Source: Parafrankia irregularis (lineage in GTDB: Bacteria > Actinomycetota > Actinomycetes > Frankiales > Frankiaceae). From it: DNA of 64,000 nucleotides. The number at the start of each line of letters is the position of its first letter. Position 1 is the stretch's first letter. A model generated the notes under the pieces. That model saw only the letters and a program-made list of their open reading frames with translations. It did no database searches and was not told the DNA's origin. The DNA is taken from assembly GCF_001536285.1 (NCBI RefSeq), contig NZ_FAOZ01000005.1, positions 113,813-177,812 of the forward strand. Direction: 5' to 3'. This document shows, piece by piece, positions 1 to 64,000 of the stretch. The position numbers and the translations under genes are program-made.

Positions 1-89
1 GTCGCTGATCATCCCTGGAGGGATCGCAACCGGCTTTCCGGCGGGAGTCGGGCGGCTCCGCGCAGTCGCTGATCATCCCTGGAGGGATC
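1..89. repeat. Direct repeat with hairpin core, two copies
   Basis: A 25-base unit at 1-25 recurs exactly at 65-89, a period of 64 bases. Each copy contains the inverted repeat ATCCCT-GG-AGGGAT, so each can fold into a short hairpin. The array may continue to the left of the window. It lies just beyond the 3' end of the GH53 gene. It could be a terminator pair or part of a longer tandem array. The sequence alone does not decide. Confidence 0.7.
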
Positions 90-111
90 CCGGCGCGACG
101 AGGACCCACGT

Positions 112-1371
112 TCAGTGGGCGATCGAATCCGTACCTTTGGTCATGGTGGCGGCGAAGGCGTTGAGGCCGGGCAGCGCGGCGCCATCGCGGTCGAACATTG
201 CCAGGTTCGCCGCGGGCATCGGTTCGCCGGGTTTCGGGCTCACGGTGAGCCAGCCCGGCTCCCACACGAAGAAGCCCAGGCCACGGTGGTCGGGCACGTC
301 ATTCAGGATCCGGCGCAGCGCGGCGAAGAAGTTTTCCTGGCCGGCCGGAGTCGCCGGCAGGGCGGCGCCGTCCGGTAGCTGGTCGGGGGTGCTGACCCAG
401 TCGCCGGGCTTCGCCGCGGCCAGAGTCCGCGGGTAGGCCGTCTCCGCGATGAGGATTTCCCGGTGGTATCGGGAGGCGAGCATGTCGAGGTTCGCGCGCA
501 GGGCGGCCAGCGAGCCGTTCCAGAACGGGTAGTAGCTCAGGCCGATGATGTCGAAGGAGGTGACACCGGCCTGGATCAGGCTGTCGAAGAAGTAGCGGGA
601 CAGGCCGCTGTCCCCACCGCTGTCGACATGAAGAACCACCGGGAGGTGCCGGCCCGGTGCGCCTTCACGGGCGCCGGCGATGGCGCTGTTCAGCAGGGCC
701 GCGAGCCTCGCCCATTCGTCGGCGGAGCCGGCCTGGACTGAGCCCAGTGGCCAGAGGATTCCGTTGGTGATTTCGTTGCCGATCTGAATCATATCGACCG
801 GGGTGCCCTGCGCGGCGAACCTCGATACCAGGTCCCGGGTGTAGTCGCCGATTCTCCGCTTCATGGCCGCGAGATCGGACCTGTGCCAGGACGCCGGCGG
901 CTCCTGCGCATGCGGATCGGCCCAGAAATCCGAGTAGTGTGGCACCAGCATGATTTTCAGCCCGGCACCGCGCGCTCTCCTGGCGAGCGTCAGCGCCGAT
1001 TTCTCGTCGCTGTAACCGGCGGGCGGGTTCACCCAGACCCGCAGCCGGACGTAGTTCGCTCCGTGCGCGGCGAGTATCCGTTCGACGGAACGTCGCTGCC
1101 CGCCGTCGGACAGGGCGGTGCCGGCGGCCTCCTCCTGCAGCGTGAAGGAGATGTCGGCACCGCGGACACCGAGGACCTCCGCCGCGCGCGTACCGGGCCC
1201 GTTCAGGACCGTGACCAGCACCGACACCACCACGAGAACGACGACCAGGATCAGCGGCAGGGCTACCCGGGCAGGTGGGGCCACCCGCGCGCGCCGTCCC
1301 CGCATCGGTGCCCGCCCCCTTCCAGCCGACCGGCCCGCGGGCTCCGAGATCTCGGGGCCCAAGGCCCGCAC
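112..1371 (-). CDS. Glycoside hydrolase family 53, endo-beta-1,4-galactanase-like
   Basis: Predicted extracellular or membrane-anchored glycosidase of 419 residues. GH53 enzymes cleave beta-1,4-galactan. An Arg-rich N-terminus is followed by one hydrophobic segment (about residues 37-57), which reads as a signal anchor. A (beta/alpha)8-type domain then starts near GADISF (71-76). The expected catalytic pair is visible: the acid/base Glu200 in QIGNE and the nucleophile Glu310 in IAETAYP. Length and motif spacing fit the family. It is transcribed divergently from a membrane glycosyltransferase, so it may trim a polysaccharide made by that enzyme rather than digest plant galactan. That link is inference from position. 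The exact start is uncertain because of the long basic leader. Confidence 0.85.
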   Translation of the reverse strand: MRALGPEISEPAGRSAGRGRAPMRGRRARVAPPARVALPLILVVVLVVVSVLVTVLNGPGTRAAEVLGVRGADISFTLQEEAAGTALSDGGQRRSVERILAAHGANYVRLRVWVNPPAGYSDEKSALTLARRARGAGLKIMLVPHYSDFWADPHAQEPPASWHRSDLAAMKRRIGDYTRDLVSRFAAQGTPVDMIQIGNEITNGILWPLGSVQAGSADEWARLAALLNSAIAGAREGAPGRHLPVVLHVDSGGDSGLSRYFFDSLIQAGVTSFDIIGLSYYPFWNGSLAALRANLDMLASRYHREILIAETAYPRTLAAAKPGDWVSTPDQLPDGAALPATPAGQENFFAALRRILNDVPDHRGLGFFVWEPGWLTVSPKPGEPMPAANLAMFDRDGAALPGLNAFAATMTKGTDSIAH

Positions 1372-1919
1372 GACCGCCCGGGCCGAACGGACAACGCCCC
1401 AGGTCCTGCAAGATACCTGGCCGAGAAAATCTTTCCCCGGCTATCCGAAAGTGATCTCAGCTATCGCCGCCAGCCATGGGGAATGTGAGCAGGAAAACAA
1501 TGTGACCTGCGTTACCAGATTGCGCTGTGGCGCCGCAGCGTGTCCACCCGGCAGCTATGTGCATCACTTTTGCCAAGCCGTCTGAGATGGCCTAGCGTGA
1601 CCATCTGTCCGGACTATGCCGATCTATTCCTCGGCTCTCGATCGGATGCGGGAGGGGGCTGGACGTTGCGACGGAAGCACATTCGTCGATCACTCGCGCG
1701 TTCAGGCCGACGGGTCCGGGCCATGTGACCTGCGCCATTCAACGGCAGCCCACCCGGGCTGCCGGCAGGTGAATCCGCCACACCGCAGGAAGTTTTTTCG
1801 TGCCTGCCGCGGGCCCTGGCACCTGTCCGCGCATTCGGTGACCCCGAGGCCGTCCAGCCGCTCGCTCGTTGTTTTTCGCCGCGTCATCAATGGTGCGCGG
1901 TTCGTGGGGGGAGAGACCG
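1372..1919. other. Divergent intergenic region, no gene seen
   Basis: A 548-base gap between the divergent GH53 and glycosyltransferase genes. It must hold both promoters, but I see no convincing -35/-10 pair, operator palindrome or small gene. Confidence 0.5.
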
Positions 1920-3932
<2,013 letters not shown>

Positions 3933-3944
3933 GCCCTGCGCCAG

Positions 3945-3959
3945 AGGCCCAGGGGGCCT
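3945..3959. terminator. Short GC hairpin between convergent genes
   Basis: Inverted repeat AGGCCC-AGG-GGGCCT lies in the 57-base gap between the glycosyltransferase and flavoprotein stop codons. Its position suits a bidirectional terminator. The stem is short and there is no T-tract. Confidence 0.35.
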
Positions 3960-3989
3960 GTGGGGACCTACGGGGCCCAGGGCCCGCTG

Positions 3990-5486
3990 CTATCGGCGCG
4001 GGATGATCGGTGCGTCGCGGCCGGTTCCGCCGGTCGCCCGGGCTTTCGCGCCGGTGGCCGATTTCTCCTCGTGATATTCCTGTTCGACGTTGACCTCCCA
4101 CACGTCGTGCCCGGTGCCGTCAAGAATGTTCTCGACGGTGCGCATGGCGGTCAGCATCGAGTGGTCGGCATTGTTGTACCGGTGCATTCCGTTGCGGCCG
4201 ACGGGGTAGACGTTCGGAGCGTTCTCCTCCAGCCAGCGCCGCATGACGTCGACGTTGCGCCGGTAGTACTGGTCGTAGGTGGGGTACGCCTTGGGGACCC
4301 GCACGACATAGCCGGTCTCGACCATGCCCGGGCGGACCAGGCCGAGTGCTTCCAGCTCCGCGGTTGCGAGCGCGACCAGCTCACTGTCGGGCTTCGTCCA
4401 CATGTCGTCGCCCTCGAACACGAAGAACTCCAGGCCGAGGCAGGTGCGGCCCTCCTTGACCAGATACGGCGACCATGACCCGTAGTTCTGGATGCGGCCG
4501 ACCCGAACTCCGGGATCGTGGATGTAGATCCAGTTGTCCGGGAAGCTGAACTCCTGCGGCACAATCAGCGCGACCGTCAGATAGTCGCGGTAACGCAGGT
4601 CGTCCGCCGCCGCCAGGACGTCCGCCGGCGGAGGCGGGTCGATGCTTCTGAGCAGTGCCGACATCGGCATCGAGGAGATGACGTGGTCGGCCGGCACCCG
4701 TTGGTGCTGCCCGGGCCGGGTGGTGACGGTGACGGCGACGGCTCGCCCGTCGGCCCGGTGAATCGTCGTCACCGCGGAGTTCATGATGACCTCTCCGCCC
4801 ATCTTCTCCACCTTGCGAGCGGCTTCCTCCCACATCATCCCCGGCCCGAGCTTCGGGTAGCGGAACTCCTCGATGAGGCTGGTGATGTTCTTCTGGTTGC
4901 GCTTCGGGAGGACCGCGTTCACGATCGCCGCGGAGAGGGAGAGGTTCTTCACCCGCTGGGCGGCCCAGTCCGCCGGCATCTCACTGACCGGGATCCCCCA
5001 CAGTTTCTCCGTGTACGTCTTGAAGAACGTCCGGTAGAGACGCCAGCCGAACCGGGCCACCAGCCACGACTCGTAGTTGGCATCCTGGTCTCGCGGCGGA
5101 CGGATCCGGGCCCGCAGATAGGACCCGATGGCGAGGGCGGCCTCGCGCGGCCCGAGATTCCCGAGGGCGTTCAGTGCCCGCAGCGGGTAATCGTAAAGCT
5201 TGCCCTGGTAGTAGATCCGGCTCATCCGTGGCCGGAGCAGGAAGTCGTCGGCGGGCAGGATCTCGTTCCAGAGCGCCTCGACCTCGGCCACCTTGGTGAA
5301 GAACCGGTGCCCGCCGATGTCGAACCGCCAGCCGTCACGCACGACGGTGCGGCTGATCCCACCGACGATGTCGTCGGCCTCGAAGACCGTCACCGCCGCA
5401 CCTCGGGCGGCGAGTTGGTAGGCGGCGGTCAGCCCCGCGGGGCCGGCACCGATGACGGCGGTGTGCGAACGCTCAGCCTCGGTCAA
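3990..5486 (-). CDS. FAD-dependent oxidoreductase, UDP-galactopyranose-mutase-like
   Basis: A 498-residue flavoprotein. The N-terminal Rossmann dinucleotide motif GAGPAG (residues 13-18) is followed by an acidic Glu at the end of the second strand and a VGG motif. The sequence DIGGHRFF around residues 56-63 is typical of the UGM / protoporphyrinogen-oxidase-like amine-oxidase superfamily. The protein is longer than classical UGM. Members often sit beside glycosyltransferases and may supply or epimerise activated sugars. The neighbouring GT2 gene fits such a role, but the true substrate is unknown. It starts at ATG 5486 and is divergent from a TetR gene with a palindromic operator between them, suggesting control by that repressor. 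Confidence 0.8.
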   Translation of the reverse strand: MTEAERSHTAVIGAGPAGLTAAYQLAARGAAVTVFEADDIVGGISRTVVRDGWRFDIGGHRFFTKVAEVEALWNEILPADDFLLRPRMSRIYYQGKLYDYPLRALNALGNLGPREAALAIGSYLRARIRPPRDQDANYESWLVARFGWRLYRTFFKTYTEKLWGIPVSEMPADWAAQRVKNLSLSAAIVNAVLPKRNQKNITSLIEEFRYPKLGPGMMWEEAARKVEKMGGEVIMNSAVTTIHRADGRAVAVTVTTRPGQHQRVPADHVISSMPMSALLRSIDPPPPADVLAAADDLRYRDYLTVALIVPQEFSFPDNWIYIHDPGVRVGRIQNYGSWSPYLVKEGRTCLGLEFFVFEGDDMWTKPDSELVALATAELEALGLVRPGMVETGYVVRVPKAYPTYDQYYRRNVDVMRRWLEENAPNVYPVGRNGMHRYNNADHSMLTAMRTVENILDGTGHDVWEVNVEQEYHEEKSATGAKARATGGTGRDAPIIPRR

Positions 5487-5563
5487 TTCGTCTCCTTCGG
5501 CAGGGCCCCGTGGTGGCCGGCGACGCCGCGCCCACGCACCCGGACGCCAATCAGGACGTGATC

Positions 5564-5579
5564 GTCTAGAATTTTAGAC
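5564..5579. promoter_or_regulatory. Probable TetR operator
   Basis: GTCTAGAATTTTAGAC is a 16-base near-perfect palindrome (perfect GTCTA / TAGAC ends) in an AT-rich patch within the 120-base divergent gap between the flavoprotein and the TetR-family gene. Placement and size fit an autoregulatory TetR operator controlling both genes. Confidence 0.6.
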
Positions 5580-5606
5580 ACAGACGTCCAAGACTAGGCT
5601 GAAGGG

Positions 5607-6287
5607 GTGTCCGAGCGAGTCCCACCAGCCCCGCGTGCGCCCGCACGGGGCCGCCCGGCCAAACGTGAGGCAATCATGGCTGCGGCGTTGGAGCTCTTCG
5701 TCCGCCAGGGCTATGCGTCCACCACCCTGGAGGACGTCGCCGCGGCCACGCCGGTCTCCCGTCAGACCATCTACAACCACTTCGGCGACAAGGAGACACT
5801 GTTCCTCGCCGTGATCGACGAGCACATCACCGCGACGCTGGAAACCCTGCGCGAGGCGACGGCGCACTTCCCCAGCGAGCTGCCCGACCCCGAGGTCTAT
5901 CTGAACGAGCTGGCGCGCCGGATCATGGCGACCTTCCTCGACCCACGCAGCGCCTCGCTCCGTGTGCTCGTTCAGACCGAAGGCCCGCGCAACCCACCGC
6001 TCATGCAGCTGTGGCGCCAGCGCGTCGCGGCGCCTGTCTGGTCGGAGCTGATCGGCCAGCTCGCTCGCCTCGCCCACGGCGGCGCGCTGCGCATCGACGA
6101 CCCCGCCCGCGCCGCAGGCCACTTCATCGCCCTGGTCAGCGGCACCGTCTGGGAGATGACCGAGCTCGGCACCTTCGCCGTCTACCACCCGCCCGGGCTC
6201 GACGATCCCGCCCTCGAGGCGGCGCTGCGCTCCGCGGTGGGGCTCTTCGTCCGCGGCTACGCCCCGGGCGACCGCCCCTCCGACTGA
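5607..6287 (+). CDS. TetR/AcrR-family transcriptional regulator
   Basis: A 226-residue regulator with a TetR-type N-terminal helix-turn-helix: an opening helix around AIMAAALELFVRQGY, then the recognition stretch VSRQTIYNHFGDKE. The remaining helices form the variable ligand-binding and dimer domain, whose ligand cannot be deduced. The GTG at 5607 is used as start; an ATG lies about 24 codons later, just before the DNA-binding helix. The gene faces away from the UGM-like flavoprotein, with a 16-base palindrome in the shared promoter region, so local autoregulation is likely. Convergent with the FAD monooxygenase, with intergenic repeat copy A between the stops. Confidence 0.9.
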   Translation: MSERVPPAPRAPARGRPAKREAIMAAALELFVRQGYASTTLEDVAAATPVSRQTIYNHFGDKETLFLAVIDEHITATLETLREATAHFPSELPDPEVYLNELARRIMATFLDPRSASLRVLVQTEGPRNPPLMQLWRQRVAAPVWSELIGQLARLAHGGALRIDDPARAAGHFIALVSGTVWEMTELGTFAVYHPPGLDDPALEAALRSAVGLFVRGYAPGDRPSD

Positions 6288-6314
6288 GGGGATCCCGCGC
6301 CGCCACACAGCGCC

Positions 6315-6455
6315 GCCAATTCATACCAACAGCGACAAAAGGGTTTTGTCGATCCGCAAGAAGTGAGGATCTCGGTTGTTGTAGCAGCCGAAATCCTCAC
6401 TTCTTGCTCGGCGCCAGCGGCAGCGGCAGCGGCAGAGGCAGAGGCAGAGGCAGGA
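6315..6455 (+). repeat. Intergenic hairpin repeat, copy A
   Basis: Three-part element in the gap between two convergent genes. A left flank carries AATTC, CCAA and ACAAAAG words. The hairpin at 6356-6407 runs from GCAAG to CTTGC with arms reading GTGAGGAT and ATCCTCAC. A GGCAGC / GGCAGA-rich tail follows. The same layout recurs in copy E, and the left flank plus hairpin recurs in copies B and C. Not coding on either strand as far as I can see. Confidence 0.8.
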
Positions 6456-6471
6456 CCGAATCAGTCGATTC

Positions 6472-7989
6472 TCACCGGGAGGCCCGGGCCGCGGCGGTGC
6501 CCGGCGACGCTTTCGAAACGGCCGACGCACCGGTGCGTGGAGTGGGGACGGAGGCCGAGAAGCCGTGGCGCAGGATCCGGGCGATCATCGACGGCCGCAG
6601 CAGGCTGGAGGGTGGCTCCACCAGGTTCGCCAGGCGCATGAACGTCCGGGCGACGGTGGGGTCCAGGTGCGCGGCGATGTGGGCGCGGCGGATGTAGGCG
6701 TTCATGATCCGGACCCGGGGGGTGCGGTTGCCGACGACACCCGGGTAGTTCAGGTCGGCGTTGGTCGACATCTGCCAGGCGAACTCGATGCGGGTGACGG
6801 CCTCCTGGTAGAAGCGCCGCGGCAGGTCGGCGCGGCCCGCGCGCAGGCAGCCGGCGAGCGCCTCGGCCTGCTGGGCGGCGACGGTCATCCCCTGCGCGTA
6901 GATCGGGTTGAGGCTGCAGGCGGCGTCGCCGATGACGAGGAAGCCCTCGGGCGGCGCGGCCAGCCGCTCGAAGTAGCGGCGCACCGATCCGCGGAACCGG
7001 TGCGGGACGGGATCCTCCAGCGGCCGGGCGGTGGAGACGATCTGGTGGACGTCCGGAACCGGCATGGTGGACGCGAACGCCTGGAAGCCGGCCTCGTCGA
7101 GGGGCGGGTGGTCGCCGAGCATGCCGCCGAGGGTGACGTGCCAGCGGTTGCCCTCGAGGACGATCGCGCCGCCGCCGCGCCAGCCCGGCATGGTCGAGAC
7201 GACCACACCGAGGTCACCGTCGAGGTGCTCCGGGCGGCGCTCGTAGGTGCGTGAGGCGTAGCCCAGATCGATGTCGATACGTTCCTCGACCGGCCGGTCG
7301 CAGCCGATCTCGGCAAGCCAGTCGGGAGCACGGGACGCCCGCCCGGTCGCGTCGACGACGAGGTCGGCCGCGATGACGGCTCCGCCGCGGGCGCCCTGGG
7401 CTGCGACCTGGCCGTTGCCGCCCGCGTCCCCGTCAAGGCGGGGTGCGTCCTGGCTGAGGTGGTCGATCGCGGCGGCGGTGGCCGCGTCCGTGGCCGTGAC
7501 CCGCACGCCCACCACCCGCAGCGCGCCGTCGGGTGCGGCGGGTGCGGCGACCAGGCCGGACGCGGAGACACCCGCATGGATCTCCACCCCGGGCATCGCG
7601 GCGGTGCGGGCCCGCAGGGTGCTTTCCAGCAGCGGCCGGCTGGCCAGCACCGTGGTGAGGCCGGTGGACGTCGGATGGACCCGCAGGCCGCTGAGGTACC
7701 AGCGGGATCGGGTCAGGACCTCGGTGGTCGGCGCACCGAGGCCGACGAGCTCCGCGGTCACCCCGGGATACAGGTCCTCGATGATCCGGCGGCCGCGTTC
7801 CATGAGCCCGTGCAGGTGGCGGCCCTGCGCGGTGCCGCGGCGCTGGAGCACCCCGGTGAGGTCGTCGCGGTCGAGCACCACCACCTGCTCGTAGCTGTCG
7901 GCGAGGACCCGGGCGGCGAGAATGCCCGCGATGCTCGCTCCGAGCACCACCGCCCGCCCACGGCGCTCCGAGCTACCGGCGTCTGCCAC
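6472..7989 (-). CDS. FAD-dependent monooxygenase (squalene-epoxidase / halogenase-like)
   Basis: About 505 residues, taking the GTG at 7989, which follows a GGGAGG ribosome site; reading from the ATG at 8082 would add 31 residues without one. The FAD site opens with the variant VVLGASIAG and ends with the conserved GDAACSLNPIYAQGM block near the C-terminal third. An internal DATGR motif belongs to the same class A flavin monooxygenase group. No halogenase tryptophan motif is evident. It probably hydroxylates or epoxidises a hydrophobic small molecule. It diverges from two P450 genes across a 200-base gap, so all three may act on one substrate. Substrate unknown. Confidence 0.8.
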   Translation of the reverse strand: MADAGSSERRGRAVVLGASIAGILAARVLADSYEQVVVLDRDDLTGVLQRRGTAQGRHLHGLMERGRRIIEDLYPGVTAELVGLGAPTTEVLTRSRWYLSGLRVHPTSTGLTTVLASRPLLESTLRARTAAMPGVEIHAGVSASGLVAAPAAPDGALRVVGVRVTATDAATAAAIDHLSQDAPRLDGDAGGNGQVAAQGARGGAVIAADLVVDATGRASRAPDWLAEIGCDRPVEERIDIDLGYASRTYERRPEHLDGDLGVVVSTMPGWRGGGAIVLEGNRWHVTLGGMLGDHPPLDEAGFQAFASTMPVPDVHQIVSTARPLEDPVPHRFRGSVRRYFERLAAPPEGFLVIGDAACSLNPIYAQGMTVAAQQAEALAGCLRAGRADLPRRFYQEAVTRIEFAWQMSTNADLNYPGVVGNRTPRVRIMNAYIRRAHIAAHLDPTVARTFMRLANLVEPPSSLLRPSMIARILRHGFSASVPTPRTGASAVSKASPGTAAARASR

Positions 7990-8189
7990 ATCGCCCTCCC
8001 ACAGCTGTCGGCCTGCGATCAGCGGCGCGATCCACAAGGATTCAGCAGCGAAATCCTGCCCACCGTGAAAATCACCGGTCAAGGCGCTCGACCGAAATCA
8101 ATCACATTATGAAAACCACCTATCGTTCGCCGTCTCGACATCCGGCGCCTTACGGTTTTCGCACGGCTTTCCGCAGCAGGAGGTTGTCG

Positions 8190-9452
8190 GTGAACGCGTC
8201 AGCCGCATCACCCGGCGTATCAGACACGATCGACCTGACCGAGACCATTCTCGCGCTGTTCGGCCCGGAGCACCGGGCCGACCCCTATCCGCTGTGCCGG
8301 AGCCTGCGCGAGGCCGGCCCCCTGCACCGCACTCCGCTGGGCCTGTATCTGCTGACCCGGCACAGCGACTGCGTGACCGTCCTGCAGAACTCGGCCTGGA
8401 GCCATGCCGACGAGGCCGCGCAGCTGCACGGGGACGTCGAGGCACATGAGGCGGCCTCCGAGCTGCCGACGTCGTTCCTCTGGATGGACCCGCCGGACCA
8501 CACCAGGCTGCGCCGGCTGGTCGGGAAGGCCTTCACCCCCCGGCTGATCGCCGGCCTGCGGCCACGCATCGAACGGCTCGTCGACGACCTGCTCGACAAC
8601 GCGCTGGCCGCGGGCGAGTTCGACCTCATCGAGACGATCGCCTACCCGCTGCCGCTGACCGTCGTCTGCGAGCTGGTCGGGGTGCCGGCCGCCGACCACG
8701 CGCTCGTCCAGCAGTGGTCCCAGTGGCTGGGGCGCGGCTTCGACCCGGATGCCCTGCTCAGCCCGCAGGAGCGGGCCGACCGCAGCACCGCGTCCCGGGA
8801 CTTCCAGGCCTACTTCCGGGAGCTCATCGACGAGCGCAAGCGCCAGCCCGCGGACGACCTGCTCAGCGCGCTCGCCGCCGTCGAGGACCAGGGCGACGTC
8901 CTGACCGAGCTGGAGCTGCTGACGTCCTGTGTGACGACGCTGGTCGCCGGCCACGAGACCACGGTGAACCTGGTCGGCAACGGCGTCCTCGCGCTGCTGC
9001 GCAATCCCGACCAGATCCAGGTGCTGCGCGAGCGGCCCGAGCTCGTCCCGGCCGCGGTGGAGGAGCTTCTGCGCTACGACCCGCCGGTGCATCTGACCAC
9101 CCGGTCGGCCACCCGGCCGCTGACCATCGGCGGGCGCACGTTCGCCGAGGGCGAGGGAGTCGTCGTTCTCATCAACTCGGCGAACCGTGACCCGGCGGCG
9201 TTCCACGATCCGGACCGCCTCGACGTCACCCGGTTCCACCAGCGGACCCCCGTCCCGCCGCACCAGCTGGCGTTCAGCCTCGGCATCCACTACTGCCTCG
9301 GCGCCCCGCTCGCGCAGCTGGAGATGGAGATCCTGCTCGACCGCCTGCTGCGCCGGGCCGGGACGCTCAAACTGCTCGACGACGACCCGCCCTACAAGCC
9401 GAACATCGTCGTTCGTGGTCTGGCCGCCCTGCAGATGGCCGCCCGGGCCTGA
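8190..9452 (+). CDS. Cytochrome P450
   Basis: A 420-residue soluble bacterial P450. The start is GTG 8190, behind a clear AGGAGG site; an upstream ATG at 8109 would add an unlikely leader. Hallmarks: I-helix oxygen-activation motif AGHETT (about residues 253-258), K-helix EELLR (about 292), and the haem loop FSLGIHYCLG with the ligand Cys near 369. It resembles the CYP107-type actinobacterial group. It needs a ferredoxin and reductase, neither of which is encoded nearby. The next P450 begins 37 bases downstream and the two share strong local similarity, such as the opening HRADPYPL, so they look like tandem duplicates that diverged. Confidence 0.9.
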   Translation: MNASAASPGVSDTIDLTETILALFGPEHRADPYPLCRSLREAGPLHRTPLGLYLLTRHSDCVTVLQNSAWSHADEAAQLHGDVEAHEAASELPTSFLWMDPPDHTRLRRLVGKAFTPRLIAGLRPRIERLVDDLLDNALAAGEFDLIETIAYPLPLTVVCELVGVPAADHALVQQWSQWLGRGFDPDALLSPQERADRSTASRDFQAYFRELIDERKRQPADDLLSALAAVEDQGDVLTELELLTSCVTTLVAGHETTVNLVGNGVLALLRNPDQIQVLRERPELVPAAVEELLRYDPPVHLTTRSATRPLTIGGRTFAEGEGVVVLINSANRDPAAFHDPDRLDVTRFHQRTPVPPHQLAFSLGIHYCLGAPLAQLEMEILLDRLLRRAGTLKLLDDDPPYKPNIVVRGLAALQMAARA

Positions 9453-9489
9453 CCCCGATCGCCCGACACCGATCTCGGAGGGAGGACCG

Positions 9490-10722
9490 ATGGCCTCGAC
9501 CCTGCCCGCGGACGACGTCACCCGGATCCTGCTGGATCTGTTCAGCCCGGCGCACCGCGCCGACCCCTACCCCCTGTTCGCGCAGCTGCGCGAGGGCGGG
9601 CCGGTACACGAGACGCCGCTCGGCATCCGGCTGGTGACCCGGCACGCGGAATGCACCGCCGTGCTGCAGAACCCGTCCTGGGGGCACAACCAGGGCCCGG
9701 ACGGCGCCTTCCGGGGCGGCGACTCGTTTCTTTTCATGAACCCGCCGCAGCACACCCGGCTGCGGGGAATGGTCAGCCGGACCTTCACCCCGCGCATGAT
9801 CTCAGGGCTGGCGCCGCGCATCGAGCGGCTCGTCGACCAGCTGCTGGACGACATGGTCTCCGCCGGCGAGACCGATCTGATCGCCGCCCTCGCCTATCCA
9901 CTGCCGATGACCATCGTGTGCGAGCTGCTGGGGATTCCCGCCACGGACTACCCGGTCTTCCACGAATGGTCGATCGCCATCGCCCGCGGGCTGGACCCGG
10001 AGATCCTGCTCAGCCCGGAGGAGAAGACCCGGCGGGACGAGTCGACGGCCGCCTTCTACGACTATTTCCGCGAGCTGGCCGTCTCCCGGCGCGACCAGCC
10101 GGCCGGTGATCTGATCAGCGCGCTGGCCGCGGTCGACGAGAACGGTGACGGGCTTTCCGACACCGAGCTGCTCGGCACCGGGAACCTGCTGCTCAACGCC
10201 GGGCACGAGACCAGCGTCAATCTGATCGGGAACGGCCTGCTCGCGCTGCTGCGCCACCCGGATCAGCTCGCCGCCCTGCGCGCCGACCCGGAGCTGGTTC
10301 CCAGCGCCGTCCAGGAGCTGTTGCGTTTCGACGCGCCGATCCAGCTGATCCCCCGCGACGCGCTGACCGAGCTGGAGCTCGCCGGCGAGCTGCTGCCGCC
10401 CGGATCCGGGGTGGCGGTGCTGCTCGCCGCCGCGAACCGCGACCCGGCCGCCTACCCGGACCCGGACCGCCTCGACGTCACCCGCTTCCACGGACGCCAG
10501 GCGGCTCCCCCGCGCCATCTCGCGTTCAGCCTGGGAGTGCATTTCTGCCTCGGGGCCGGGCTGGCCCTGCTCGAGATGGAGACACTGCTGCGCCGCCTGA
10601 TCGAACGGGGAATCACCATCGACCCGCTCACCGACGAACCGGACTTCAAGCCGAACGTGATCCTGCGCGGACCGGAACGCCTTCCCGTCTCGGTGCACGA
10701 ACCGGCCCGGCGGCGCGCCTAG
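9490..10722 (+). CDS. Cytochrome P450, tandem paralogue
   Basis: A 410-residue P450 starting at ATG 9490 after a GGAGGGAGG stretch. The I-helix reads AGHETS (about 237-242) and the haem loop FSLGVHFCLG has its Cys near 353. Sequence blocks match the upstream P450 closely (LFSPAHRADPYPLF versus LFGPEHRADPYPLC), supporting tandem duplication. It is co-transcribed with that gene, judging by the short gap. Convergent with a third P450 on the other strand, with repeat copy B filling the 262-base gap. Probable role: oxidation of a hydrophobic metabolite together with the divergent flavin monooxygenase. Substrate not inferable. Confidence 0.9.
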   Translation: MASTLPADDVTRILLDLFSPAHRADPYPLFAQLREGGPVHETPLGIRLVTRHAECTAVLQNPSWGHNQGPDGAFRGGDSFLFMNPPQHTRLRGMVSRTFTPRMISGLAPRIERLVDQLLDDMVSAGETDLIAALAYPLPMTIVCELLGIPATDYPVFHEWSIAIARGLDPEILLSPEEKTRRDESTAAFYDYFRELAVSRRDQPAGDLISALAAVDENGDGLSDTELLGTGNLLLNAGHETSVNLIGNGLLALLRHPDQLAALRADPELVPSAVQELLRFDAPIQLIPRDALTELELAGELLPPGSGVAVLLAAANRDPAAYPDPDRLDVTRFHGRQAAPPRHLAFSLGVHFCLGAGLALLEMETLLRRLIERGITIDPLTDEPDFKPNVILRGPERLPVSVHEPARRRA

Positions 10723-10765
10723 CGGTGCACCTCAGTGGTTCCTTCTCCGTCGCCGCGCCGCGCCG

Positions 10766-10975
10766 ACAATTCACCCCAAGAGGAACAAAAGAGACGCCGG
10801 GCCGTTTGGCAATCCGCAAGAATTGAGCATTTTGGCTACGAGAACGACCATAATCCTCAACTCTTGCTCGGCAGCAGTCAAAATTCGAGGCTCGGAATTC
10901 TGCTACATGCTCCAGAACGACCAAAATCCTCAATCCTTGCTCGACAGCAACCAAGGTCCGAGGCTCGGGAATCTC
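10766..10975 (+). repeat. Intergenic hairpin repeat, copy B with duplicated right half
   Basis: Same family and orientation as copy A: an AATTCACCCCAA-type left flank, then a hairpin at 10816-10867 bounded by GCAAG and CTTGC. The right arm and following block (10842-10900) are repeated with a few changes at 10915-10973, including the GAGGCTCGG word. The element fills the gap between two convergent P450 genes. Confidence 0.8.
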
Positions 10976-10984
10976 GGTCAGCGG

Positions 10985-12196
10985 TCAGAAGGTGACAGGT
11001 AGCTCGGCGAAGCCGCGGACCGTGAGGTGCGGCCGGAACGCCGGCTCGTCGGTGGCCAGTGCGAGGGCCGGGAACCGGGCGAACAGACGGGTGACCGCCA
11101 GCCGTGCCTCCATGCGGGCCAGCGCGGCACCGAGGCACATGTGGTGGCCCAGGCCGAAACCCATGTGCCGGTTGACGCTGCGGCGGATGTCGAAGGTCTC
11201 GGCGTCCTCGAACTCCGCCGGGTCCCGGTTCGCCGCGGCGAGCATGGGCACGACCGCGTCGCCCTGGTGGAACTGCGTGTCGCCGAGCTGGGCGTCGCCG
11301 GTGATCGTGCGTGGTCGCATCATGTGGACGGGCGGGTCGAAGCGCAGCACCTCCTCGATCGCGGTGCGGATGTGTGCCGGCTCCTCGGTCAGCGCCGCCA
11401 GCTGGTCGGGATGGCTCAGCAGTTGGTAGACCGCGTTCGTGATGAGGTTCGTCGTCGACTCGAAGCCGGCGAGCAGCAGCAGTCCGGTGTTGCTGAGGAG
11501 CTCCTCCTCGTCGGCGAGCCGGCCGTCGTCAGCCGCCTCGATGAGGCGGGTCATCAGGTCGTCGCCGGGGTGTTCACGCCGGATCGCGACCAGGGTGGCG
11601 ATGTAGTCCCGCAGCCGCTGGTTGGCGGCGTTGCGGTCGTCGACCGGCACGCCGGGGTCGACCGAGCGGGTGACGGCGTGGCCGATCGCGATGAACTGGT
11701 GACGTTCGTCCACCGGCACGCCGAGCATGTCGCAGATGACGAGCACGGGCAACATCACCGCGAAGTCCGACACCAGGTCGATCGTCGGTCCGTTCAGACC
11801 GTCCAGGAGCTGGTCGACATAGCCGCTGATCATCGGTTCGCTCGCCTCGACGGTACGTACCGAGAAGGCACGGGTGAGCAGGCCCCGCATCCTGGTGTGC
11901 TCCGGCGGGTCGAGCTCGAGGATCGTCCTGCTTCTGCGGGCGTCTGCGAGCTGGCGTTCGCGCACGGCGGGGTCAGGCGACAACGAGTCGTGGAACGCCC
12001 TGGTCGTGAGGGTGTCGTAGCTGAGCGCCGGGTTGCGGAACAGCGCGTAGCAGTCCTGATAGCGCGACAGGTAGTGGACGCCTTCCGGGGAGCGCCATAC
12101 CGGTGCCTCCGCGCGCATCCGCCGGTAGGTCGGATAGGGGTCACGTCGTGTCGCGGGGTCGGTGGGGTCGAACAGTAAATCGGTCGAGTCTGTCAC
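10985..12196 (-). CDS. Cytochrome P450, last gene of the aldehyde dehydrogenase operon
   Basis: A 403-residue P450. GTG 12196 is preferred because it follows a GGAG-rich site and leaves a 49-base gap to the SDR gene; a start at 12268 would overlap it. The I-helix region reads AGFEST rather than AGHETT, keeping the acid-Ser/Thr pair. The haem loop is FGLGHHMCLG with its Cys near residue 354. The sequence differs clearly from the two P450s on the other strand, so it is not a recent copy. It closes a four-gene minus-strand operon (ALDH, LLM oxidoreductase, SDR, P450), which suggests stepwise oxidation of an alcohol or terpenoid-like compound. Confidence 0.9.
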   Translation of the reverse strand: MTDSTDLLFDPTDPATRRDPYPTYRRMRAEAPVWRSPEGVHYLSRYQDCYALFRNPALSYDTLTTRAFHDSLSPDPAVRERQLADARRSRTILELDPPEHTRMRGLLTRAFSVRTVEASEPMISGYVDQLLDGLNGPTIDLVSDFAVMLPVLVICDMLGVPVDERHQFIAIGHAVTRSVDPGVPVDDRNAANQRLRDYIATLVAIRREHPGDDLMTRLIEAADDGRLADEEELLSNTGLLLLAGFESTTNLITNAVYQLLSHPDQLAALTEEPAHIRTAIEEVLRFDPPVHMMRPRTITGDAQLGDTQFHQGDAVVPMLAAANRDPAEFEDAETFDIRRSVNRHMGFGLGHHMCLGAALARMEARLAVTRLFARFPALALATDEPAFRPHLTVRGFAELPVTF

Positions 12197-12245
12197 TGCT
12201 CCCACTCCAGCGGTGAACGGTTGGACTGTTCGGCGGTCGGCTGGG

Positions 12246-12998
12246 CTAGCCGGCGGTCCAGCCGCCATCGACGACGAGGTAGGTGCCGGTCACGTACGAG
12301 GCGTCCGACGAGGCGAGGAACGCGGCTACGGCGGCGATCTCGTCCGGGTGGCCGGGGCGGTCGAGCGCCGACTTCGAGGCGGCCCGCGACACCGCTTCGG
12401 GGAATTCCCGTTCGCCCATGAGAGTCATGCCGGTCGGGTAGACGAAGCCGGGGCAGATGGCGTTCACCCGGATGTTGGCCTTTCCCCATTCACGGGCCGC
12501 GGCGCGGGTCATCGCGAGGATCCCGGCCTTCGAAGCGCCGTAGACGGCCGTCTGCGGCGACGAGACCAGGGCGCCGACCGAGGACCAGTTGATGATCGAT
12601 CCGCCGCCCGATGCCACCATCGCCGGGATCGCGTGCTTCATGCCGAGGAAGACACTCTTGAGGTTGACGGTGAGGAGCCTGTCGTAGTCGTCCTCGTCGA
12701 TGTCGGGAACCGGCGCCTGGGCGATGCCGGCGACACCGACCACGTTGCAGAGGATGTCGAGTCGGCCATGCCGCCCGACCGCCTCCGCGACGAGCGCCTG
12801 AACCTCGTCGCCGCGGGTGACATCCGCGTGTACCGGCTCGATCTGATCCGGTGCCTGCGCAGCGGTGTCCTTCTCGGCGCCGCTCACGTCGACGGCGAGT
12901 ACCTTGGCGCCTTCCTGCGCGAGGCGAAGCGCGGTGGAACGGCCCTGCCCGATTCCGGCGCCGGTGACGACGGCGATCCTGCCGTCCAGACGTGCCAT
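12246..12998 (-). CDS. Short-chain dehydrogenase/reductase (SDR)
   Basis: A 250-residue classical SDR with the cofactor motif TGAGIGQG (residues 12-19), structural NVVG (85-88, the NNAG position), catalytic Ser near 139-140, and Tyr153/Lys157 in YGASK. An acidic residue at the end of the second strand (VDVS) favours NAD(H). It starts at ATG 12998 behind an AAGGGGAGA site, with gaps of about 50 bases to its neighbours on either side. It probably oxidises a hydroxyl produced by the P450 of this operon. Actual substrate unknown. Confidence 0.9.
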   Translation of the reverse strand: MARLDGRIAVVTGAGIGQGRSTALRLAQEGAKVLAVDVSGAEKDTAAQAPDQIEPVHADVTRGDEVQALVAEAVGRHGRLDILCNVVGVAGIAQAPVPDIDEDDYDRLLTVNLKSVFLGMKHAIPAMVASGGGSIINWSSVGALVSSPQTAVYGASKAGILAMTRAAAREWGKANIRVNAICPGFVYPTGMTLMGEREFPEAVSRAASKSALDRPGHPDEIAAVAAFLASSDASYVTGTYLVVDGGWTAG

Positions 12999-13048
12999 GT
13001 TCTCCCCTTGGTCGAATCAGCCTGGTCCTCGCCGGATCGCGATGCCTG

Positions 13049-14089
13049 CTACCCGCTCCCCCAGGACCGCACGGCGGGAAGTACCTGCGCGCAGACGGCC
13101 GAGAGCTGCTCCAGGTACGCCTGGCCCTGGTCGAGAATCGCGAGGATGAAGTGCCCGCACCCGGCGGCGTGGTATTCGGCGAGCCGCGCGACGACCCGCT
13201 CGGGAGTGCCCGCGAGCACGAACTGCGCCGGGTCGGTCTGAAAGTTCTTCGTACTGGCGCCGCGCATGAACTCGGCGGCGCGGGCGTCGGCACCGGTGTC
13301 CCGCTCGGTGATCAGGGTCGGCAGCACCATGCCGACCGGGAAATCGACGCCCTCCAGCCCGAGTCGCTTCCGTTCGAGAACAATCGTGTCCCTGGCCGCG
13401 CGGAACCCGTCGACGTCCTTGTAGAAGCCGACCCAGGCGTCACCGAGCCGGGCCGCGCGCCGCAGCGCGGGGGGCGTGTGCCCGCCGAACAGCAGAGGTA
13501 TCCGCGGCGGGATCGGTGCTATGCGCACCCCCTGCAGCGGACCGTCGGCGGTGACCGGCTCACCGGACCAGAGCTCACGCAGGAGCAGCACGGACTGCTC
13601 CAACCGTGCGGCTCGCTGGTCGAGTGGTACCCCGCTCGCGCGGAACTCCGCCGGATGCTCACCGCCGACGCCGACGCCGAGCGTGAGACGTTCCGGATGA
13701 TAGGCAGCGATCGTCGCGAGCTGCTTCGCCGCCGCGAGCGGGTTGCGCAGGGCGAGCAGCATGACCGACGTTCCGATGCGCACCCGCGTGGTCATGCTCG
13801 CCACATGCTCAAGCGTCACGATCGACTCCAGCAATGGGAGCGGATGCACGAGATGGTCGCCCAGCCACAGGCCGTCGAGATCATGCTGCTCGCCGTAGAC
13901 CGCCGCCTCGGCGATGCTCGACGGCCTGATGTTCCCGTCGATGGTGCCGAAGACCGGAAGCATCACGCCGAGAGTCGAGACCGGCTGGCCCGACGATGCC
14001 GCACCGGGCGGACCGAAGATCGTTCGTCCCGCCGGACCGGATCCAATGACCACGGATCTGCCTTCCCCGGCGAACGCCACCGCGTTCAC
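13049..14089 (-). CDS. LLM-class F420-dependent oxidoreductase
   Basis: Luciferase-like TIM-barrel flavin or F420 enzyme, up to 346 residues. The family pattern GVMLPVFG opens the barrel, LWLGDHLVHP follows, and the family's C-terminal AGTPERVVARLAEYHAAGCGHF region is present. The start is uncertain. GTG 14089 is listed, but GTG 14053 has a better ribosome site (GGGGAAGG seven bases upstream). It lies in the operon between ALDH (31-base gap) and SDR. Such enzymes use F420 or FMN for hydride transfer or oxygenation. Here it would be one step in the pathway of the flanking P450, SDR and aldehyde dehydrogenase. Confidence 0.85.
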   Translation of the reverse strand: MNAVAFAGEGRSVVIGSGPAGRTIFGPPGAASSGQPVSTLGVMLPVFGTIDGNIRPSSIAEAAVYGEQHDLDGLWLGDHLVHPLPLLESIVTLEHVASMTTRVRIGTSVMLLALRNPLAAAKQLATIAAYHPERLTLGVGVGGEHPAEFRASGVPLDQRAARLEQSVLLLRELWSGEPVTADGPLQGVRIAPIPPRIPLLFGGHTPPALRRAARLGDAWVGFYKDVDGFRAARDTIVLERKRLGLEGVDFPVGMVLPTLITERDTGADARAAEFMRGASTKNFQTDPAQFVLAGTPERVVARLAEYHAAGCGHFILAILDQGQAYLEQLSAVCAQVLPAVRSWGSG

Positions 14090-14120
14090 CGTTTTCTGGT
14101 CTGGAATTCGGTCGCGCCGG

Positions 14121-15584
14121 TCAGACCATCGCGACGGTCTTGATCCGCTGGAACTCGGCCAGGCCGTCCGGGCCGCCCTCCTTGCCGTAGCCGCTGAGGC
14201 CCAGGCCGCCGAACGGGCGGTTCACCATCATGTTCGGCGCACCGTTGATCATGGTCGCGCCGGCGACGAGACGCTCGGCGACCCGGTGCGCGCGGCGCAC
14301 ATCCGTGGTCTGGATGTAGGAGGACAGCCCGTAGCGGGTGCAGTTCGCGATCTCGATGGCCTCCTCCTCGGTGGAGAACGGCATCATCGACAGCACCGGG
14401 CCGAACACCTCGACCTGGCCAAGCTCGCTGCTCGGCTCCACGTCGGCGAACACCGTCGGCTCGAGGAAGTACCCGCCGGACAACGGCCCCTGAAGGCGCC
14501 CACCACCGGCGACCAGCCGCGCGCCGTCCAGCCTGGCCTGCTCGATCATGCCGAGGATGCGGTCGACCGCGGCCTGGTTGACGACCGGGCCGATGTCGGT
14601 GGCGGTGTCCCACGGGTCACCCACCCGGATCCCCTTGACCAGGCGCGCGACCCGATCGATCGCCTCCTCGTAGATCGACTCCTGCACGAGCATGCGGGTC
14701 GGAAAGGCGCAGCCCTGCCCACTGACCGTGCCGAGGACGCGCAGCGTCCCCCAGGCGATCGCGGCGTCGAGATCGGCGTCGTCGAAAACGAGGTTGGCCG
14801 ACTTGCCGCCGAGCTCAAGGCAGGCCGGTTTCATCTGCTCGGCACAGGCCCGCAGGATGGCCTTCGCGGTCACCGGGCCACCGGTGAACGAGACCTTCTG
14901 GACCAGCGGATGCTCGACGAGCGCCGCTCCCGCCTCGCCGGTGCCGGGCAGCACGCTGACCGCTCCTGGCGGGAACCCCGCCGCCTCCACCAGGTCGGCG
15001 AACAACTCGGCGGCGAACGGTGTCAGCTCCGACGGTTTGACCACAACGGTGTTGCCCGCGGCGAGCGCCGGCGGAACCTTCATCGACAGGGAGGTCAGCG
15101 GACCGTTCCAGGTGATGATCGCGGCGATGACGCCGTAGGGCTGCGCGAGGGTGTAGCTGAACTCGCCGTCCGGGCCGAACGAGGACGCCACCCGGCCGGA
15201 GATCTTGTCCGCGAAACCGGCGTAGTACCGGGTCCACTCCACCGCACCGCCGACCAGCCCGACCGCCGAGCTCACCGCCATACCGTTGTCGAGAATCGCT
15301 CGCCGGGAGAACTCGTCCGCGTTCTGCTCGATGAGGTCGGCCAGCCGGAAGAGCAACCTGCGCCGTTCGGCGGGGCGCACGTCACGCCACCGCAGAAAGG
15401 CCTCGTGCGCTAATCGCACGCTCTGCTCCACCTCTGCCGGCCCAGCAAGGGGAACAACCGCGTCGACTTCACCGGTGCACGGATCGACATGCTCGAACGT
15501 GCCACCCGACCCCGCGGCGAGCCGCTCGGCGCCGATGCACAGATGTACGGGTGGGCGTGTCCGGTCCATCCCGGTGTCTGCCAT
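14121..15584 (-). CDS. Aldehyde dehydrogenase (NAD(P)+-dependent)
   Basis: A 487-residue ALDH-superfamily enzyme oxidising aldehydes to acids. Asn160 (ITWN) stabilises the oxyanion. Glu257 in LELGGKSANLVF is the general base. Cys292 in GQGC is the nucleophile. Length and spacing are typical. First gene of a minus-strand operon (ALDH, LLM oxidoreductase, SDR, P450). It starts at ATG 15584, opposite an ABC importer across a 377-base AT-rich promoter region holding two related palindromes. The context suggests catabolism of an imported compound through alcohol and aldehyde intermediates. Confidence 0.92.
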   Translation of the reverse strand: MADTGMDRTRPPVHLCIGAERLAAGSGGTFEHVDPCTGEVDAVVPLAGPAEVEQSVRLAHEAFLRWRDVRPAERRRLLFRLADLIEQNADEFSRRAILDNGMAVSSAVGLVGGAVEWTRYYAGFADKISGRVASSFGPDGEFSYTLAQPYGVIAAIITWNGPLTSLSMKVPPALAAGNTVVVKPSELTPFAAELFADLVEAAGFPPGAVSVLPGTGEAGAALVEHPLVQKVSFTGGPVTAKAILRACAEQMKPACLELGGKSANLVFDDADLDAAIAWGTLRVLGTVSGQGCAFPTRMLVQESIYEEAIDRVARLVKGIRVGDPWDTATDIGPVVNQAAVDRILGMIEQARLDGARLVAGGGRLQGPLSGGYFLEPTVFADVEPSSELGQVEVFGPVLSMMPFSTEEEAIEIANCTRYGLSSYIQTTDVRRAHRVAERLVAGATMINGAPNMMVNRPFGGLGLSGYGKEGGPDGLAEFQRIKTVAMV

Positions 15585-15689
15585 GACAACCCCCGTTCGA
15601 ATTGGCGAACAAAGCGGCTCCGCCGACGAGGAGGGCCTCGGCCACCCCGGGGCCGGCGCGGCGGGCGCGCGACGCCTTGCAAATTAGCA

Positions 15690-15705
15690 GAGTAAGTATG
15701 TACTC
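15690..15705. promoter_or_regulatory. Palindromic operator upstream of the ALDH operon
   Basis: GAGTAAGTATGTACTC has perfect 5-base arms GAGTA / TACTC separated by six bases, in the AT-rich part of the 377-base divergent gap (15585-15961). It matches the element at 15909-15924 at 12 of 16 positions. Probably a site for one regulator acting on both divergent operons. The regulator gene is not obvious in the window. The rest of the gap shows no gene. Confidence 0.5.
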
Positions 15706-15908
15706 CGCTAGACCTTTTATCTTGGCAACCAGCATCAGCTGACCCACGCAGCGCATCCACCCCTCGACGCTCGCCGGGACACAGCGGTGCCCGATCAGCT
15801 ACGGAGGGTCCCTCCTTTTCGGCTGCGACATGCTACAGATCGCCGCAAATTAGGACATTTACCTAGACGGGTCGACGTAAAAAAGTAGACTCCTTAGCCT
15901 TGATTAGT

Positions 15909-15924
15909 GAGTGAATATTTACTA
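15909..15924. promoter_or_regulatory. Related palindromic operator upstream of the ABC importer
   Basis: GAGTGAATATTTACTA is an AT-rich imperfect palindrome about 40 bases before the substrate-binding-protein start. It shares GAGT, the central AT..TAT core and TACT with the 15690 element. The pair suggests common regulation of importer and catabolic operon. Confidence 0.45.
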
Positions 15925-15961
15925 GAGTCCCCCACCTAGCCGCTCCAAACAGGGGAGAGAA

Positions 15962-17185
15962 ATGCACTTACGCAGGCTCCTGATAGCCATGCTGGCATTC
16001 GTCGCCATGACGGTTGCGGCGTGTGGCGATTCAGGATCGGGCGACTCGGCCGACGCGAACAGTTCGGCAGCCGCTGGAACACCGGTCAACGTGGCGGTGA
16101 TCTGCAGTTGTACAGGATCCTTCGCGCACAGCATCGGCCCCGCCAGCAAGGTCGCGCAAGCGTGGTCGAAGTCAGTGAACGCCGCCGGTGGCATCAACGG
16201 CCACCCGGTCAGGCTCAAGCTGTACGACGACGCCGGAAACCCCGGAAACTCCGTCACCAAGGCAAAGGCGGCGATCTCCGACAAGGTCGACGTCATCATC
16301 AACCTCACCACGCTCGTCTCGACCTGGATCAAGGCTGCGGACGACGCCGGCATCCCGGTTGTCGGCGGTGACTTCTTCAACGCGGTGTTCAGCAAGGACC
16401 CGAACGCCTACCCCTCCGGGCAGACGACCAACGCCCTGCCGTACGCGATCATCTCGACCGCGAAGCTCGCGAAGGCGACCAACCTCGGCATCCTGTACTG
16501 CGCCGAGTCACCCAGCTGCGCGGACACCGTCAGTCTGATGAAGGGCGTCGGCGAGGAGCTGGGACTCCCGGTCATCCACAGCGCGTCCATTTCGGCGACC
16601 GCCGCCAACTACACATCCCAGTGTGTCGCGGCCAAGCAGGCCGGTGTCACCGCACTGTATGTGAGCCATTCCGCGTCGGTGCTCGAGAAGGTCGCCGGCG
16701 ACTGCGCCCGCCAGGACTTCCACCCGACCCTCATCGAGGCCGGAACGGGTTTCACGATGCGGCTCGTCGACAACGCCGTGACGAAGAACAACCTCTGGAT
16801 CGCCTTCCCCATTCTGCCGTTCTTCGTGGACCAGCCGCAGGTCCAGAAGCTGAACGAGGCGGTCGACAGGTACTCCCCCGGCCTGCGGACCGACCCACAG
16901 TCGTGGACGACCCTGGCCGCCCAGGTGTGGACCGGCGGGCTGCTCGTCGAGCGCGGCGTCGAGTCGTCCGGCGTCAGCGCCGGGCAGGACGTGTCGGCCG
17001 CGGCGATCACCAAGGGCCTCACCTCGTTGAAGGACGAGACGCTGGACGGCTGGGCGCCCCCGCTCACCTTCACCGCCGGCAAGGCGAACCAGGTCAACTG
17101 CTGGTACGTCGGACGGGTCCAGGACGGCAAGCCGGCACTGGTCAACGACGGAAAGCGCAGCTGCAAGGACGGCTCGACCTCGTAG
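15962..17185 (+). CDS. ABC importer substrate-binding lipoprotein (branched-chain amino acid type)
   Basis: A 407-residue LivK-like type I periplasmic binding protein. The signal peptide ends in lipobox VAAC with lipid-bearing Cys21, so it is anchored outside the membrane. The mature part opens with the family pattern VNVAVICSCTG. It also carries NAAGGINGHPVRLKLYDD, a hallmark of this group. The start is ATG 15962 with GGGGAGAG seven bases upstream. In actinobacteria this family often binds aromatic acids, amides or other non-amino-acid ligands. Given the divergent ALDH/P450 operon, the ligand may be that pathway's substrate. A perfect 16-base-pair hairpin follows before the transporter gene. 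Confidence 0.88.
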   Translation: MHLRRLLIAMLAFVAMTVAACGDSGSGDSADANSSAAAGTPVNVAVICSCTGSFAHSIGPASKVAQAWSKSVNAAGGINGHPVRLKLYDDAGNPGNSVTKAKAAISDKVDVIINLTTLVSTWIKAADDAGIPVVGGDFFNAVFSKDPNAYPSGQTTNALPYAIISTAKLAKATNLGILYCAESPSCADTVSLMKGVGEELGLPVIHSASISATAANYTSQCVAAKQAGVTALYVSHSASVLEKVAGDCARQDFHPTLIEAGTGFTMRLVDNAVTKNNLWIAFPILPFFVDQPQVQKLNEAVDRYSPGLRTDPQSWTTLAAQVWTGGLLVERGVESSGVSAGQDVSAAAITKGLTSLKDETLDGWAPPLTFTAGKANQVNCWYVGRVQDGKPALVNDGKRSCKDGSTS

Positions 17186-17290
17186 CAGGCAGCTACGCAG
17201 GCAGCCCAGCCAGCACCTGCCAGCCCCACCAGCGCTGCCAGCCCCGTCACAGCGCTGGGAGCGCCGGCAGCCCCGTCAGCACCAGCCAGC

Positions 17291-17334
17291 GGGCGTGCCG
17301 GCCCGGTTCAGGACAGACCCGGGCCGGCACGCCC
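17291..17334 (+). terminator. Strong hairpin between binding protein and permease genes
   Basis: Perfect 16-base arms (17291-17306 and 17319-17334), beginning GGGCGTGCC and ending GGCACGCCC, enclose a 12-base loop. There is no T-tract. In this position, 106 bases past the binding-protein stop and 41 bases before the permease start, it fits a partial terminator or RNA-stabilising stem that keeps binding protein in excess over transporter. The preceding 17186-17290 is CAGC-rich spacer. Confidence 0.6.
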
Positions 17335-17375
17335 TCGTCGAACCGTCTGTTCGCCACCGGAGGCCGGATCTCATC

Positions 17376-20309
17376 GTGGACGACTTCCTTCCCTTCATCG
17401 TCGTCGGTCTCGCGACCGGCGCGGTCTACGGCCTGGCCGGAATCGGCCTGGTTCTGACCTACAAGACGTCAGGAATCTTCAACTTCGGCTACGGCGCCGT
17501 CGCGGCGCTCGTCGCCTTCTGCTTCTATTTCCTGCGGGTCGACCACGGCCTGCCCTGGCCGGTGGCCGCCGCGATTTCTCTGCTCCTGTTCGCGCCGCTG
17601 CTCGGGCTGGCACTCGAGCTGCTCGCCCGGTCGCTCGCGGGTGCCAGCGAAACCGTCAAGGTGGTCGCGACGGTCGGCCTGATCCTCATCGTCTCGAGTC
17701 TCGGGCTGCTGTGGCATGAGGCCACCCCGCCGGAGTTCCCGCATTTCCTGCCGCAGTCGACGGTCCGGCTGGCCGGGGTGAACATCACCTGGGAAGAAAT
17801 CATCCTCTTCGCGCTGTCCGCGGCGGCCGCGGCTATTCTGTACCGCTTCTTCCAGGCCTTCCGGATCGGCATCGTCATGCGCGGCGTCGTCGACAACCAC
17901 GAGCTCGTGTCCATGAGCGGCGACGATCCGGTCCTGGTCCGCCGCTGGGCCTGGCTCATCGGCAGCTTCTTCTCGGGTGTGGCGGGCCTGCTGCTGGCGC
18001 CGGGGCAGCTCGTCGACGGCGTCACCCTGACCACGGTCGTGTTCGCGGCGTTCGGGGCCGCCGCCATCGGCTACTTCACGAACCTGCCGCTGACCTTCGT
18101 CGGCGGTCTGGTGATGGGCGTCGCCAGCGCCCTGGTCGACAAGTACTCGGCGACGTCCACCTGGATCGGTGGGCTGGCACCCGCGCTGCCGTTCGTCGTC
18201 CTCTTCGTAGTCCTCATCGTGCTCCCGCGCCGCCTGCTCACGCAGCGGCGGCTCGTGGCGGTCGCGAATGTCCGCCGCTCCTACCAGGCGCCGATCCGGG
18301 TGCGGCTGTCGGCGGGCGTGGTGGCGGTCGGCCTGCTCGCGGCGGTCCCCACGATCCAGGCGGGCTACGTCTCCGTGTGGTCGGCGGCGCTCATCAACAT
18401 CATGCTCTTTCTTTCGCTGGGGCTCCTCGTCCGCCGATCCGGCCAGATCTCGCTGTGTCACCTGGCGTTCGCCGCCGTCGGCGCGGCGGCGTTCGGGCAT
18501 TTCGCGAGCACGATGCCGTGGCTGCCGGCGCTGATCCTGGCGACACTGGTCGCGGTGCCGGTCGGCGCCCTCATCTCGATCCCGGCCGTGCGGGTGTCCG
18601 GAGTGTTCCTCGCACTGGCCACACTGGGTTTCGGCATCCTCGCGGAGCAGGTCTTCTACACCCGTGGCTTCATGTTCGGGCAGTCACCGCTGGGGCTGGA
18701 GGCGCCGCGCCCCGCGGTGTCGATCGCGGGCCTGGACCTCGCCGGCGACGAAGGTTTCTACTACCTGCTACTCGTGATCACGGTGCTCGTGGCCGTGGGC
18801 ATCACCGCGATCGGCCACGGTCGGCTCGGCCGCCTGCTGGAGGCGCTGGCCGACTCGCCACTCGCGCTGGAGACGCACGGGACGACGTCGAGCGTGCTCA
18901 AGGTGATCGTCTTCTGCGTCGCCTCGGCGGTGGCCTCCCTGGCGGGGGCGCTCAACGCCATGCTCTTCTACTACGGCGTCGGCACCTACTATCCGTCCTT
19001 CAACTCACTGACCCTCGTCGTGCTGGTCGTGATCGTCACCGTCGGCGAGCCGTGGTACGCCATCGTCGCGGCGATCGGCTACAGCGTGCTGCCCGCCTAC
19101 ATCTCGGGGGACACGACCGGCGACATCCTCACCCTGCTCTTCGGGCTCGGCGCGGCCACCGCGGCGTACGGCACAAGAGGCGGCACCATGCCCGCACCCG
19201 CACGGCGACTCCTCGACCGCCTCGGCGGCCGGACACCGCTGCCCAGCACCCCGCTGCCCAGCACCCCGCCGGACGTCGCCCCGACCATTACCGCGCCCTC
19301 GACCAGCAGTGCACCTGAGCCAGCCGGTTCCGCTGAACCACCGCCAACAGCTGAGCCACCGCCAACAGCCGGACCGCGGCCGGCACTCGCCCGGCAACGA
19401 TCCGCTTCGTCCCGCCGCGAGCCCACCGGCAGGGACGGGCTGGTCGTCCGTGATCTGTCCGTGCGTTTCGGCGGGGTCAAGGCCGTGGCCGGCGTCAGCC
19501 TGCAGGCACCACCCGGCGCCATCACCGGCCTCATCGGCCCGAACGGCGCGGGGAAGACCACCACCTTCAACGCGTGCAGCGGGCTGAACCGGCCGAGCTC
19601 CGGGCAGATCCTCCTGCACGGTGTCGACGTCACCCGGGAGGGGCCGGCGCGCCGGGCCCGGCGCGGGCTCGGCCGGACGTTCCAGCGGACCGAGCTGTTC
19701 AACAGCCTGAGCGTGCGGCGGAACGTGAGCATGGGCCGCGAGGCCTCCCTGGCCGGCGCGAACCCGTTCACCCACCTCCTGGGATCGCGCCCGTCGAGCC
19801 GCCTGCTGTCCGAGGCGGTCGACGAGGCACTGGCGCTCACGGGGACGACGCGGATCGCCGACGTCCAGGTCGGGCTGCTGCCCATCGGGCAGCGGCGGCT
19901 GGTGGAGCTCGCCCGAGCCCTCGCCGGCCCGTTCGACATGCTGCTGCTGGACGAGCCGTCCTCCGGGCTCGACGAACATGAGACCGAGCAGTTCGGCCAG
20001 GTTCTCCAGACGGTGGTGAGGGAGCGCGGCTGCGGCGTCCTGCTCGTCGAACACGACATGACCCTGGTCCGCAGCATCTGCGACCACGTCTATCTGCTCG
20101 ATTTCGGCAAACTGATCTTCGAGGGGATTCCCAGCGAGATGGAGAGCTCCGACCGGGTACGCGCCGCCTATCTCGGCAGCGCGGCCCTCACCACGGCGGA
20201 CGGACCCGAACCTGCCGCGGACGGACCCGAGCCGGCTGGACCCGAGCCGGCCGGGCGCAGGCCCGAACCGGCCACCGACCAGCGCCTCGCCCTCCCCGCA
20301 CACGAGTAG
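17376..20309 (+). CDS. Fused ABC importer: LivH + LivM permeases + LivG ATPase
   Basis: One polypeptide of about 977 residues, taking the GTG at 17376. Residues about 1-290 match a LivH-type permease (opening VVGLATGAVYGLAGIGLVLTY). About 300-610 match a LivM-type permease (LGLLVRRSGQISLCHLAFAAVG). A Pro/Ser/Thr-rich linker (about 620-700) with short repeats follows, then a LivG-type ATPase. The ATPase has Walker A GPNGAGKT (721-728), signature LPIGQ instead of LSGGQ (near 834), and Walker B LLLDEPSSGLD (near 857). The C-terminus ends in a Pro/Glu/Ala repeat tail. In most bacteria these are three genes. The fusion fixes 1:1:1 stoichiometry, with the separate LivF supplying the second ATPase. 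The start is tentative because the GGAGG lies 12 bases upstream. Confidence 0.85.
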   Translation: MDDFLPFIVVGLATGAVYGLAGIGLVLTYKTSGIFNFGYGAVAALVAFCFYFLRVDHGLPWPVAAAISLLLFAPLLGLALELLARSLAGASETVKVVATVGLILIVSSLGLLWHEATPPEFPHFLPQSTVRLAGVNITWEEIILFALSAAAAAILYRFFQAFRIGIVMRGVVDNHELVSMSGDDPVLVRRWAWLIGSFFSGVAGLLLAPGQLVDGVTLTTVVFAAFGAAAIGYFTNLPLTFVGGLVMGVASALVDKYSATSTWIGGLAPALPFVVLFVVLIVLPRRLLTQRRLVAVANVRRSYQAPIRVRLSAGVVAVGLLAAVPTIQAGYVSVWSAALINIMLFLSLGLLVRRSGQISLCHLAFAAVGAAAFGHFASTMPWLPALILATLVAVPVGALISIPAVRVSGVFLALATLGFGILAEQVFYTRGFMFGQSPLGLEAPRPAVSIAGLDLAGDEGFYYLLLVITVLVAVGITAIGHGRLGRLLEALADSPLALETHGTTSSVLKVIVFCVASAVASLAGALNAMLFYYGVGTYYPSFNSLTLVVLVVIVTVGEPWYAIVAAIGYSVLPAYISGDTTGDILTLLFGLGAATAAYGTRGGTMPAPARRLLDRLGGRTPLPSTPLPSTPPDVAPTITAPSTSSAPEPAGSAEPPPTAEPPPTAGPRPALARQRSASSRREPTGRDGLVVRDLSVRFGGVKAVAGVSLQAPPGAITGLIGPNGAGKTTTFNACSGLNRPSSGQILLHGVDVTREGPARRARRGLGRTFQRTELFNSLSVRRNVSMGREASLAGANPFTHLLGSRPSSRLLSEAVDEALALTGTTRIADVQVGLLPIGQRRLVELARALAGPFDMLLLDEPSSGLDEHETEQFGQVLQTVVRERGCGVLLVEHDMTLVRSICDHVYLLDFGKLIFEGIPSEMESSDRVRAAYLGSAALTTADGPEPAADGPEPAGPEPAGRRPEPATDQRLALPAHE

Positions 20310-20315
20310 CCGGCG

Positions 20316-21011
20316 ATGCTGACCCTTCACGAGGTGACCGCCGGCTACGGCGACACGACAGTTCTGCGCGACGTGAACCTCACCGTCGGCGACGGTGAGG
20401 TCGTGGCGCTCCTCGGCCCGAACGGCGCCGGAAAGACCACGCTGCTGCGCGCCGCCACTGGATTCCTGCGGCCGCGGTCCGGCCGGGTCTCCCTCGACGG
20501 AAAGGACATGACCGCGGAGCCCGCGCACCGGTATGCCCGGCGTGGGGTGTGCCATCTCCCGGAGGGGCGAGGAATCTTTCCCTCGCTCACCGTCCGGGAG
20601 AACATCGCGATCCAGGCTCGTGGCCGTGACGTCGAGAAGTCCGCGGCCGAGGTCGTCGACCTCTTCCCCGCTCTCGGTACTCGGCTCCGGCAGGCCGCCG
20701 GCAGCCTCTCCGGCGGCGAGCAGCAGATGCTCGCGTTGTCCCGTGCCTACATCACCAGCCCCAGGCTCGTCGTCGTCGACGAGGCCTCACTCGGGCTTTC
20801 GCCGCGGGTGACGGACACGATCTACGAACTGCTGGCTCGGCTGGCCGAGCGCGGCGTCTCGCTCGTCGTGGTCGAGCAGTACGTACAGCGCGCGCTGGCG
20901 CTGGCCAGAACTGTCTACATCCTCAACCACGGCGCGGTCATCCACGTCGGAAGGGCGAACGACATCACCGCGGACGACATCTACGAGAAGTACCTCGGTA
21001 TCGGGCACTGA
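20316..21011 (+). CDS. livF: LivF-type ABC importer ATPase
   Basis: A 231-residue ATPase of the branched-chain amino acid importer type, six bases after the fused transporter stop and certainly co-transcribed with it. Walker A is GPNGAGKT (34-41), the signature is LSGGEQQML (about 133-141), and Walker B with catalytic Glu is VVVDEASLG. The C-terminal VEQYVQRALALARTVYILNHG is a LivF hallmark. It would pair with the fused LivG domain to make an asymmetric ATPase dimer. Here the canonical signature lies in LivF and the altered LPIGQ in the fused domain. Confidence 0.92.
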   Translation: MLTLHEVTAGYGDTTVLRDVNLTVGDGEVVALLGPNGAGKTTLLRAATGFLRPRSGRVSLDGKDMTAEPAHRYARRGVCHLPEGRGIFPSLTVRENIAIQARGRDVEKSAAEVVDLFPALGTRLRQAAGSLSGGEQQMLALSRAYITSPRLVVVDEASLGLSPRVTDTIYELLARLAERGVSLVVVEQYVQRALALARTVYILNHGAVIHVGRANDITADDIYEKYLGIGH

Positions 21012-21099
21012 CCCGGCGCCGGACGGAGCTGGGTGGTTCAGAAGCTGGATGGTCAGAAGCCGGATGGTCAGAAGCCGGGTCGTTCAGAAGCTGGGTCGT

Positions 21100-22101
21100 T
21101 CAGAGGTTGCGGCGCCGGAAGGAGGCCGCCGCGACGCTCCAGACCAGGACCACCCAGACCACCGCCCACGCCAGATACGCGGCGGTCAGCGAATGCACGC
21201 TGAGGAACGGGAAGGCCTCGAACTCACCCGCGGCGAACCTGTGCAGCACCGACGGGTCCTGGAAGCCGTGCATCGCCCCGCGCCACAGTCCATCGGTGGG
21301 CAGCAGGATCCGCGAGACGGTGCCGACCCGTTCCACGGCCTCGTTGTCGAGTGCCGCGCCCACGCCGCCGATCACCCCGGCGACCCAGGCCGACCCGAAC
21401 AGCCCGATGGAGACCACGCCGGAGGCCATCGGCGAGACCGCGGTCGACAGCAGGACGGCCAGGGTCAGCAGCACGATCGCCTGGGCGGCGAGCAGGGCCA
21501 GTGCCGTCGCCGGCGCCGGCGGCCAGTAGCCGGACGTCGCCAGCACGACCAGGCACTGCGCGATGCCGGCGAGCACCACGTAGACGGTGCCGAACACGAC
21601 CAGCCCGAGCCATTTTCCGAGTAGGAACGCCGAGCGCCGGATCGGCCGGGCGAGCATCGCCAGCGCGATGCCCGACTCCGTCTCCCCGGCGAGAGTGGGC
21701 CCGGCGAGGAAGGCGGTGCCCAGGGCCGCGATCAGGCTGAAGCCGAACATCACCAGGTTGAGGATCTGGGAGCAGGCCATCAGCTTCTCGCCGGAGGTGA
21801 GCCCGCCGTCGTCGGCCGCGGCACCGAGCTGGGAGAACCCCCAGGCGCTGAGCGCCAGCAGCAGAACGGTGAGCGCACCCAGCGCACGCATCACCTTGCG
21901 CCGCGAGGCCTCCCGCAGGGTGAGCCCGGCGATGGTGAGCACCGTCCGGACCGGCATCAGCCGTTCCGGAGTCGTCCGGGGTGCCGTCCGCCCCGGCGTC
22001 GACTGGGTCGGCGCCGGCGGCCTGGCCTGCGTCGCCGGTGTCGGCGTCGGCGTCGGCGTCGGCGTCGGCTGCGTGGCCGGCGTCGCCTGCTGCGCTGTCA
22101 A
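21100..22101 (-). CDS. ABC-2 type exporter permease
   Basis: A 333-residue membrane protein with about six hydrophobic segments after a Pro/Thr-repeat N-terminus. The pattern LTLREASRRKVMRALG before the first membrane segment is typical of ABC-2 permeases. The start is a TTG at 22101 behind a GGAGGGAG site, overlapping the ATPase stop in a TTGA arrangement, which implies coupled translation. It forms an exporter with the upstream ATPase. The cargo is unknown. Co-transcription with a sigma and anti-sigma factor suggests an envelope or stress response. Confidence 0.85.
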   Translation of the reverse strand: MTAQQATPATQPTPTPTPTPTPATQARPPAPTQSTPGRTAPRTTPERLMPVRTVLTIAGLTLREASRRKVMRALGALTVLLLALSAWGFSQLGAAADDGGLTSGEKLMACSQILNLVMFGFSLIAALGTAFLAGPTLAGETESGIALAMLARPIRRSAFLLGKWLGLVVFGTVYVVLAGIAQCLVVLATSGYWPPAPATALALLAAQAIVLLTLAVLLSTAVSPMASGVVSIGLFGSAWVAGVIGGVGAALDNEAVERVGTVSRILLPTDGLWRGAMHGFQDPSVLHRFAAGEFEAFPFLSVHSLTAAYLAWAVVWVVLVWSVAAASFRRRNL

Positions 22102-23117
22102 CGGTCTCCCTCCGGCTGACCGGCGGTGCCGGTTCGCAGAATGCCGAGCAGGCGTTCCTCCAGGCTGATCCGCGCCGGCTCGACCGCGTGCACCCGCACG
22201 CCCAGGCCGACCAGCTCGGCGACCAGCCCGGGAACGACATCCCCGGTGGGCCTGGTGGCACCGGTGGCCCCGGCCTCGTCTGGCGGCAGGGCCACCGTGT
22301 ACCAGTCGCCGGACTGTTCGACCCGGCCGACGGCGGCGAGACGTCGCTGCGCCGCGGGTGGGACGTCGGTGAGCCGCAGCCGCAGCTCACGCTGGCCGAG
22401 GAGCTCCGCCAGGGTGCCGGCGGCCGCGACCCGGCCGTGGTCGAGGATCACGACGCGGTCGCAGACCCGTTCGACCTCGCCGATCAGATGCGAGTTCAGC
22501 AGCACCGCGACGCCCCGCGAACGCAGGTCCAGCACGATGTCACGGACGTCGGCGCGGCCCAGCGGGTCCAGCGCGCTGGTCGGTTCGTCCAGGATGACGA
22601 GCTCGGGGCGGGCGACCAGCGCGACCGCCAGCCCCAGCCGCTGCTGCATGCCCTTGGAGAAGCCGCCCACCCGGTCGTCGGTGCGGCCCGCGAGGCCGAC
22701 CAGGCCGAGGCAGTCACGCCGCTCCCCGGCGGTGACGTCGGCGCCGGAGAGCCTGATGTGCAGGGCCATCACCTCGGACGCGCTGAGCCACGGCTGGTAT
22801 CGGAACAGCTCCGGCAGGTAGCCGACCCGGGCTCGCGCGGCCGGGTCGGTCGCCGGCCGCCCGAGCAGCAGCACCTCGCCGGCGTCCGGGCGGACCAGGC
22901 CGAGCAGCATTTTGATCACCGAGGTCTTGCCGGCACCGTTGGGGCCCAGCAGCCCGACCACCTGCCCGCGGCCGACCTCCAGGGAGACGTCCTCGACCGC
23001 GGTGCGGCGGCCGTACCGCTTGCGCAGGCCCGAGGCCCACACGGCGGACGACGGTCGCAGGTCCCCGACCAGCCGTGCTGCCGCGTCGAGCGCGGATCCT
23101 TCGGCGACTGTCGTCAA
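22098..23117 (-). CDS. ABC exporter ATPase
   Basis: About 339 residues. The start is taken as TTG 23117 with GGGAG six bases upstream, overlapping the previous stop in TTGA form; an upstream ATG at 23177 lies inside the preceding gene. Walker A is GPNGAGKT (58-65), the signature is FSKGMQQRL and Walker B is LVILDEPTSALDP, followed by a long C-terminal extension as in ABC-2 exporter ATPases. Partner of the downstream permease. Third gene of a sigma, anti-sigma, ATPase, permease operon in which every junction overlaps. Confidence 0.9.
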   Translation of the reverse strand: MTTVAEGSALDAAARLVGDLRPSSAVWASGLRKRYGRRTAVEDVSLEVGRGQVVGLLGPNGAGKTSVIKMLLGLVRPDAGEVLLLGRPATDPAARARVGYLPELFRYQPWLSASEVMALHIRLSGADVTAGERRDCLGLVGLAGRTDDRVGGFSKGMQQRLGLAVALVARPELVILDEPTSALDPLGRADVRDIVLDLRSRGVAVLLNSHLIGEVERVCDRVVILDHGRVAAAGTLAELLGQRELRLRLTDVPPAAQRRLAAVGRVEQSGDWYTVALPPDEAGATGATRPTGDVVPGLVAELVGLGVRVHAVEPARISLEERLLGILRTGTAGQPEGDR

Positions 23118-24295
23118 CGCAGCTCCCTGGCGACGGTGAGGATCTCGTTCTCGGTCAGCGAGCCGGCGACGGCGCACACCACCCCGCCCTGCACCCAGAC
23201 AACCGCGGTGAGGGTACCGTCGCGGCTGGTCAGCGCGGTGGCGGGAATGCCGTTGACCTTCACCTCCCGGGTGGTGGCCTCCTCGGTGGGCACCGGCAGC
23301 GGCAGGGTCGAGCCGTCGGCTGCGAAGGTGCGCAGCTGGGCCGCGACGTCGGCCGGCAGGCCGGGCAGCGACAGCAGGTAGTCGCGGACCGTCTCGAACG
23401 GGACGCTGGTCGAGAACGCCCGGGGCGCGACGGCACGGGCGACGACGAGGCCCGGCGCCCCGGAGCCGGAGGACCAGACCCGGGCCGCACCCGGACCGGC
23501 GACCATCCGCACCCGGGTGCCGTCCAGACCCGGGGGTACCGGCGGCAGGGTCTCGCCCGCGTCGGCCGCGGCCTGGGCGGCGCGTTGCGCCGAGAAGGTG
23601 AACACCGCCTCGACCTGGTCGATCGTCTCGTAGACCGGTTCGCCGACGATGCCGCCCGGCAGTCTGGTCACGGCGGGCAGGTCGAGGCCGGTCCGCCTGG
23701 TGGCGGTGGCCGCGGAGTCCACGTCGCGCAGGTCGGGTTCGCTGACCATGTCGAGGTCGCCGTAGGCGCCCAGGTTCGGCAGCGCGACGAGATCCTCGGG
23801 GCCCAGGCCGATCACCGCGACCCGTTCCGTCTGGAAGATCTGCAGCCAGCCGTTCGCGGCGGCGGTACCGGCGCCGGCGAGAACCGCGGCGGCGACCAGC
23901 GCGGCGACGGCCGGGCGACCCGCGAACCGCCGCCCGAACGACGGCCGACCGGTGCGCGGACGGGCGTGCGCGCGGCCACGCTCGGCGGCGGACGCCTTAC
24001 GCCCCGTTCCCGCGGCGGGCATGGACGCGACCAGGCGCCGCCAGGCGGCATCGACGTCACCGGAGGCATGCTCGCCGACGGCGCGCTCACCCGCGGAATG
24101 CTCACCTGCGGCGTGCTCGCCGCCCGCGGGAACGGCGAAGGACAGTGCGGCGTGGACGGCGTCGGCGTCGGCACGCATCGTGGCCAGCACGGCCAGGCAG
24201 CGTGGGCAGGCCGCGGTGTGCTCGCGGTCGGCGTCGGTCACTCCCGCCGGCTCGTCGAGCAGCCGGCGCAGCACGCCGTCAGACGTGTGACCCAT
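23114..24295 (-). CDS. Zinc-type anti-sigma factor with large outer domain
   Basis: A 393-residue predicted membrane protein. The N-terminal zinc anti-sigma motif Hx3Cx2C is formed by His26, Cys30 and Cys33. A single membrane segment (VAALVAAAVLAGAGTAAA) is followed by an extracytoplasmic region of about 240 residues that may sense signals; I do not recognise its fold with confidence. It starts at ATG 24295, 17 bases inside the end of the sigma gene, so the two are translationally coupled as usual for sigma/anti-sigma pairs. It should hold the ECF sigma factor inactive at the membrane. The ABC exporter genes downstream are in the same transcript. Confidence 0.8.
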   Translation of the reverse strand: MGHTSDGVLRRLLDEPAGVTDADREHTAACPRCLAVLATMRADADAVHAALSFAVPAGGEHAAGEHSAGERAVGEHASGDVDAAWRRLVASMPAAGTGRKASAAERGRAHARPRTGRPSFGRRFAGRPAVAALVAAAVLAGAGTAAANGWLQIFQTERVAVIGLGPEDLVALPNLGAYGDLDMVSEPDLRDVDSAATATRRTGLDLPAVTRLPGGIVGEPVYETIDQVEAVFTFSAQRAAQAAADAGETLPPVPPGLDGTRVRMVAGPGAARVWSSGSGAPGLVVARAVAPRAFSTSVPFETVRDYLLSLPGLPADVAAQLRTFAADGSTLPLPVPTEEATTREVKVNGIPATALTSRDGTLTAVVWVQGGVVCAVAGSLTENEILTVARELR

Positions 24296-24953
24296 GGCGG
24301 TTCAGCTCCTTGCGTAGTGCCGACTCGGCGCGGCGCACCGTGGTGCCAATGCTGGTCGGGGAAAGATCGAGAGCGGCGGCGACGTCGGCGTAGCTCAGGC
24401 CGCTGTGACGCAGGACCAGCGCCACCGCCTGGGTGCGGGGAAGCTGGGCGAGGGCGGCGCGCACCCGGCGGTGCTCGTCCCGCCGGACCACGGCGTCGGC
24501 CACATCCGGCTCGGTGGCGTGCTCGGCCGTGGCGGCGGCCTCCTCCCGCCCGGTACGGCGACGACGCGAGCGGATGGTGTTCAGCGCGGTGTGGGCCGCG
24601 GCGACGCAGAGCCACCCACGGGCCCGGGCCCCGGGAACCGAGCAGCCGCTGAACGACAGGAAGACCTCCTGGGCGACGTCCTCTGCCTGGTCCCGGTCGC
24701 CGAGCACGCGGGCGGCCACGCCGACGACCACCTGGTAGTCACGCCGGAACACCTCGTCGAGGTCAGGCCGCACCGCTGCCGCCTCGCCTGCCGCCGCGCC
24801 GCGCGCCGGACGGGATCGCGCCACCCGGGCGCTTCTGCCCCCGCCGGCGGCGATGCCCCCTTCGCCGCCCCGACGGGCCGCGGTGACGGCAGCCGCCCCG
24901 GGGCCCGCCAGGACGGGGACACCCGCCGCCTGCCTGTGCCGAATCAGGTCCAT
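24279..24953 (-). CDS. ECF-type RNA polymerase sigma factor
   Basis: About 224 residues from ATG 24953; a longer reading to 25154 would add a non-homologous Arg-rich leader. Region 2 is recognisable as LDEVFRRDYQVVV...LGDRDQAEDVAQEVFLSF. Region 4 has the helix-turn-helix LSYADVAAALDLSPTSIGTTVRR. Regions 1 and 3 are absent, as in ECF sigma factors. It would direct transcription of its own operon and unknown targets when released by the anti-sigma factor encoded next. Divergent from a luciferase-like gene. No clear ECF promoter sequence was identified upstream. Confidence 0.88.
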   Translation of the reverse strand: MDLIRHRQAAGVPVLAGPGAAAVTAARRGGEGGIAAGGGRSARVARSRPARGAAAGEAAAVRPDLDEVFRRDYQVVVGVAARVLGDRDQAEDVAQEVFLSFSGCSVPGARARGWLCVAAAHTALNTIRSRRRRTGREEAAATAEHATEPDVADAVVRRDEHRRVRAALAQLPRTQAVALVLRHSGLSYADVAAALDLSPTSIGTTVRRAESALRKELNRHGSHV

Positions 24954-25128
24954 ACCCACACAGCACCGCCCGGCGCGCGAATGTGACACACAGCCGCGTC
25001 CTGGTACGGCCGAAGGGCGATGCGGGAAACGCGGGCGATACGGGAGCCACGGGCGAAGCGACAGGTGCCGACCACGGCCGGATCCGGTGACGCGGAACAC
25101 AGGCAGCCAGCGTGAGGTTGCCCTGTGC

Positions 25129-25956
25129 ATGGTCGCTTCCGGATCCCTTGGCATCGCCGCCTCCAGCCTGCCGACTGACGGGCCCGACGCTGAAGTCGCC
25201 TTCGCGCGCGAAGCGGAGGCGGCGGGCTATTCGACTCTGTGGCTGGCGGGAGGCCAGGGCAACAACCTGCCCGTCATCGACCGGGTCGTCCGCGGGTCGG
25301 AACGTATCCAGGTCGCCAGCGGCATTCTCTCCGTGGATGTGGTGCCGGCCGGCGAGGTGGCGCGGACCTACGCGGATCTGGAGGAGTCCTTCCCCGGCCG
25401 GTTCGTCGTCGGCCTCGGTGGCGCGCACGGTGCCCGGCCGCTGCACACGATCAGCTCCTATCTCGACGTTCTCGACAACGAGAAGCCCGTGGTACCGGCG
25501 TCGGCGCGGATCCTCGCCGCGCTCGGCCCGAGGGTCCTGACGCTCGCCCGGGACCGTGCCGCCGGCGCCTATCCGTTCCTGGTCACCCCCGAATATGTCG
25601 CGCAGGCACGGGTGACGCTCGGGGCCGACCCGGCGATCGCCGTCCTGCTCAGTGTCATCCCGGAGAAGGATCCGGCGACGGCGCGGGCCATCGCCGCCGA
25701 CAGCATCAGGTTTCTCAGCACCGTGCCCGGCTATCGGCGCAGTTTCGGGCGCATGGGATTCACCGAGCCCGAGATCGCAGGTCTCGATGCGAGGCTTCTC
25801 GACGCGGTGACAGCGTGGGGAGACCTCGACACCATCGTCACCCGCATCCGCGAATACCACGCCGCCGGCGCCGACCAGGTCGTTCTGCGGATCAGCGCGG
25901 GCAGCCAGCCCGCAGGCGTCTGGCTGGGCAGGTTCGCCGACGCGCTCCTTCCCTGA
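25129..25956 (+). CDS. LLM-class F420-dependent oxidoreductase (short form)
   Basis: Luciferase-like protein of about 275 residues. The opening GSLGIAASSLP, then FAREAEAAGYSTLWL, and the C-terminal DTIVTRIREYHAAGADQVVLR follow the LLM pattern. It is shorter than most members (about 300-350). ATG 25129 is chosen by homology position; an in-frame GTG at 25087 is possible. Stand-alone gene between the sigma operon (divergent) and the SEDS-PBP fusion (convergent). Probably uses F420 or FMN. Substrate unknown. Confidence 0.8.
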   Translation: MVASGSLGIAASSLPTDGPDAEVAFAREAEAAGYSTLWLAGGQGNNLPVIDRVVRGSERIQVASGILSVDVVPAGEVARTYADLEESFPGRFVVGLGGAHGARPLHTISSYLDVLDNEKPVVPASARILAALGPRVLTLARDRAAGAYPFLVTPEYVAQARVTLGADPAIAVLLSVIPEKDPATARAIAADSIRFLSTVPGYRRSFGRMGFTEPEIAGLDARLLDAVTAWGDLDTIVTRIREYHAAGADQVVLRISAGSQPAGVWLGRFADALLP

Positions 25957-25979
25957 GCACCTGATCCGGTGGTGCGGGC

Positions 25980-28900
25980 TCAGCAGCGGTCAGCCCGTTT
26001 CAGGGCGACCAGCGCGGTCCGCAGCGTCGTGGCGGCGGCCGGGGCCGCGTTCGCGCCTCCGGTGAGATGGCCACCGGCGGGTGCCTTCAGGTAGACCGCC
26101 ACCACGACCTCCGGCTCCTCGGCCGGGGCGAACGCCACCGTCCAGGCGTTGGTGTCGGGGTTGGCCGAGGGCGGCCCGGTCTCCGGCGTTCCGGTCTTCG
26201 CGGCGACCTGGGCGCAGGGAACGGCGGCCCCCTTCGCCGTGCCCGCGTTCACGGCCTCGACCATGCCGGTTCGGATCATCTCGGCGTTCTCCGGCGGGAT
26301 GACCGGCCGCGACTGACCCGCGGGTGCCTTCCACAGGACGGAGCCGTCCCGCTCGACCTGCTCGACGATGTGCGGTGGACGCAGCTGGCCTCCCGCGGCG
26401 ACAGCCGCGGCGACCAGCGCCATCTGCAGCGGCGTCGCGTAGACGCAGGCCTGGCCGATCGCCAGGTGCTCCGGCAGGCAGCGCTCGCCGTCGGCGGTGC
26501 CGGACTCGACGGAGGACACGTCGACGGACAGGCCGTCCAGGTCGCACTGGTGCTTTCCAATCGGCTCCAGCCCGAGGGCCCGGCAGGCGGACGCGGCACC
26601 CGACCTGTCCGCGGGCTGCCCGGCAGGCCTGTCGCCGGGCTGGCCACCAGGCTGGCCACCGGGTCTGTCAGCGGGCTGGCCACCGGGTCTGTCAGCGGGC
26701 TGGCCGCCGGGTCTGTCAGCGGGGCCGGGGCCGGGCGTGCTGAACCCGAAGGCGGCCGCCGCCTGGGTGATGCCTTCCGGGCCGATGTCCTTGCCGACCA
26801 CGGCGAAGGCGGTGTTGCAGGACTGGCGCAGCGCGTCCACCAGAGCCGGGATCCCGACCATGTCCCTGTTGGGGCAGATGCTTCCGCCGAAGTTCCGCAG
26901 CGAATGGCCGTCCGGCAGGGGCAGGCTGCTGTGTGGCGCCAGGTGGTAGGCGTTCAGCCTGGCCGGGTCGATGGCGGCAGCGGTGACGATCTTGAACACC
27001 GAGCCGGGCTGGCTGGCGTCCCCGGTGACGGTGGTCGCGAGGTCGTCGTCGGCGGCGATGGCCAACACACCTCCGGTGCGTGGGTCCAGGGCGACGACGG
27101 CGCCGCGGGATCCCGGAGCGGCCTGCTTCGCCTCCGCCAGCGCGCGGACCGCCGCCTCCTGGATCTCGGCGTTGTACGACGTCCGCACGTCTGCGGGCTG
27201 GCATCGCTGCCCCAGCAGACCGCGCGGGCCGGCCAGGCCCTCCTCCGGCCGGGTGCCGCATTCGAGCTGCAGCGCCCAGGTGTTCTCCAGCCCGGTGCCG
27301 TCGGTGTCCTTCCTGGACGGCCGGAAATCACCGATCGGCAGGCCCGTGGACGTCCCGTGGCGGGTCGCGTCGACGCCGGACCCGACCGTTGCGGCGAGAA
27401 CCATGCCGTCGGCGGAGAGGATCCGGCCCCGGTTGAACGTCGCCCGCTCGGTGCGGGCGATCCCGCGGCCGCGGTCGTGGTCGCCCAGCCAGGCGCCGGC
27501 GGTGATCAGCTGCGCGTTCAGCAGCGAGCCGGCGGTGAGGAGTGCCAGCAGCCCGGCGAGTGCCGGCGCCCGCCAGGTCAGCGGCGACCGACGCCCGGCC
27601 CTCGTCACGTGACGGCCGGCCGCGCCGCTCGGACCGGGAGCGACGGAACCGGGAACAGGGGCGGAAGCGGCGGCGGCGGAGGCGGCTGGCCTGGGGCCGG
27701 CGCAGCCCGCGGCCAGCCCCACGATGCCGAGCACCACCAGCATGGACGTCCCACCGGCCGAGAGCAGCGGGGTGGTGATGCCGGAGATCGGCAGCACCCT
27801 GGTCGTCGCCAGCGCCGGCCAGACGATGTTGGCGGCCAGCATGACGGAAAGCCCGACCAGCCAGGCCCGCAGCCAGGACTCCTCACCGGCCCGCCGGGCC
27901 AGCCGGAACAGCTGGATGAGCAGCAGGGCGTACAGGGCACCGGTCAGCAGGGTGCCGACGAGGCCGAGCTCCTCACCGAGCACGGCGAGGATGAAGTCGT
28001 TCTGGCGCTCGGTGCCGATGCTGTCCACCCGGCCGAGGCCCGGCCCGGCGCCGAGCAGCCCGCCGCGGGCGTAGGCGAGCAGCGCCTTCCCGGGCTGTTG
28101 CAGCGCCCGCCCCGAGCCGTGTTCGCCCATGTAGAAGGGGTCTTTCCAGAGGGCGAGCCGGTCGCCCAGCACACCGACGCCCAGCAGCATCGCGACCGCT
28201 GCCAGCACCGCGAACGAGGCGGTCGCCGCCGCGGCGTAGCGCCAGCGGCCGGTGAGGTGGACGACCAGGCCGACGATGCCGATGAAGAGCACCACCGCCG
28301 GCCCGAGGTCGGAGAGCTTGACGAAGAGCGCGGTGGCCACCATGGCCGGTACCAGCGCGTACTCGATCAGTGCCCGGCCGGCCCCGGGGGGCCGGTAGGA
28401 GCCGAACAGGCGGGGGGCGTCCGGCGGCGCCTTCAGCCGGAACGCGATCCAGCCGAGCAGGCTGAACCGGAACACCTCGGTCGGCTGGACGTGCAGCGGG
28501 CCCAGCGTGAGGCCGATCTGGGCGCCCCGCTCGATGGGTGCTCTCAGCGCCAGCACACCGGACACGACCACCAGGATGAGCAGCGCGTTTCCAGTACGCG
28601 CGTTCCGTCTGATCCACCGGTTCCGCGCCGGGCCCTCCCGGCGCCGGTCGGTCTGCGCGAGCGACCGGCCCAGGTGGAACAGCCCGACGCCGACGGCGAC
28701 GGCGACCAGGTAGGCGCCGAGCGAGATCTGGTCCCCGACACCGACCCGCATCCGCAGGACGAACCCGAGCGCCGTGAGCGCCTGGACGGTGACCACCAGC
28801 AGGCCGAGGGCCGGGTCGCCGACGCGGCGGGCGCCCCGGAGCAGGAGCACCGTGATCACGGTGTGGAGGGCGACGGTGGCCACGGCCCACATCGGGTCCA

Positions 28901-29039
28901 CCATGGCCGGCCGGTGCCACCAGAGGGCGAAGACCAGCGCGGCGAAGAACAGGCCCGGCCACGCGGCGCGCGAGGGCGCGACCGGGTCCCGCGATCGACG
29001 TCCGCCCACCGTGCCGAAACCCGTGGCGGCGGTGCTCAC
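25980..29039 (-). CDS. SEDS polymerase fused to class B penicillin-binding protein
   Basis: A 1019-residue natural fusion of the two halves of a peptidoglycan synthase. Residues about 27-450 are a multi-pass FtsW/RodA (SEDS) domain with QPTE (185-188), SDLGPA (243-248), GGLLGAGPGLG (326-336) and NDFILAVLGEELG (347-359). A linker and one membrane segment (about 491-511) lead to the PBP part: RGRILSADG pedestal motif (538-546), active-site SVFK (680-683), SCN (740-742) and KTG (948-950). Between SCN and KTG sits an insert of DRPGGQPA-like repeats (about 776-812, DNA 26607-26714). The GTG start overlaps the GAP1 stop by four bases (GTGA), so it is translationally coupled to the GTPase operon. 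It polymerises and crosslinks wall, presumably at a special stage or site. Confidence 0.9.
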   Translation of the reverse strand: MSTAATGFGTVGGRRSRDPVAPSRAAWPGLFFAALVFALWWHRPAMVDPMWAVATVALHTVITVLLLRGARRVGDPALGLLVVTVQALTALGFVLRMRVGVGDQISLGAYLVAVAVGVGLFHLGRSLAQTDRRREGPARNRWIRRNARTGNALLILVVVSGVLALRAPIERGAQIGLTLGPLHVQPTEVFRFSLLGWIAFRLKAPPDAPRLFGSYRPPGAGRALIEYALVPAMVATALFVKLSDLGPAVVLFIGIVGLVVHLTGRWRYAAAATASFAVLAAVAMLLGVGVLGDRLALWKDPFYMGEHGSGRALQQPGKALLAYARGGLLGAGPGLGRVDSIGTERQNDFILAVLGEELGLVGTLLTGALYALLLIQLFRLARRAGEESWLRAWLVGLSVMLAANIVWPALATTRVLPISGITTPLLSAGGTSMLVVLGIVGLAAGCAGPRPAASAAAASAPVPGSVAPGPSGAAGRHVTRAGRRSPLTWRAPALAGLLALLTAGSLLNAQLITAGAWLGDHDRGRGIARTERATFNRGRILSADGMVLAATVGSGVDATRHGTSTGLPIGDFRPSRKDTDGTGLENTWALQLECGTRPEEGLAGPRGLLGQRCQPADVRTSYNAEIQEAAVRALAEAKQAAPGSRGAVVALDPRTGGVLAIAADDDLATTVTGDASQPGSVFKIVTAAAIDPARLNAYHLAPHSSLPLPDGHSLRNFGGSICPNRDMVGIPALVDALRQSCNTAFAVVGKDIGPEGITQAAAAFGFSTPGPGPADRPGGQPADRPGGQPADRPGGQPGGQPGDRPAGQPADRSGAASACRALGLEPIGKHQCDLDGLSVDVSSVESGTADGERCLPEHLAIGQACVYATPLQMALVAAAVAAGGQLRPPHIVEQVERDGSVLWKAPAGQSRPVIPPENAEMIRTGMVEAVNAGTAKGAAVPCAQVAAKTGTPETGPPSANPDTNAWTVAFAPAEEPEVVVAVYLKAPAGGHLTGGANAAPAAATTLRTALVALKRADRC

Positions 29040-31468
29040 GTGAGCAGCGGCAGGAAGATCGCGATGACGAGGACGGTCGCCCCGGCCATGCAGAGCCAGA
29101 AGATCAGCCAGCTTCTCCGGCGCTCGGCGTCCTCGGCGCGCATCTGGTCAAGTGGGTCGGGCGTCTGCGGGGTTCGCCTCTGTCGGCCCGGTGCCCGCCT
29201 GCCCGCGAGGCCGCTGGCGGGCGGCGGGGCCGCAGCGGCCTTCCGGGCCGCGGGCGCGTGCACGGCCGGAGGAGGCATCGGCCGGGACGGAGCGGCCGGC
29301 CGGCTCGTCCGCGCCGACCGGGGCGGAGCGGGCCTGCGCGGCTGGCGTTGGCGTGGGGTGAGCGGGGGGTGGCCGAGCCGCGCCAGCCACTGGTCGACGA
29401 CGAACGCGCTCAGCACCGGCTCGGCCGGCGGGGAGGTCGCCACGTCCCGCGCGACCGTCAGAAGCTCGGCGACCAGGCCCGGGGGGAGACCGTGCTGGAG
29501 GAGACCGCGCAGCTCCTCGGCGAACTGCCAGCCGCTGTCGGCGCGTGGATCTTCGAGCTCCGGCCGGAACAGCAGGTCGACCATCAGCCGGCGTTCCACG
29601 GCGGGCTCGGGCAGCAGCACGGCCCCCGGCAGCAGCACGGACTCCGGCAGCGCGGGCTCGGGCAGTTGCGCGGGCTCGGCCCACAGCGGGTCGAGCTTCG
29701 GGCCGACGAGGTGGCGGCGGATCTGCCCACGCGCCCTGGCGGGCTCGAGCACGCTGTCCGCGATGACTCGAGCGTCCCCGCCGTGCCCGAGCCGGTTGTT
29801 GAGCACGTGCAGCGTGACGGCCAGCGTGGTCGCCAGGGTTGCGGCGTCCGTCCCGGTGGGAAGCTGTTCGGCGACGCGGCCGAGCGGCACGCCGGCCAGC
29901 ACGAGCGCGAGCACCACCCCGAACTCCCGTCGCTGCGCCGGGTCGGGCAGGCCGGCCGGCGGGTGGTTCCCGGCCCACGGGCGGTCCCGGTCGGGGTGGC
30001 CGGCCTCGGCCCAGATCCTGATGGCGGTCTGCGCGGCGCGCAGCCGGCCGGCGGCGCCCGGCTCGCTCGCACCGATCCGCTCCCACCAGCGTTCCACGAC
30101 GGTCCGCACCGCGGCCGGACCGAGGCCGCATTCGCTCACCGCGCGCTGGATCGCGCGCTCGACGTTGCGATCGAGGTCGCCCACGCCCGGGTCGGGGCCG
30201 TCACCAGCGCCGGCCACGGAAGGCACGTCGTCCGACGCGGCGGCGAGGGACTCGTCGAGCACAGCCTCGACGAGTCGCTCACCGAGGATCGCCCACACGG
30301 GCTCGGCGGACGCCACCAGCACCGGGGCCGTCCCCATCCGCCAGCCGCTGCGCAGCCACCCGAAGCCGTCCGCGCGCAGGCGCCGTATCTCGTCACGCAG
30401 CAGCGCGGCGGTCTCCGGCCGCCCGATCTCGGCCGAGTCGCTTTCACCGCCGCGGCCCTGCAGCACCCGGCGCAGGGACCAGAGATGACCGGAGGCCGCC
30501 ATCGGCGCGCTCGCGGCGCGGACGACCCAGGGCGCCACGGCGGGCAGCGAGTCCGGAAGCGGATCGGCGAGCGCGCGGGCCACCCTGGTCATTCCGCCCG
30601 GCCCGTACTCCCGGTAGGCCTCCACCAGCTCGACGGCGACCTCCGCGGCGGCGCCGAAGTCCTCCGGCGGCAGCGCGGACCCGTATCGCACGCGCAGCCG
30701 GGTCTGCTCGAAGTCGGAGTGGCTTGTGCGGTCGAGGAAGATGTGCCGCAGCGGGGACCGGCGCTCCGCCGTCTCGGCGGTGGAGAACGACCAGTCGTGG
30801 CCGGGCAGTCCGCCCAGCAGGTCGTCGAGAACCTCGACGAGGCCGAACATCAGCGGGTCGACCCAGCCCGGGTATCCGACGGCGCTGACCTGGCCGGCCG
30901 GGTCGGCCAGCACTCCGGCCACCAGCTGGACCAGGGGTTCGTCCAGCTCCCGTGCGGCCACGGCGAGCCCGCGCAGCGACGCCTCGACGTCCGGGGTACG
31001 CAGTCCCGCCGCGGACGTCGGACGTCGCAGCCGGACGGCGTCGACCTGCCCGGCGGCTGGTCCGAGGCCGCCGTGCCACCCCGCCCCGAACCAGCGCGGC
31101 CAGGCCCGCAGGGCGAGCGCCAGGCGTGGCGGCAGGATGTGCTCCGGGCCGACGAGGGCATGCGCGAGGACCGAGACGCGGCCCTGCGGGTCGAGCGCGG
31201 GGACCCTGCGGATGACCGCCGCCTCCCCCTCGGCCTCGTCCGGCCCGAAGCGCAGGTAGCACAGCGATCCGTCCGGTCCCTGCCCGGAGGCGGCGAGCAC
31301 GGTGCTGAGCAGCCGCGTGTTCCAGGCCGCGAGTCGCCGCAGGTCCTCCAGCGAGGTCAGCGCCGGCCCGACGCCCTCCTGGCCGAGGGGCGACTGCTGG
31401 CCCGGCACCCAGTGGTAGACGATCTGATGGATCGGGTGCGGGTCGGCGGCGCTGCCAGGGCTGGACAC
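29036..31468 (-). CDS. GAP1-like GTPase-associated protein with C-terminal membrane anchor
   Basis: About 810 residues from GTG 31468, which overlaps the GTPase stop by one base region; an ATG at 31663 lies inside that gene. The N-terminal module starts HQIVYHWVPGQQSPLG and continues with a stretch around SLCYLRFGPDEAEGEAAVIRRV. This resembles the 'GTPase-associated protein 1' N-terminal family (GAP1-N2 by recalled Pfam name). A long helical middle follows, then a Pro/Arg-rich spacer and one C-terminal membrane helix near SWLIFWLCMAGATVLVIAIF. It sits between its GTPase and the SEDS-PBP gene, overlapping both. Likely role: partner or regulator of the GTPase at the membrane. Family assignment is from memory of patterns, not a search. 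Confidence 0.65.
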   Translation of the reverse strand: MSSPGSAADPHPIHQIVYHWVPGQQSPLGQEGVGPALTSLEDLRRLAAWNTRLLSTVLAASGQGPDGSLCYLRFGPDEAEGEAAVIRRVPALDPQGRVSVLAHALVGPEHILPPRLALALRAWPRWFGAGWHGGLGPAAGQVDAVRLRRPTSAAGLRTPDVEASLRGLAVAARELDEPLVQLVAGVLADPAGQVSAVGYPGWVDPLMFGLVEVLDDLLGGLPGHDWSFSTAETAERRSPLRHIFLDRTSHSDFEQTRLRVRYGSALPPEDFGAAAEVAVELVEAYREYGPGGMTRVARALADPLPDSLPAVAPWVVRAASAPMAASGHLWSLRRVLQGRGGESDSAEIGRPETAALLRDEIRRLRADGFGWLRSGWRMGTAPVLVASAEPVWAILGERLVEAVLDESLAAASDDVPSVAGAGDGPDPGVGDLDRNVERAIQRAVSECGLGPAAVRTVVERWWERIGASEPGAAGRLRAAQTAIRIWAEAGHPDRDRPWAGNHPPAGLPDPAQRREFGVVLALVLAGVPLGRVAEQLPTGTDAATLATTLAVTLHVLNNRLGHGGDARVIADSVLEPARARGQIRRHLVGPKLDPLWAEPAQLPEPALPESVLLPGAVLLPEPAVERRLMVDLLFRPELEDPRADSGWQFAEELRGLLQHGLPPGLVAELLTVARDVATSPPAEPVLSAFVVDQWLARLGHPPLTPRQRQPRRPAPPRSARTSRPAAPSRPMPPPAVHAPAARKAAAAPPPASGLAGRRAPGRQRRTPQTPDPLDQMRAEDAERRRSWLIFWLCMAGATVLVIAIFLPLLT

Positions 31469-31469
31469 G

Positions 31470-32600
31470 TCAGATGCCCACCTCTCCGGTCCGGTCACCG
31501 ACGAAGACCGCGCGGTCGATGATGCCGGCCATCGCCAGCACCGCCACCAGCGGTTCCAGTACCCGGTTGGGCTGGACGCGGCGGCGGTAGTACCCGGGCC
31601 GGTCGAGGGCTTCCTCGGTTCCGGTCGCCGAGGCGAAGTGCAGGGTCGCCCGCCGGCATTCACGTACCGGCGCGAGCCAGGCCGTGGCGTTCCGGCTGTA
31701 CAGCAGCCCGTAGGCGACGGTGCTCTCGTCCAGGATGTCGTCCAGGTCCACCTCGCCGCGGGTGCGCTCCCGGCGGTACCAGTCCTGGACCGGAGGCTGG
31801 AACCGCAGGACGTCCGACTTGTTCACGACGACGGCGGCGTCGATGTCGAACAGGCCGGTGCGCTGATCCATCCGGCCGACGAGCTTGAGCTTCCCGAGGA
31901 CGGCGTTGAAGGCCTCGTCGTCGATCTTCCCCGGGCGGCCCGCCAGCCCGCTGTGGTGCGGGTCCACGACGAAGACCAGGGCCCCCGCGGCGTTCACGAA
32001 ATCGGAGGAACGCCGGTTGCTGGCGAAATCCTCGCCCCGGATGTCGTAGAAGGTGACGAGACGGTCCCGCCGGGTCCGGAGATTGGTGATGATCACGGCG
32101 TCCACGAAGGACACCGCCTCGTCCTCCGGCGTCAGGGTGGCGGGCAGTACCGCCGACCTGCCCAGCAGCGGATCCACCTGGTCACGCACGTATTCGCGGT
32201 GCCGGCGCGGGTCGGCCACCGTCACCGACAGGCCGAGATCGTCGAGGCCCCGCTGGTTCACCAGCTGGCCTATCATCGCCGCCAGCAGGTGGCTCTTACC
32301 TACCGTCGTCGCCCCGACCATCCCTATGACGAACGGCTCGCCATACCAGCCGTAGGGGTAGAAGAGGTAGTGCGTCGGGTCCTTGAAGGGATTCGGGCAC
32401 CGGAGGTATTTGCTTGCCAGCCAGGCCTGGAAACGCCGCCGGTGCTGGTCCTGGTCGTCCTCCCGGAAACTGCGCAGGAGGCTTTCGTCGACGGGCTCGT
32501 ACACATCCCGTTCGGCGTCGTACTCGTAGAACTCGCCCTCGTACGCGTCCGGCCATTCATCGAAGACGTACAGGCAGATCGGGCATCGTACCTCAGCCAC
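31470..32600 (-). CDS. P-loop GTPase with N-terminal zinc-ribbon-like motif (double-GTPase type)
   Basis: A 376-residue GTPase. It begins with CPIC (Cys6, Cys9) and has a further CPNP at 68-71, suggesting a small metal knuckle. Walker A is GATTVGKS (96-103), the G3-like motif is DIRG (186-189) and the base-specificity motif is NKSD (260-263). It differs from the two other GTPases of this island, which lack the cysteines, and looks like the second subfamily of paired 'double' GTPases. It starts at ATG 32600. Directly upstream of GAP1 and downstream of a kinase-like gene, so probably a switch controlled by that kinase and read out by GAP1. Confidence 0.8.
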   Translation of the reverse strand: MAEVRCPICLYVFDEWPDAYEGEFYEYDAERDVYEPVDESLLRSFREDDQDQHRRRFQAWLASKYLRCPNPFKDPTHYLFYPYGWYGEPFVIGMVGATTVGKSHLLAAMIGQLVNQRGLDDLGLSVTVADPRRHREYVRDQVDPLLGRSAVLPATLTPEDEAVSFVDAVIITNLRTRRDRLVTFYDIRGEDFASNRRSSDFVNAAGALVFVVDPHHSGLAGRPGKIDDEAFNAVLGKLKLVGRMDQRTGLFDIDAAVVVNKSDVLRFQPPVQDWYRRERTRGEVDLDDILDESTVAYGLLYSRNATAWLAPVRECRRATLHFASATGTEEALDRPGYYRRRVQPNRVLEPLVAVLAMAGIIDRAVFVGDRTGEVGI

Positions 32601-32627
32601 AGCTCTGTCCCCCGTTCCTCACCACCG

Positions 32628-33920
32628 CTAGAGGCTGCCCAGACCGACGATCACCACAAGCAGGAACACCACGATCGTGACGATGGCGACGATCACCTTC
32701 ATGGCCAGATCACCCGAGACCGGGCCCGGTCCCGGTCCCGGTCCCAGATCCGGATACGGATCCGGTGGAGGCTGTCTGTGGGAAAGCGGCTCGTCGTGGG
32801 GTTGTTCGGGCCCGGGCCCGGGCCCGGGTTCGGGCCGGCGGCGGCTGTGGCCGGCCCGCCTGCGGCCCGGCGGAGGATACGACGGCGCAACCGGCGCCCG
32901 GCGCCATTCCTTGTCCTTCACCAGGCCGTTGAACCGGTCCCGCCCGGCCAGCATCCCCGCGGGGTCATACCGCGTCCGGTGCTCGGGCCGCCGTTCGCGC
33001 AGCCGCGCGAGCATTTCCGCCGCGACCACCGGGGAACCGGGCTCGAACACATCCGCGAAGAATCCCTCGGGAAACCAGGTCGAGATGTTCGGCTCGGTGA
33101 CGGACGAGCTTCCACCGGACCAGTCCGGGACCGAGTCCGGGTACTGCTGGTCGCCTCGGGACCAGTAGCCGTCGGCATCAGGGCGCCAGCTGCGCAGCGA
33201 CTCCGGCGGCTCGCCGGTCGCGGCGTGCAGGATGAGCCAGCAGGCGCGGGAGACGTCCTCGGTGAAATCGGCGATCAGGTCGGCGCGGGGCGGGTCCAGC
33301 GTGCTCCACGGCGGCGCTTCCACGTGCGGCCGGTGCGCCCCCGCCCAGCAGGCGTGGCTGAAGTCGAAGATGAGCGCGGTCTGGCCATCCCAGAGGATGT
33401 TCTCCGGGGTGAGGTCCCGGTGCACGATCTCGGCGGCCTGCAGCCAGTACAGCCCGTGGAACAGGCTGGCCGCGAGCCGACGGCATTCGTCCGCGCCCAG
33501 CGGACCCGCGCGCCGCAGCCGCCGCCCCAGCGTCTCGCCGTGGGACAGCGACGTCGTGAGGAAGAACGGGGCGTCGCCGTGCTCACTGAAACCGATCAGG
33601 CGGACGAGCTGGTCCGGGTACCGGAAGGGGCGGTGGCGGTCCGGGCGCGGCCCGTTGCGCTCCATGGCGTGCCAGAGGGTCAGCAGGATCTCGATCTCCG
33701 CGCGGAGATCCTCCGCGGCCTGCCCGTCGGCCGGGGAGACCCGCTTGCGGGCGACGGCCTGCGCCACACCGCCCGGACCGGGCAGCGTGCCGCGCTGCAC
33801 CTGGTACGGAGGCCCGCTGACCTCGTCCTCGGGGTCGAACTGCACCCACCAGCTCCCCCGGGGGCCTTCCGGGGTGTCACCGTCGATACCGCCGGCAAGG
33901 CCGCTGTCAGTCATGGTCAT
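32628..33920 (-). CDS. Membrane-anchored Ser/Thr protein kinase-like protein
   Basis: A 430-residue kinase-fold protein. The loop RGTLPGPGGVA (43-53) is followed by a candidate ATP-binding Lys59 in AVARKRV. The catalytic loop is HRDLTPEN (167-174). The metal-binding motif is DFS (186-188) instead of DFG. A Pro/Arg-rich spacer leads to a C-terminal membrane helix (about 408-426). HRD and Asn are kept, so activity is possible, but the altered DFG makes weak or pseudokinase behaviour possible too. It starts at ATG 33920, overlapping by 14 bases a 25-codon membrane-peptide frame. The GTPase gene follows after 27 bases. It may phosphorylate the GTPase or GAP1. Confidence 0.75.
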   Translation of the reverse strand: MTMTDSGLAGGIDGDTPEGPRGSWWVQFDPEDEVSGPPYQVQRGTLPGPGGVAQAVARKRVSPADGQAAEDLRAEIEILLTLWHAMERNGPRPDRHRPFRYPDQLVRLIGFSEHGDAPFFLTTSLSHGETLGRRLRRAGPLGADECRRLAASLFHGLYWLQAAEIVHRDLTPENILWDGQTALIFDFSHACWAGAHRPHVEAPPWSTLDPPRADLIADFTEDVSRACWLILHAATGEPPESLRSWRPDADGYWSRGDQQYPDSVPDWSGGSSSVTEPNISTWFPEGFFADVFEPGSPVVAAEMLARLRERRPEHRTRYDPAGMLAGRDRFNGLVKDKEWRRAPVAPSYPPPGRRRAGHSRRRPEPGPGPGPEQPHDEPLSHRQPPPDPYPDLGPGPGPGPVSGDLAMKVIVAIVTIVVFLLVVIVGLGSL

Positions 33921-33984
33921 GCACCGCCCACCAGGCGACGAACGCGACGTTCCCGAGCAGGAGCACCAACAGAGCCATCTGCAT
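33907..33984 (-). CDS. Candidate 25-residue single-pass membrane peptide
   Basis: An open frame of 25 codons: after MQMA it is almost entirely hydrophobic (LLVLLLGNVAFVAWW) and ends AVHDHD. It starts 12 bases after the stop of the upstream operon gene and ends 14 bases inside the kinase start, exactly the spacing seen between real genes here. The ribosome site is weak (GAGC eleven bases upstream). If made, it would be a one-helix membrane peptide that could assemble with the membrane anchors of the kinase and GAP1. The frame could also be chance. Confidence 0.4.
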   Translation of the reverse strand: MQMALLVLLLGNVAFVAWWAVHDHD

Positions 33985-33996
33985 GATCAATTCTGC

Positions 33997-34776
33997 TCAC
34001 CGGTGCCCCACGCTCGGCGCCGGCAACGCCCGCCCGGCCGTGTCGTCAAAGATGAACCAGCCCTGGTCCCAGAAGAGATTCAGCCAGGTGTGCCCCACCT
34101 GCAACGGGTAGCCCGGATCGCGGGGAGACAGCGTGACCTCCGCGACCAGCGGGGTGTCACCAACGACGGCCTGGTGACGCGGGTCCCGTGATGGGGTGAT
34201 CGTGACCCGGCCGTCGGGATTGACGCGGACCTCGGCATGCGCCTCGGCGGAGATGTGCGAGTCGCGCCGGCGCGAGACGCCGAACACCAGGTCCCGGTTG
34301 ATGACGGTGGCCGGTCCCAGCGACCGGGAGCGGTCCCGGCCGGAGTCCCGCGGGTCGGCGAGAAACGCCTGCAGGCCCCAGTCGGCCCGCGACTCGACCG
34401 TGAGCTGCGGACGGCCCTGCCGGACCCCGGGAGTGCCGTCGAGGATCACGGAGAAGTCGTCGTGGAACCAGACCTGTCGCCGGCCCTCCCGTTCGAGGGC
34501 GGCGGTGAGGACGTCCTGGACCGCCGGGCCCGCCTGGCTCAGCTCGAGCCCGAGAGTCCGTAACGACGTCTCGGCCCGCCTGGCATCGTCCGAGTTGAGC
34601 CGCACCCGCACCCGGCGGGGGGCGACGAGTGCCTCGCCGCAGGTCGCCCGCCGACTTTCGTCGAGTGTTCGCCAGGCGATCTGCTCCAGCACGTCAGATG
34701 AAGAGTGACCACGTGCGCTGACGGCCTTGTGCCTGGCCCATTCGCGTAAACGGTCCCATTCCGGCCCGAGTCTCAC
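33997..34776 (-). CDS. Unrecognised protein, first gene of the GTPase/SEDS-PBP operon
   Basis: About 259 residues from GTG 34776, which follows a GGGGGACAGG site; an ATG at 34818 would add 14 residues. I do not recognise the family. An N-terminal helical part (EWDRLREWARHKAVSARG) precedes a mixed region. The C-terminal half looks beta-rich, with alternating hydrophobic/polar strands, and ends in LNLFWDQGWFIFDD. No signal peptide or membrane helix. As the leading gene it may be a regulator or an adaptor of the system. Function should be left open. Confidence 0.6.
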   Translation of the reverse strand: MRLGPEWDRLREWARHKAVSARGHSSSDVLEQIAWRTLDESRRATCGEALVAPRRVRVRLNSDDARRAETSLRTLGLELSQAGPAVQDVLTAALEREGRRQVWFHDDFSVILDGTPGVRQGRPQLTVESRADWGLQAFLADPRDSGRDRSRSLGPATVINRDLVFGVSRRRDSHISAEAHAEVRVNPDGRVTITPSRDPRHQAVVGDTPLVAEVTLSPRDPGYPLQVGHTWLNLFWDQGWFIFDDTAGRALPAPSVGHR

Positions 34777-35073
34777 GCGCGCCTGTCCCCCATATACACA
34801 GCCGGCCCCCCGGTACACGAGCAGTGCAGATTGTCATCTTATGATGCGAAGATTACTCACAACAGTGAGGGTCCTGCGTCCGTCAGCACCCGGACAGCCG
34901 GCGGCAACGGCATCCCGGTCGCCGTCAGTAGCCGGGTTGGGCGTGACGATGATGGTAGATTTGCCCCGCCGCTGGCGGTTCTGCCCCAGTCGGTCACCGG
35001 ATCGGGGGCGGTACGGGGCACATGAGCAGCATCACCAGCAGCAGTACGGCGGGAGCCAGCCCGAGGTCCGGCC
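34777..35073. promoter_or_regulatory. Divergent control region of the GTPase island
   Basis: A 297-base gap between the minus-strand operon and the plus-strand GTPase gene. The stretch 34826-34866 is AT-rich against the GC-rich background and is the likeliest promoter area for either direction. No strong operator palindrome seen. Confidence 0.45.
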
Positions 35074-36243
35074 ATGGCGCCTAGCGGGTCGCCGGTCCAG
35101 CGGCGCATCGGGCTGTGGGGAGCCACCCAGAGCGGCAAGACGACCATGCTCGCCGCCCTGCAGATAGCCGCCGGCCAGCAGGTCCGAGAAGACCGCTGGA
35201 TGGTCATCGGGGCCAACCCGGCGTCGTCGACGTTCCTGAGCCGAAACGTCGACGTCCTGACCACGGACAAGAAGTTCCCGGTGGCGACGGAGGCCGCCGA
35301 GCCGCTCTCCTGGCTCTTCTACCGCCCGGACCCGGCGCCACGCGGGCTGAACGCGTGGCTGCGCAGGCGGTTGCGGCGCCCGCTGGCCACCGGCCAGCAG
35401 GTGTTCGAGGTCAACACGCTGGACGTCGGCGGCTACATGTTCCGCAACCATCTCGGCGAGGTTCTCGACGACCCCTACCACGACTACTACGACGACGAGG
35501 ACGAGGGGCTCCCGCTCTTCGACCCCGAGCAGACCGCGGGCGCGGACGCCGACGAGGTCATGCGCACCATGGCCGACTGCGACGGGCTGGTCTACCTGTT
35601 CGACCCGGTCACCGAGCACCGGGAACAGAACTCCTTCCAGTACTTCGCCCGGGTGCTCGACCAGATCGGCCGGCTGTCCCACGAATCCGGGCGGATCCGG
35701 AACGGACGGCTGCCGCACTACCTGGCGGTCTGCGTCAACAAGATCGACGATCCGGGTATCTACCGGGTGGCCAGCCAGAACGGCTACATGCTCAGCGGTG
35801 ACAACGACCTGCTGCTGCCCGAGGTGCCCCGCGAGTACGCCGCCGAACTCTTCGAGCGGCTGTGCGACGGCCGGGAGGCAGGCGGCGCCGCCCAGGTTCG
35901 CCGGATCATCCGTCGGTTCTTCGACCCCGATCGGGTGGCCTACTTCGCGACCTCGTCCATCGGGTTCTATGTGCAGCCGGGCCGGCTGTTCCGGCACCGC
36001 GACAACCAGAACGTGATCTCCGGGCCGGACGGACGCCCACGAATCCGCGGCGAAATCCGGCCGATCAACGTGCTCGAGCCGTTCCTGTGGCTGGAGGACG
36101 AGATCCGGCGGAACCCGCTGCCACCGCCGATCATCCCGGAACCCGCGGAATCCCCGGAATCCTCGGAATCCCCGGAGCCGGACTCGGAGCTGGACTCGGA
36201 TTTCTCGGACTTCACCCGGTCCGGCCCACCCCCAGACCTGTGA
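35074..36243 (+). CDS. P-loop GTPase (double-GTPase type), second of three
   Basis: A 389-residue GTPase. Walker A is GATQSGKT (16-23), the G3-like motif is DVGG (117-120) and the specificity motif is NKID (222-225). A C-terminal block FATSSIGFYV and RIRGEIRPINVLEPFLWLEDE closely parallels the third GTPase, so these two are paralogues, distinct from the zinc-ribbon GTPase. The last 30 residues are a Pro/Ser/Glu/Asp tail. ATG 35074 has GAGG eight bases upstream. Followed 38 bases later by a GAP1-like gene, giving a GTPase/GAP1 pair on the plus strand. Confidence 0.82.
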   Translation: MAPSGSPVQRRIGLWGATQSGKTTMLAALQIAAGQQVREDRWMVIGANPASSTFLSRNVDVLTTDKKFPVATEAAEPLSWLFYRPDPAPRGLNAWLRRRLRRPLATGQQVFEVNTLDVGGYMFRNHLGEVLDDPYHDYYDDEDEGLPLFDPEQTAGADADEVMRTMADCDGLVYLFDPVTEHREQNSFQYFARVLDQIGRLSHESGRIRNGRLPHYLAVCVNKIDDPGIYRVASQNGYMLSGDNDLLLPEVPREYAAELFERLCDGREAGGAAQVRRIIRRFFDPDRVAYFATSSIGFYVQPGRLFRHRDNQNVISGPDGRPRIRGEIRPINVLEPFLWLEDEIRRNPLPPPIIPEPAESPESSESPEPDSELDSDFSDFTRSGPPPDL

Positions 36244-36281
36244 GGCCAAAGCTGTGAGGCCAGGCCTGTGAGGCCGACGCT

Positions 36282-38387
36282 GTGAGCCCGCCGGCCGCAC
36301 CGCCCGGGCCGCCAACGCCGGGCGGGCCCACCCTGCGGGTCGGGTGGGCGCTCATGGGCAAGGAGCGCGGCGGTTTCACCGACTACGTCGTCCTCCGGTC
36401 GAACGAGGCCTACTTCAGCAGATCCGCCTACCAGACGATCCTGCACCGGTACTCCCCCGGAACACCGCCACACGCTCAGCGCACCAGCCTGCCCGGGTCG
36501 CTGCCCTGGGTGACGGTGAGCTACGCCCCACTCGGTCGCAACACCGGGCAGACCGTGCTCGGGATCGCCGAACGCACCTGGTCCGACGAGGCCGACGCGT
36601 CCGGGCGCCCGATCGCGCACACCCGCTACCTCTGCGTCCCGTTCAGCGCGCTCGCCGCCGCTCCGGTCTCCTACGCGGGCCTGCACACCGCTCTGGCCAG
36701 CCCGACGATCCAGCGCCCCATGCTCCAGCGCCCGATGCTCCAGCACTCGGCGACGGGAACCCAGCCCGCGGTGACGGCGACCGCCGTGGGCAGCCTGCCC
36801 GTCACCGTGCCGCGCCTCGACCCGGCACGGATCGCCGAAAGCCTGGCCACCGACGACGAGCAGTGGTTCTTACTGGCAGCCGAGGCCGCGGCGCTCGTCC
36901 TGGCCGGCAGGGTGGCCATCCTCGGTTTCCCGGCCCCCAGCCGCGACGAGCCGACCGCGCGGACGCGGCTGCGATTCCTCGACGCGGTAGCGGCGCTGCT
37001 GCCCTACGGCCAGCGGGCCCGGCTGACCGCCAGCACCTGGGCGGTCAGCGGCGCCGCTCACCGGATCCGGCTCGCCTTCACCGACCAGCCCCGCCAGGGT
37101 GACCTGGTTCTGCGCTGGCGCGACCCGCGACCGCGGCCCGCCCAGCTGCCGGGCCCAGCCGCCGACTACTTCGATCTGCTGCTGCGGCTGCGCGACCAGG
37201 CAGGCGGATCACTGGCCGCCCTCGTCACCCATCTCACCGGCTACCCGACCGCCTACCCCGCCGCCTGGCATCGACTCAGGGCGACCGCACGCGCCTACTT
37301 CCACCTGCACGAGATGGGCGGGGGCGACACCGCCGACGCGCTGGCCGCCCTGGTCGCCCGGCGGCTGGCCCCGGGCCGGTTGTTGCCTGACACCGCCCCG
37401 ACGGACACGGACGCCGAGCAGTGGCAGGCCGTCCAGGAGAAGGCGGTGGAGGAGGTCGCCGAGCTGGTGCGCGCCGCCTGGGACGACGAGCGGCCGCGCG
37501 ACGACGACGCGACGCGGAGGTTCAGCCGGCGGCTGCTCGCCGTGGTCGCGCAGGTGCCCCGGGACGACCTCGCCCTCGAGCTGATCCGCCTGGCCGTTCT
37601 CGACGACCTCGGCCTCGAGGGCGCCCTGAACACAGGCACAGGCACAGCCATGGACGCAGGAACCGCCGGCGAGCGGCAGGCGACGGCGTCGACGCGACGC
37701 TGGCTGCGCTGGCTGGAGGTCGCGCCCGAGCTCGCCGACCAGACGCGCCCCTTCCGCGCCGTTCTCGACGGCTCCCCCAACCCGGACGTCGTCGAAACGC
37801 TGCACGGCCGGGCCCGCTACCTGCTGTCGCTCTCCCAGCTCGCCCGGCTCCGCGGCACCGGCGCCGCCATGGTGGTCCTGCTGGATCCCTGGCTGTGGCA
37901 GACCGTCCCAGCCCTGTCGCCGCGGCACCGGCAGGACTGGGCCGCCGAGATCCGCGGCTTCCGCTTCGGCACCCCGAGCAGGGCGGCCCGCTACGACGTA
38001 CTCCTGCTGATCCTGGGCGAAGCCCCCGGCAGGCCGTTGGGACGCCGGATCAGCACGATGGCGACGGACTACACGGCGGCGTTCCAGGAGCACTTCGCCA
38101 CCCTGGTGCGGGAGCAGGGGGCGGATGGGCGGGTCGACCAGGCCCTGACCGCCCTGGCCCGCTCCATCCTCGACACCGGCTGGCCTCAGGACGAGGCGCA
38201 GGTGGACCTCATGCTCAGGGTGCTGGAGCAGCTCGTCCGCCTGGTCCAGGCCAACATCGACCAGCGTGATCGGCCACCCGGGCTGGCCGTTCTGATCAAG
38301 GTGGTCGGCCGTTTCCTGATCAGGAACCCGTGGGCCAGAAACCTGCCAGCCGGCCGGCAGTGGCGTATCTGGCTACCGAAAATCTGA
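36282..38387 (+). CDS. GAP1-like GTPase-associated protein
   Basis: A 701-residue protein starting at GTG 36282. The N-terminal module begins LRVGWALMGKERGGFTDY and includes LPWVTVSYAP and a conserved YLCVPFSAL stretch. A second module has RLRFLDAVAALLPYGQRARL followed by HRIRLAFT. Both modules recur in the 1166-residue protein of the second operon, so the two are paralogues. The rest is helical with no membrane segment. The region before the start holds four imperfect CTGTGAGGCC-like repeats (36238-36287), each with a potential GTG. It lies next to its partner GTPase. Assignment to the GAP1 family is from recalled patterns. Confidence 0.65.
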   Translation: MSPPAAPPGPPTPGGPTLRVGWALMGKERGGFTDYVVLRSNEAYFSRSAYQTILHRYSPGTPPHAQRTSLPGSLPWVTVSYAPLGRNTGQTVLGIAERTWSDEADASGRPIAHTRYLCVPFSALAAAPVSYAGLHTALASPTIQRPMLQRPMLQHSATGTQPAVTATAVGSLPVTVPRLDPARIAESLATDDEQWFLLAAEAAALVLAGRVAILGFPAPSRDEPTARTRLRFLDAVAALLPYGQRARLTASTWAVSGAAHRIRLAFTDQPRQGDLVLRWRDPRPRPAQLPGPAADYFDLLLRLRDQAGGSLAALVTHLTGYPTAYPAAWHRLRATARAYFHLHEMGGGDTADALAALVARRLAPGRLLPDTAPTDTDAEQWQAVQEKAVEEVAELVRAAWDDERPRDDDATRRFSRRLLAVVAQVPRDDLALELIRLAVLDDLGLEGALNTGTGTAMDAGTAGERQATASTRRWLRWLEVAPELADQTRPFRAVLDGSPNPDVVETLHGRARYLLSLSQLARLRGTGAAMVVLLDPWLWQTVPALSPRHRQDWAAEIRGFRFGTPSRAARYDVLLLILGEAPGRPLGRRISTMATDYTAAFQEHFATLVREQGADGRVDQALTALARSILDTGWPQDEAQVDLMLRVLEQLVRLVQANIDQRDRPPGLAVLIKVVGRFLIRNPWARNLPAGRQWRIWLPKI

Positions 38388-38431
38388 CCGGGAGACCTGC
38401 CGCCGAGGAGGCGGAGGCCGCGAGCGAACAA

Positions 38432-38469
38432 CGGAGGATTCTGGTCGTTCCAACGACCAGAATCCTCCG
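38432..38469. repeat. Intergenic hairpin repeat, copy F (perfect stem)
   Basis: Eighteen-base perfect arms (beginning CGGAGGATTCTGG and ending CCAGAATCCTCCG) around a two-base CC loop, in the 153-base gap between the GAP1-like gene and the lipoprotein gene. The GAGGATT...AATCCTC core matches the other copies. The left flank and GGCAGC tail are missing. Confidence 0.75.
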
Positions 38470-38540
38470 GTCCAGTGTTCGTGCCCCGTTCCCAGGTGCA
38501 GGATCGAACCTGCGTTGACCCGCACAGGGAAGGTTGCTTC

Positions 38541-39281
38541 GTGCACGTTCAAAGATATGCCGCCAGCCATGTGACGCGGTCGCGGCCTCGCGGCCGTCTC
38601 ATCGGCGCCGCACTGTTCGCGCTGACGGTGGCCGCGTTTGTGGGTTGCTCCGGGACCAGCGGCCCGACTGGTCCGGACTCCACGGCGCCACTTCCGACGG
38701 CCCGGACGCCCCAGGCGCATCCGGCCAGCAGCGAGGGCCTGCAGGCCATGTGCAGGTACGGCGGATACATACCGGCGATGCCGCCGTATACCGGGCCCGC
38801 GCCACATCCGATCGAAGGGCTCCAGCCTGGCCAGAACACCGGTGCCGTCGCCCTCACCTCCATTCTCTGGAGCGATCCGCCGGACGACCTTCGTGGTGCA
38901 TTCAATGTTCTCACCCGCGATCAATCCGGTGCCCTCATCCCGGATCTCAGCCGGACACAGCTCGTCGCATGCGTCACCCGGACCGGTTCGTCTCCGTCCG
39001 GAATCGTGTGCGAGGACCTCGGCGGCAACGTTCGACTACTGCGCAGCAATTACCGGATGACGGTTCTGGAAGCTCACACCGGCAAAGTGGTCCAGGTCAC
39101 CGATACGGGCACGGGGACCGATGACTGCCCGAGCTTCGCCTACGTCGACAGCACCGATCCCGCCGTGTTCACGAGCTTCGACGGAGGCCAGGCCTACGAC
39201 GTGCTACGGCCGCTGGTGCTGTGGGGCGGAGTGACGGCCCAGCCCGCCGTACCCGGCACGACATGGACCGGCCGGGGCTGA
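38541..39281 (+). CDS. Putative secreted lipoprotein, unrecognised family
   Basis: About 246 residues from GTG 38541 (GGGAAGG seven bases upstream). An Arg-rich n-region and a hydrophobic stretch end in FVGC, a lipobox, so the mature protein should be anchored on the outer face of the membrane. Four further Cys residues in the mature part could form disulfides. No family recognised. It sits inside the GTPase island, downstream of a GAP1-like gene and beyond a strong hairpin, so it may be transcribed separately. Could be a surface sensor for the system, but that is only positional inference. Confidence 0.6.
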   Translation: MHVQRYAASHVTRSRPRGRLIGAALFALTVAAFVGCSGTSGPTGPDSTAPLPTARTPQAHPASSEGLQAMCRYGGYIPAMPPYTGPAPHPIEGLQPGQNTGAVALTSILWSDPPDDLRGAFNVLTRDQSGALIPDLSRTQLVACVTRTGSSPSGIVCEDLGGNVRLLRSNYRMTVLEAHTGKVVQVTDTGTGTDDCPSFAYVDSTDPAVFTSFDGGQAYDVLRPLVLWGGVTAQPAVPGTTWTGRG

Positions 39282-39358
39282 CGCCTGGATCCGCGGCCTG
39301 CGCGGGAGTGCCGGACCGACGCCAGGTCACCGAAGTGCCGACGTTGCCTGACGCGGCG

Positions 39359-41097
<1,739 letters not shown>

Positions 41098-41101
<4 letters not shown>

Positions 41102-44100
41102 CTGGGCGGCCCCGCCACGGCGGCGGCACTCGAACCGGCGGCCCCGCTCCGCAGGAACGAGTCCACCAGTGCTGGGCGAGTGTGATGCAGGGCCCTCAGC
41201 AGTTGGGCGAACCGGCCCGGCGGCCCGTGCCGTTCGCCGTAGCGGGCGATCTGCAGCGCGGCCAACAGCGCATCATCCCCATGGACCGCCAGCAGCCGCA
41301 GGTCGATCGGCGCGGGACGCGGGGTCGCCAGCGCCTGGAAGACGGCCAGCGGCGGCGGCAGCTGCCCGCTCGGCGGAGTGAGCCAGCGGAGCCACCCGCC
41401 CTGCGCGGCGTTCAGCGCCGCGAAGCTGCCCGACCTGGTGAGATGGATGATCCAGGAGACCGCGGCCTCGGGCAGCTCCTGCAGCGCCGCCCGGACGGCC
41501 TCTCCGCCGCCGGAAAGCTGCAGCAGCAGGAGCGCTCCCGCGTGCGTGCGTGCGACCCGGTCGTTGTCCCTCCCGTCGCCGCGGATCAGTCGGGCGAGGA
41601 TGCCGTCGAGGCGCTGGAACGTCTCGAGGCGGTTGGCGAACACGATGGCGTCCTGCAGGTCGGCCATGGTGCCGCCGGAGAGCAGGATCCGCAGGGCGTC
41701 GGCCTCCTCGGGCTCCCGGGCGAACCTGCCGGCCATCGCCGCCCGCCGTCGGCTGCGGGCCTTCTCCAGGCTTTTGCTGGCCGGCAGCGGGGAGACGAAG
41801 GCAGGGTTCGTGTCGGTGAGCACGTCGAGCAGGTCCTCGGCCTGGTCGACGTCCAGTGGGTCACGCCAGGTGGACAACGCGTGGACCAGGCCGGCGGTGT
41901 CCTGGAAGAGGGTGCGGGCCGCCAGCAGGCGGCGGAAGTACTCACGGCCGTAGCCGCTCGGCGGCTCCGCGGCTTCCGGCAGGTCACCCCAGCGAACCAG
42001 CAGCCTCGACTGCCCGCTGGAGATCTGCGCCTGGGCGGTGAAGGCCAGCCGGAACGGGGTCGGGTTGTCGGTCGCGGTGGTCACGGCCACCCCGGCGAGC
42101 AGACCGGCCGGCAGCAGGGCGAGCACTCCCTCGATGAAGCGCAGGCGCTGCTCGGTGGTCAGGGCCGGCGGGGCGCCGACCACCGACACCGGGCCGTCGA
42201 GCAGCCCGGCGGCGACGGCGGCGACCGCGCCGAAGCCGAACGCGTCGACGTCCTGGGCACCCAGGCGCTGGTCGGCGGCGACGAGTTGCAGCCGGCTCGG
42301 CCGGGAGCCGGACGACGCCGACGCGGCGGCCGCGAGGCCCAGGCCGGTGATGCCGACCCCCGAATCCAGGAACCGCGCGAGGCCGGTGTGGCAGCACCAG
42401 TCCGCGCCGCACACCGCGAGCCGCCCACCGCCGTCACCGAACAGCACCAGCCCGTCGGACGTCCCGCCCGGTGGCCCGTCGCGGCGCACGCCGGGGGTGT
42501 ACAGCCGGGCGAGCTCCCAGATTCCGCGGCCGTCCGCCGAAGCGGGCTGCGGTGACGGGGCCGGGTCGACCCAGCCGGCGCCGAGCTGGACGCGGGTGCC
42601 CGCCGCCAGCCGGGACGACGGGTCGTCTGGCGCCGCCTCGCCGTCGGTGGGCTCCGTGTTCCGGCGGAGCAGCCGGCGGCGGGCTTTGGGCTCGCCGATC
42701 AGCCTGCCGAGCCGCTGTCGCTCGTCGGCGCGGCGGTCCGGCCACAGCTCGTCCAGGGCAGCCGTCCAGGTTCTGCGGCGAGCGACGCTGAACGGAGCCC
42801 GGTCGGCTTCGGCCCACAGCCATTCCTCGAGCGCCGGTGTCAGCGCCTCGGCCCGGCCGCTCCACCCGGCGAGCCGGACGACGGTCAGCATCGCCGCCTC
42901 ACCGATCCCGTCCGCGGCACCGACCGCGGTGAGATCCGGGTGGCCGACGGACTCCTGGCTGTTGCCGCCCAGCACGCGGAACGGGCGCAGCACCGCGTCG
43001 GTCTGCGGCTGCCCGGCGGCGGCCAGCCACTCCACCAGCTGGAGCAGCCCGGGCACCCCCCGGCTGGCGAAGTACCGCACCAGTACCTGCAGGGTGCGCG
43101 CCGGGCTGGCGGCGAGCCCGTTGCGGACCGGGGCCCAGGTCGCCCGGTCCCCGGTCGCCCCTCCGTGCTCCCGGATGATGTCCGCGGCGAGCTCGACCGC
43201 GTCCGCCGGCGGCGGGTCGTCGTCCGTTCCCGGTTCCAGCAGCCCGCCGACGATCGCGGCGAACATCGCCTCGGGGGCACCCTGCAGGTGCGAGGCCAGG
43301 TCCCGGTATTCCCGCCCACCCGCGGCGCAGAGCCGGACCACGAGGTCGACCACCGCCGGGGCCAGCGCCGGGGCCCAGTGGCGGGCGACCAGGGTGAGGT
43401 CCTCCGGCCGGGCGAACGGCAGAAGCAGCGGGACGAGGACGCCGGTCGGGTCCGCCGGCGCGGGCAGGGCGGCCAGGTGCCGCCGGAGGTGCTCCGGGCC
43501 TGCCCTCCCGGCGGCGAACCGGGTGGCCAGGTCCAGCGCGGCGGTCTCCGTGAGAGCCTGGAAGATCTCCCCGGGCCGGCTGAAACTGCGCGGTGTGGTG
43601 TCCTCGGCAAGCCATCCCAGGACTGTGCGCAACCCGCCGTCGCCGTCGCCGTGGCTGTGGTCGTGGCTGTGGTCGTGGCCGAGCCCGTGGTCTCGGGCGG
43701 GGGCGAGCCCGTTGTCACGGCCCGCGTCGTGGCCGAGCCCGTGACCGGCGCCGTGGTCGGCCGGCCGGTTGCCGTCGATCAGGTAGGCCAGCAGGGAGGC
43801 GTAGCGGGGAGCCCATTCGTCGTTCGGGTTCGGCGGGCCGAACCGCGGGGGTGCCGTCGGGTCGACCAGCCGGCCGGTGCCGCCGAGGTCCTGTCCGAAC
43901 GCGACGCGCAGCCGGTGGCTGGTCGCGACGTCGACCCAGGTACCGGCGGCGAGAGCGCCCTCGGCGCCGGCCGGCAGCAGCGCGGCCACCAGATCGAGAA
44001 AGGCGATCCGGGCCGAATGGGTGGCCAGCTCGGGTACGGGACGCACCACGACCGGACCGTCCAGTGCCAACGCGGCGGTGACGACCGCGCCGCGCAGGAA

Positions 44101-44598
44101 ACGCAGGGCCGGGCTGGCCAGTGCACCCGCGCGGCGAGGCGGCGACGCGGCGGGGCGCAGGGACAGCGCCTGGCCGCCCGTGACCTCGGGAAGCCGGCGC
44201 AGCTGGCTCACGGTCGCCACCCGCACCGCCTCGTACAGCGCCGTGAAACTCCCCAGGTGACGGCGGAAGTCGTCCAGCGGCAGGCAGAAGAAGCGGGTGG
44301 GGATGACGACCCGGCCGGTGGCGTCGACCGCCATGGCCGGGTCCGCGGGCCATTCGCGGATCGCGACTCCCACGTAGGGCGTCTCGCCGGACGTCGCGGC
44401 GGTGAAGGTGATCCACGGCAGCGCGTCCGGCTCGCCCGCGCGCTCACCGGCCGGCGAGCCGGGCGAGAAATGCTGGATGATGCGTTCCAGCGTCGCCGGT
44501 CGAAGCCGGGCCCCGCCGGCGCACAGGATCTGGTAGTCCTCGCGCTGCCCGGGCTCCTTGCCCAGCAGCGCCCATTCGAAGCCGACGGTGCCGGTCAC
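41098..44598 (-). CDS. Large GAP1-like protein with internally duplicated module
   Basis: A 1166-residue protein, GTG start overlapping the GTPase stop (GTGA). The N-terminus (GFEWALLGKEPGQREDY, then LPWITFTAATSG and FFCLPLDDF) parallels the plus-strand GAP1 protein. The module with RIAFLDLVAALLPAGAEGAL...HRLRVAFG recurs in the C-terminal half as RLRFIEGVLALLPAGLLAGV...FRLAFT, which indicates internal duplication. Between them lies a His/Asp/Gly-rich insert with DHSHDHSHGDGDGG that could bind metal or be disordered. The remaining helical parts are unrecognised. Likely scaffold or GTPase partner. No membrane helix. Confidence 0.65.
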
Positions 44599-45731
44599 CG
44601 GCGCTCCCCGTTGATCCGGGTCACCAGGCCCACGACCGGCTCCAGGACGTTCATCGGCGCCACCCGGCCGCGGATGCGGGGCACCCCACCGGTCATCACG
44701 ATGTTCGAGTAGTCGACGGGGTTGAACCGGCCGTCCGGGCCGACGAACAACCCGATGGAGGAAGTCGCGTAGAAGCGAACCCGCGACGGGTCGAAGAATC
44801 CGCCGATCGCGTCTCGTAGATGGGAGGCGCCGGTCGATCTGTTGCAGAGCTGATCGAAGTAGCGATGGGCGACATCGCTCTCAATCCTGGGCGGCCCCGA
44901 TCCGTTGGCCAGCGTGTTGAGCCTGCCGTCCAGGGCGACCCCGAGCACCCGGGGGTCGTCGAACTTCGTGACGCAGACGGCGAGGTGGTGCGGCAGCAGC
45001 CCACCCCGGCTTCGCCCCGCGGTGCGGACCTTCTCGAGCACACGGTTGATCATGGCATCGAAATAGGCGTAGTTGTCGCCGTCCGCGCGGTCCCGCTCCC
45101 GGATCGGGTCGAAGAGAAGGACGATCCCGTCGCAGCGGACCAGGTGGTCGACAAGCTCCTCGTGCTGCGCCGCGCCCCGGTCCGGAGGGCGGCGAGCCGG
45201 GGTCGGCGCGCTGGTCTCGTCGTCGTCGAACCTCAGCCCGTCGTCCTCGACGCCACCGCCACCGCCACCGCCACCGCTGCCGCTGCCGCTGCCGCCGTCC
45301 AGGGTGCTGATCTCACTGCCACCGCTTCCACCGCCCCGGTAGTACAACGCACCGGAGACGTCCAGGAAGTCGAGGGTGAAATCGATCGGCGGCGTGCGCT
45401 CAGGCCTCGGCCGCGCGGGACTCGAGCCCGGCCGCAGCACGCGGCCCTCGAAGATGAGCCGCAACGGTGTGTTGGCCAGCGTCGCCGGCGGGAAACGATG
45501 GTCCTGGACCAGGGTGCTCCGCAGCCTTTCCAATGCGCTTCCGGTCGCCCGGTCCGCGCTGGTGATGGTCCACCGGACGTGTCTGCCTCCCGGTTCGCGG
45601 GGCTTGTGCTGGATGGCGGCGAGCTGCATGGCGGCCATCAGGGTCGTCTTCCCGCTGCTCGTCGCTCCCCAGAGCCCGAGGCGCACCCGGCCCCGGGGCG
45701 ACGGGCGCGGGCCCGCCGGCGGACGCGTCAA
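44595..45731 (-). CDS. P-loop GTPase (double-GTPase type), third of three
   Basis: About 378 residues. The start is best placed at TTG 45731, overlapping the upstream stop in TTGA form; the frame is open to 46010 but that part overlaps the neighbouring gene. Walker A is GATSSGKT (22-29) and the G3-like stretch is LDVSGALYY. A Gly/Ser-rich insert follows. The specificity motif is TKFD where NKxD is usual. The C-terminal block YATSSIGLFV and RIRGRVAPMNVLEPVVGL matches the plus-strand GTPase. It forms a GTPase/GAP1 pair with the gene downstream. Loss of the Asn may alter nucleotide preference. Confidence 0.78.
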   Translation of the reverse strand: MTRPPAGPRPSPRGRVRLGLWGATSSGKTTLMAAMQLAAIQHKPREPGGRHVRWTITSADRATGSALERLRSTLVQDHRFPPATLANTPLRLIFEGRVLRPGSSPARPRPERTPPIDFTLDFLDVSGALYYRGGGSGGSEISTLDGGSGSGSGGGGGGGGVEDDGLRFDDDETSAPTPARRPPDRGAAQHEELVDHLVRCDGIVLLFDPIRERDRADGDNYAYFDAMINRVLEKVRTAGRSRGGLLPHHLAVCVTKFDDPRVLGVALDGRLNTLANGSGPPRIESDVAHRYFDQLCNRSTGASHLRDAIGGFFDPSRVRFYATSSIGLFVGPDGRFNPVDYSNIVMTGGVPRIRGRVAPMNVLEPVVGLVTRINGERR

Positions 45732-47779
45732 CGCGGGCCACCCGGCGACGCGACGCCCGACGCCGACGCCGACGCCGGTGCCAGCGGCAGCGGCAGCGGC
45801 TGCCCGGCGGACCCGGCGAACAGCCCCAGCGCGTCGGCCACCTCCTGCGCGGAAGCCGTCTCGAGCAGGAGCAGCGCGTCCGCACCCAGCACCCGCCAGA
45901 CCGCACCGGCCCCGGACGGACCACCGGCACGGCCACCGCCAGCCACACCGAAACCGAAACCGGCTCCGGCTCCAGCGCCGGAGCCGGCAAGGAACGCTTC
46001 CTGCCCGCAAACGGCCACCCGACGCGGGGGCTGCACAGTGGCCAGGCTGTCCATGAGTGTTCTCCAGTCGTGCCGGTCCAGGCAGGGAAGCGTAAGGTCA
46101 TCGGTTCGCTGCCTCGGTGGATGCGGAGGCCTGGCGGCGACGGTCACCAACGCGCGGGCAGCCCCCGGCCGCCACGGCAGCCGGGCCGCCACGGCCAGCG
46201 CGTCCTCCAGCGGGGCGGCGAGGTCGTGCTGGGGAACGCTCGGGCCCCACTCCCGCAGCGCCACCCGGACCTGCAGGCCCGCTGCCGGCCCGACGGTCCG
46301 CACCACCTGCCCCTGGTCAGGCCACCCCTGGCCCAGGTAGTCGTGGTCGTCGTAGCCGAGCACCACGAAGCGGACCGCGTCGGCGTCGGGATGCTCGGCC
46401 ACGACCAGGGCGATCAGATCGTCGACCAGCCCCAGTCGGCGCAGCACGTCCTGCGCCGTTCCCGCCATCTCCACCAGGCAGACCACGTCCACCGGGTCCG
46501 CGCCGTAACGCTGCGGGACCCGGGCCAGCAGCTCCGGCCAGCCCGGATTGTGCACCCGGATTCCGGCCGGTTCGAGGAAGCGGATCCGGCCCGGCCCATC
46601 CAGGGCGAACCGCAGTCGCAGGTCGGCCCGCGGGGTCGCCGCGGCCCAGCCGACCGTGATCGGTGCCCAGCCGTCCGGATGCGGTTCGGCACCGGCCACC
46701 CCGCCCGCGCCGGCCACCCCGCCCGCGACGATCACCAACGCCAGCTCGGGCGGGGCGGCGGCCGGCACCGAGACGGTGATCTCGGCGGTGGGAGGCTGCC
46801 CGTCGGCGATGACGGTGCCAGGCGGGAAGAGCATCCGGGTGGTGAGGCGCACCCCGCGGGTGACCCGGTCGACGTCCGCCACGACCAGCCCGTAGCCGAC
46901 GGCGAGCGGCAGCTGCCGGCGCGAGGCCTCGAGTGCGGTGGCGAAGGGCTCCCGGGGCCGGGCCCGGGCCTGCTGGACCGCGGGCGGGCCGTCGGCCCGG
47001 CGCGACCCGGCAGCCCGACCCAGCTCGCCGGCCAGGGCGTCCGCGACCTGGCTGGTCACCGGCCAGTCGACCGCCGGCCGGATCAGCAGGATCTCGGTGG
47101 CCAGCGTCTCAGCCACCGCTGCGAGCACCGGCACCAGCGAACCGAGCGCGATGTCCTCCTCCAGACCCGCCGCGAGGCGCAGGCGGCGGGCGTCGGGGTC
47201 CGTGGGCAGGGCTGGCAGCAGGTCCGGCCAGGCCCACTCCCGGGCGGCCGCCAGCCGGCCGGGCTGCCCGTCGGAGCCGGTCGTCAGGGTGCTGACGACG
47301 ACGGCGTCGGGCCGCAGCTCGATGACCGCGATCCGCGTGGGGCCACCCGAGGCCATCCGCCGCAGCAGCGGGCCGAGCACGATCTCGGGCTCGCGCAGAC
47401 CCGGCCGGTCGGCCGCCGCGGCCGCCGGGGTGGCGGCCCGTTCGGCCAGCTCAACCAGCTCGGCGGCGAGTTCCGTGGCGGTGCTGTCCCCGCCGCGGAT
47501 GAACGCGGCGAGACGGACCGGCAGATCGGGGTCGGGCTGCTCCGCCGCGGCCAGCACCCGGGCGGCGGACCGCAGGTCGTGGCTGCGCCTGGCCTGGGCC
47601 AGCCGGGTGTCGAACGCCTTTCGCAGCTGTGCCGTGATCTCGCCGAGCACATGGGGGCTCCGCAGCTGCCAGCCGCACCGCGGGCAGGCTGTGTCCCGCT
47701 CCGCCACCCGCCGCCGGCACACCGGGCAGCCCACCGCGGCCTCGGCCGCGCTCCAGCTCACCGCGTCGTCGTCCCTCAT
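45728..47779 (-). CDS. Zinc-ribbon protein with possible vWA-like region
   Basis: A 683-residue protein. The N-terminal zinc ribbon has Cys18/Cys21 (CPVC) and Cys32/Cys35 (CPRC). A helical middle and a beta-rich region follow. Near residues 425-475, DVVCLVEMAGTAQDVLRRL followed by VVLGYDDHDYLG resembles a von Willebrand A metal-site strand, but the usual DxSxS is not intact. The tail is Gly/Ala-rich. It starts at ATG 47779, after a 125-base gap with a strong palindrome behind the DUF4407 gene. Its stop overlaps the GTPase start. Perhaps the adaptor linking the membrane coiled-coil protein to the GTPase. Family not firmly recognised. Confidence 0.6.
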   Translation of the reverse strand: MRDDDAVSWSAAEAAVGCPVCRRRVAERDTACPRCGWQLRSPHVLGEITAQLRKAFDTRLAQARRSHDLRSAARVLAAAEQPDPDLPVRLAAFIRGGDSTATELAAELVELAERAATPAAAAADRPGLREPEIVLGPLLRRMASGGPTRIAVIELRPDAVVVSTLTTGSDGQPGRLAAAREWAWPDLLPALPTDPDARRLRLAAGLEEDIALGSLVPVLAAVAETLATEILLIRPAVDWPVTSQVADALAGELGRAAGSRRADGPPAVQQARARPREPFATALEASRRQLPLAVGYGLVVADVDRVTRGVRLTTRMLFPPGTVIADGQPPTAEITVSVPAAAPPELALVIVAGGVAGAGGVAGAEPHPDGWAPITVGWAAATPRADLRLRFALDGPGRIRFLEPAGIRVHNPGWPELLARVPQRYGADPVDVVCLVEMAGTAQDVLRRLGLVDDLIALVVAEHPDADAVRFVVLGYDDHDYLGQGWPDQGQVVRTVGPAAGLQVRVALREWGPSVPQHDLAAPLEDALAVAARLPWRPGAARALVTVAARPPHPPRQRTDDLTLPCLDRHDWRTLMDSLATVQPPRRVAVCGQEAFLAGSGAGAGAGFGFGVAGGGRAGGPSGAGAVWRVLGADALLLLETASAQEVADALGLFAGSAGQPLPLPLAPASASASGVASPGGPR

Positions 47780-47847
47780 GAGTCGTCGAAGTCAGCCGCC
47801 CGGCCGGATCCCCGTCACGAACCGGCGGTACACACCCGCCGGTCTCG

Positions 47848-47885
47848 CCCGCGGGCCGCGGGGCCCGGGCCCTGCGGCCCGCGGG
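47848..47885. terminator. 38-base near-perfect palindrome inside the operon
   Basis: Twelve-base perfect arms CCCGCGGGCCGC and GCGGCCCGCGGG enclose a GGGCCC-rich centre that is itself almost self-complementary; only one base pair in 38 mismatches. It lies between the DUF4407 stop and the zinc-ribbon start, both on the minus strand. No T-tract. Likely an attenuator or RNA-processing stem. Confidence 0.5.
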
Positions 47886-47904
47886 CCCGGTCACGCCTGG
47901 CTGG

Positions 47905-49512
47905 TCAGTTCCGCCACTGGCCGTAGCCGTTGCCGGAATCGCCGTCGAAGAACGGGCCTGAGGGCGGGATCGGCTCGTTGCTCGGGTAGGGCTGGTACTG
48001 CTCCCCGCTGGGGTGCTGCCCGCTGGAGACCTGCTGCAGCCCGATTCGCCCCAGCAGGTTGTCGAGCCGCGACCGCCGGGGTGGCGGGACCGGCCGCACC
48101 GGAGCGGGGCGCCGGGTCGAGAACGCCGTCGGATCCATGTAGGCCTGCGGGTTGCGCCTCGCATCCCGGGTCATCCGGCGTTTGAGCTGGTTGAGGGCGG
48201 CCTCGCTGGCATGCTCGGCCGCCTCGGTCTGTATCTCCACGCCGATGGCCCGCCGTCGGTGCAGCCCGGCGTTCGCCATGATCGCCGCCGCCCGCCGGTG
48301 CCGGATGCGCTCCTCCTCTGCCCGCAGCCGGCTCTTCCCGTCGAGGGCGACCGCCTGCTCGTAGTCGTTCGCCGGGCCGACGGAGATGATGAACTTGACG
48401 ATGATCGGCAGGCACTCGATCGCCGTGATGAACAACAGCAGGAACCGGTGCGCGAGGCCCAGGGCCGGCCGGTGCGCGGTCAGGTTGTCCAGCGCCTCGA
48501 TGCGGATCAGCAGGCCGTTCTCCTTGCCGTTCTCCTTGCGGAAGTTCTCGATGGCCGCCGTGCGCGCCGTCCTGAGGTCCGTGAGCTCCGTCTCGACCGT
48601 CTTCAGCCGGCCCTTCGCGGTGTTCTGCGCCGCGCCCCTGGTGTCGGTGGCCTTCGACCGCGCGGTCGCCTGCGCGGTGGTGAGCTGGCCGTTCAGCACA
48701 CTGAGCTCATCCCGGTACCGGTCCCGGAGCGCCACCTTCTCCGTGTAGGCCGGGCCGCGGCCGACCTTGCCGCTGCCGCAGGTCCCCTCGTTCTCGCAGA
48801 TGACAGCCTGCTCGGCGGCGTCGTACTGCTCCTGCTTGGCATCGACCAGCTTCTGTATGCGCGCGACGTCGGGGTCCGTGCTGACGTCCACGGTGTCGGT
48901 GCTGGTGTCGATCGTGGCCTGCAGCGTTTTCTGTTCCGCTTCCAGCGCCTTGATCCGCGTGCCGCGCTCGTCGGTCTGCGTGGTGGCCAGGAATTCGCTG
49001 TCGCGCTCGCTGCGCATGAGCGAGAGCTCGGTCGTGATCTCCGCCTCGAAGATTCGCAGCACGAGCGGCGTCGAGATCACGACGCCGATCAGTATCGCGA
49101 GGGCGAGCCGGGGAATCGCGATCGGCAGAATCTGATACCAGTGGTCCCGGCGCTGCATCGAGACGACCAGCCACCGGTCGAGGCTCATGATGGCGAAACC
49201 CCAGGCCACCCCGAGAAGCAGATAGAAGAACGGGCTCAGGCCCAGCGCCATCCGTAGCGCGAAGGCGCAGGAGATACCAGCCATGGTCGACGTGGTGAGC
49301 ACGGCGGCGCCGATGCCCACGTACTTCGGGACGTCGGAGGGAAAACGATCCAGAATATCGGTGTTGGCGCCGGAGAGCCACAGCAGCACCCGGGTCGGAC
49401 GCGACCGGCGCCTGCCACCCTCCGCCCACGGGTCCTCGTCAGGCAGACCGCCCGGCCAGGAACCCCCGGAAAGCCCTGACCCCCGGTCCTGCGAAAAACT
49501 GTCGTTCGACAT
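47905..49512 (-). CDS. DUF4407 membrane coiled-coil protein
   Basis: A 535-residue protein of the DUF4407 family. After LLWLSGANTDILDRFPSDVPKY come three membrane segments (about residues 65-160) containing the conserved WGFAIMSLDRWLV. A long charged, heptad-like region (about 165-330) with two Cys residues follows, then a fourth membrane segment (RFLLLFITAIECLPIIVKFI). The C-terminal tail is Arg/Pro-rich. The start is ATG 49512 with GGGGAG upstream. Function in the family is unknown. As first gene of the second GTPase operon it is the most obvious membrane sensor or platform of that module. Confidence 0.85.
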   Translation of the reverse strand: MSNDSFSQDRGSGLSGGSWPGGLPDEDPWAEGGRRRSRPTRVLLWLSGANTDILDRFPSDVPKYVGIGAAVLTTSTMAGISCAFALRMALGLSPFFYLLLGVAWGFAIMSLDRWLVVSMQRRDHWYQILPIAIPRLALAILIGVVISTPLVLRIFEAEITTELSLMRSERDSEFLATTQTDERGTRIKALEAEQKTLQATIDTSTDTVDVSTDPDVARIQKLVDAKQEQYDAAEQAVICENEGTCGSGKVGRGPAYTEKVALRDRYRDELSVLNGQLTTAQATARSKATDTRGAAQNTAKGRLKTVETELTDLRTARTAAIENFRKENGKENGLLIRIEALDNLTAHRPALGLAHRFLLLFITAIECLPIIVKFIISVGPANDYEQAVALDGKSRLRAEEERIRHRRAAAIMANAGLHRRRAIGVEIQTEAAEHASEAALNQLKRRMTRDARRNPQAYMDPTAFSTRRPAPVRPVPPPRRSRLDNLLGRIGLQQVSSGQHPSGEQYQPYPSNEPIPPSGPFFDGDSGNGYGQWRN

Positions 49513-50127
49513 GACGCTCCCCGTTTACGCCATCTGTCGGTGTGGGTGGCCGGTGGCCCGCCCAGCCCGATGTTTCGCCCAGCCCGATGTTGAGGTGCCC
49601 CTCAGAGCCCCGCCCGCATTACCCCGCGGCCGCAGGGGCCGGCGGGATGTGTGCCGGCACCCGCCGGCCGGCGGCCTTGCCGCGCCACCCGACCACTCCC
49701 CTCCCCCGCGGGCCCGCCGCGGGGCGACCAACCATCGCTCCCGTGCAGGCAGCTTCAGACCGATGCGGCTCAGGTGTACGCAGCTCAGGCCGATGCACCC
49801 GACACCCGCATACCGACTCTCGGAATGAACGTACCGCACACCGCGGGCAAATCACAGCCGAGGCCGGGGCGCGAGCCCGGCCTATAACCGGGCCAGCAGG
49901 CAGAGCCTTTGCCTCATAGCAACCAAGGTTGGCCGCGAGGCCGACAACCACGCACCCGCTACACCTCCGCCCACGGTTGCCCTCTCTTTGGGAAATCCAC
50001 CGGGCTACGGACCGGAAGACCACGGCATCAACCGGCCGGCGGGCCTGCGAGCCACCCCGGACAGGCTCTGGCCAGCCTCCGAGCAAGCCCCGGACAGGGC
50101 CCGGCCAGCCACTATGATGGCTGCACT
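49513..50127. other. Divergent intergenic region between DUF4407 and kinase-WD40 genes
   Basis: A 615-base gap that should hold both promoters. It is GC-rich with mixed codon phase, and I see no convincing gene, operator or structured RNA in it. Open frames there overlap on several strands and show no family resemblance. Confidence 0.5.
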
Positions 50128-52149
50128 ATGACGGGGGCGAACGACCACGAGGCGAACTGGTCTAACCACTACCTGCTCGCTAATTTGGAGCAGCGCCGTG
50201 GGTGGCTCAGGTCGGCGATACCAGCTGCGGTAAAAGCGCGGCGACCGGAGATCGCCCTGGGCCCCGAACTGGGCTCGGGTGGGTACGGGCTGGTGCTGGA
50301 GGCAACCCAGAAACAATTGAATCGCCGGGTTGCCGTCAAGGGAATTATCGGCGTGACCGACGAGGCGCAGCGACTGGCCGAGCTTAATCATCCGCATGTG
50401 GTGCAGGTATACGACTCGTTCAGCCAGATCTTCGGGCAGCACCACCTGCAGGTGGTCGTGATGGAATATCTTCCGGGTGCCACCCTGAACGGGCGGCGCG
50501 AGCGGCTCTCGCCCGAGCAGTCATGCGCGGTGGGGCTTGCGGCCGCCGCCGGGCTGAACCACGCCCACCAGAGACTGCTGCACCGCGACATCAAGCCCGC
50601 GAACATCATGTTCGCCGAGGACAACACGTTGAAGGTCGGCGACTTCGGGCTCGCGAAGTCATATGTGGGCCAGGCCGTCCACACCGACAACGTGGTCGGC
50701 ACCCAGGCCTACATGGCACCCGAGCAGATCACCGCGGGGAAGCTCACCCCGGCGACCGACATCTACGCCCTCGGTGTCGTGCTTTACCAGCTCCTGACCG
50801 GTCGGCTCCCGTTCGGCCCCAAAGGGAACATCGCGCGGCCGGAAACCGGGACCGGGGACCAGCCGCCGGCGATGGGCACCGTGGACGACCGGATCGCCCG
50901 GGTCGTCCTGCGCACCCTGGCGAGAAGGCCCGGCGACCGCTACTCCAGCGCCGCCGAGCTTGCCCTGGCCCTGGCCCACGCCGCCACCGACGCCTACGGC
51001 CCCGGCTGGGCCGACAAGGCACGCACGGGCCTCCCGCTGCATCTGACGGACCTGCCTGAACTGATCGAGATCCTTCGCCCCACCGGGCCCAACGTCATCA
51101 GGACCCCACGCCTGAACCGTTCGGACACGTCTCGCGGCTCTGACCCGCGAGCTCTGGGGGCCCCGCTGCGCGGCCACGAGAAGCCGGTGCACGCGGTGGC
51201 GTTCTCCCCGCGCGGGAAGATCCTCGCCAGCGCGGGCGCCGATCAGCGCATCCAGCTGTGGGACCTCACCGCCCCCGTCAGCCCCCGGCCCCTCGGCGGG
51301 CCGCTGCAGGGCCACGACGGCACCGTCCTGTCGCTGGCCTTCTCCCCGAGCGGCAGCATCCTGGCCAGCGCCGGCGCGGACCGGACGGTCCAGCTGTGGA
51401 GACCGACCGGCCCGACAGCACTGCGCCTTTCCGGCCGGCAACCGCTCGCACACGCCGGCCAGGTCAGCTCGGTGGCGTTCTCGCCCAACGGGCGGATCCT
51501 CGCCAGCGGCAGCAGGGACACCGCGATCCGGCTGTGGGACGTCACCGATCCCACTGCCCCGCGGCCGGTCGGCGAGCCACTGCTGGGCCACCAGGGCTCG
51601 GTGTGCTCGTTGGCGTTCTCCCGGAGCGGGCGCATCCTCGCCAGCGGCGGGGCCGACCAGAGGATTCGGCTGTGGGATCTCACCGAGCCGACCAACCCCC
51701 AGCTCATCCACGACCGGCTCGGCAACCAGTTCGGCCAGGTGGACGCGGTGGCGTTCTCCCGGCGTCGCGACACCCTCGCCGGCGCGAGCGCCGGCGCCAC
51801 GAGGGTCGGCAGGGCGACGGTGACGTTGTGGGATGTGGCCGATCCGGCCGATCCGCGGTCGCTCAGCCAGCCGATGCGGGGCCGCGGGCGCGCCGGGGTG
51901 AACGCGATGGCCTTCTCACCCGTCGCGGAGATTCTCGCCGCCGCGGCCTTCGACAAGGTCGTGCGCCTGTGGCACACGACCAATCCGGCCGCGCCCCAGC
52001 CCCTCGGCGAGCCACTGCGCGGCCACACCGACCGGGTGCGCTCGGTGGCGTTCGGCCCGCAGGGCGACATCCTCGCCAGCGCCGGCGAGGACGGCACGGT
52101 ACGCCTGTGGACGAGGTTCACCACGACGGCCCCGCCGCGGCGGGGCTGA
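50128..52149 (+). CDS. Ser/Thr protein kinase with C-terminal seven-repeat WD40 propeller
   Basis: A 673-residue protein. The kinase domain (about 40-315) is canonical: glycine loop LGSGGYG (48-54), Lys71 in VAVK, HRDIKPAN (152-159), DFG (172-174) and MAPEQ (196-200). A short linker leads to seven WD40 repeats (348-673), each with an AFSP/LAS...RLWD-type core, enough for a closed beta-propeller. The fifth repeat is longer and degenerate. There is no membrane segment. It starts at ATG 50128. Divergent from the second GTPase operon, which it probably regulates. The propeller would dock onto the GTPase, GAP1 or DUF4407 proteins. Confidence 0.92.
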   Translation: MTGANDHEANWSNHYLLANLEQRRGWLRSAIPAAVKARRPEIALGPELGSGGYGLVLEATQKQLNRRVAVKGIIGVTDEAQRLAELNHPHVVQVYDSFSQIFGQHHLQVVVMEYLPGATLNGRRERLSPEQSCAVGLAAAAGLNHAHQRLLHRDIKPANIMFAEDNTLKVGDFGLAKSYVGQAVHTDNVVGTQAYMAPEQITAGKLTPATDIYALGVVLYQLLTGRLPFGPKGNIARPETGTGDQPPAMGTVDDRIARVVLRTLARRPGDRYSSAAELALALAHAATDAYGPGWADKARTGLPLHLTDLPELIEILRPTGPNVIRTPRLNRSDTSRGSDPRALGAPLRGHEKPVHAVAFSPRGKILASAGADQRIQLWDLTAPVSPRPLGGPLQGHDGTVLSLAFSPSGSILASAGADRTVQLWRPTGPTALRLSGRQPLAHAGQVSSVAFSPNGRILASGSRDTAIRLWDVTDPTAPRPVGEPLLGHQGSVCSLAFSRSGRILASGGADQRIRLWDLTEPTNPQLIHDRLGNQFGQVDAVAFSRRRDTLAGASAGATRVGRATVTLWDVADPADPRSLSQPMRGRGRAGVNAMAFSPVAEILAAAAFDKVVRLWHTTNPAAPQPLGEPLRGHTDRVRSVAFGPQGDILASAGEDGTVRLWTRFTTTAPPRRG

Positions 52150-52161
52150 GGCCCCTGCGCG

Positions 52162-52193
52162 CCTTTGCCGGGACACTCCTTTGCCGGGACACT
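52162..52193 (+). repeat. 16-base tandem duplication
   Basis: The unit CCTTTGCCGGGACACT occurs twice head-to-tail between the kinase-WD40 stop and the ArsR operators. No function evident. Confidence 0.7.
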
Positions 52194-52196
52194 CCC

Positions 52197-52214
52197 GTCA
52201 ACCAGATGGTTGAC
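52197..52214. promoter_or_regulatory. ArsR-type operator, site 1
   Basis: GTCAACC, four bases, GGTTGAC: a perfect 7-base inverted repeat upstream of the ArsR gene. Shares the core TCAACC-N4-GGTTGA with site 2, 46 bases further on centre to centre. Confidence 0.65.
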
Positions 52215-52241
52215 GTAGCCGCCCACCCGCTCTACCTTCAT

Positions 52242-52261
52242 CCTCAACCAACCGGTTGAGG
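52242..52261. promoter_or_regulatory. ArsR-type operator, site 2
   Basis: CCTCAACC, four bases, GGTTGAGG: a perfect 8-base inverted repeat that ends 12 bases before the ArsR start. Same core and spacing as site 1, so a repressor bound here would block its own transcription. Confidence 0.7.
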
Positions 52262-52273
52262 TTAGATGGGGTG

Positions 52274-52639
52274 ATGGTGGATCAGCTGTCACGGCTCTTC
52301 TCAGCCCTCACCGACCCGACGCGGCGGGATCTCGTCGCCCGGCTCACGGCGGGCGACGCCACCGTCGGCGAGCTCGCCGCGCCCTACGACATGAGCATCC
52401 AGGCGGTCTCGAAACACCTGAAAGTCCTTGAACAGGCGGGCCTGGTCAGCCGCACCGGCCCCGGCCACCGCAGCCCCGTCCACCTGGAGGCGCAGGTGCT
52501 CGATCTGATGACGGGCTGGATCGAGCGCTACCGCCGCCAGGCCGAGCAGCGCTACCGCCGCCTCGACGCGGTGCTCGCCGCGCTGAACGACCCCGCGGCG
52601 GCCGACCCGTCCCACATCGCCGGCGAGAAGTCGGCCTGA
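52274..52639 (+). CDS. ArsR-family winged-helix repressor
   Basis: About 121 residues from ATG 52274. A single winged-helix domain: SALTDPTRRDLVARL, then TVGELAAPYDMSIQAVSKHLKVLEQAGLVSRT. The CxC-type metal motif of classical ArsR proteins is absent, so it belongs to the metal-free group usually paired with SRPBCC genes. First gene of a three-gene operon with the SRPBCC and TIGR03086 proteins, and almost certainly autoregulated through the two inverted repeats just upstream. Confidence 0.9.
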   Translation: MVDQLSRLFSALTDPTRRDLVARLTAGDATVGELAAPYDMSIQAVSKHLKVLEQAGLVSRTGPGHRSPVHLEAQVLDLMTGWIERYRRQAEQRYRRLDAVLAALNDPAAADPSHIAGEKSA

Positions 52640-52655
52640 GAAAGGGAAAAGACTG

Positions 52656-53159
52656 ATGAGCACCAGCAGCAGTGCCACGACCGCCATCGAGACGACCCGG
52701 ATCGAGGCCGACCCGAACGTGCCGTTGATCCGGCTCACCCGGGATTTCGTCGCCACGCCGGAGCAGCTGTTCCGCGCGCACACCGACCCCGACCTGTTCG
52801 CCCGCTGGGTCGGGCCGGACGGGATGGTCACCACCATCGAGCACTGGGATGCCAGCAACGGCGGGAGCTGGCGCTACGTCGCGCGCCGCGACGGCCTGGA
52901 CTTCCGTTTCCGCGGCTGTTTCCACGACGTGCGCCCCAACCGGATCGTCCAGACCTTCAGCTTCGAGGGCGAGCCGGACCACGTGGCGCTGGAGACGATC
53001 TGGTTCGAGGATCTCGGTGACGGCCGGGCCCGGCTGCACGCCCAGTCGCTGGTCGACAGTTTCGACGGCCGCGACGCCTGGCTGCGCAGCGGAATGGAGA
53101 CCGGCATCAACGAGGGCTACGCCAAGCTGGCCGCCCTGGTCTCCTCAGGCACCGTCTGA
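52656..53159 (+). CDS. SRPBCC/AHSA1-family protein
   Basis: A 167-residue START-like hydrophobic-pocket fold. The AHSA1 pattern is visible: LTRDFVATPEQLFRAHTDPDLFARWVGP at residues 24-51, then NRIVQTFSFEG further on. This group is routinely encoded next to metal-free ArsR repressors and binds small hydrophobic ligands. The biochemical role is unknown. It starts 16 bases after the ArsR stop. Confidence 0.9.
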   Translation: MSTSSSATTAIETTRIEADPNVPLIRLTRDFVATPEQLFRAHTDPDLFARWVGPDGMVTTIEHWDASNGGSWRYVARRDGLDFRFRGCFHDVRPNRIVQTFSFEGEPDHVALETIWFEDLGDGRARLHAQSLVDSFDGRDAWLRSGMETGINEGYAKLAALVSSGTV

Positions 53160-53192
53160 ACCGGGAACCAGCCGGGCGAAGGGACGACATCC

Positions 53193-53798
53193 ATGACCGA
53201 GAACTCCACGCTCTCCGTTTCACCTGCCGGGCTCTCACCCGCCGAGCGCCATCGGCTGATCGCGGGCGCGTTCACTGACCGGGTGCTCGGCACCCGCGAC
53301 TGGGACGCCCCCACACCCGTCGCCGGGTGGGCCGCACGAGACGTGGTCCGGCACCTGTGCGAGTGGTTCGCCGGCTTCCTCGAAGCCAGCGGCGGACCGG
53401 CGCTGCCCCACGGCCCGTCCGTCGACGACGACCCGGCAGGTGCCTGGCAGGTGCACGCCGGTGCCGTTCAGCAGCTCCTCGACGACCCCGCCACCGCCGC
53501 CCACATCCTGCGCAACCCGCACGTGGGCGAGCTGTCGGTCACCAACGCGACCGACATGATCTACACCGCCGACGTCTTCATGCACACCTGGGATCTCGCC
53601 CGGGCCACCGGGCAGGACGACCGGCTCGACCCCGCCTTCTGCGCCCAGCTCGTCGACGGAATGGCGCAGATGGAGGACGTCCTGCGGTCATCCGGGCAGT
53701 ACGGGCCGGCGGTCGCCGTGCCCGCGGGCGCCGACGCCCAGACCCGCCTGCTCGGGTTCATCGGCCGCGACCCGCACTGGCGGCCCGAACCGTCCTGA
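53193..53798 (+). CDS. TIGR03086-type DinB/maleylpyruvate-isomerase-like protein
   Basis: A 201-residue helical protein of the mycothiol-dependent or DinB-like superfamily. Family signs are PTPVAGWAARDVVRHLCEWFAGF-type N-terminal helices, with His as likely metal ligand, and the later MHTWDLARATGQDDRLDP. It follows the SRPBCC gene by 33 bases as third member of the operon. Probably a thiol- or metal-dependent detoxification enzyme induced with the ArsR system. No specific reaction can be assigned. Confidence 0.8.
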   Translation: MTENSTLSVSPAGLSPAERHRLIAGAFTDRVLGTRDWDAPTPVAGWAARDVVRHLCEWFAGFLEASGGPALPHGPSVDDDPAGAWQVHAGAVQQLLDDPATAAHILRNPHVGELSVTNATDMIYTADVFMHTWDLARATGQDDRLDPAFCAQLVDGMAQMEDVLRSSGQYGPAVAVPAGADAQTRLLGFIGRDPHWRPEPS

Positions 53799-53888
53799 GC
53801 CCTCCGAGTCCCCTGAGTCCCCTGAGCAACGGACGTCCGGGGTCCCGGCTCACACGCGCGGCGGCGCGGGAGCGCGAGACTGACGACC

Positions 53889-54941
53889 GTGGCGGGAGAC
53901 GGCGAGGCCGGGTGGGCGCGGTCGAGGATCTCGGTGCCGCGCCCGCAGGGCGGGCCCGGCCGGGCGATCGCGCAGCGGCTCACGCTGGCGGCACTCATCC
54001 TGCTGGGGACCGTGGTCGTGGTCTACCTGGGGCGCGACGGCTACGCCGACAACCAGGGAAGCCCGCTGAGCCTGCTGGACGCCGCCTACTATGCGACCGT
54101 CAGCCTGTCGACGACGGGATACGGCGACATCGCGCCGATCACGCCGAGCGCTCGGCTGGTGAACGTCCTGGTGATCACCCCGGCCCGGGTGATCTTCCTG
54201 ATCCTGCTGGTCGGCACCACCCTGGAGGTGCTGACCGAGCGCTCGCGGGAAGCCATCCGGGTCGGGCGGTGGAGGCGGCGGGTGGATCAGCATGTGGTGG
54301 TCGTCGGCTACGGGGTGAAGGGGCGCAGCGCGGTGCGGGCGCTGCGGGCCGACGGCGTGCCCGCGGATCAGATCGTCGTCGTCGACCCGGACCAGCACGC
54401 GCTCGCCGAGGCGGGCCGCGACGGGCTCACGACCGTCGTCGGCTCCGGCACCCGCACGGCCGTGCTGCGCGAGGCGTTGACCGAACGCGCCCGGGCGGTG
54501 ATCATCTCGACCGACTCCGACGAGGCGAACGTGCTGATCACGCTCACCGTCCGGGACCTGGCACCGAACGCGGTGGTCGTGGCGGCCGTCCGCGAGGCGG
54601 AGAACATCCCGCTGCTGCGCCGCGGGGGCGCCGACCAGGTGGTGACCAGCTCGGACGCCGCCGGCCGGATGCTGGGGCTGGCGACCCGCAGCCCCCGGGT
54701 CGTCGACGTGTTCGAGGATCTGCTGACGTCCGAGGTGGGGCTGCGGCTCACCGAGCGTGCCGCGGCCGAGCAAGAGGTCGGCCGCGGGCCCCGGGAATGC
54801 CTGGATCCGGTTCTCGCCCTCGTCCGCGCCGGCCGCCTGATCCGCTACGACGAGCCGGAGGCGGCGCCGATCCGCCGCGGCGACCGCCTGATCACGGTTC
54901 GCGACGTCGGCGATCATCCCGACCCGGGCGGCACCGGCTGA
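53889..54941 (+). CDS. Potassium channel with RCK (TrkA-N) domain
   Basis: A 350-residue two-helix channel subunit. A first membrane segment (about 31-47), then the pore loop with selectivity filter TTGYGD (75-80), then the second segment (about 92-112). A cytosolic RCK domain follows with Rossmann motif GYGVKG (140-145) and an acidic Asp after the second strand (VVVDPD), so it may bind NAD or a nucleotide, plus a C-terminal TrkA-C-like lobe. Four subunits would form a gated K+ channel. It starts at GTG 53889. Stand-alone, 90 bases past the TIGR03086 gene. Confidence 0.88.
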   Translation: MAGDGEAGWARSRISVPRPQGGPGRAIAQRLTLAALILLGTVVVVYLGRDGYADNQGSPLSLLDAAYYATVSLSTTGYGDIAPITPSARLVNVLVITPARVIFLILLVGTTLEVLTERSREAIRVGRWRRRVDQHVVVVGYGVKGRSAVRALRADGVPADQIVVVDPDQHALAEAGRDGLTTVVGSGTRTAVLREALTERARAVIISTDSDEANVLITLTVRDLAPNAVVVAAVREAENIPLLRRGGADQVVTSSDAAGRMLGLATRSPRVVDVFEDLLTSEVGLRLTERAAAEQEVGRGPRECLDPVLALVRAGRLIRYDEPEAAPIRRGDRLITVRDVGDHPDPGGTG

Positions 54942-54956
54942 GGGCTGCGCGCCGGG

Positions 54957-55358
54957 TCAGGGCGCCGCCTCGGCGTCGGTCCGGGACAGGTGCGCCAGGG
55001 TGGTGGCGGCGTAGAAGGCGTCGTAGTTGTGGACGACCGCGGCCGGGTTCCCGTGCCGGGCGGGGGCACCCAGCCCCAGCGCCGCCGGCGGGAGGGCCAG
55101 CCGCCGGTTGACGATGAACGGCACGGCGAGCTCGCCGAGCGCGCCATGCGACCGCAGCGCGTGGTCGAGCGCCGGGCCGAACTGTGCGGTGACGCAGCCG
55201 TGCCCGAAGTTGCGCACGGAGGCTCCGACGGCCCGGTCGTCACGCTCGACGACGACGACCGACTGCCCACGGGTGTGGGCGTCGAAGGCGTGAGCCAGCC
55301 CGACGATGCCGGCGCCGACCACCACGACGTCCGTTCGAACGCCGTCCAAACCTGTCAT
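54957..55358 (-). pseudogene. Fusion relic: TIGR03364-like oxidoreductase N-end joined to phosphonoacetate-hydrolase-like C-end
   Basis: A 133-codon frame. The first 55 codons read as an FAD oxidoreductase start ([18 protein letters not shown], then the GASVRNFG block typical of the phosphonate-associated TIGR03364 group). After that the expected 300 residues are missing. The rest, [19 protein letters not shown] then [14 protein letters not shown], resembles the C-terminus of a phosphonoacetate hydrolase of the alkaline-phosphatase superfamily. An in-frame deletion that fused two neighbouring genes explains this best. Neither half can be active alone. The second assignment is the less certain. 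Confidence 0.6.
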
Positions 55359-55436
55359 GAGAGGCAGGGTCAGCCACGCTCCACAGCCTGGTCAACAGGC
55401 CGGAAATGACGTCGTCGAGAGTTCGTTTCTCGTTAG

Positions 55437-55904
55437 CACACACTCGAACTGGCACTGCGCCCGGCCGACGAACATGCCAGCACGGTGCTGAACGTCCCGC
55501 CGGGAGTACCGGTCGTGCAGGTGCTGCGGCTGCGTTACCTGGACGGTGAGCGCGCGATGCTCGAGCGCGGCACGTTCGTCGAGCACGTCGGCCGGCACCT
55601 GTTCGACTTCGACACCAGCTCGGGGTCGATGTGGGCGCACCTGATCTCCCGCAGGGTCCGGTTCGCCACCGCCTCACACGTCATCGACGCGGTCGCCGCC
55701 GACCCCGTCGACGCGCTGCACCTGGGCGTGACCGCAGGGGCCCCGCTGCTCCGCCAGCAGCGCACCGCCCGCGACCCCGACGGCGAGGTCCTCGAATACC
55801 ACGACGACCGGTACCTGCCCGCGGTGGTCAGTTTCACCCTCGAGAACACCTTCGACGCGCGCTGCGCGCTCGTCCGCAAGGCGGCCGCGACTCCGACCCG
55901 CTGA
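55437..55904 (+). pseudogene. GntR-family regulator remnant (UTRA effector domain only)
   Basis: Open frame following an in-frame TAG at 55434. It encodes the last part of a GntR/HutC regulator: LELALRPADEHASTVLNVPPG, then VLRLRYLDGERAMLERGTF, ending DARCALVRKA. The N-terminal winged helix is absent and the 80 bases upstream do not encode one, so the gene is beheaded. GntR regulators accompany phosphonate genes of this type. Confidence 0.7.
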
Positions 55905-55919
55905 GCCTGGAGGGCACCC

Positions 55920-56068
55920 TTGACCGCCCCCTCGATCGCGCCGTCGATCGCGCCGTCGATCGCGCCGTCGATCGACCTGGTCGTCCTCGACATGGCCGGC
56001 ACCACCATCGACGACGGGCAGGAGGTCTACCGCGTCCTCGGGGAGACGGCGGCCGGCGCCGCCAGCCC
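55920..56068 (+). pseudogene. Phosphonatase-like HAD hydrolase, N-terminal relic
   Basis: It begins at TTG 55920 after GGAGGG. Following a four-fold repeat of a 12-base unit (Ala-Pro-Ser-Ile), it reads VVLDMAGTTIDDGQEVYRVLGET, with the phosphonatase nucleophile motif DMAGTT. Homology stops after about 48 codons. A full enzyme would need about 170 more residues. Next to the other phosphonate relics. Confidence 0.65.
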
Positions 56069-56125
56069 TGCCCCTCGATTCTCGGCCACGAGACCGTCGG
56101 CGAGATCGTCGCGCACCCATCGAGG
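56069..56125 (+). pseudogene. Zinc alcohol dehydrogenase fragment
   Basis: In another frame, immediately after the HAD relic, 19 codons read CPSILGHETVGEIVAHPS. This is the GHE block of medium-chain zinc dehydrogenases, including the phosphonate-associated type. Nothing of the gene remains on either side. Indicates a second deletion junction near 56066. Confidence 0.5.
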
Positions 56126-56142
56126 CTCCCGCACAGCATCGG

Positions 56143-56243
56143 CAATTCACCTCATGAGGCACAAAAAGGGCGCAGGGCTGCCTGGTGACCCGCAAGAAGG
56201 AAGGATTGTGGTCGTCGGAACGACCAGAACCGTTCACTCTTGC
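56143..56243 (+). repeat. Intergenic hairpin repeat, copy C
   Basis: Left flank with AATTCACC and GGCACAAAAAGGG, then a hairpin at 56192-56243 bounded by GCAAG and CTTGC with a GTGGTCGT / ACGACCAG inner stem. It follows directly on the phosphonate relics. Confidence 0.75.
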
Positions 56244-56430
56244 GACCCACCAAACCGGGCCTACCGGGCTACCGGACACTCGGAGGTCCGGCCGCGTTCG
56301 AGGAGCGCGAACCTTTCCGCCCACCGATTAGCGATCTTGATGGGCGCCAACCTGCGGCAGGCTCCAGCACGACCAAAACCCCAGGATCTTCAAGCCGCGG
56401 TTTCAGGCTTCCGCCGCGGCCGGGCAGGAC

Positions 56431-56468
56431 CTGAGGATTTCGGTTGTTGGAACGACCGAAATCCTCAG
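56431..56468. repeat. Intergenic hairpin repeat, copy D
   Basis: Eighteen-base arms starting CTGAGGATTTCGG and ending CCGAAATCCTCAG, with one mismatch and a GG loop. It lies 77 bases beyond the Dyp-peroxidase stop. Weaker related words (CAGGATCTTCAAGC near 56380) precede it. Together with copy C it fills the 400-base gap 56126-56544, in which I see no gene. Confidence 0.75.
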
Positions 56469-56544
56469 ATCTTCGAGCTACCGATTCGAGCTACGAAAAG
56501 CTACCAGGCAGGACCAGGCCCGCGAATCCTGGTCGCTGGGAGGC

Positions 56545-57996
56545 CTATTCGAAAAGCTTCTGGCCCAGGTACTCTCCGGGCTGGACGCCCGGCGGGCAGG
56601 CGAACAGTCCGCTGCCGACATGCTGGATGTATTCGTTGAGGGCATCGTTGGCCTTGCCGGCCAGCGATTTCTGGATGGTCACGAACTGCTTGCGTGGGTC
56701 GCGCTGGTAGGCGATGAAGAACAGCCCGGCATCGAGCCGGCCCAGGTCGTCGGTGCCGTTCGTGAACGAGTACCCGCGGCGCAGGATCACGGCGCCGTCG
56801 TTATGGGATGAGTGGGCGAGTCGGACGTGGGCGTTGGGATCGATGAGCGGCTCACCGTCGGCACCTTTGGCCCCGAAATCCAGTGGGTCGAACTCGTCGC
56901 TCTTTCCGGGCGGCGCACCGCTTCCCTTGGCGCGGCCGATGACCCGCTCCTGTTCGGTGAGCGGCGTGCTGTCCCAGGGCTCGATGAGCATGCGGATACG
57001 GCGGCTGACGAGATAGCTGCCACCGGTCATCCAGGCCGGCCCGTCGCCGGGCTGAACCCAGACCTGGGTGTTCATGATGGCCGTGTCCTCGGCCCTGATG
57101 TTGGCCGTACCGTCCTTGAAACCCATCATGTTGCGCGGGGTGACCTGGGCGTTCGAGGTGGAGCTGGTGCGGCCGAACCCCAGCTGGGAGTAGCGCACCG
57201 AGGCGGTGCCGCGGGCGAGTCGGGCCAGGTTGCGGATGGCGTGCACGGCGACCTGGGGGTCGTCGGCGCAGGCCTGCACGCACAGGTCGCCACCGCTGAG
57301 GGCCGGGTTGAGCGCGTCTCCCGGAAAGGCGGGCAGGTCGGCGAGCTGCGGCGGGCGGGAGGCGGCGAGCCCGAAGCGGTCCTTGCCGGTGGCGTCGGTG
57401 AACAGGCTGGTGCCGAAGCCGAACGTGAGGGTCAGCCGGGCGGGCGACAGCCCCAGTGCCTCACCGGTGTCGTCCGGCGGTGCGCCTGGCTCGCCGGTCA
57501 CCGCGCCGGTGCCGACATCCGTCCCGACGGTCAGGTGGGTGGCCGCGTTCGTCCAGGCGGTGAGCAGCGCGATCAGGTCCTCGCGGGTGGCGGTCGCGCC
57601 GAGGTCGAAGGCGGCGAAGTGCAGCCGGTCCTGAACCGGGGTGACGATGCCGGCCTGGTTCGGGCCGAAGAACGGCACCGTCTGGCCCGACTCCGGTGAC
57701 CCGTCGTCCGTGGTGGAGACGGCGAAGGCGGCGGCGGTGCCACCTGCGCCGACACCCGTGCTGACGACCGCGGCGCCGCCGAGGAGCCCGACGATGCGGC
57801 GACGGCTGAAGCCGCGTGACGCGGGAGCCGGGTCCGGGTCCGGAGCCGGAGCCGGAGCCGGAGCTGGAGCTGGAGCTGGGGCCGCAGCCGGAGCTGGGGC
57901 CGCAGCCGGAGCCGCTGACGCCGGGGTCGGCGCCGAGTCCGGTGCTGGCTGACTTTCGCGGCCGTGCGGGCCGCCGGGGTCGGGTGAGGGGCTCAC
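56545..57996 (-). CDS. efeB: EfeB-like Dyp-type haem peroxidase, Tat-exported
   Basis: A 483-residue deferrochelatase/peroxidase. A long Ala-Pro repeat N-terminus (hexanucleotide repeat at about 57843-57910) precedes a twin-arginine signal SRRRIVG (64-70) and hydrophobic core, so it is exported folded with haem. The Dyp hallmark GFKDGT is present. The C-terminal HVRLAHSSHNDGAVILRRGY holds the haem-ligand region. The GTG start overlaps the efeO stop by four bases (GTGA). Third gene of efeUOB. In the family it oxidises iron or extracts it from haem for the permease. Confidence 0.92.
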   Translation of the reverse strand: MSPSPDPGGPHGRESQPAPDSAPTPASAAPAAAPAPAAAPAPAPAPAPAPAPDPDPAPASRGFSRRRIVGLLGGAAVVSTGVGAGGTAAAFAVSTTDDGSPESGQTVPFFGPNQAGIVTPVQDRLHFAAFDLGATATREDLIALLTAWTNAATHLTVGTDVGTGAVTGEPGAPPDDTGEALGLSPARLTLTFGFGTSLFTDATGKDRFGLAASRPPQLADLPAFPGDALNPALSGGDLCVQACADDPQVAVHAIRNLARLARGTASVRYSQLGFGRTSSTSNAQVTPRNMMGFKDGTANIRAEDTAIMNTQVWVQPGDGPAWMTGGSYLVSRRIRMLIEPWDSTPLTEQERVIGRAKGSGAPPGKSDEFDPLDFGAKGADGEPLIDPNAHVRLAHSSHNDGAVILRRGYSFTNGTDDLGRLDAGLFFIAYQRDPRKQFVTIQKSLAGKANDALNEYIQHVGSGLFACPPGVQPGEYLGQKLFE

Positions 57997-59183
57997 TTGC
58001 TGGTCACGACTCCCGCGATCTGCCCGATCGGCTCGGAGATCGCGTCGACCTCGACAGCGAGGGCCTTCACCTGCTCCGGGGTGAGGGTGTCGTAGGAGAC
58101 GTAAGGGCTGCCGGGGATGTAGCCGTTGTCTCCCGGCTTGGCCAGGTGGGTGTCGAGCAGGCTCACCAGCGCCGGGAAACGCTTGTCGAGGGTGGACACC
58201 AGCTCGGGGTCCTTCTCCTGCAGGGCCGGGCGCAGCGCACTGTAGACGTACTTGGCGCCGTCGACGTTGCCGGCGAAGTCGACGAGGTCGATGCGGGAGT
58301 ACCGTTCCTCCTCGCCGGTGACCTTGGACGCGGCGACCTCGTCCAGCAGCGACTTCGCCCCGTTGGCCATCACCAGGGGGGTGAGCTCCACCGTCTTGAC
58401 CAGCTCGTTGAGCTTGCCGACGTTCGTGGTCAGCGCGGTCGCGAGCGGCTGTGTCCCGTCCAGGGTCTTCTGTTCGAAGAGCTTCTGCTCGATCGCGTGG
58501 AACCCGACGAACGGCGTCTCGGGGGTGGCGTCGTCGATCCGCATGTCGATCAGCGGGTCGAGGTCACCGAAGGACTCCGCGATCGGCTCGATCCGCTCGT
58601 AGTGCAGGCGCACGGCCGGGTAGGCCTCCTTCGTCTTGGCCAGGTCACCCGAGCTGATCGCCGCGACGAAGGTCGCGGTTGTGTCGACCAGCGCCTGGGT
58701 CTCGGACTCGACGTAGGTCTGGTACGAGGTGACCGCGGTCTGCAGGTTCTGGTCGAGCGTCTGCGGCGGCGCGGCCTTGCCGGTGACCTTGAGCGCGGTG
58801 CGGATGCCGTCGCCGACCATCCCGGGCTTGCAGGCCACCTGGTACTCGCCGGCTGGCAGGTCGACGATCAGATTGCGCTTCGTCGACGGGCCGACGTTCT
58901 CCACCTCGCCCATGATCCGGTCGCCAGCGGCGTAGACGTACACCTCGGTGACCTGCGACGCGGTGTTGGTGACCGCGAAGGTGTGCCGGCCCGCGGCCAG
59001 TTCGACGCTGGCCACCTCGCATTTCTTGTCGCCTGCCTTGACGGCCACCGGTCCCCCGCCGGCGCCGGCCGCCCCGGACGAGCCGGAGCTGGCCGTCTCG
59101 TCCGACGAGCAGGCCGCGGCCAGGGTCGCGGCCAGGACGACGGGACAGGCCAGGCGCAGGGCACGACTGACAGGCGATCTCAC
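57993..59183 (-). CDS. efeO: EfeO iron-uptake lipoprotein (cupredoxin + M75 imelysin)
   Basis: A 396-residue protein. The lipobox LAAAC (Cys25) anchors it outside the membrane. A cupredoxin-like domain (about 50-130) is followed by an M75/imelysin domain with the iron-binding motif HAIE (in FVGFHAIEQKLF). Domain order matches EfeO. It delivers ferric or ferrous iron to the permease EfeU. It starts at ATG 59183, 77 bases after efeU, and is coupled to efeB. Confidence 0.92.
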   Translation of the reverse strand: MRSPVSRALRLACPVVLAATLAAACSSDETASSGSSGAAGAGGGPVAVKAGDKKCEVASVELAAGRHTFAVTNTASQVTEVYVYAAGDRIMGEVENVGPSTKRNLIVDLPAGEYQVACKPGMVGDGIRTALKVTGKAAPPQTLDQNLQTAVTSYQTYVESETQALVDTTATFVAAISSGDLAKTKEAYPAVRLHYERIEPIAESFGDLDPLIDMRIDDATPETPFVGFHAIEQKLFEQKTLDGTQPLATALTTNVGKLNELVKTVELTPLVMANGAKSLLDEVAASKVTGEEERYSRIDLVDFAGNVDGAKYVYSALRPALQEKDPELVSTLDKRFPALVSLLDTHLAKPGDNGYIPGSPYVSYDTLTPEQVKALAVEVDAISEPIGQIAGVVTSK

Positions 59184-59260
59184 TGGTTCTCCTCAGGGGT
59201 TCTGGGCGGTGCGAAGGATCGGTCGGAGGCGGACCGCGGTGGCGGCTGCCGACGGCGCCG

Positions 59261-60154
59261 TCAGCTGGTCGATTCCGACGGGATGGGCGGTACCTGGCCC
59301 GCCGCGCCCGCCGGTCCCGGCTGGCTCGACTGGCTCGGCTCGCCGGAGCGGAGCCGGTGGCCGAGGAAGAAGACGGCCATGACGGGGACGAGGTAGGCGG
59401 TCCAGGCGATCGCCTGGGCGACGGTGGTCTGCGGGGTGAAGTTGAAGACGCCCTTGAGCAGCGCCCCGTACCACGAGCCGGGTGAGATCTGGTCGCTGAC
59501 GTCGAAGGCGAGGGTGCCGAGGCCGCCGATGACGCCGCCTTCCTGCAGGTCGTGAACCGCGTAGGCCAGCACGCCGGCGGCGATCACGATCAGGCCGGCA
59601 CCGGTCCAGGTGAAGAACCGGGCCAGGTTCAGGCGGACCGACCGCCGGTACAGCAGCCAGGCCAGGATGACCGCGGTGACGATGCCCAGGGAGAACCCGA
59701 TCACGGGTGTGGTGGTGCTCCCCGCGGCCTGCACCGCCGACCAGAAGAACAACGCCGTCTCCAGCCCCTCCCGGGCCACGGCGAGGAAGGCGGTGAGGGC
59801 GACGGCGAACGCGCCGAGCTCCAGCGCCGAGGCGAGCCGTCCGTCCAGCTCGGCCCGCATGCCGCGGGCGGTGCGGCGCATCCAGAACACCATCCAGGTG
59901 ACGAACAGGACCGCGATCGCCGACATCGTGCCGCCGAAGATCTCCTGGCTCCTGAAGTCGGCCAGCAGGGTCGTCGACGTGTAGGTCAACAGCGCCCCGA
60001 AGCCGACGCTGACGGCGACCGCCAGCGCGACACCGCCGCCGACGAGCACCAGCCGGTCCTGTCGGCCGACCTTGACCAGGTAGGCGATCAGGATGCTCAC
60101 GACCAGCGCGGCCTCAAGGCCCTCACGCAGGCCGATCAGGTAGTTGGCGAACAC
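59261..60154 (-). CDS. efeU: EfeU, FTR1-family iron permease
   Basis: A 297-residue membrane protein with seven hydrophobic segments and both FTR1 iron motifs: REGLE at 10-14 and REGLE at 128-132. First gene of efeUOB, starting at ATG 60154. The promoter region holds an iron box (60198-60216), so expression should be repressed in iron-rich cells. It imports iron across the cytoplasmic membrane. Confidence 0.95.
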   Translation of the reverse strand: MFANYLIGLREGLEAALVVSILIAYLVKVGRQDRLVLVGGGVALAVAVSVGFGALLTYTSTTLLADFRSQEIFGGTMSAIAVLFVTWMVFWMRRTARGMRAELDGRLASALELGAFAVALTAFLAVAREGLETALFFWSAVQAAGSTTTPVIGFSLGIVTAVILAWLLYRRSVRLNLARFFTWTGAGLIVIAAGVLAYAVHDLQEGGVIGGLGTLAFDVSDQISPGSWYGALLKGVFNFTPQTTVAQAIAWTAYLVPVMAVFFLGHRLRSGEPSQSSQPGPAGAAGQVPPIPSESTS

Positions 60155-60175
60155 GGCGCTCGATCCTCCAGATCA

Positions 60176-60197
60176 ACAACTATCTGACGATAGTTGT
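60176..60197. promoter_or_regulatory. 22-base perfect palindrome upstream of efeU
   Basis: ACAACTATC, four bases (TGAC), GATAGTTGT: perfect nine-base arms lying 21 bases upstream of efeU and directly beside the iron box. Likely an operator. The regulator is not known; the BlaI-type protein encoded 185 bases away is one candidate. Confidence 0.55.
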
Positions 60198-60216
60198 GGA
60201 GGTAAGGCATACCTAA
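60198..60216. promoter_or_regulatory. Iron box (IdeR/DmdR-type operator) for efeUOB
   Basis: GGAGGTAAGGCATACCTAA agrees with the actinobacterial iron-box consensus (TWAGGTWAGSCTWACCTWA) at nearly all conserved positions, including AGGT, AGGC and ACCTAA. It lies about 45-60 bases upstream of the efeU start, fitting iron-dependent repression. Confidence 0.75.
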
Positions 60217-60381
60217 TGTTCACCGAAAACGCAAGCTTGCTTTCCGCCCGCCATCGGGTCGAGCCGGCACAACGAGCCCACAGTGGGCGACTCCCCCGCA
60301 CAACGCGCTGTCACAATCTGCTGGGAGACGTGGGATACCAGGCGTCGACGGGCAGCGAGCGACGAGCGACGGGAGGCATCA

Positions 60382-60810
60382 GTGGCCGGCCGAACTCACC
60401 CCCGCCCCAGCGGCGGCCTGGAGAACGAGGTCGTCGCCTGCCTCGCCGCCGCCGACGGGCCGATGACCGCGGCCCAGGTGCAGGCCGAGCTGGGTGATGA
60501 CCTGGCCTATACGACCATCCTGACGACACTCCGACGCCTGCACGAGAAACAGGCGCTGACCCGCGTCCCGCGGGGCCGGGCCTACGCATACCAGCTGGTC
60601 GGCAGCCTGTCGGAGACCCAGGCCGGGCTAACCGCCCGCCAGATGCAGAAGCTGCTCGACGCCGGCACGGACCGCGCCAGGGTGCTGTCCCAGTTCGTCG
60701 GAACCCTCGACGAGGACTCGGAACGCATCCTGCGGGAACTGCTCGCCCGCCACCCCGGACCCGACCAGACGACGCCGGCATCCGACGCGCAGGAACAGGG
60801 GCCGCAGTGA
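60382..60810 (+). CDS. BlaI/MecI-family winged-helix repressor
   Basis: About 142 residues from GTG 60382, seven bases after GGGAGG. The wing-helix part reads GPMTAAQVQAELGDDLAYTTILTTLRRLHEKQALTRV, followed by a dimerising helical tail. Its stop overlaps the start of the M56 peptidase (GTGA), the usual regulator/protease pair. Such repressors are released by proteolysis and often control beta-lactam or redox responses. Targets here unknown. Divergent from efeUOB. Confidence 0.9.
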   Translation: MAGRTHPRPSGGLENEVVACLAAADGPMTAAQVQAELGDDLAYTTILTTLRRLHEKQALTRVPRGRAYAYQLVGSLSETQAGLTARQMQKLLDAGTDRARVLSQFVGTLDEDSERILRELLARHPGPDQTTPASDAQEQGPQ

Positions 60811-61730
60811 CCAGAATCGCCGTCGTGTTCGGGTTGATCATGATCCCGATCGTGGTCGGCCTCGTCGGCGGTCTGGCCGCGCCGCGCGCTGCCCGCCTGC
60901 TCCCGCCGGCGGCCGCGACCGTGCTTCTCACCACCTTCGCGGTGACGGTGTCGCTGGGCACCGAGACCGGGCTGTCGTACTCCGCCTATCTCAGTACCGT
61001 TGCCGTCTTCCCCGCCGCGCACCCGAGCGACTGGTCCATCCCGGTCCTGCGCGCGATGCTGCCGGTTCCGAGCATCGTCGGCCTGGCCGTGGGCGCGCTG
61101 GCGCTCGTCCTGCTCGGTCGGGCCGGCGTCCACCTGATCCGGGTGGTGATGGCCGCACGCCGGACCACGGCCGCGGTCAGAGCATTTCCCGCCGTGGGTG
61201 AACTGGCTGTCGTAGCCGACGATGACGCGCATGCCTACGCGGTTCCGGGCCGCCACCGCCGCGTCGTCGTCTCCACCGGCATGCTGCGCCTGCTGAGCGG
61301 CCCGCAACGCCGGGCGCTGCTCGCCCACGAGCAGGCCCACCTGCGTCATCATCACCACCGCTACGCACAGCTGACCCGCCTCGCCGCCGCGGCCAGTCCC
61401 CCGGCGGCGATGGTGACCCGCGCCGTCGACCACGCGATCGAGCGGTGGGCCGACGCCGCCGCGGTCCGCGCGGTGGGCGACCCCTCCACCGTGGCCCAGG
61501 CGCTGGGCCTGGCCGCGCTCGCCCGACCCGCGGTGCCGCCCCACCTGCTCGGTGCCGCCCACGATCATGTCGTCGACCGGGTCCAGGACCTTCTGGAGCC
61601 GCCGGCCCGCCGGACCTGGGCGGGTGTTCTGCTCACGGTCGCGACCCTGGTGTGCTGGGCCAGCACGGTCGCGGTCGTCCTCTACCTGCACGGCATCGTC
61701 GAGGTCTCCGAGGCCGCGACGGGCGGCTGA
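60807..61730 (+). CDS. M56/BlaR1-like membrane metalloprotease
   Basis: A 307-residue protein with membrane segments at the N-terminus (about 5-25, 35-52, 85-108) and C-terminus, and the zinc-protease motif HEQAH (174-178) in the central cytosolic part. There is no penicillin-binding sensor domain, so it is the short actinobacterial form. Its GTG start overlaps the BlaI stop, implying coupled translation. It probably cleaves the partner repressor or itself on an unknown signal. Confidence 0.88.
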   Translation: MTRIAVVFGLIMIPIVVGLVGGLAAPRAARLLPPAAATVLLTTFAVTVSLGTETGLSYSAYLSTVAVFPAAHPSDWSIPVLRAMLPVPSIVGLAVGALALVLLGRAGVHLIRVVMAARRTTAAVRAFPAVGELAVVADDDAHAYAVPGRHRRVVVSTGMLRLLSGPQRRALLAHEQAHLRHHHHRYAQLTRLAAAASPPAAMVTRAVDHAIERWADAAAVRAVGDPSTVAQALGLAALARPAVPPHLLGAAHDHVVDRVQDLLEPPARRTWAGVLLTVATLVCWASTVAVVLYLHGIVEVSEAATGG

Positions 61731-61779
61731 CCGACGGCACCGCACGGCAGCACCGCCACCCGGCGGCACCGCCGCCCGG

Positions 61780-61861
61780 CACGGCACAGCCGCACGGCAC
61801 GGCACGGCCGCACGGCACAGCCGCACGGCACAGCCGCACGGCACGGCACAGCCGCACAGCG
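61780..61861. repeat. CAGCCGCACGGCA tandem repeats
   Basis: Imperfect tandem repeats of CAGCCGCACGGCA-type units in the 232-base gap after the protease gene, with related CGGCA words from about 61737. Low complexity. No gene seen. Confidence 0.75.
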
Positions 61862-61962
61862 GCGCGCGCTCACACCGAACTCACATCGCCGCCGGCCTAC
61901 CGTGCGGTCACGGATCGACGGGTACCCGGCCCCGTCGCCGGACTCGCGGGAGGCCCTCGGCA

Positions 61963-62649
61963 GTGACCGGCATCGCATCGAACACGCTGGCCCTGGGGCC
62001 GGGCTTCATCAGTGCGGACAGCCTGGCCAAGGCCGGCCTGGCCGTGGTCCTGCTTGTCGTCTTCGCCGAGTCCGGGCTGTTGGTCGGCTTCTTCCTGCCC
62101 GGCGACTCGCTGTTGTTCACCCTCGGCCTGCTGATCTCCCGGGACGAGGTGTCCACGCCGCTGTGGCTCGCCTGTGCCCTCGTCGGCACCGCCGCGGCCC
62201 TGGGTGACCAGGTCGGCTACCTCTTCGGCCGGAAGGCCGGCCCCGCGCTCTTCCGCCGCCCGGACTCCCGCCTGTTCCGCCAGGAGTACGTCGACCAGGC
62301 ACACGGGTTCTTCGAGAAGCACGGCCCGCGGTCGATCGTCCTGGCTCGTTTCGTCCCCGTCGTGCGGACCTTCACCCCGGTCATCGCGGGCGTCAGCGCC
62401 ATGCACTACCGGGTCTTCGTCGTCTACAACATCGTCGGCGCCGTCCTGTGGGGCTGCGGCGTCACGATCCTGGGTTTCTTTCTCGGCAGGATCGACTTCA
62501 TCCGGCAGAACGTCGAGGTAATTCTGCTTCTCGTCGTCGTGATCTCGGTCATTCCGATTCTGGTCGAGGTTCTGCGCGCCCGCCGCCGGAAGGCCGTGGC
62601 GGCCCGCCCGGAATCTCAGGAGCACGCCGTTCGCGGCGACGCCGGGTGA
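61963..62649 (+). CDS. DedA-family membrane protein
   Basis: About 228 residues from GTG 61963 (GGGAGG eleven bases upstream). Family motifs: FAESGLLVGFFLPGDSLLFT near the start, FFEKHGPRSIVLARFVPVVRTFTP in the middle, and AVLWGCGVTILGFFLG at the third part. Several membrane segments and an Arg-rich C-terminal tail. DedA proteins translocate lipid carriers such as undecaprenyl phosphate or phospholipids, so a link to envelope synthesis is possible. Stand-alone gene, followed by repeat copy E. Confidence 0.9.
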   Translation: MTGIASNTLALGPGFISADSLAKAGLAVVLLVVFAESGLLVGFFLPGDSLLFTLGLLISRDEVSTPLWLACALVGTAAALGDQVGYLFGRKAGPALFRRPDSRLFRQEYVDQAHGFFEKHGPRSIVLARFVPVVRTFTPVIAGVSAMHYRVFVVYNIVGAVLWGCGVTILGFFLGRIDFIRQNVEVILLLVVVISVIPILVEVLRARRRKAVAARPESQEHAVRGDAG

Positions 62650-62679
62650 CCGATCTCAGCCATCTGGATCTATACGCAG

Positions 62680-62845
62680 AATCCCGAGCCTCGGACTTCC
62701 GCTGCCACTCCTCCCGCTCCCGCTGCCGCTGCCGCCAAGCAAGAGGTGAGGATTTTGGCTGCCCGAACAACCGAAATCCTCATTTCTTGCGGATTACCAG
62801 GTGGCGCCATGTCCCACTTGTCGTTTGTTGGCGCGAATTTCTGTC
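62680..62845 (-). repeat. Intergenic hairpin repeat, copy E (reverse orientation)
   Basis: On the minus strand it matches copy A in order: left flank ending in ATCCGCAAG, hairpin (62739-62790) with ATGAGGATTTCGG and AATCCTCAC arms, GGCAGC-rich tail, then CCGAGGCTCGGGATTC as in copy B. The remaining 62846-63450 holds no gene that I can support. Confidence 0.8.
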
Positions 62846-63450
62846 ACCGTGTGGCGGCGCGGAATCTCCGGTGGGTCACCATGCGGCGGTCCGCACTCAC
62901 TCCGCGCCACCCGCCAGGTCGATATCGACGACCCCGGATCCGCCATTTCTCGGGATCGGGATGTCGACAGGCACCCCAGCCACCGATCTCAGTTCTTTCC
63001 CGGCAGCGACGGGTAGCCGGGACGCTCGCCCGCCGACGGACTCCGACCTTGGATCGTCGGTGACGGCGCTCCACCCGGGAGATCACGGGAAAACATGAAG
63101 ACATGAATTCCGTCGGGCCGGGCGAAGAACTGCGCCCAGCCGGCGTCACCCCGGCACATCACCCCACCCCGCCGGGCCACTGACACCCAGACCACGAATG
63201 GACACAAGGAAAGATCCCGAAAGGGCGATCCAGCTCACTTGCGAACGAGGTGACGCGAGCCACCAACAGCGTCGACCTAAAAGTGCCCGGCTTTCAGAGA
63301 ATTCACATCTTCGACGGGCAGGGTTAGTTACGTCCCTCGTTTGAGACGACGTCCGGGCCAGCTGGCGGACGATGAAACCTTCCGGCGGTGACGATGATCT
63401 TCTCCACAGTCGCGGATTCCCAGGTTCCGGACCGGCGGGCCGATGCCGGG

Positions 63451-64000
63451 ATGACGACACGCCCCGGTCCACGGGCATCCGTGCACATCCGAGCAGGCAC
63501 GCGCTCCCGGGCAGGCGTGCAGGCCACGGGTTGGATGGTGCTCACCATCGCCTGCTACCTGCTCAGCGAGATCGGTGAGATGGTCTCGGTGCCGGCACCC
63601 CAGCTGGTGATGTCGCTGGCCGTCGGAGCGGCCCTCGCCGTCACCGGGTTGGTGCACCGGCAGGTGCCGGCCTCCGCCGCCCGCTCGTCGCACGCGGTGC
63701 TCGGGGCGCTCATGGGGTCGTATCTCGTCCCGTCGCAACTGGCATCGGCGGCAGGCCAGGCACTTGCGCTGACCGTGGTCACCGCTGCCACGGTGGCCGT
63801 CTGCGCCGGGGTCGCGGTGCTGATCGCGTACCGGACCCGGACCCGCCCGGTGGATGCGGTCCTGGGCCTGATCCCCGGCGGGTCCGCGGCGATCGTCGCC
63901 TACGCGGAGGACCTCGGTGCGGACAGCCGCGTGGTCGCCTTCGCCCAGTACCTGCGGGTCGGGCTGGTCGCTTTCTCCGCCCCGATGGTCGTGCTGGCGC
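63451..64000 (+). CDS. AbrB-family membrane protein, 3' end beyond window
   Basis: Open frame running off the window edge. After a basic leader it encodes at least four hydrophobic segments: TGWMVLTIACYLL, QLVMSLAVGAALAVTGL, LALTVVTAATVAVCAGVAVL and YLRVGLVAFSAPMVVLA. It also has VDAVLGLIPGGSAAIVAYAEDLGADSRVVAF, the hallmark of the AbrB (PF05145) duplicated membrane domain. The start is uncertain: ATG 63451 is listed, GTG 63388 is also open, and neither has a good ribosome site. Family members are putative regulators or transporters of unknown substrate. Confidence 0.75.
   Translation, partial: MTTRPGPRASVHIRAGTRSRAGVQATGWMVLTIACYLLSEIGEMVSVPAPQLVMSLAVGAALAVTGLVHRQVPASAARSSHAVLGALMGSYLVPSQLASAAGQALALTVVTAATVAVCAGVAVLIAYRTRTRPVDAVLGLIPGGSAAIVAYAEDLGADSRVVAFAQYLRVGLVAFSAPMVVLA

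Follow-up and report, generated by a model that had tools for sequence, protein, structure and literature searches.

A SEDS-class B PBP fusion coupled to a GTPase-GAP1-like operon in Parafrankia irregularis: a candidate signal-gated wall synthase

Gene organization of the locus

The window analyzed here comprises 64,000 nucleotides of the Parafrankia irregularis genome (contig NZ_FAOZ01000005.1, positions 113,813 to 177,812). An operon on its reverse strand (34818-25980) ends with a gene (25980..29039, 1019 aa) that encodes, in one frame, a RodA/FtsW-like SEDS protein followed by a PbpA-like class B PBP. A preliminary description had read this frame as a fusion of an FtsW/RodA-like domain with a class B PBP carrying SVFK, SCN and KTG, and both Pfam and motif analysis agree. 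FTSW_RODA_SPOVE was found at residues 154-442 (9e-38; 130.5 bits against a cut-off of 26.4) and the Transpeptidase domain was equally clear (7e-41; 140.9 bits against 22.1). The SEDS half retains QPTE and the catalytic Asp of ECL4 (QNDF, D348), which aligned with the canonical SEDS catalytic Asp and is equivalent to D297 of Escherichia coli FtsW (PMC8765783); SVFK, SCN and KTG are all present in the PBP half. Hydropathy analysis revealed approximately 10 TM helices and then a further TM segment (491-509) ahead of the PBP. The fusion thus has the features of a SEDS glycosyltransferase (a Pfam score above the cut-off and the ECL4 Asp) and of a class B PBP (Transpeptidase domain, SxxK, SxN, KTG and an N-terminal TM segment). 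The N-terminal approximately 70 positions of the SEDS model have diverged, and the nearest solved protein was M. tuberculosis PbpA. A PGGQPADR-type repeat insert of approximately 40 residues (about 776-815) lies between SCN and KTG and is absent from the fusions of two relatives (G003 and G005). Housekeeping FtsW, RodA with an adjoining PBP and a canonical FhaA-PP2C-RodA-PbpA-PknA-PknB operon were identified elsewhere in the same genome, so the fusion is an extra copy.

The preceding gene (29036..31468, reverse strand) encodes a GAP1-like protein of 810 aa with one C-terminal TM segment (788-806). As previously described, the GTG start of the fusion lies inside the GAP1 stop codon: the junction, read directly as CTC ACG TGA / GTG AGC, is a four-base GTGA overlap (29036..29039). 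No match to the Pfam GAP1 models (GAP1-N2/M/C) was found for this protein at E<5, and the name GAP1 therefore rests on its position, its C-terminal TM segment and weak similarity to GAP1-position proteins of neighboring loci. Only 1 nt separates its start from the stop of a P-loop GTPase gene (31470..32600, reverse strand), whose product has an N-terminal CPIC motif and resembles DO-GTPase2 (PF19993; E 7e-5) with a score of 23.0 bits, which is under the curated cut-off of 27; it is treated here as a divergent relative of DO-GTPase2 and is not classed as a member. A scan of both strands of 25500-35300 that recognizes sigma-70-type sites only gave no promoter-like site, which is weak evidence, and the only two terminator-like matches, both on the forward strand inside coding sequence, are at chance level (1.7 expected in shuffled sequences).

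Two upstream genes of the operon, both on the reverse strand, were overlooked in the preliminary description, as were the tubulin-linked sister loci described below. The first (32628..33920) encodes a Ser/Thr kinase with intact HRD/N/D residues (DFS) and a predicted C-terminal TM segment (409-427); judged by its HRD...N and D residues, it would be catalytic. The second (33997..34818) likely encodes an FhaA-like protein with an FhaA_N-like region and an FHA-fold domain. Its match to Pfam FhaA_N was weak (E 0.07), and its structure model, which is of low confidence (pLDDT 56), matched FHA domains (Foldseek E 6e-5; VIA-align Z 8-10, FhaA's own FHA domain 3oun/2lc1 being among them) and the FhaA N-terminal domain 2lc0 (Foldseek E 3.6e-3). 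Comparison with FhaA by hhalign gave no significant match, and the phosphate-binding residues of the FHA domain are partly changed in the window copy (AEAH versus TRRH in G003 and G005). Mycobacterial FhaA recognizes phosphorylation by PknB and has a role in wall synthesis (PMC11898655).

Divergently from the operon lie, on the forward strand, a second GTPase gene (GTPb, 35074..36243), also seen beside B-type loci (see below), and a second GAP1-like gene (GAPb, 36282..38387), whose product matched GAP1-M weakly (15.6 bits, below the cut-off of 24). They are followed on the reverse strand by genes for an HSP70/actin-fold-like ATPase (39359..41101, recognized by motif only, no Pfam match), a third GAP1-like protein (GAPc, 41098..44598), a third GTPase (GTPc, 44595..46010, true start probably inside the ORF), a zinc-ribbon protein (45728..47779) and a DUF4407 membrane protein (47905..49512) with relatives in two B-type loci as well. 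Thus 35074-49512 holds two more GTPase-GAP1-like pairs and an HSP70-like gene in one conserved block. The edge of the locus is marked by a protein kinase-WD40 gene on the forward strand (49909..52149).

Conservation in Frankiaceae and a degenerate sister family

Frankia and its relatives are filamentous, root-nodule bacteria. A survey of 35 Frankiaceae genomes identified related SEDS or SEDS-PBP genes in 13; one of these loci (G152) begins at a contig end, where the upstream side is unreadable, leaving 12 readable loci. The GTGA overlap was found in all 12 (three genera), and the coupling exceeds chance. This bears out the conservation of the junction that had been put forward as a check of the preliminary description; the observation that would have spoken against it, namely that most relatives have the fusion gene with no GTPase genes beside it, was not made in this family. 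Using a stricter threshold on a class-wide sample, members were found in Frankiaceae only (4 of 138 genomes). Two genomes outside the family (G063 and G116) have a GTPase-GAP1-like pair with no SEDS-PBP seen nearby; the G116 contig ends soon after. A scan of genome contigs with the fusion returned, besides one unrelated SEDS protein, only Parafrankia sp. EUN1f and Frankia sp. EI5c, both of which belong to a cluster now named Parafrankia (PMC9680954). Viral contigs scanned with the fusion yielded no relative, and a search of plasmid proteins yielded weak PBP-domain matches only.

The loci fall into two types. A-type loci are those of the window genome and three relatives (G001, G003 and G005), in which the order fusion-GAP1-GTPase-kinase-FhaA-like is followed by the divergent GTPb-GAPb pair. 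Two of them (G003 and G005) further share HSP70-like-GAPc-GTPc-ZnR-DUF4407 and the kinase-WD40 gene; the stretch read in G001 ends after GAPb. Window genes on the fusion-side flank were not found in the G003 and G005 stretches. All four A-type loci share an identical GTGA overlap while the fusion is only approximately 65-71% identical in G003 and G005, and G000, G003 and G005 do not differ in any catalytic motif of either enzyme half. All four kinases have HRDLTPEN, DFS (with S instead of G at the third position) and a C-terminal TM segment; the C-terminal TM segment of GAP1 is also retained in the relatives, and the FhaA-like gene was seen in A-type loci only. For the A-type sequences, the simple Nei-Gojobori method applied to this GC-rich DNA gave dN/dS values of approximately 0.34-0.54 (fusion), 0.20-0.37 (GTPase) and up to 0.85 (GAP1). 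The fusion of G001 (Parafrankia sp. EUN1f, draft genome) is frame-shifted in the SEDS-PBP linker (L018 7883-7913), which may reflect either an error in sequencing or the separation of the two halves into distinct proteins.

In B-type loci (G002 and G004 in the genus of the window; G106, G117, G143, G147, G148 and G159 in the family), GTGA likewise links a GTPase-GAP1 pair to a gene for SEDS or SEDS-PBP, and GTPb and GAPb come next in several of them. The catalytic Asp of ECL4 was lost in all nine B-type SEDS proteins examined, the PBP parts that were read had neither SxxK nor KTG, and the SEDS protein of G004 has no PBP. These loci carry a pseudokinase: HRN, HRW, HRQ or HRM was found, with no predicted TM segment, in nine of nine B-type kinases (G006 included). 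On the basis of these motifs, kinase and synthase both look live in A-type loci and dead in B-type loci; it should be noted that, as A-type loci represent one lineage of four genomes, this is a single evolutionary contrast rather than many. A tubulin-like gene is present at six loci (G002, G004, G106, G117, G143 and G147), and tubulin-like proteins (L036 5782-9069 and L042 5153-8281) are linked to degenerate SEDS-PBP and GTPase-GAP1 in what resembles a divisome-like pseudoenzyme set. In G006 (L026 7477-11061), a GAP1-like protein is fused, after its TM segment, to a degenerate PBP transpeptidase domain. The PBP-like tail of G002 did not match the fusion significantly by hhalign; for the PBP-like part of G117, a low-confidence model (pLDDT 47) from an alignment including canonical PbpA gave a PbpA fold match that is supporting only. 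In the draft sequence of G002, an in-frame stop lies between the main part of GAP1 and the TM segment, and a candidate PASTA protein beside this locus proved to contain LytR_C instead.

In the SEDS tree, which carries a long-branch warning throughout, a 100/99 branch separates the A- and B-type proteins from canonical RodA and FtsW, and the A-type proteins adjoin the canonical ones. The A-type proteins belong to neither the canonical RodA group nor the canonical FtsW group, and with the same warning a recent duplication of canonical rodA-pbpA was rejected. The tree grouping together with the shared GTGA junction favors one recruitment of a SEDS gene beside GAP1, with catalysis probably lost later in the B-type. 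That a duplicated rodA-pbpA pair landed by chance beside the GTPase operon is very improbable. Four-nucleotide overlaps are common in bacterial operons, and in this genome's canonical operon, too, the start of pbpA falls right at the end of rodA, but such an accident is contradicted by the adjacency in all 12 readable loci, which span three genera, and by the joint position of A- and B-type proteins in the tree.

Comparison with known systems

The locus resembles the GAP1-N2-type DO-GTPase systems (Kaur et al. 2020, PMC7159879) in having a GTPase followed by GAP1 with a C-terminal TM segment, in being linked to genes for tubulin-like proteins, HSP70-like proteins and kinases, and in its occurrence in multicellular actinobacteria, whereas the window GAP1 gave no match to the Pfam GAP1 models. 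In the main text of that study, the terms FtsW, SEDS, penicillin and transpeptidase are absent. Second, the actinobacterial growth operon (fhaA-fhaB-pstP-rodA-pbpA-pknA-pknB) likewise combines an FhaA protein, Ser/Thr kinases and RodA and PbpA enzymes. However, the RodA- and PbpA-like parts are fused in the window, there is a single kinase without PASTA, no PP2C was seen in the operon, and a GTPase and GAP1 are added. The A-type operon, with its catalytic residues and the kinase HRD/N/D kept and an FhaA-like protein present, thus looks like a growth operon wired to GTPase/GAP1. Third, natural SEDS-PBP fusion ORFs are already known, and an engineered E. coli RodA-PBP2 fusion polymerizes lipid II and binds bocillin (PMC10449877). 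The window fusion shares with these the single ORF with SEDS first and PBP second, but its PBP is PbpA-like with a short N-terminal part, it is coupled to GTPase/GAP1 and it has a degenerate sister family. SEDS-PBP fusions and GTPase-GAP1 systems are therefore each known, and their linkage is what appears to be new, as no report of it was found in the open-access main texts that were searched. At somewhat less than even odds, the locus would represent a previously undescribed GTPase-gated wall synthase pathway, running from kinase to FHA reader to GTPase/GAP1 to one-chain SEDS-PBP, and the tubulin-associated loci of the same bacterial family would form a sister group whose kinase and synthase are both putative pseudoenzymes.

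Proposed function and alternative explanations

SEDS-PBP synthases are usually activated by divisome or elongasome partners. On the basis of the observed gene content, tight overlap, conservation and intact catalytic residues, we propose at roughly even odds (about 0.5) that the A-type operon is a membrane signalling unit with a dedicated peptidoglycan synthase as its output, gated by kinase/FHA and GTPase; it suggests a private, signal-controlled wall-building machine in this lineage. We further infer how the parts would interact and in what order, and with what trigger and purpose: the membrane-anchored kinase would phosphorylate a partner, which the FhaA-like protein would read; the GTPase and the membrane-anchored GAP1 would form an on/off switch; GAP1, synthesized in step with the fusion, would hold or activate the one-chain synthase; and the latter would polymerize and crosslink wall locally when triggered, for example when a hypha is sealed, septated or patched under stress or attack. 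This gated synthase is supported by catalytic motifs that stay invariant at approximately 65-71% fusion identity with dN/dS of approximately 0.34-0.54, by the coupling to GAP1 in every readable locus and by the joint retention or joint loss of kinase and SEDS/PBP motifs. The FHA fold, with the FHA and N-terminal domains of FhaA among its matches, the growth operon of like gene types in this genome and in mycobacteria (PMC11898655), the activity of the engineered fusion (PMC10449877) and the presence of the fusion in addition to housekeeping genes argue in the same direction. The proposal is weakened by the single lineage of A-type loci, the altered FHA residues, the low confidence of the FhaA-like model, the lack of a significant FhaA profile match and the frame-shifted ORF of EUN1f.

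GTPase-controlled wall synthesis had been suggested in the preliminary description, with septation, the spore or vesicle wall, or wall remodelling as a conflict output as speculative purposes. The tight, conserved coupling and the intact synthase motifs of the window lineage stand, but such synthesis cannot be the general function, since the synthase copy lacks active sites in most family members. As most relatives retain the module without catalysis, a non-catalytic role must be either ancestral or later sufficient. The strongest rival, because B-type copies persist without activity, is thus that SEDS-PBP is mainly a membrane- or wall-facing input or scaffold of GTPase-GAP1, binding for example lipid II or wall, and that enzyme activity in the A-type is secondary. 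Degenerate B-type proteins that remain coupled to GAP1 wherever the upstream side is readable, the direct fusion of a degenerate PBP to GAP1 in G006 and the wall-binding extracellular domains of published GAP1-N2 systems (PMC7159879) all fit this explanation. On the other hand, every catalytic motif is kept across substantial divergence in the A-type, where the kinase is intact too, and we consider a mainly sensing role plausible at appreciably less than even odds.

Another explanation, which overlaps with both, places the locus among the GTPase-GAP1 conflict systems of multicellular bacteria and has wall made or sensed during a response to invaders; gated synthase and sensor may each sit inside such a conflict or stress system. 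This is a credible reading that falls a little short of an even chance. It agrees with the family context predicted for GAP1-N2 systems (PMC7159879), the patchy presence (13 of 35 genomes), the fast evolution of GAP1 and the three GTPase-GAP1-like pairs at one locus, but the role of the whole GTPase-GAP1 class is itself a computational prediction, and PADLOC gave generic kinase-domain matches only. A known anti-phage defence system was rejected, as PADLOC found no system match.

If the gated-synthase proposal is true, coupling a synthase to a TRAFAC-type GTPase that has its own kinase and FHA protein would be a novel means of controlling where and when wall is made, and GTPase-GAP1 systems, whose function has so far only been predicted, would gain a concrete and assayable output. 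With one active and one pseudoenzyme family, nature also provides a control for telling catalytic from sensing roles. In addition, a second operon-type GTPase (78% identical) was observed in G001 (L035 9412-10554), with no recognizable GAP1 or fusion nearby.
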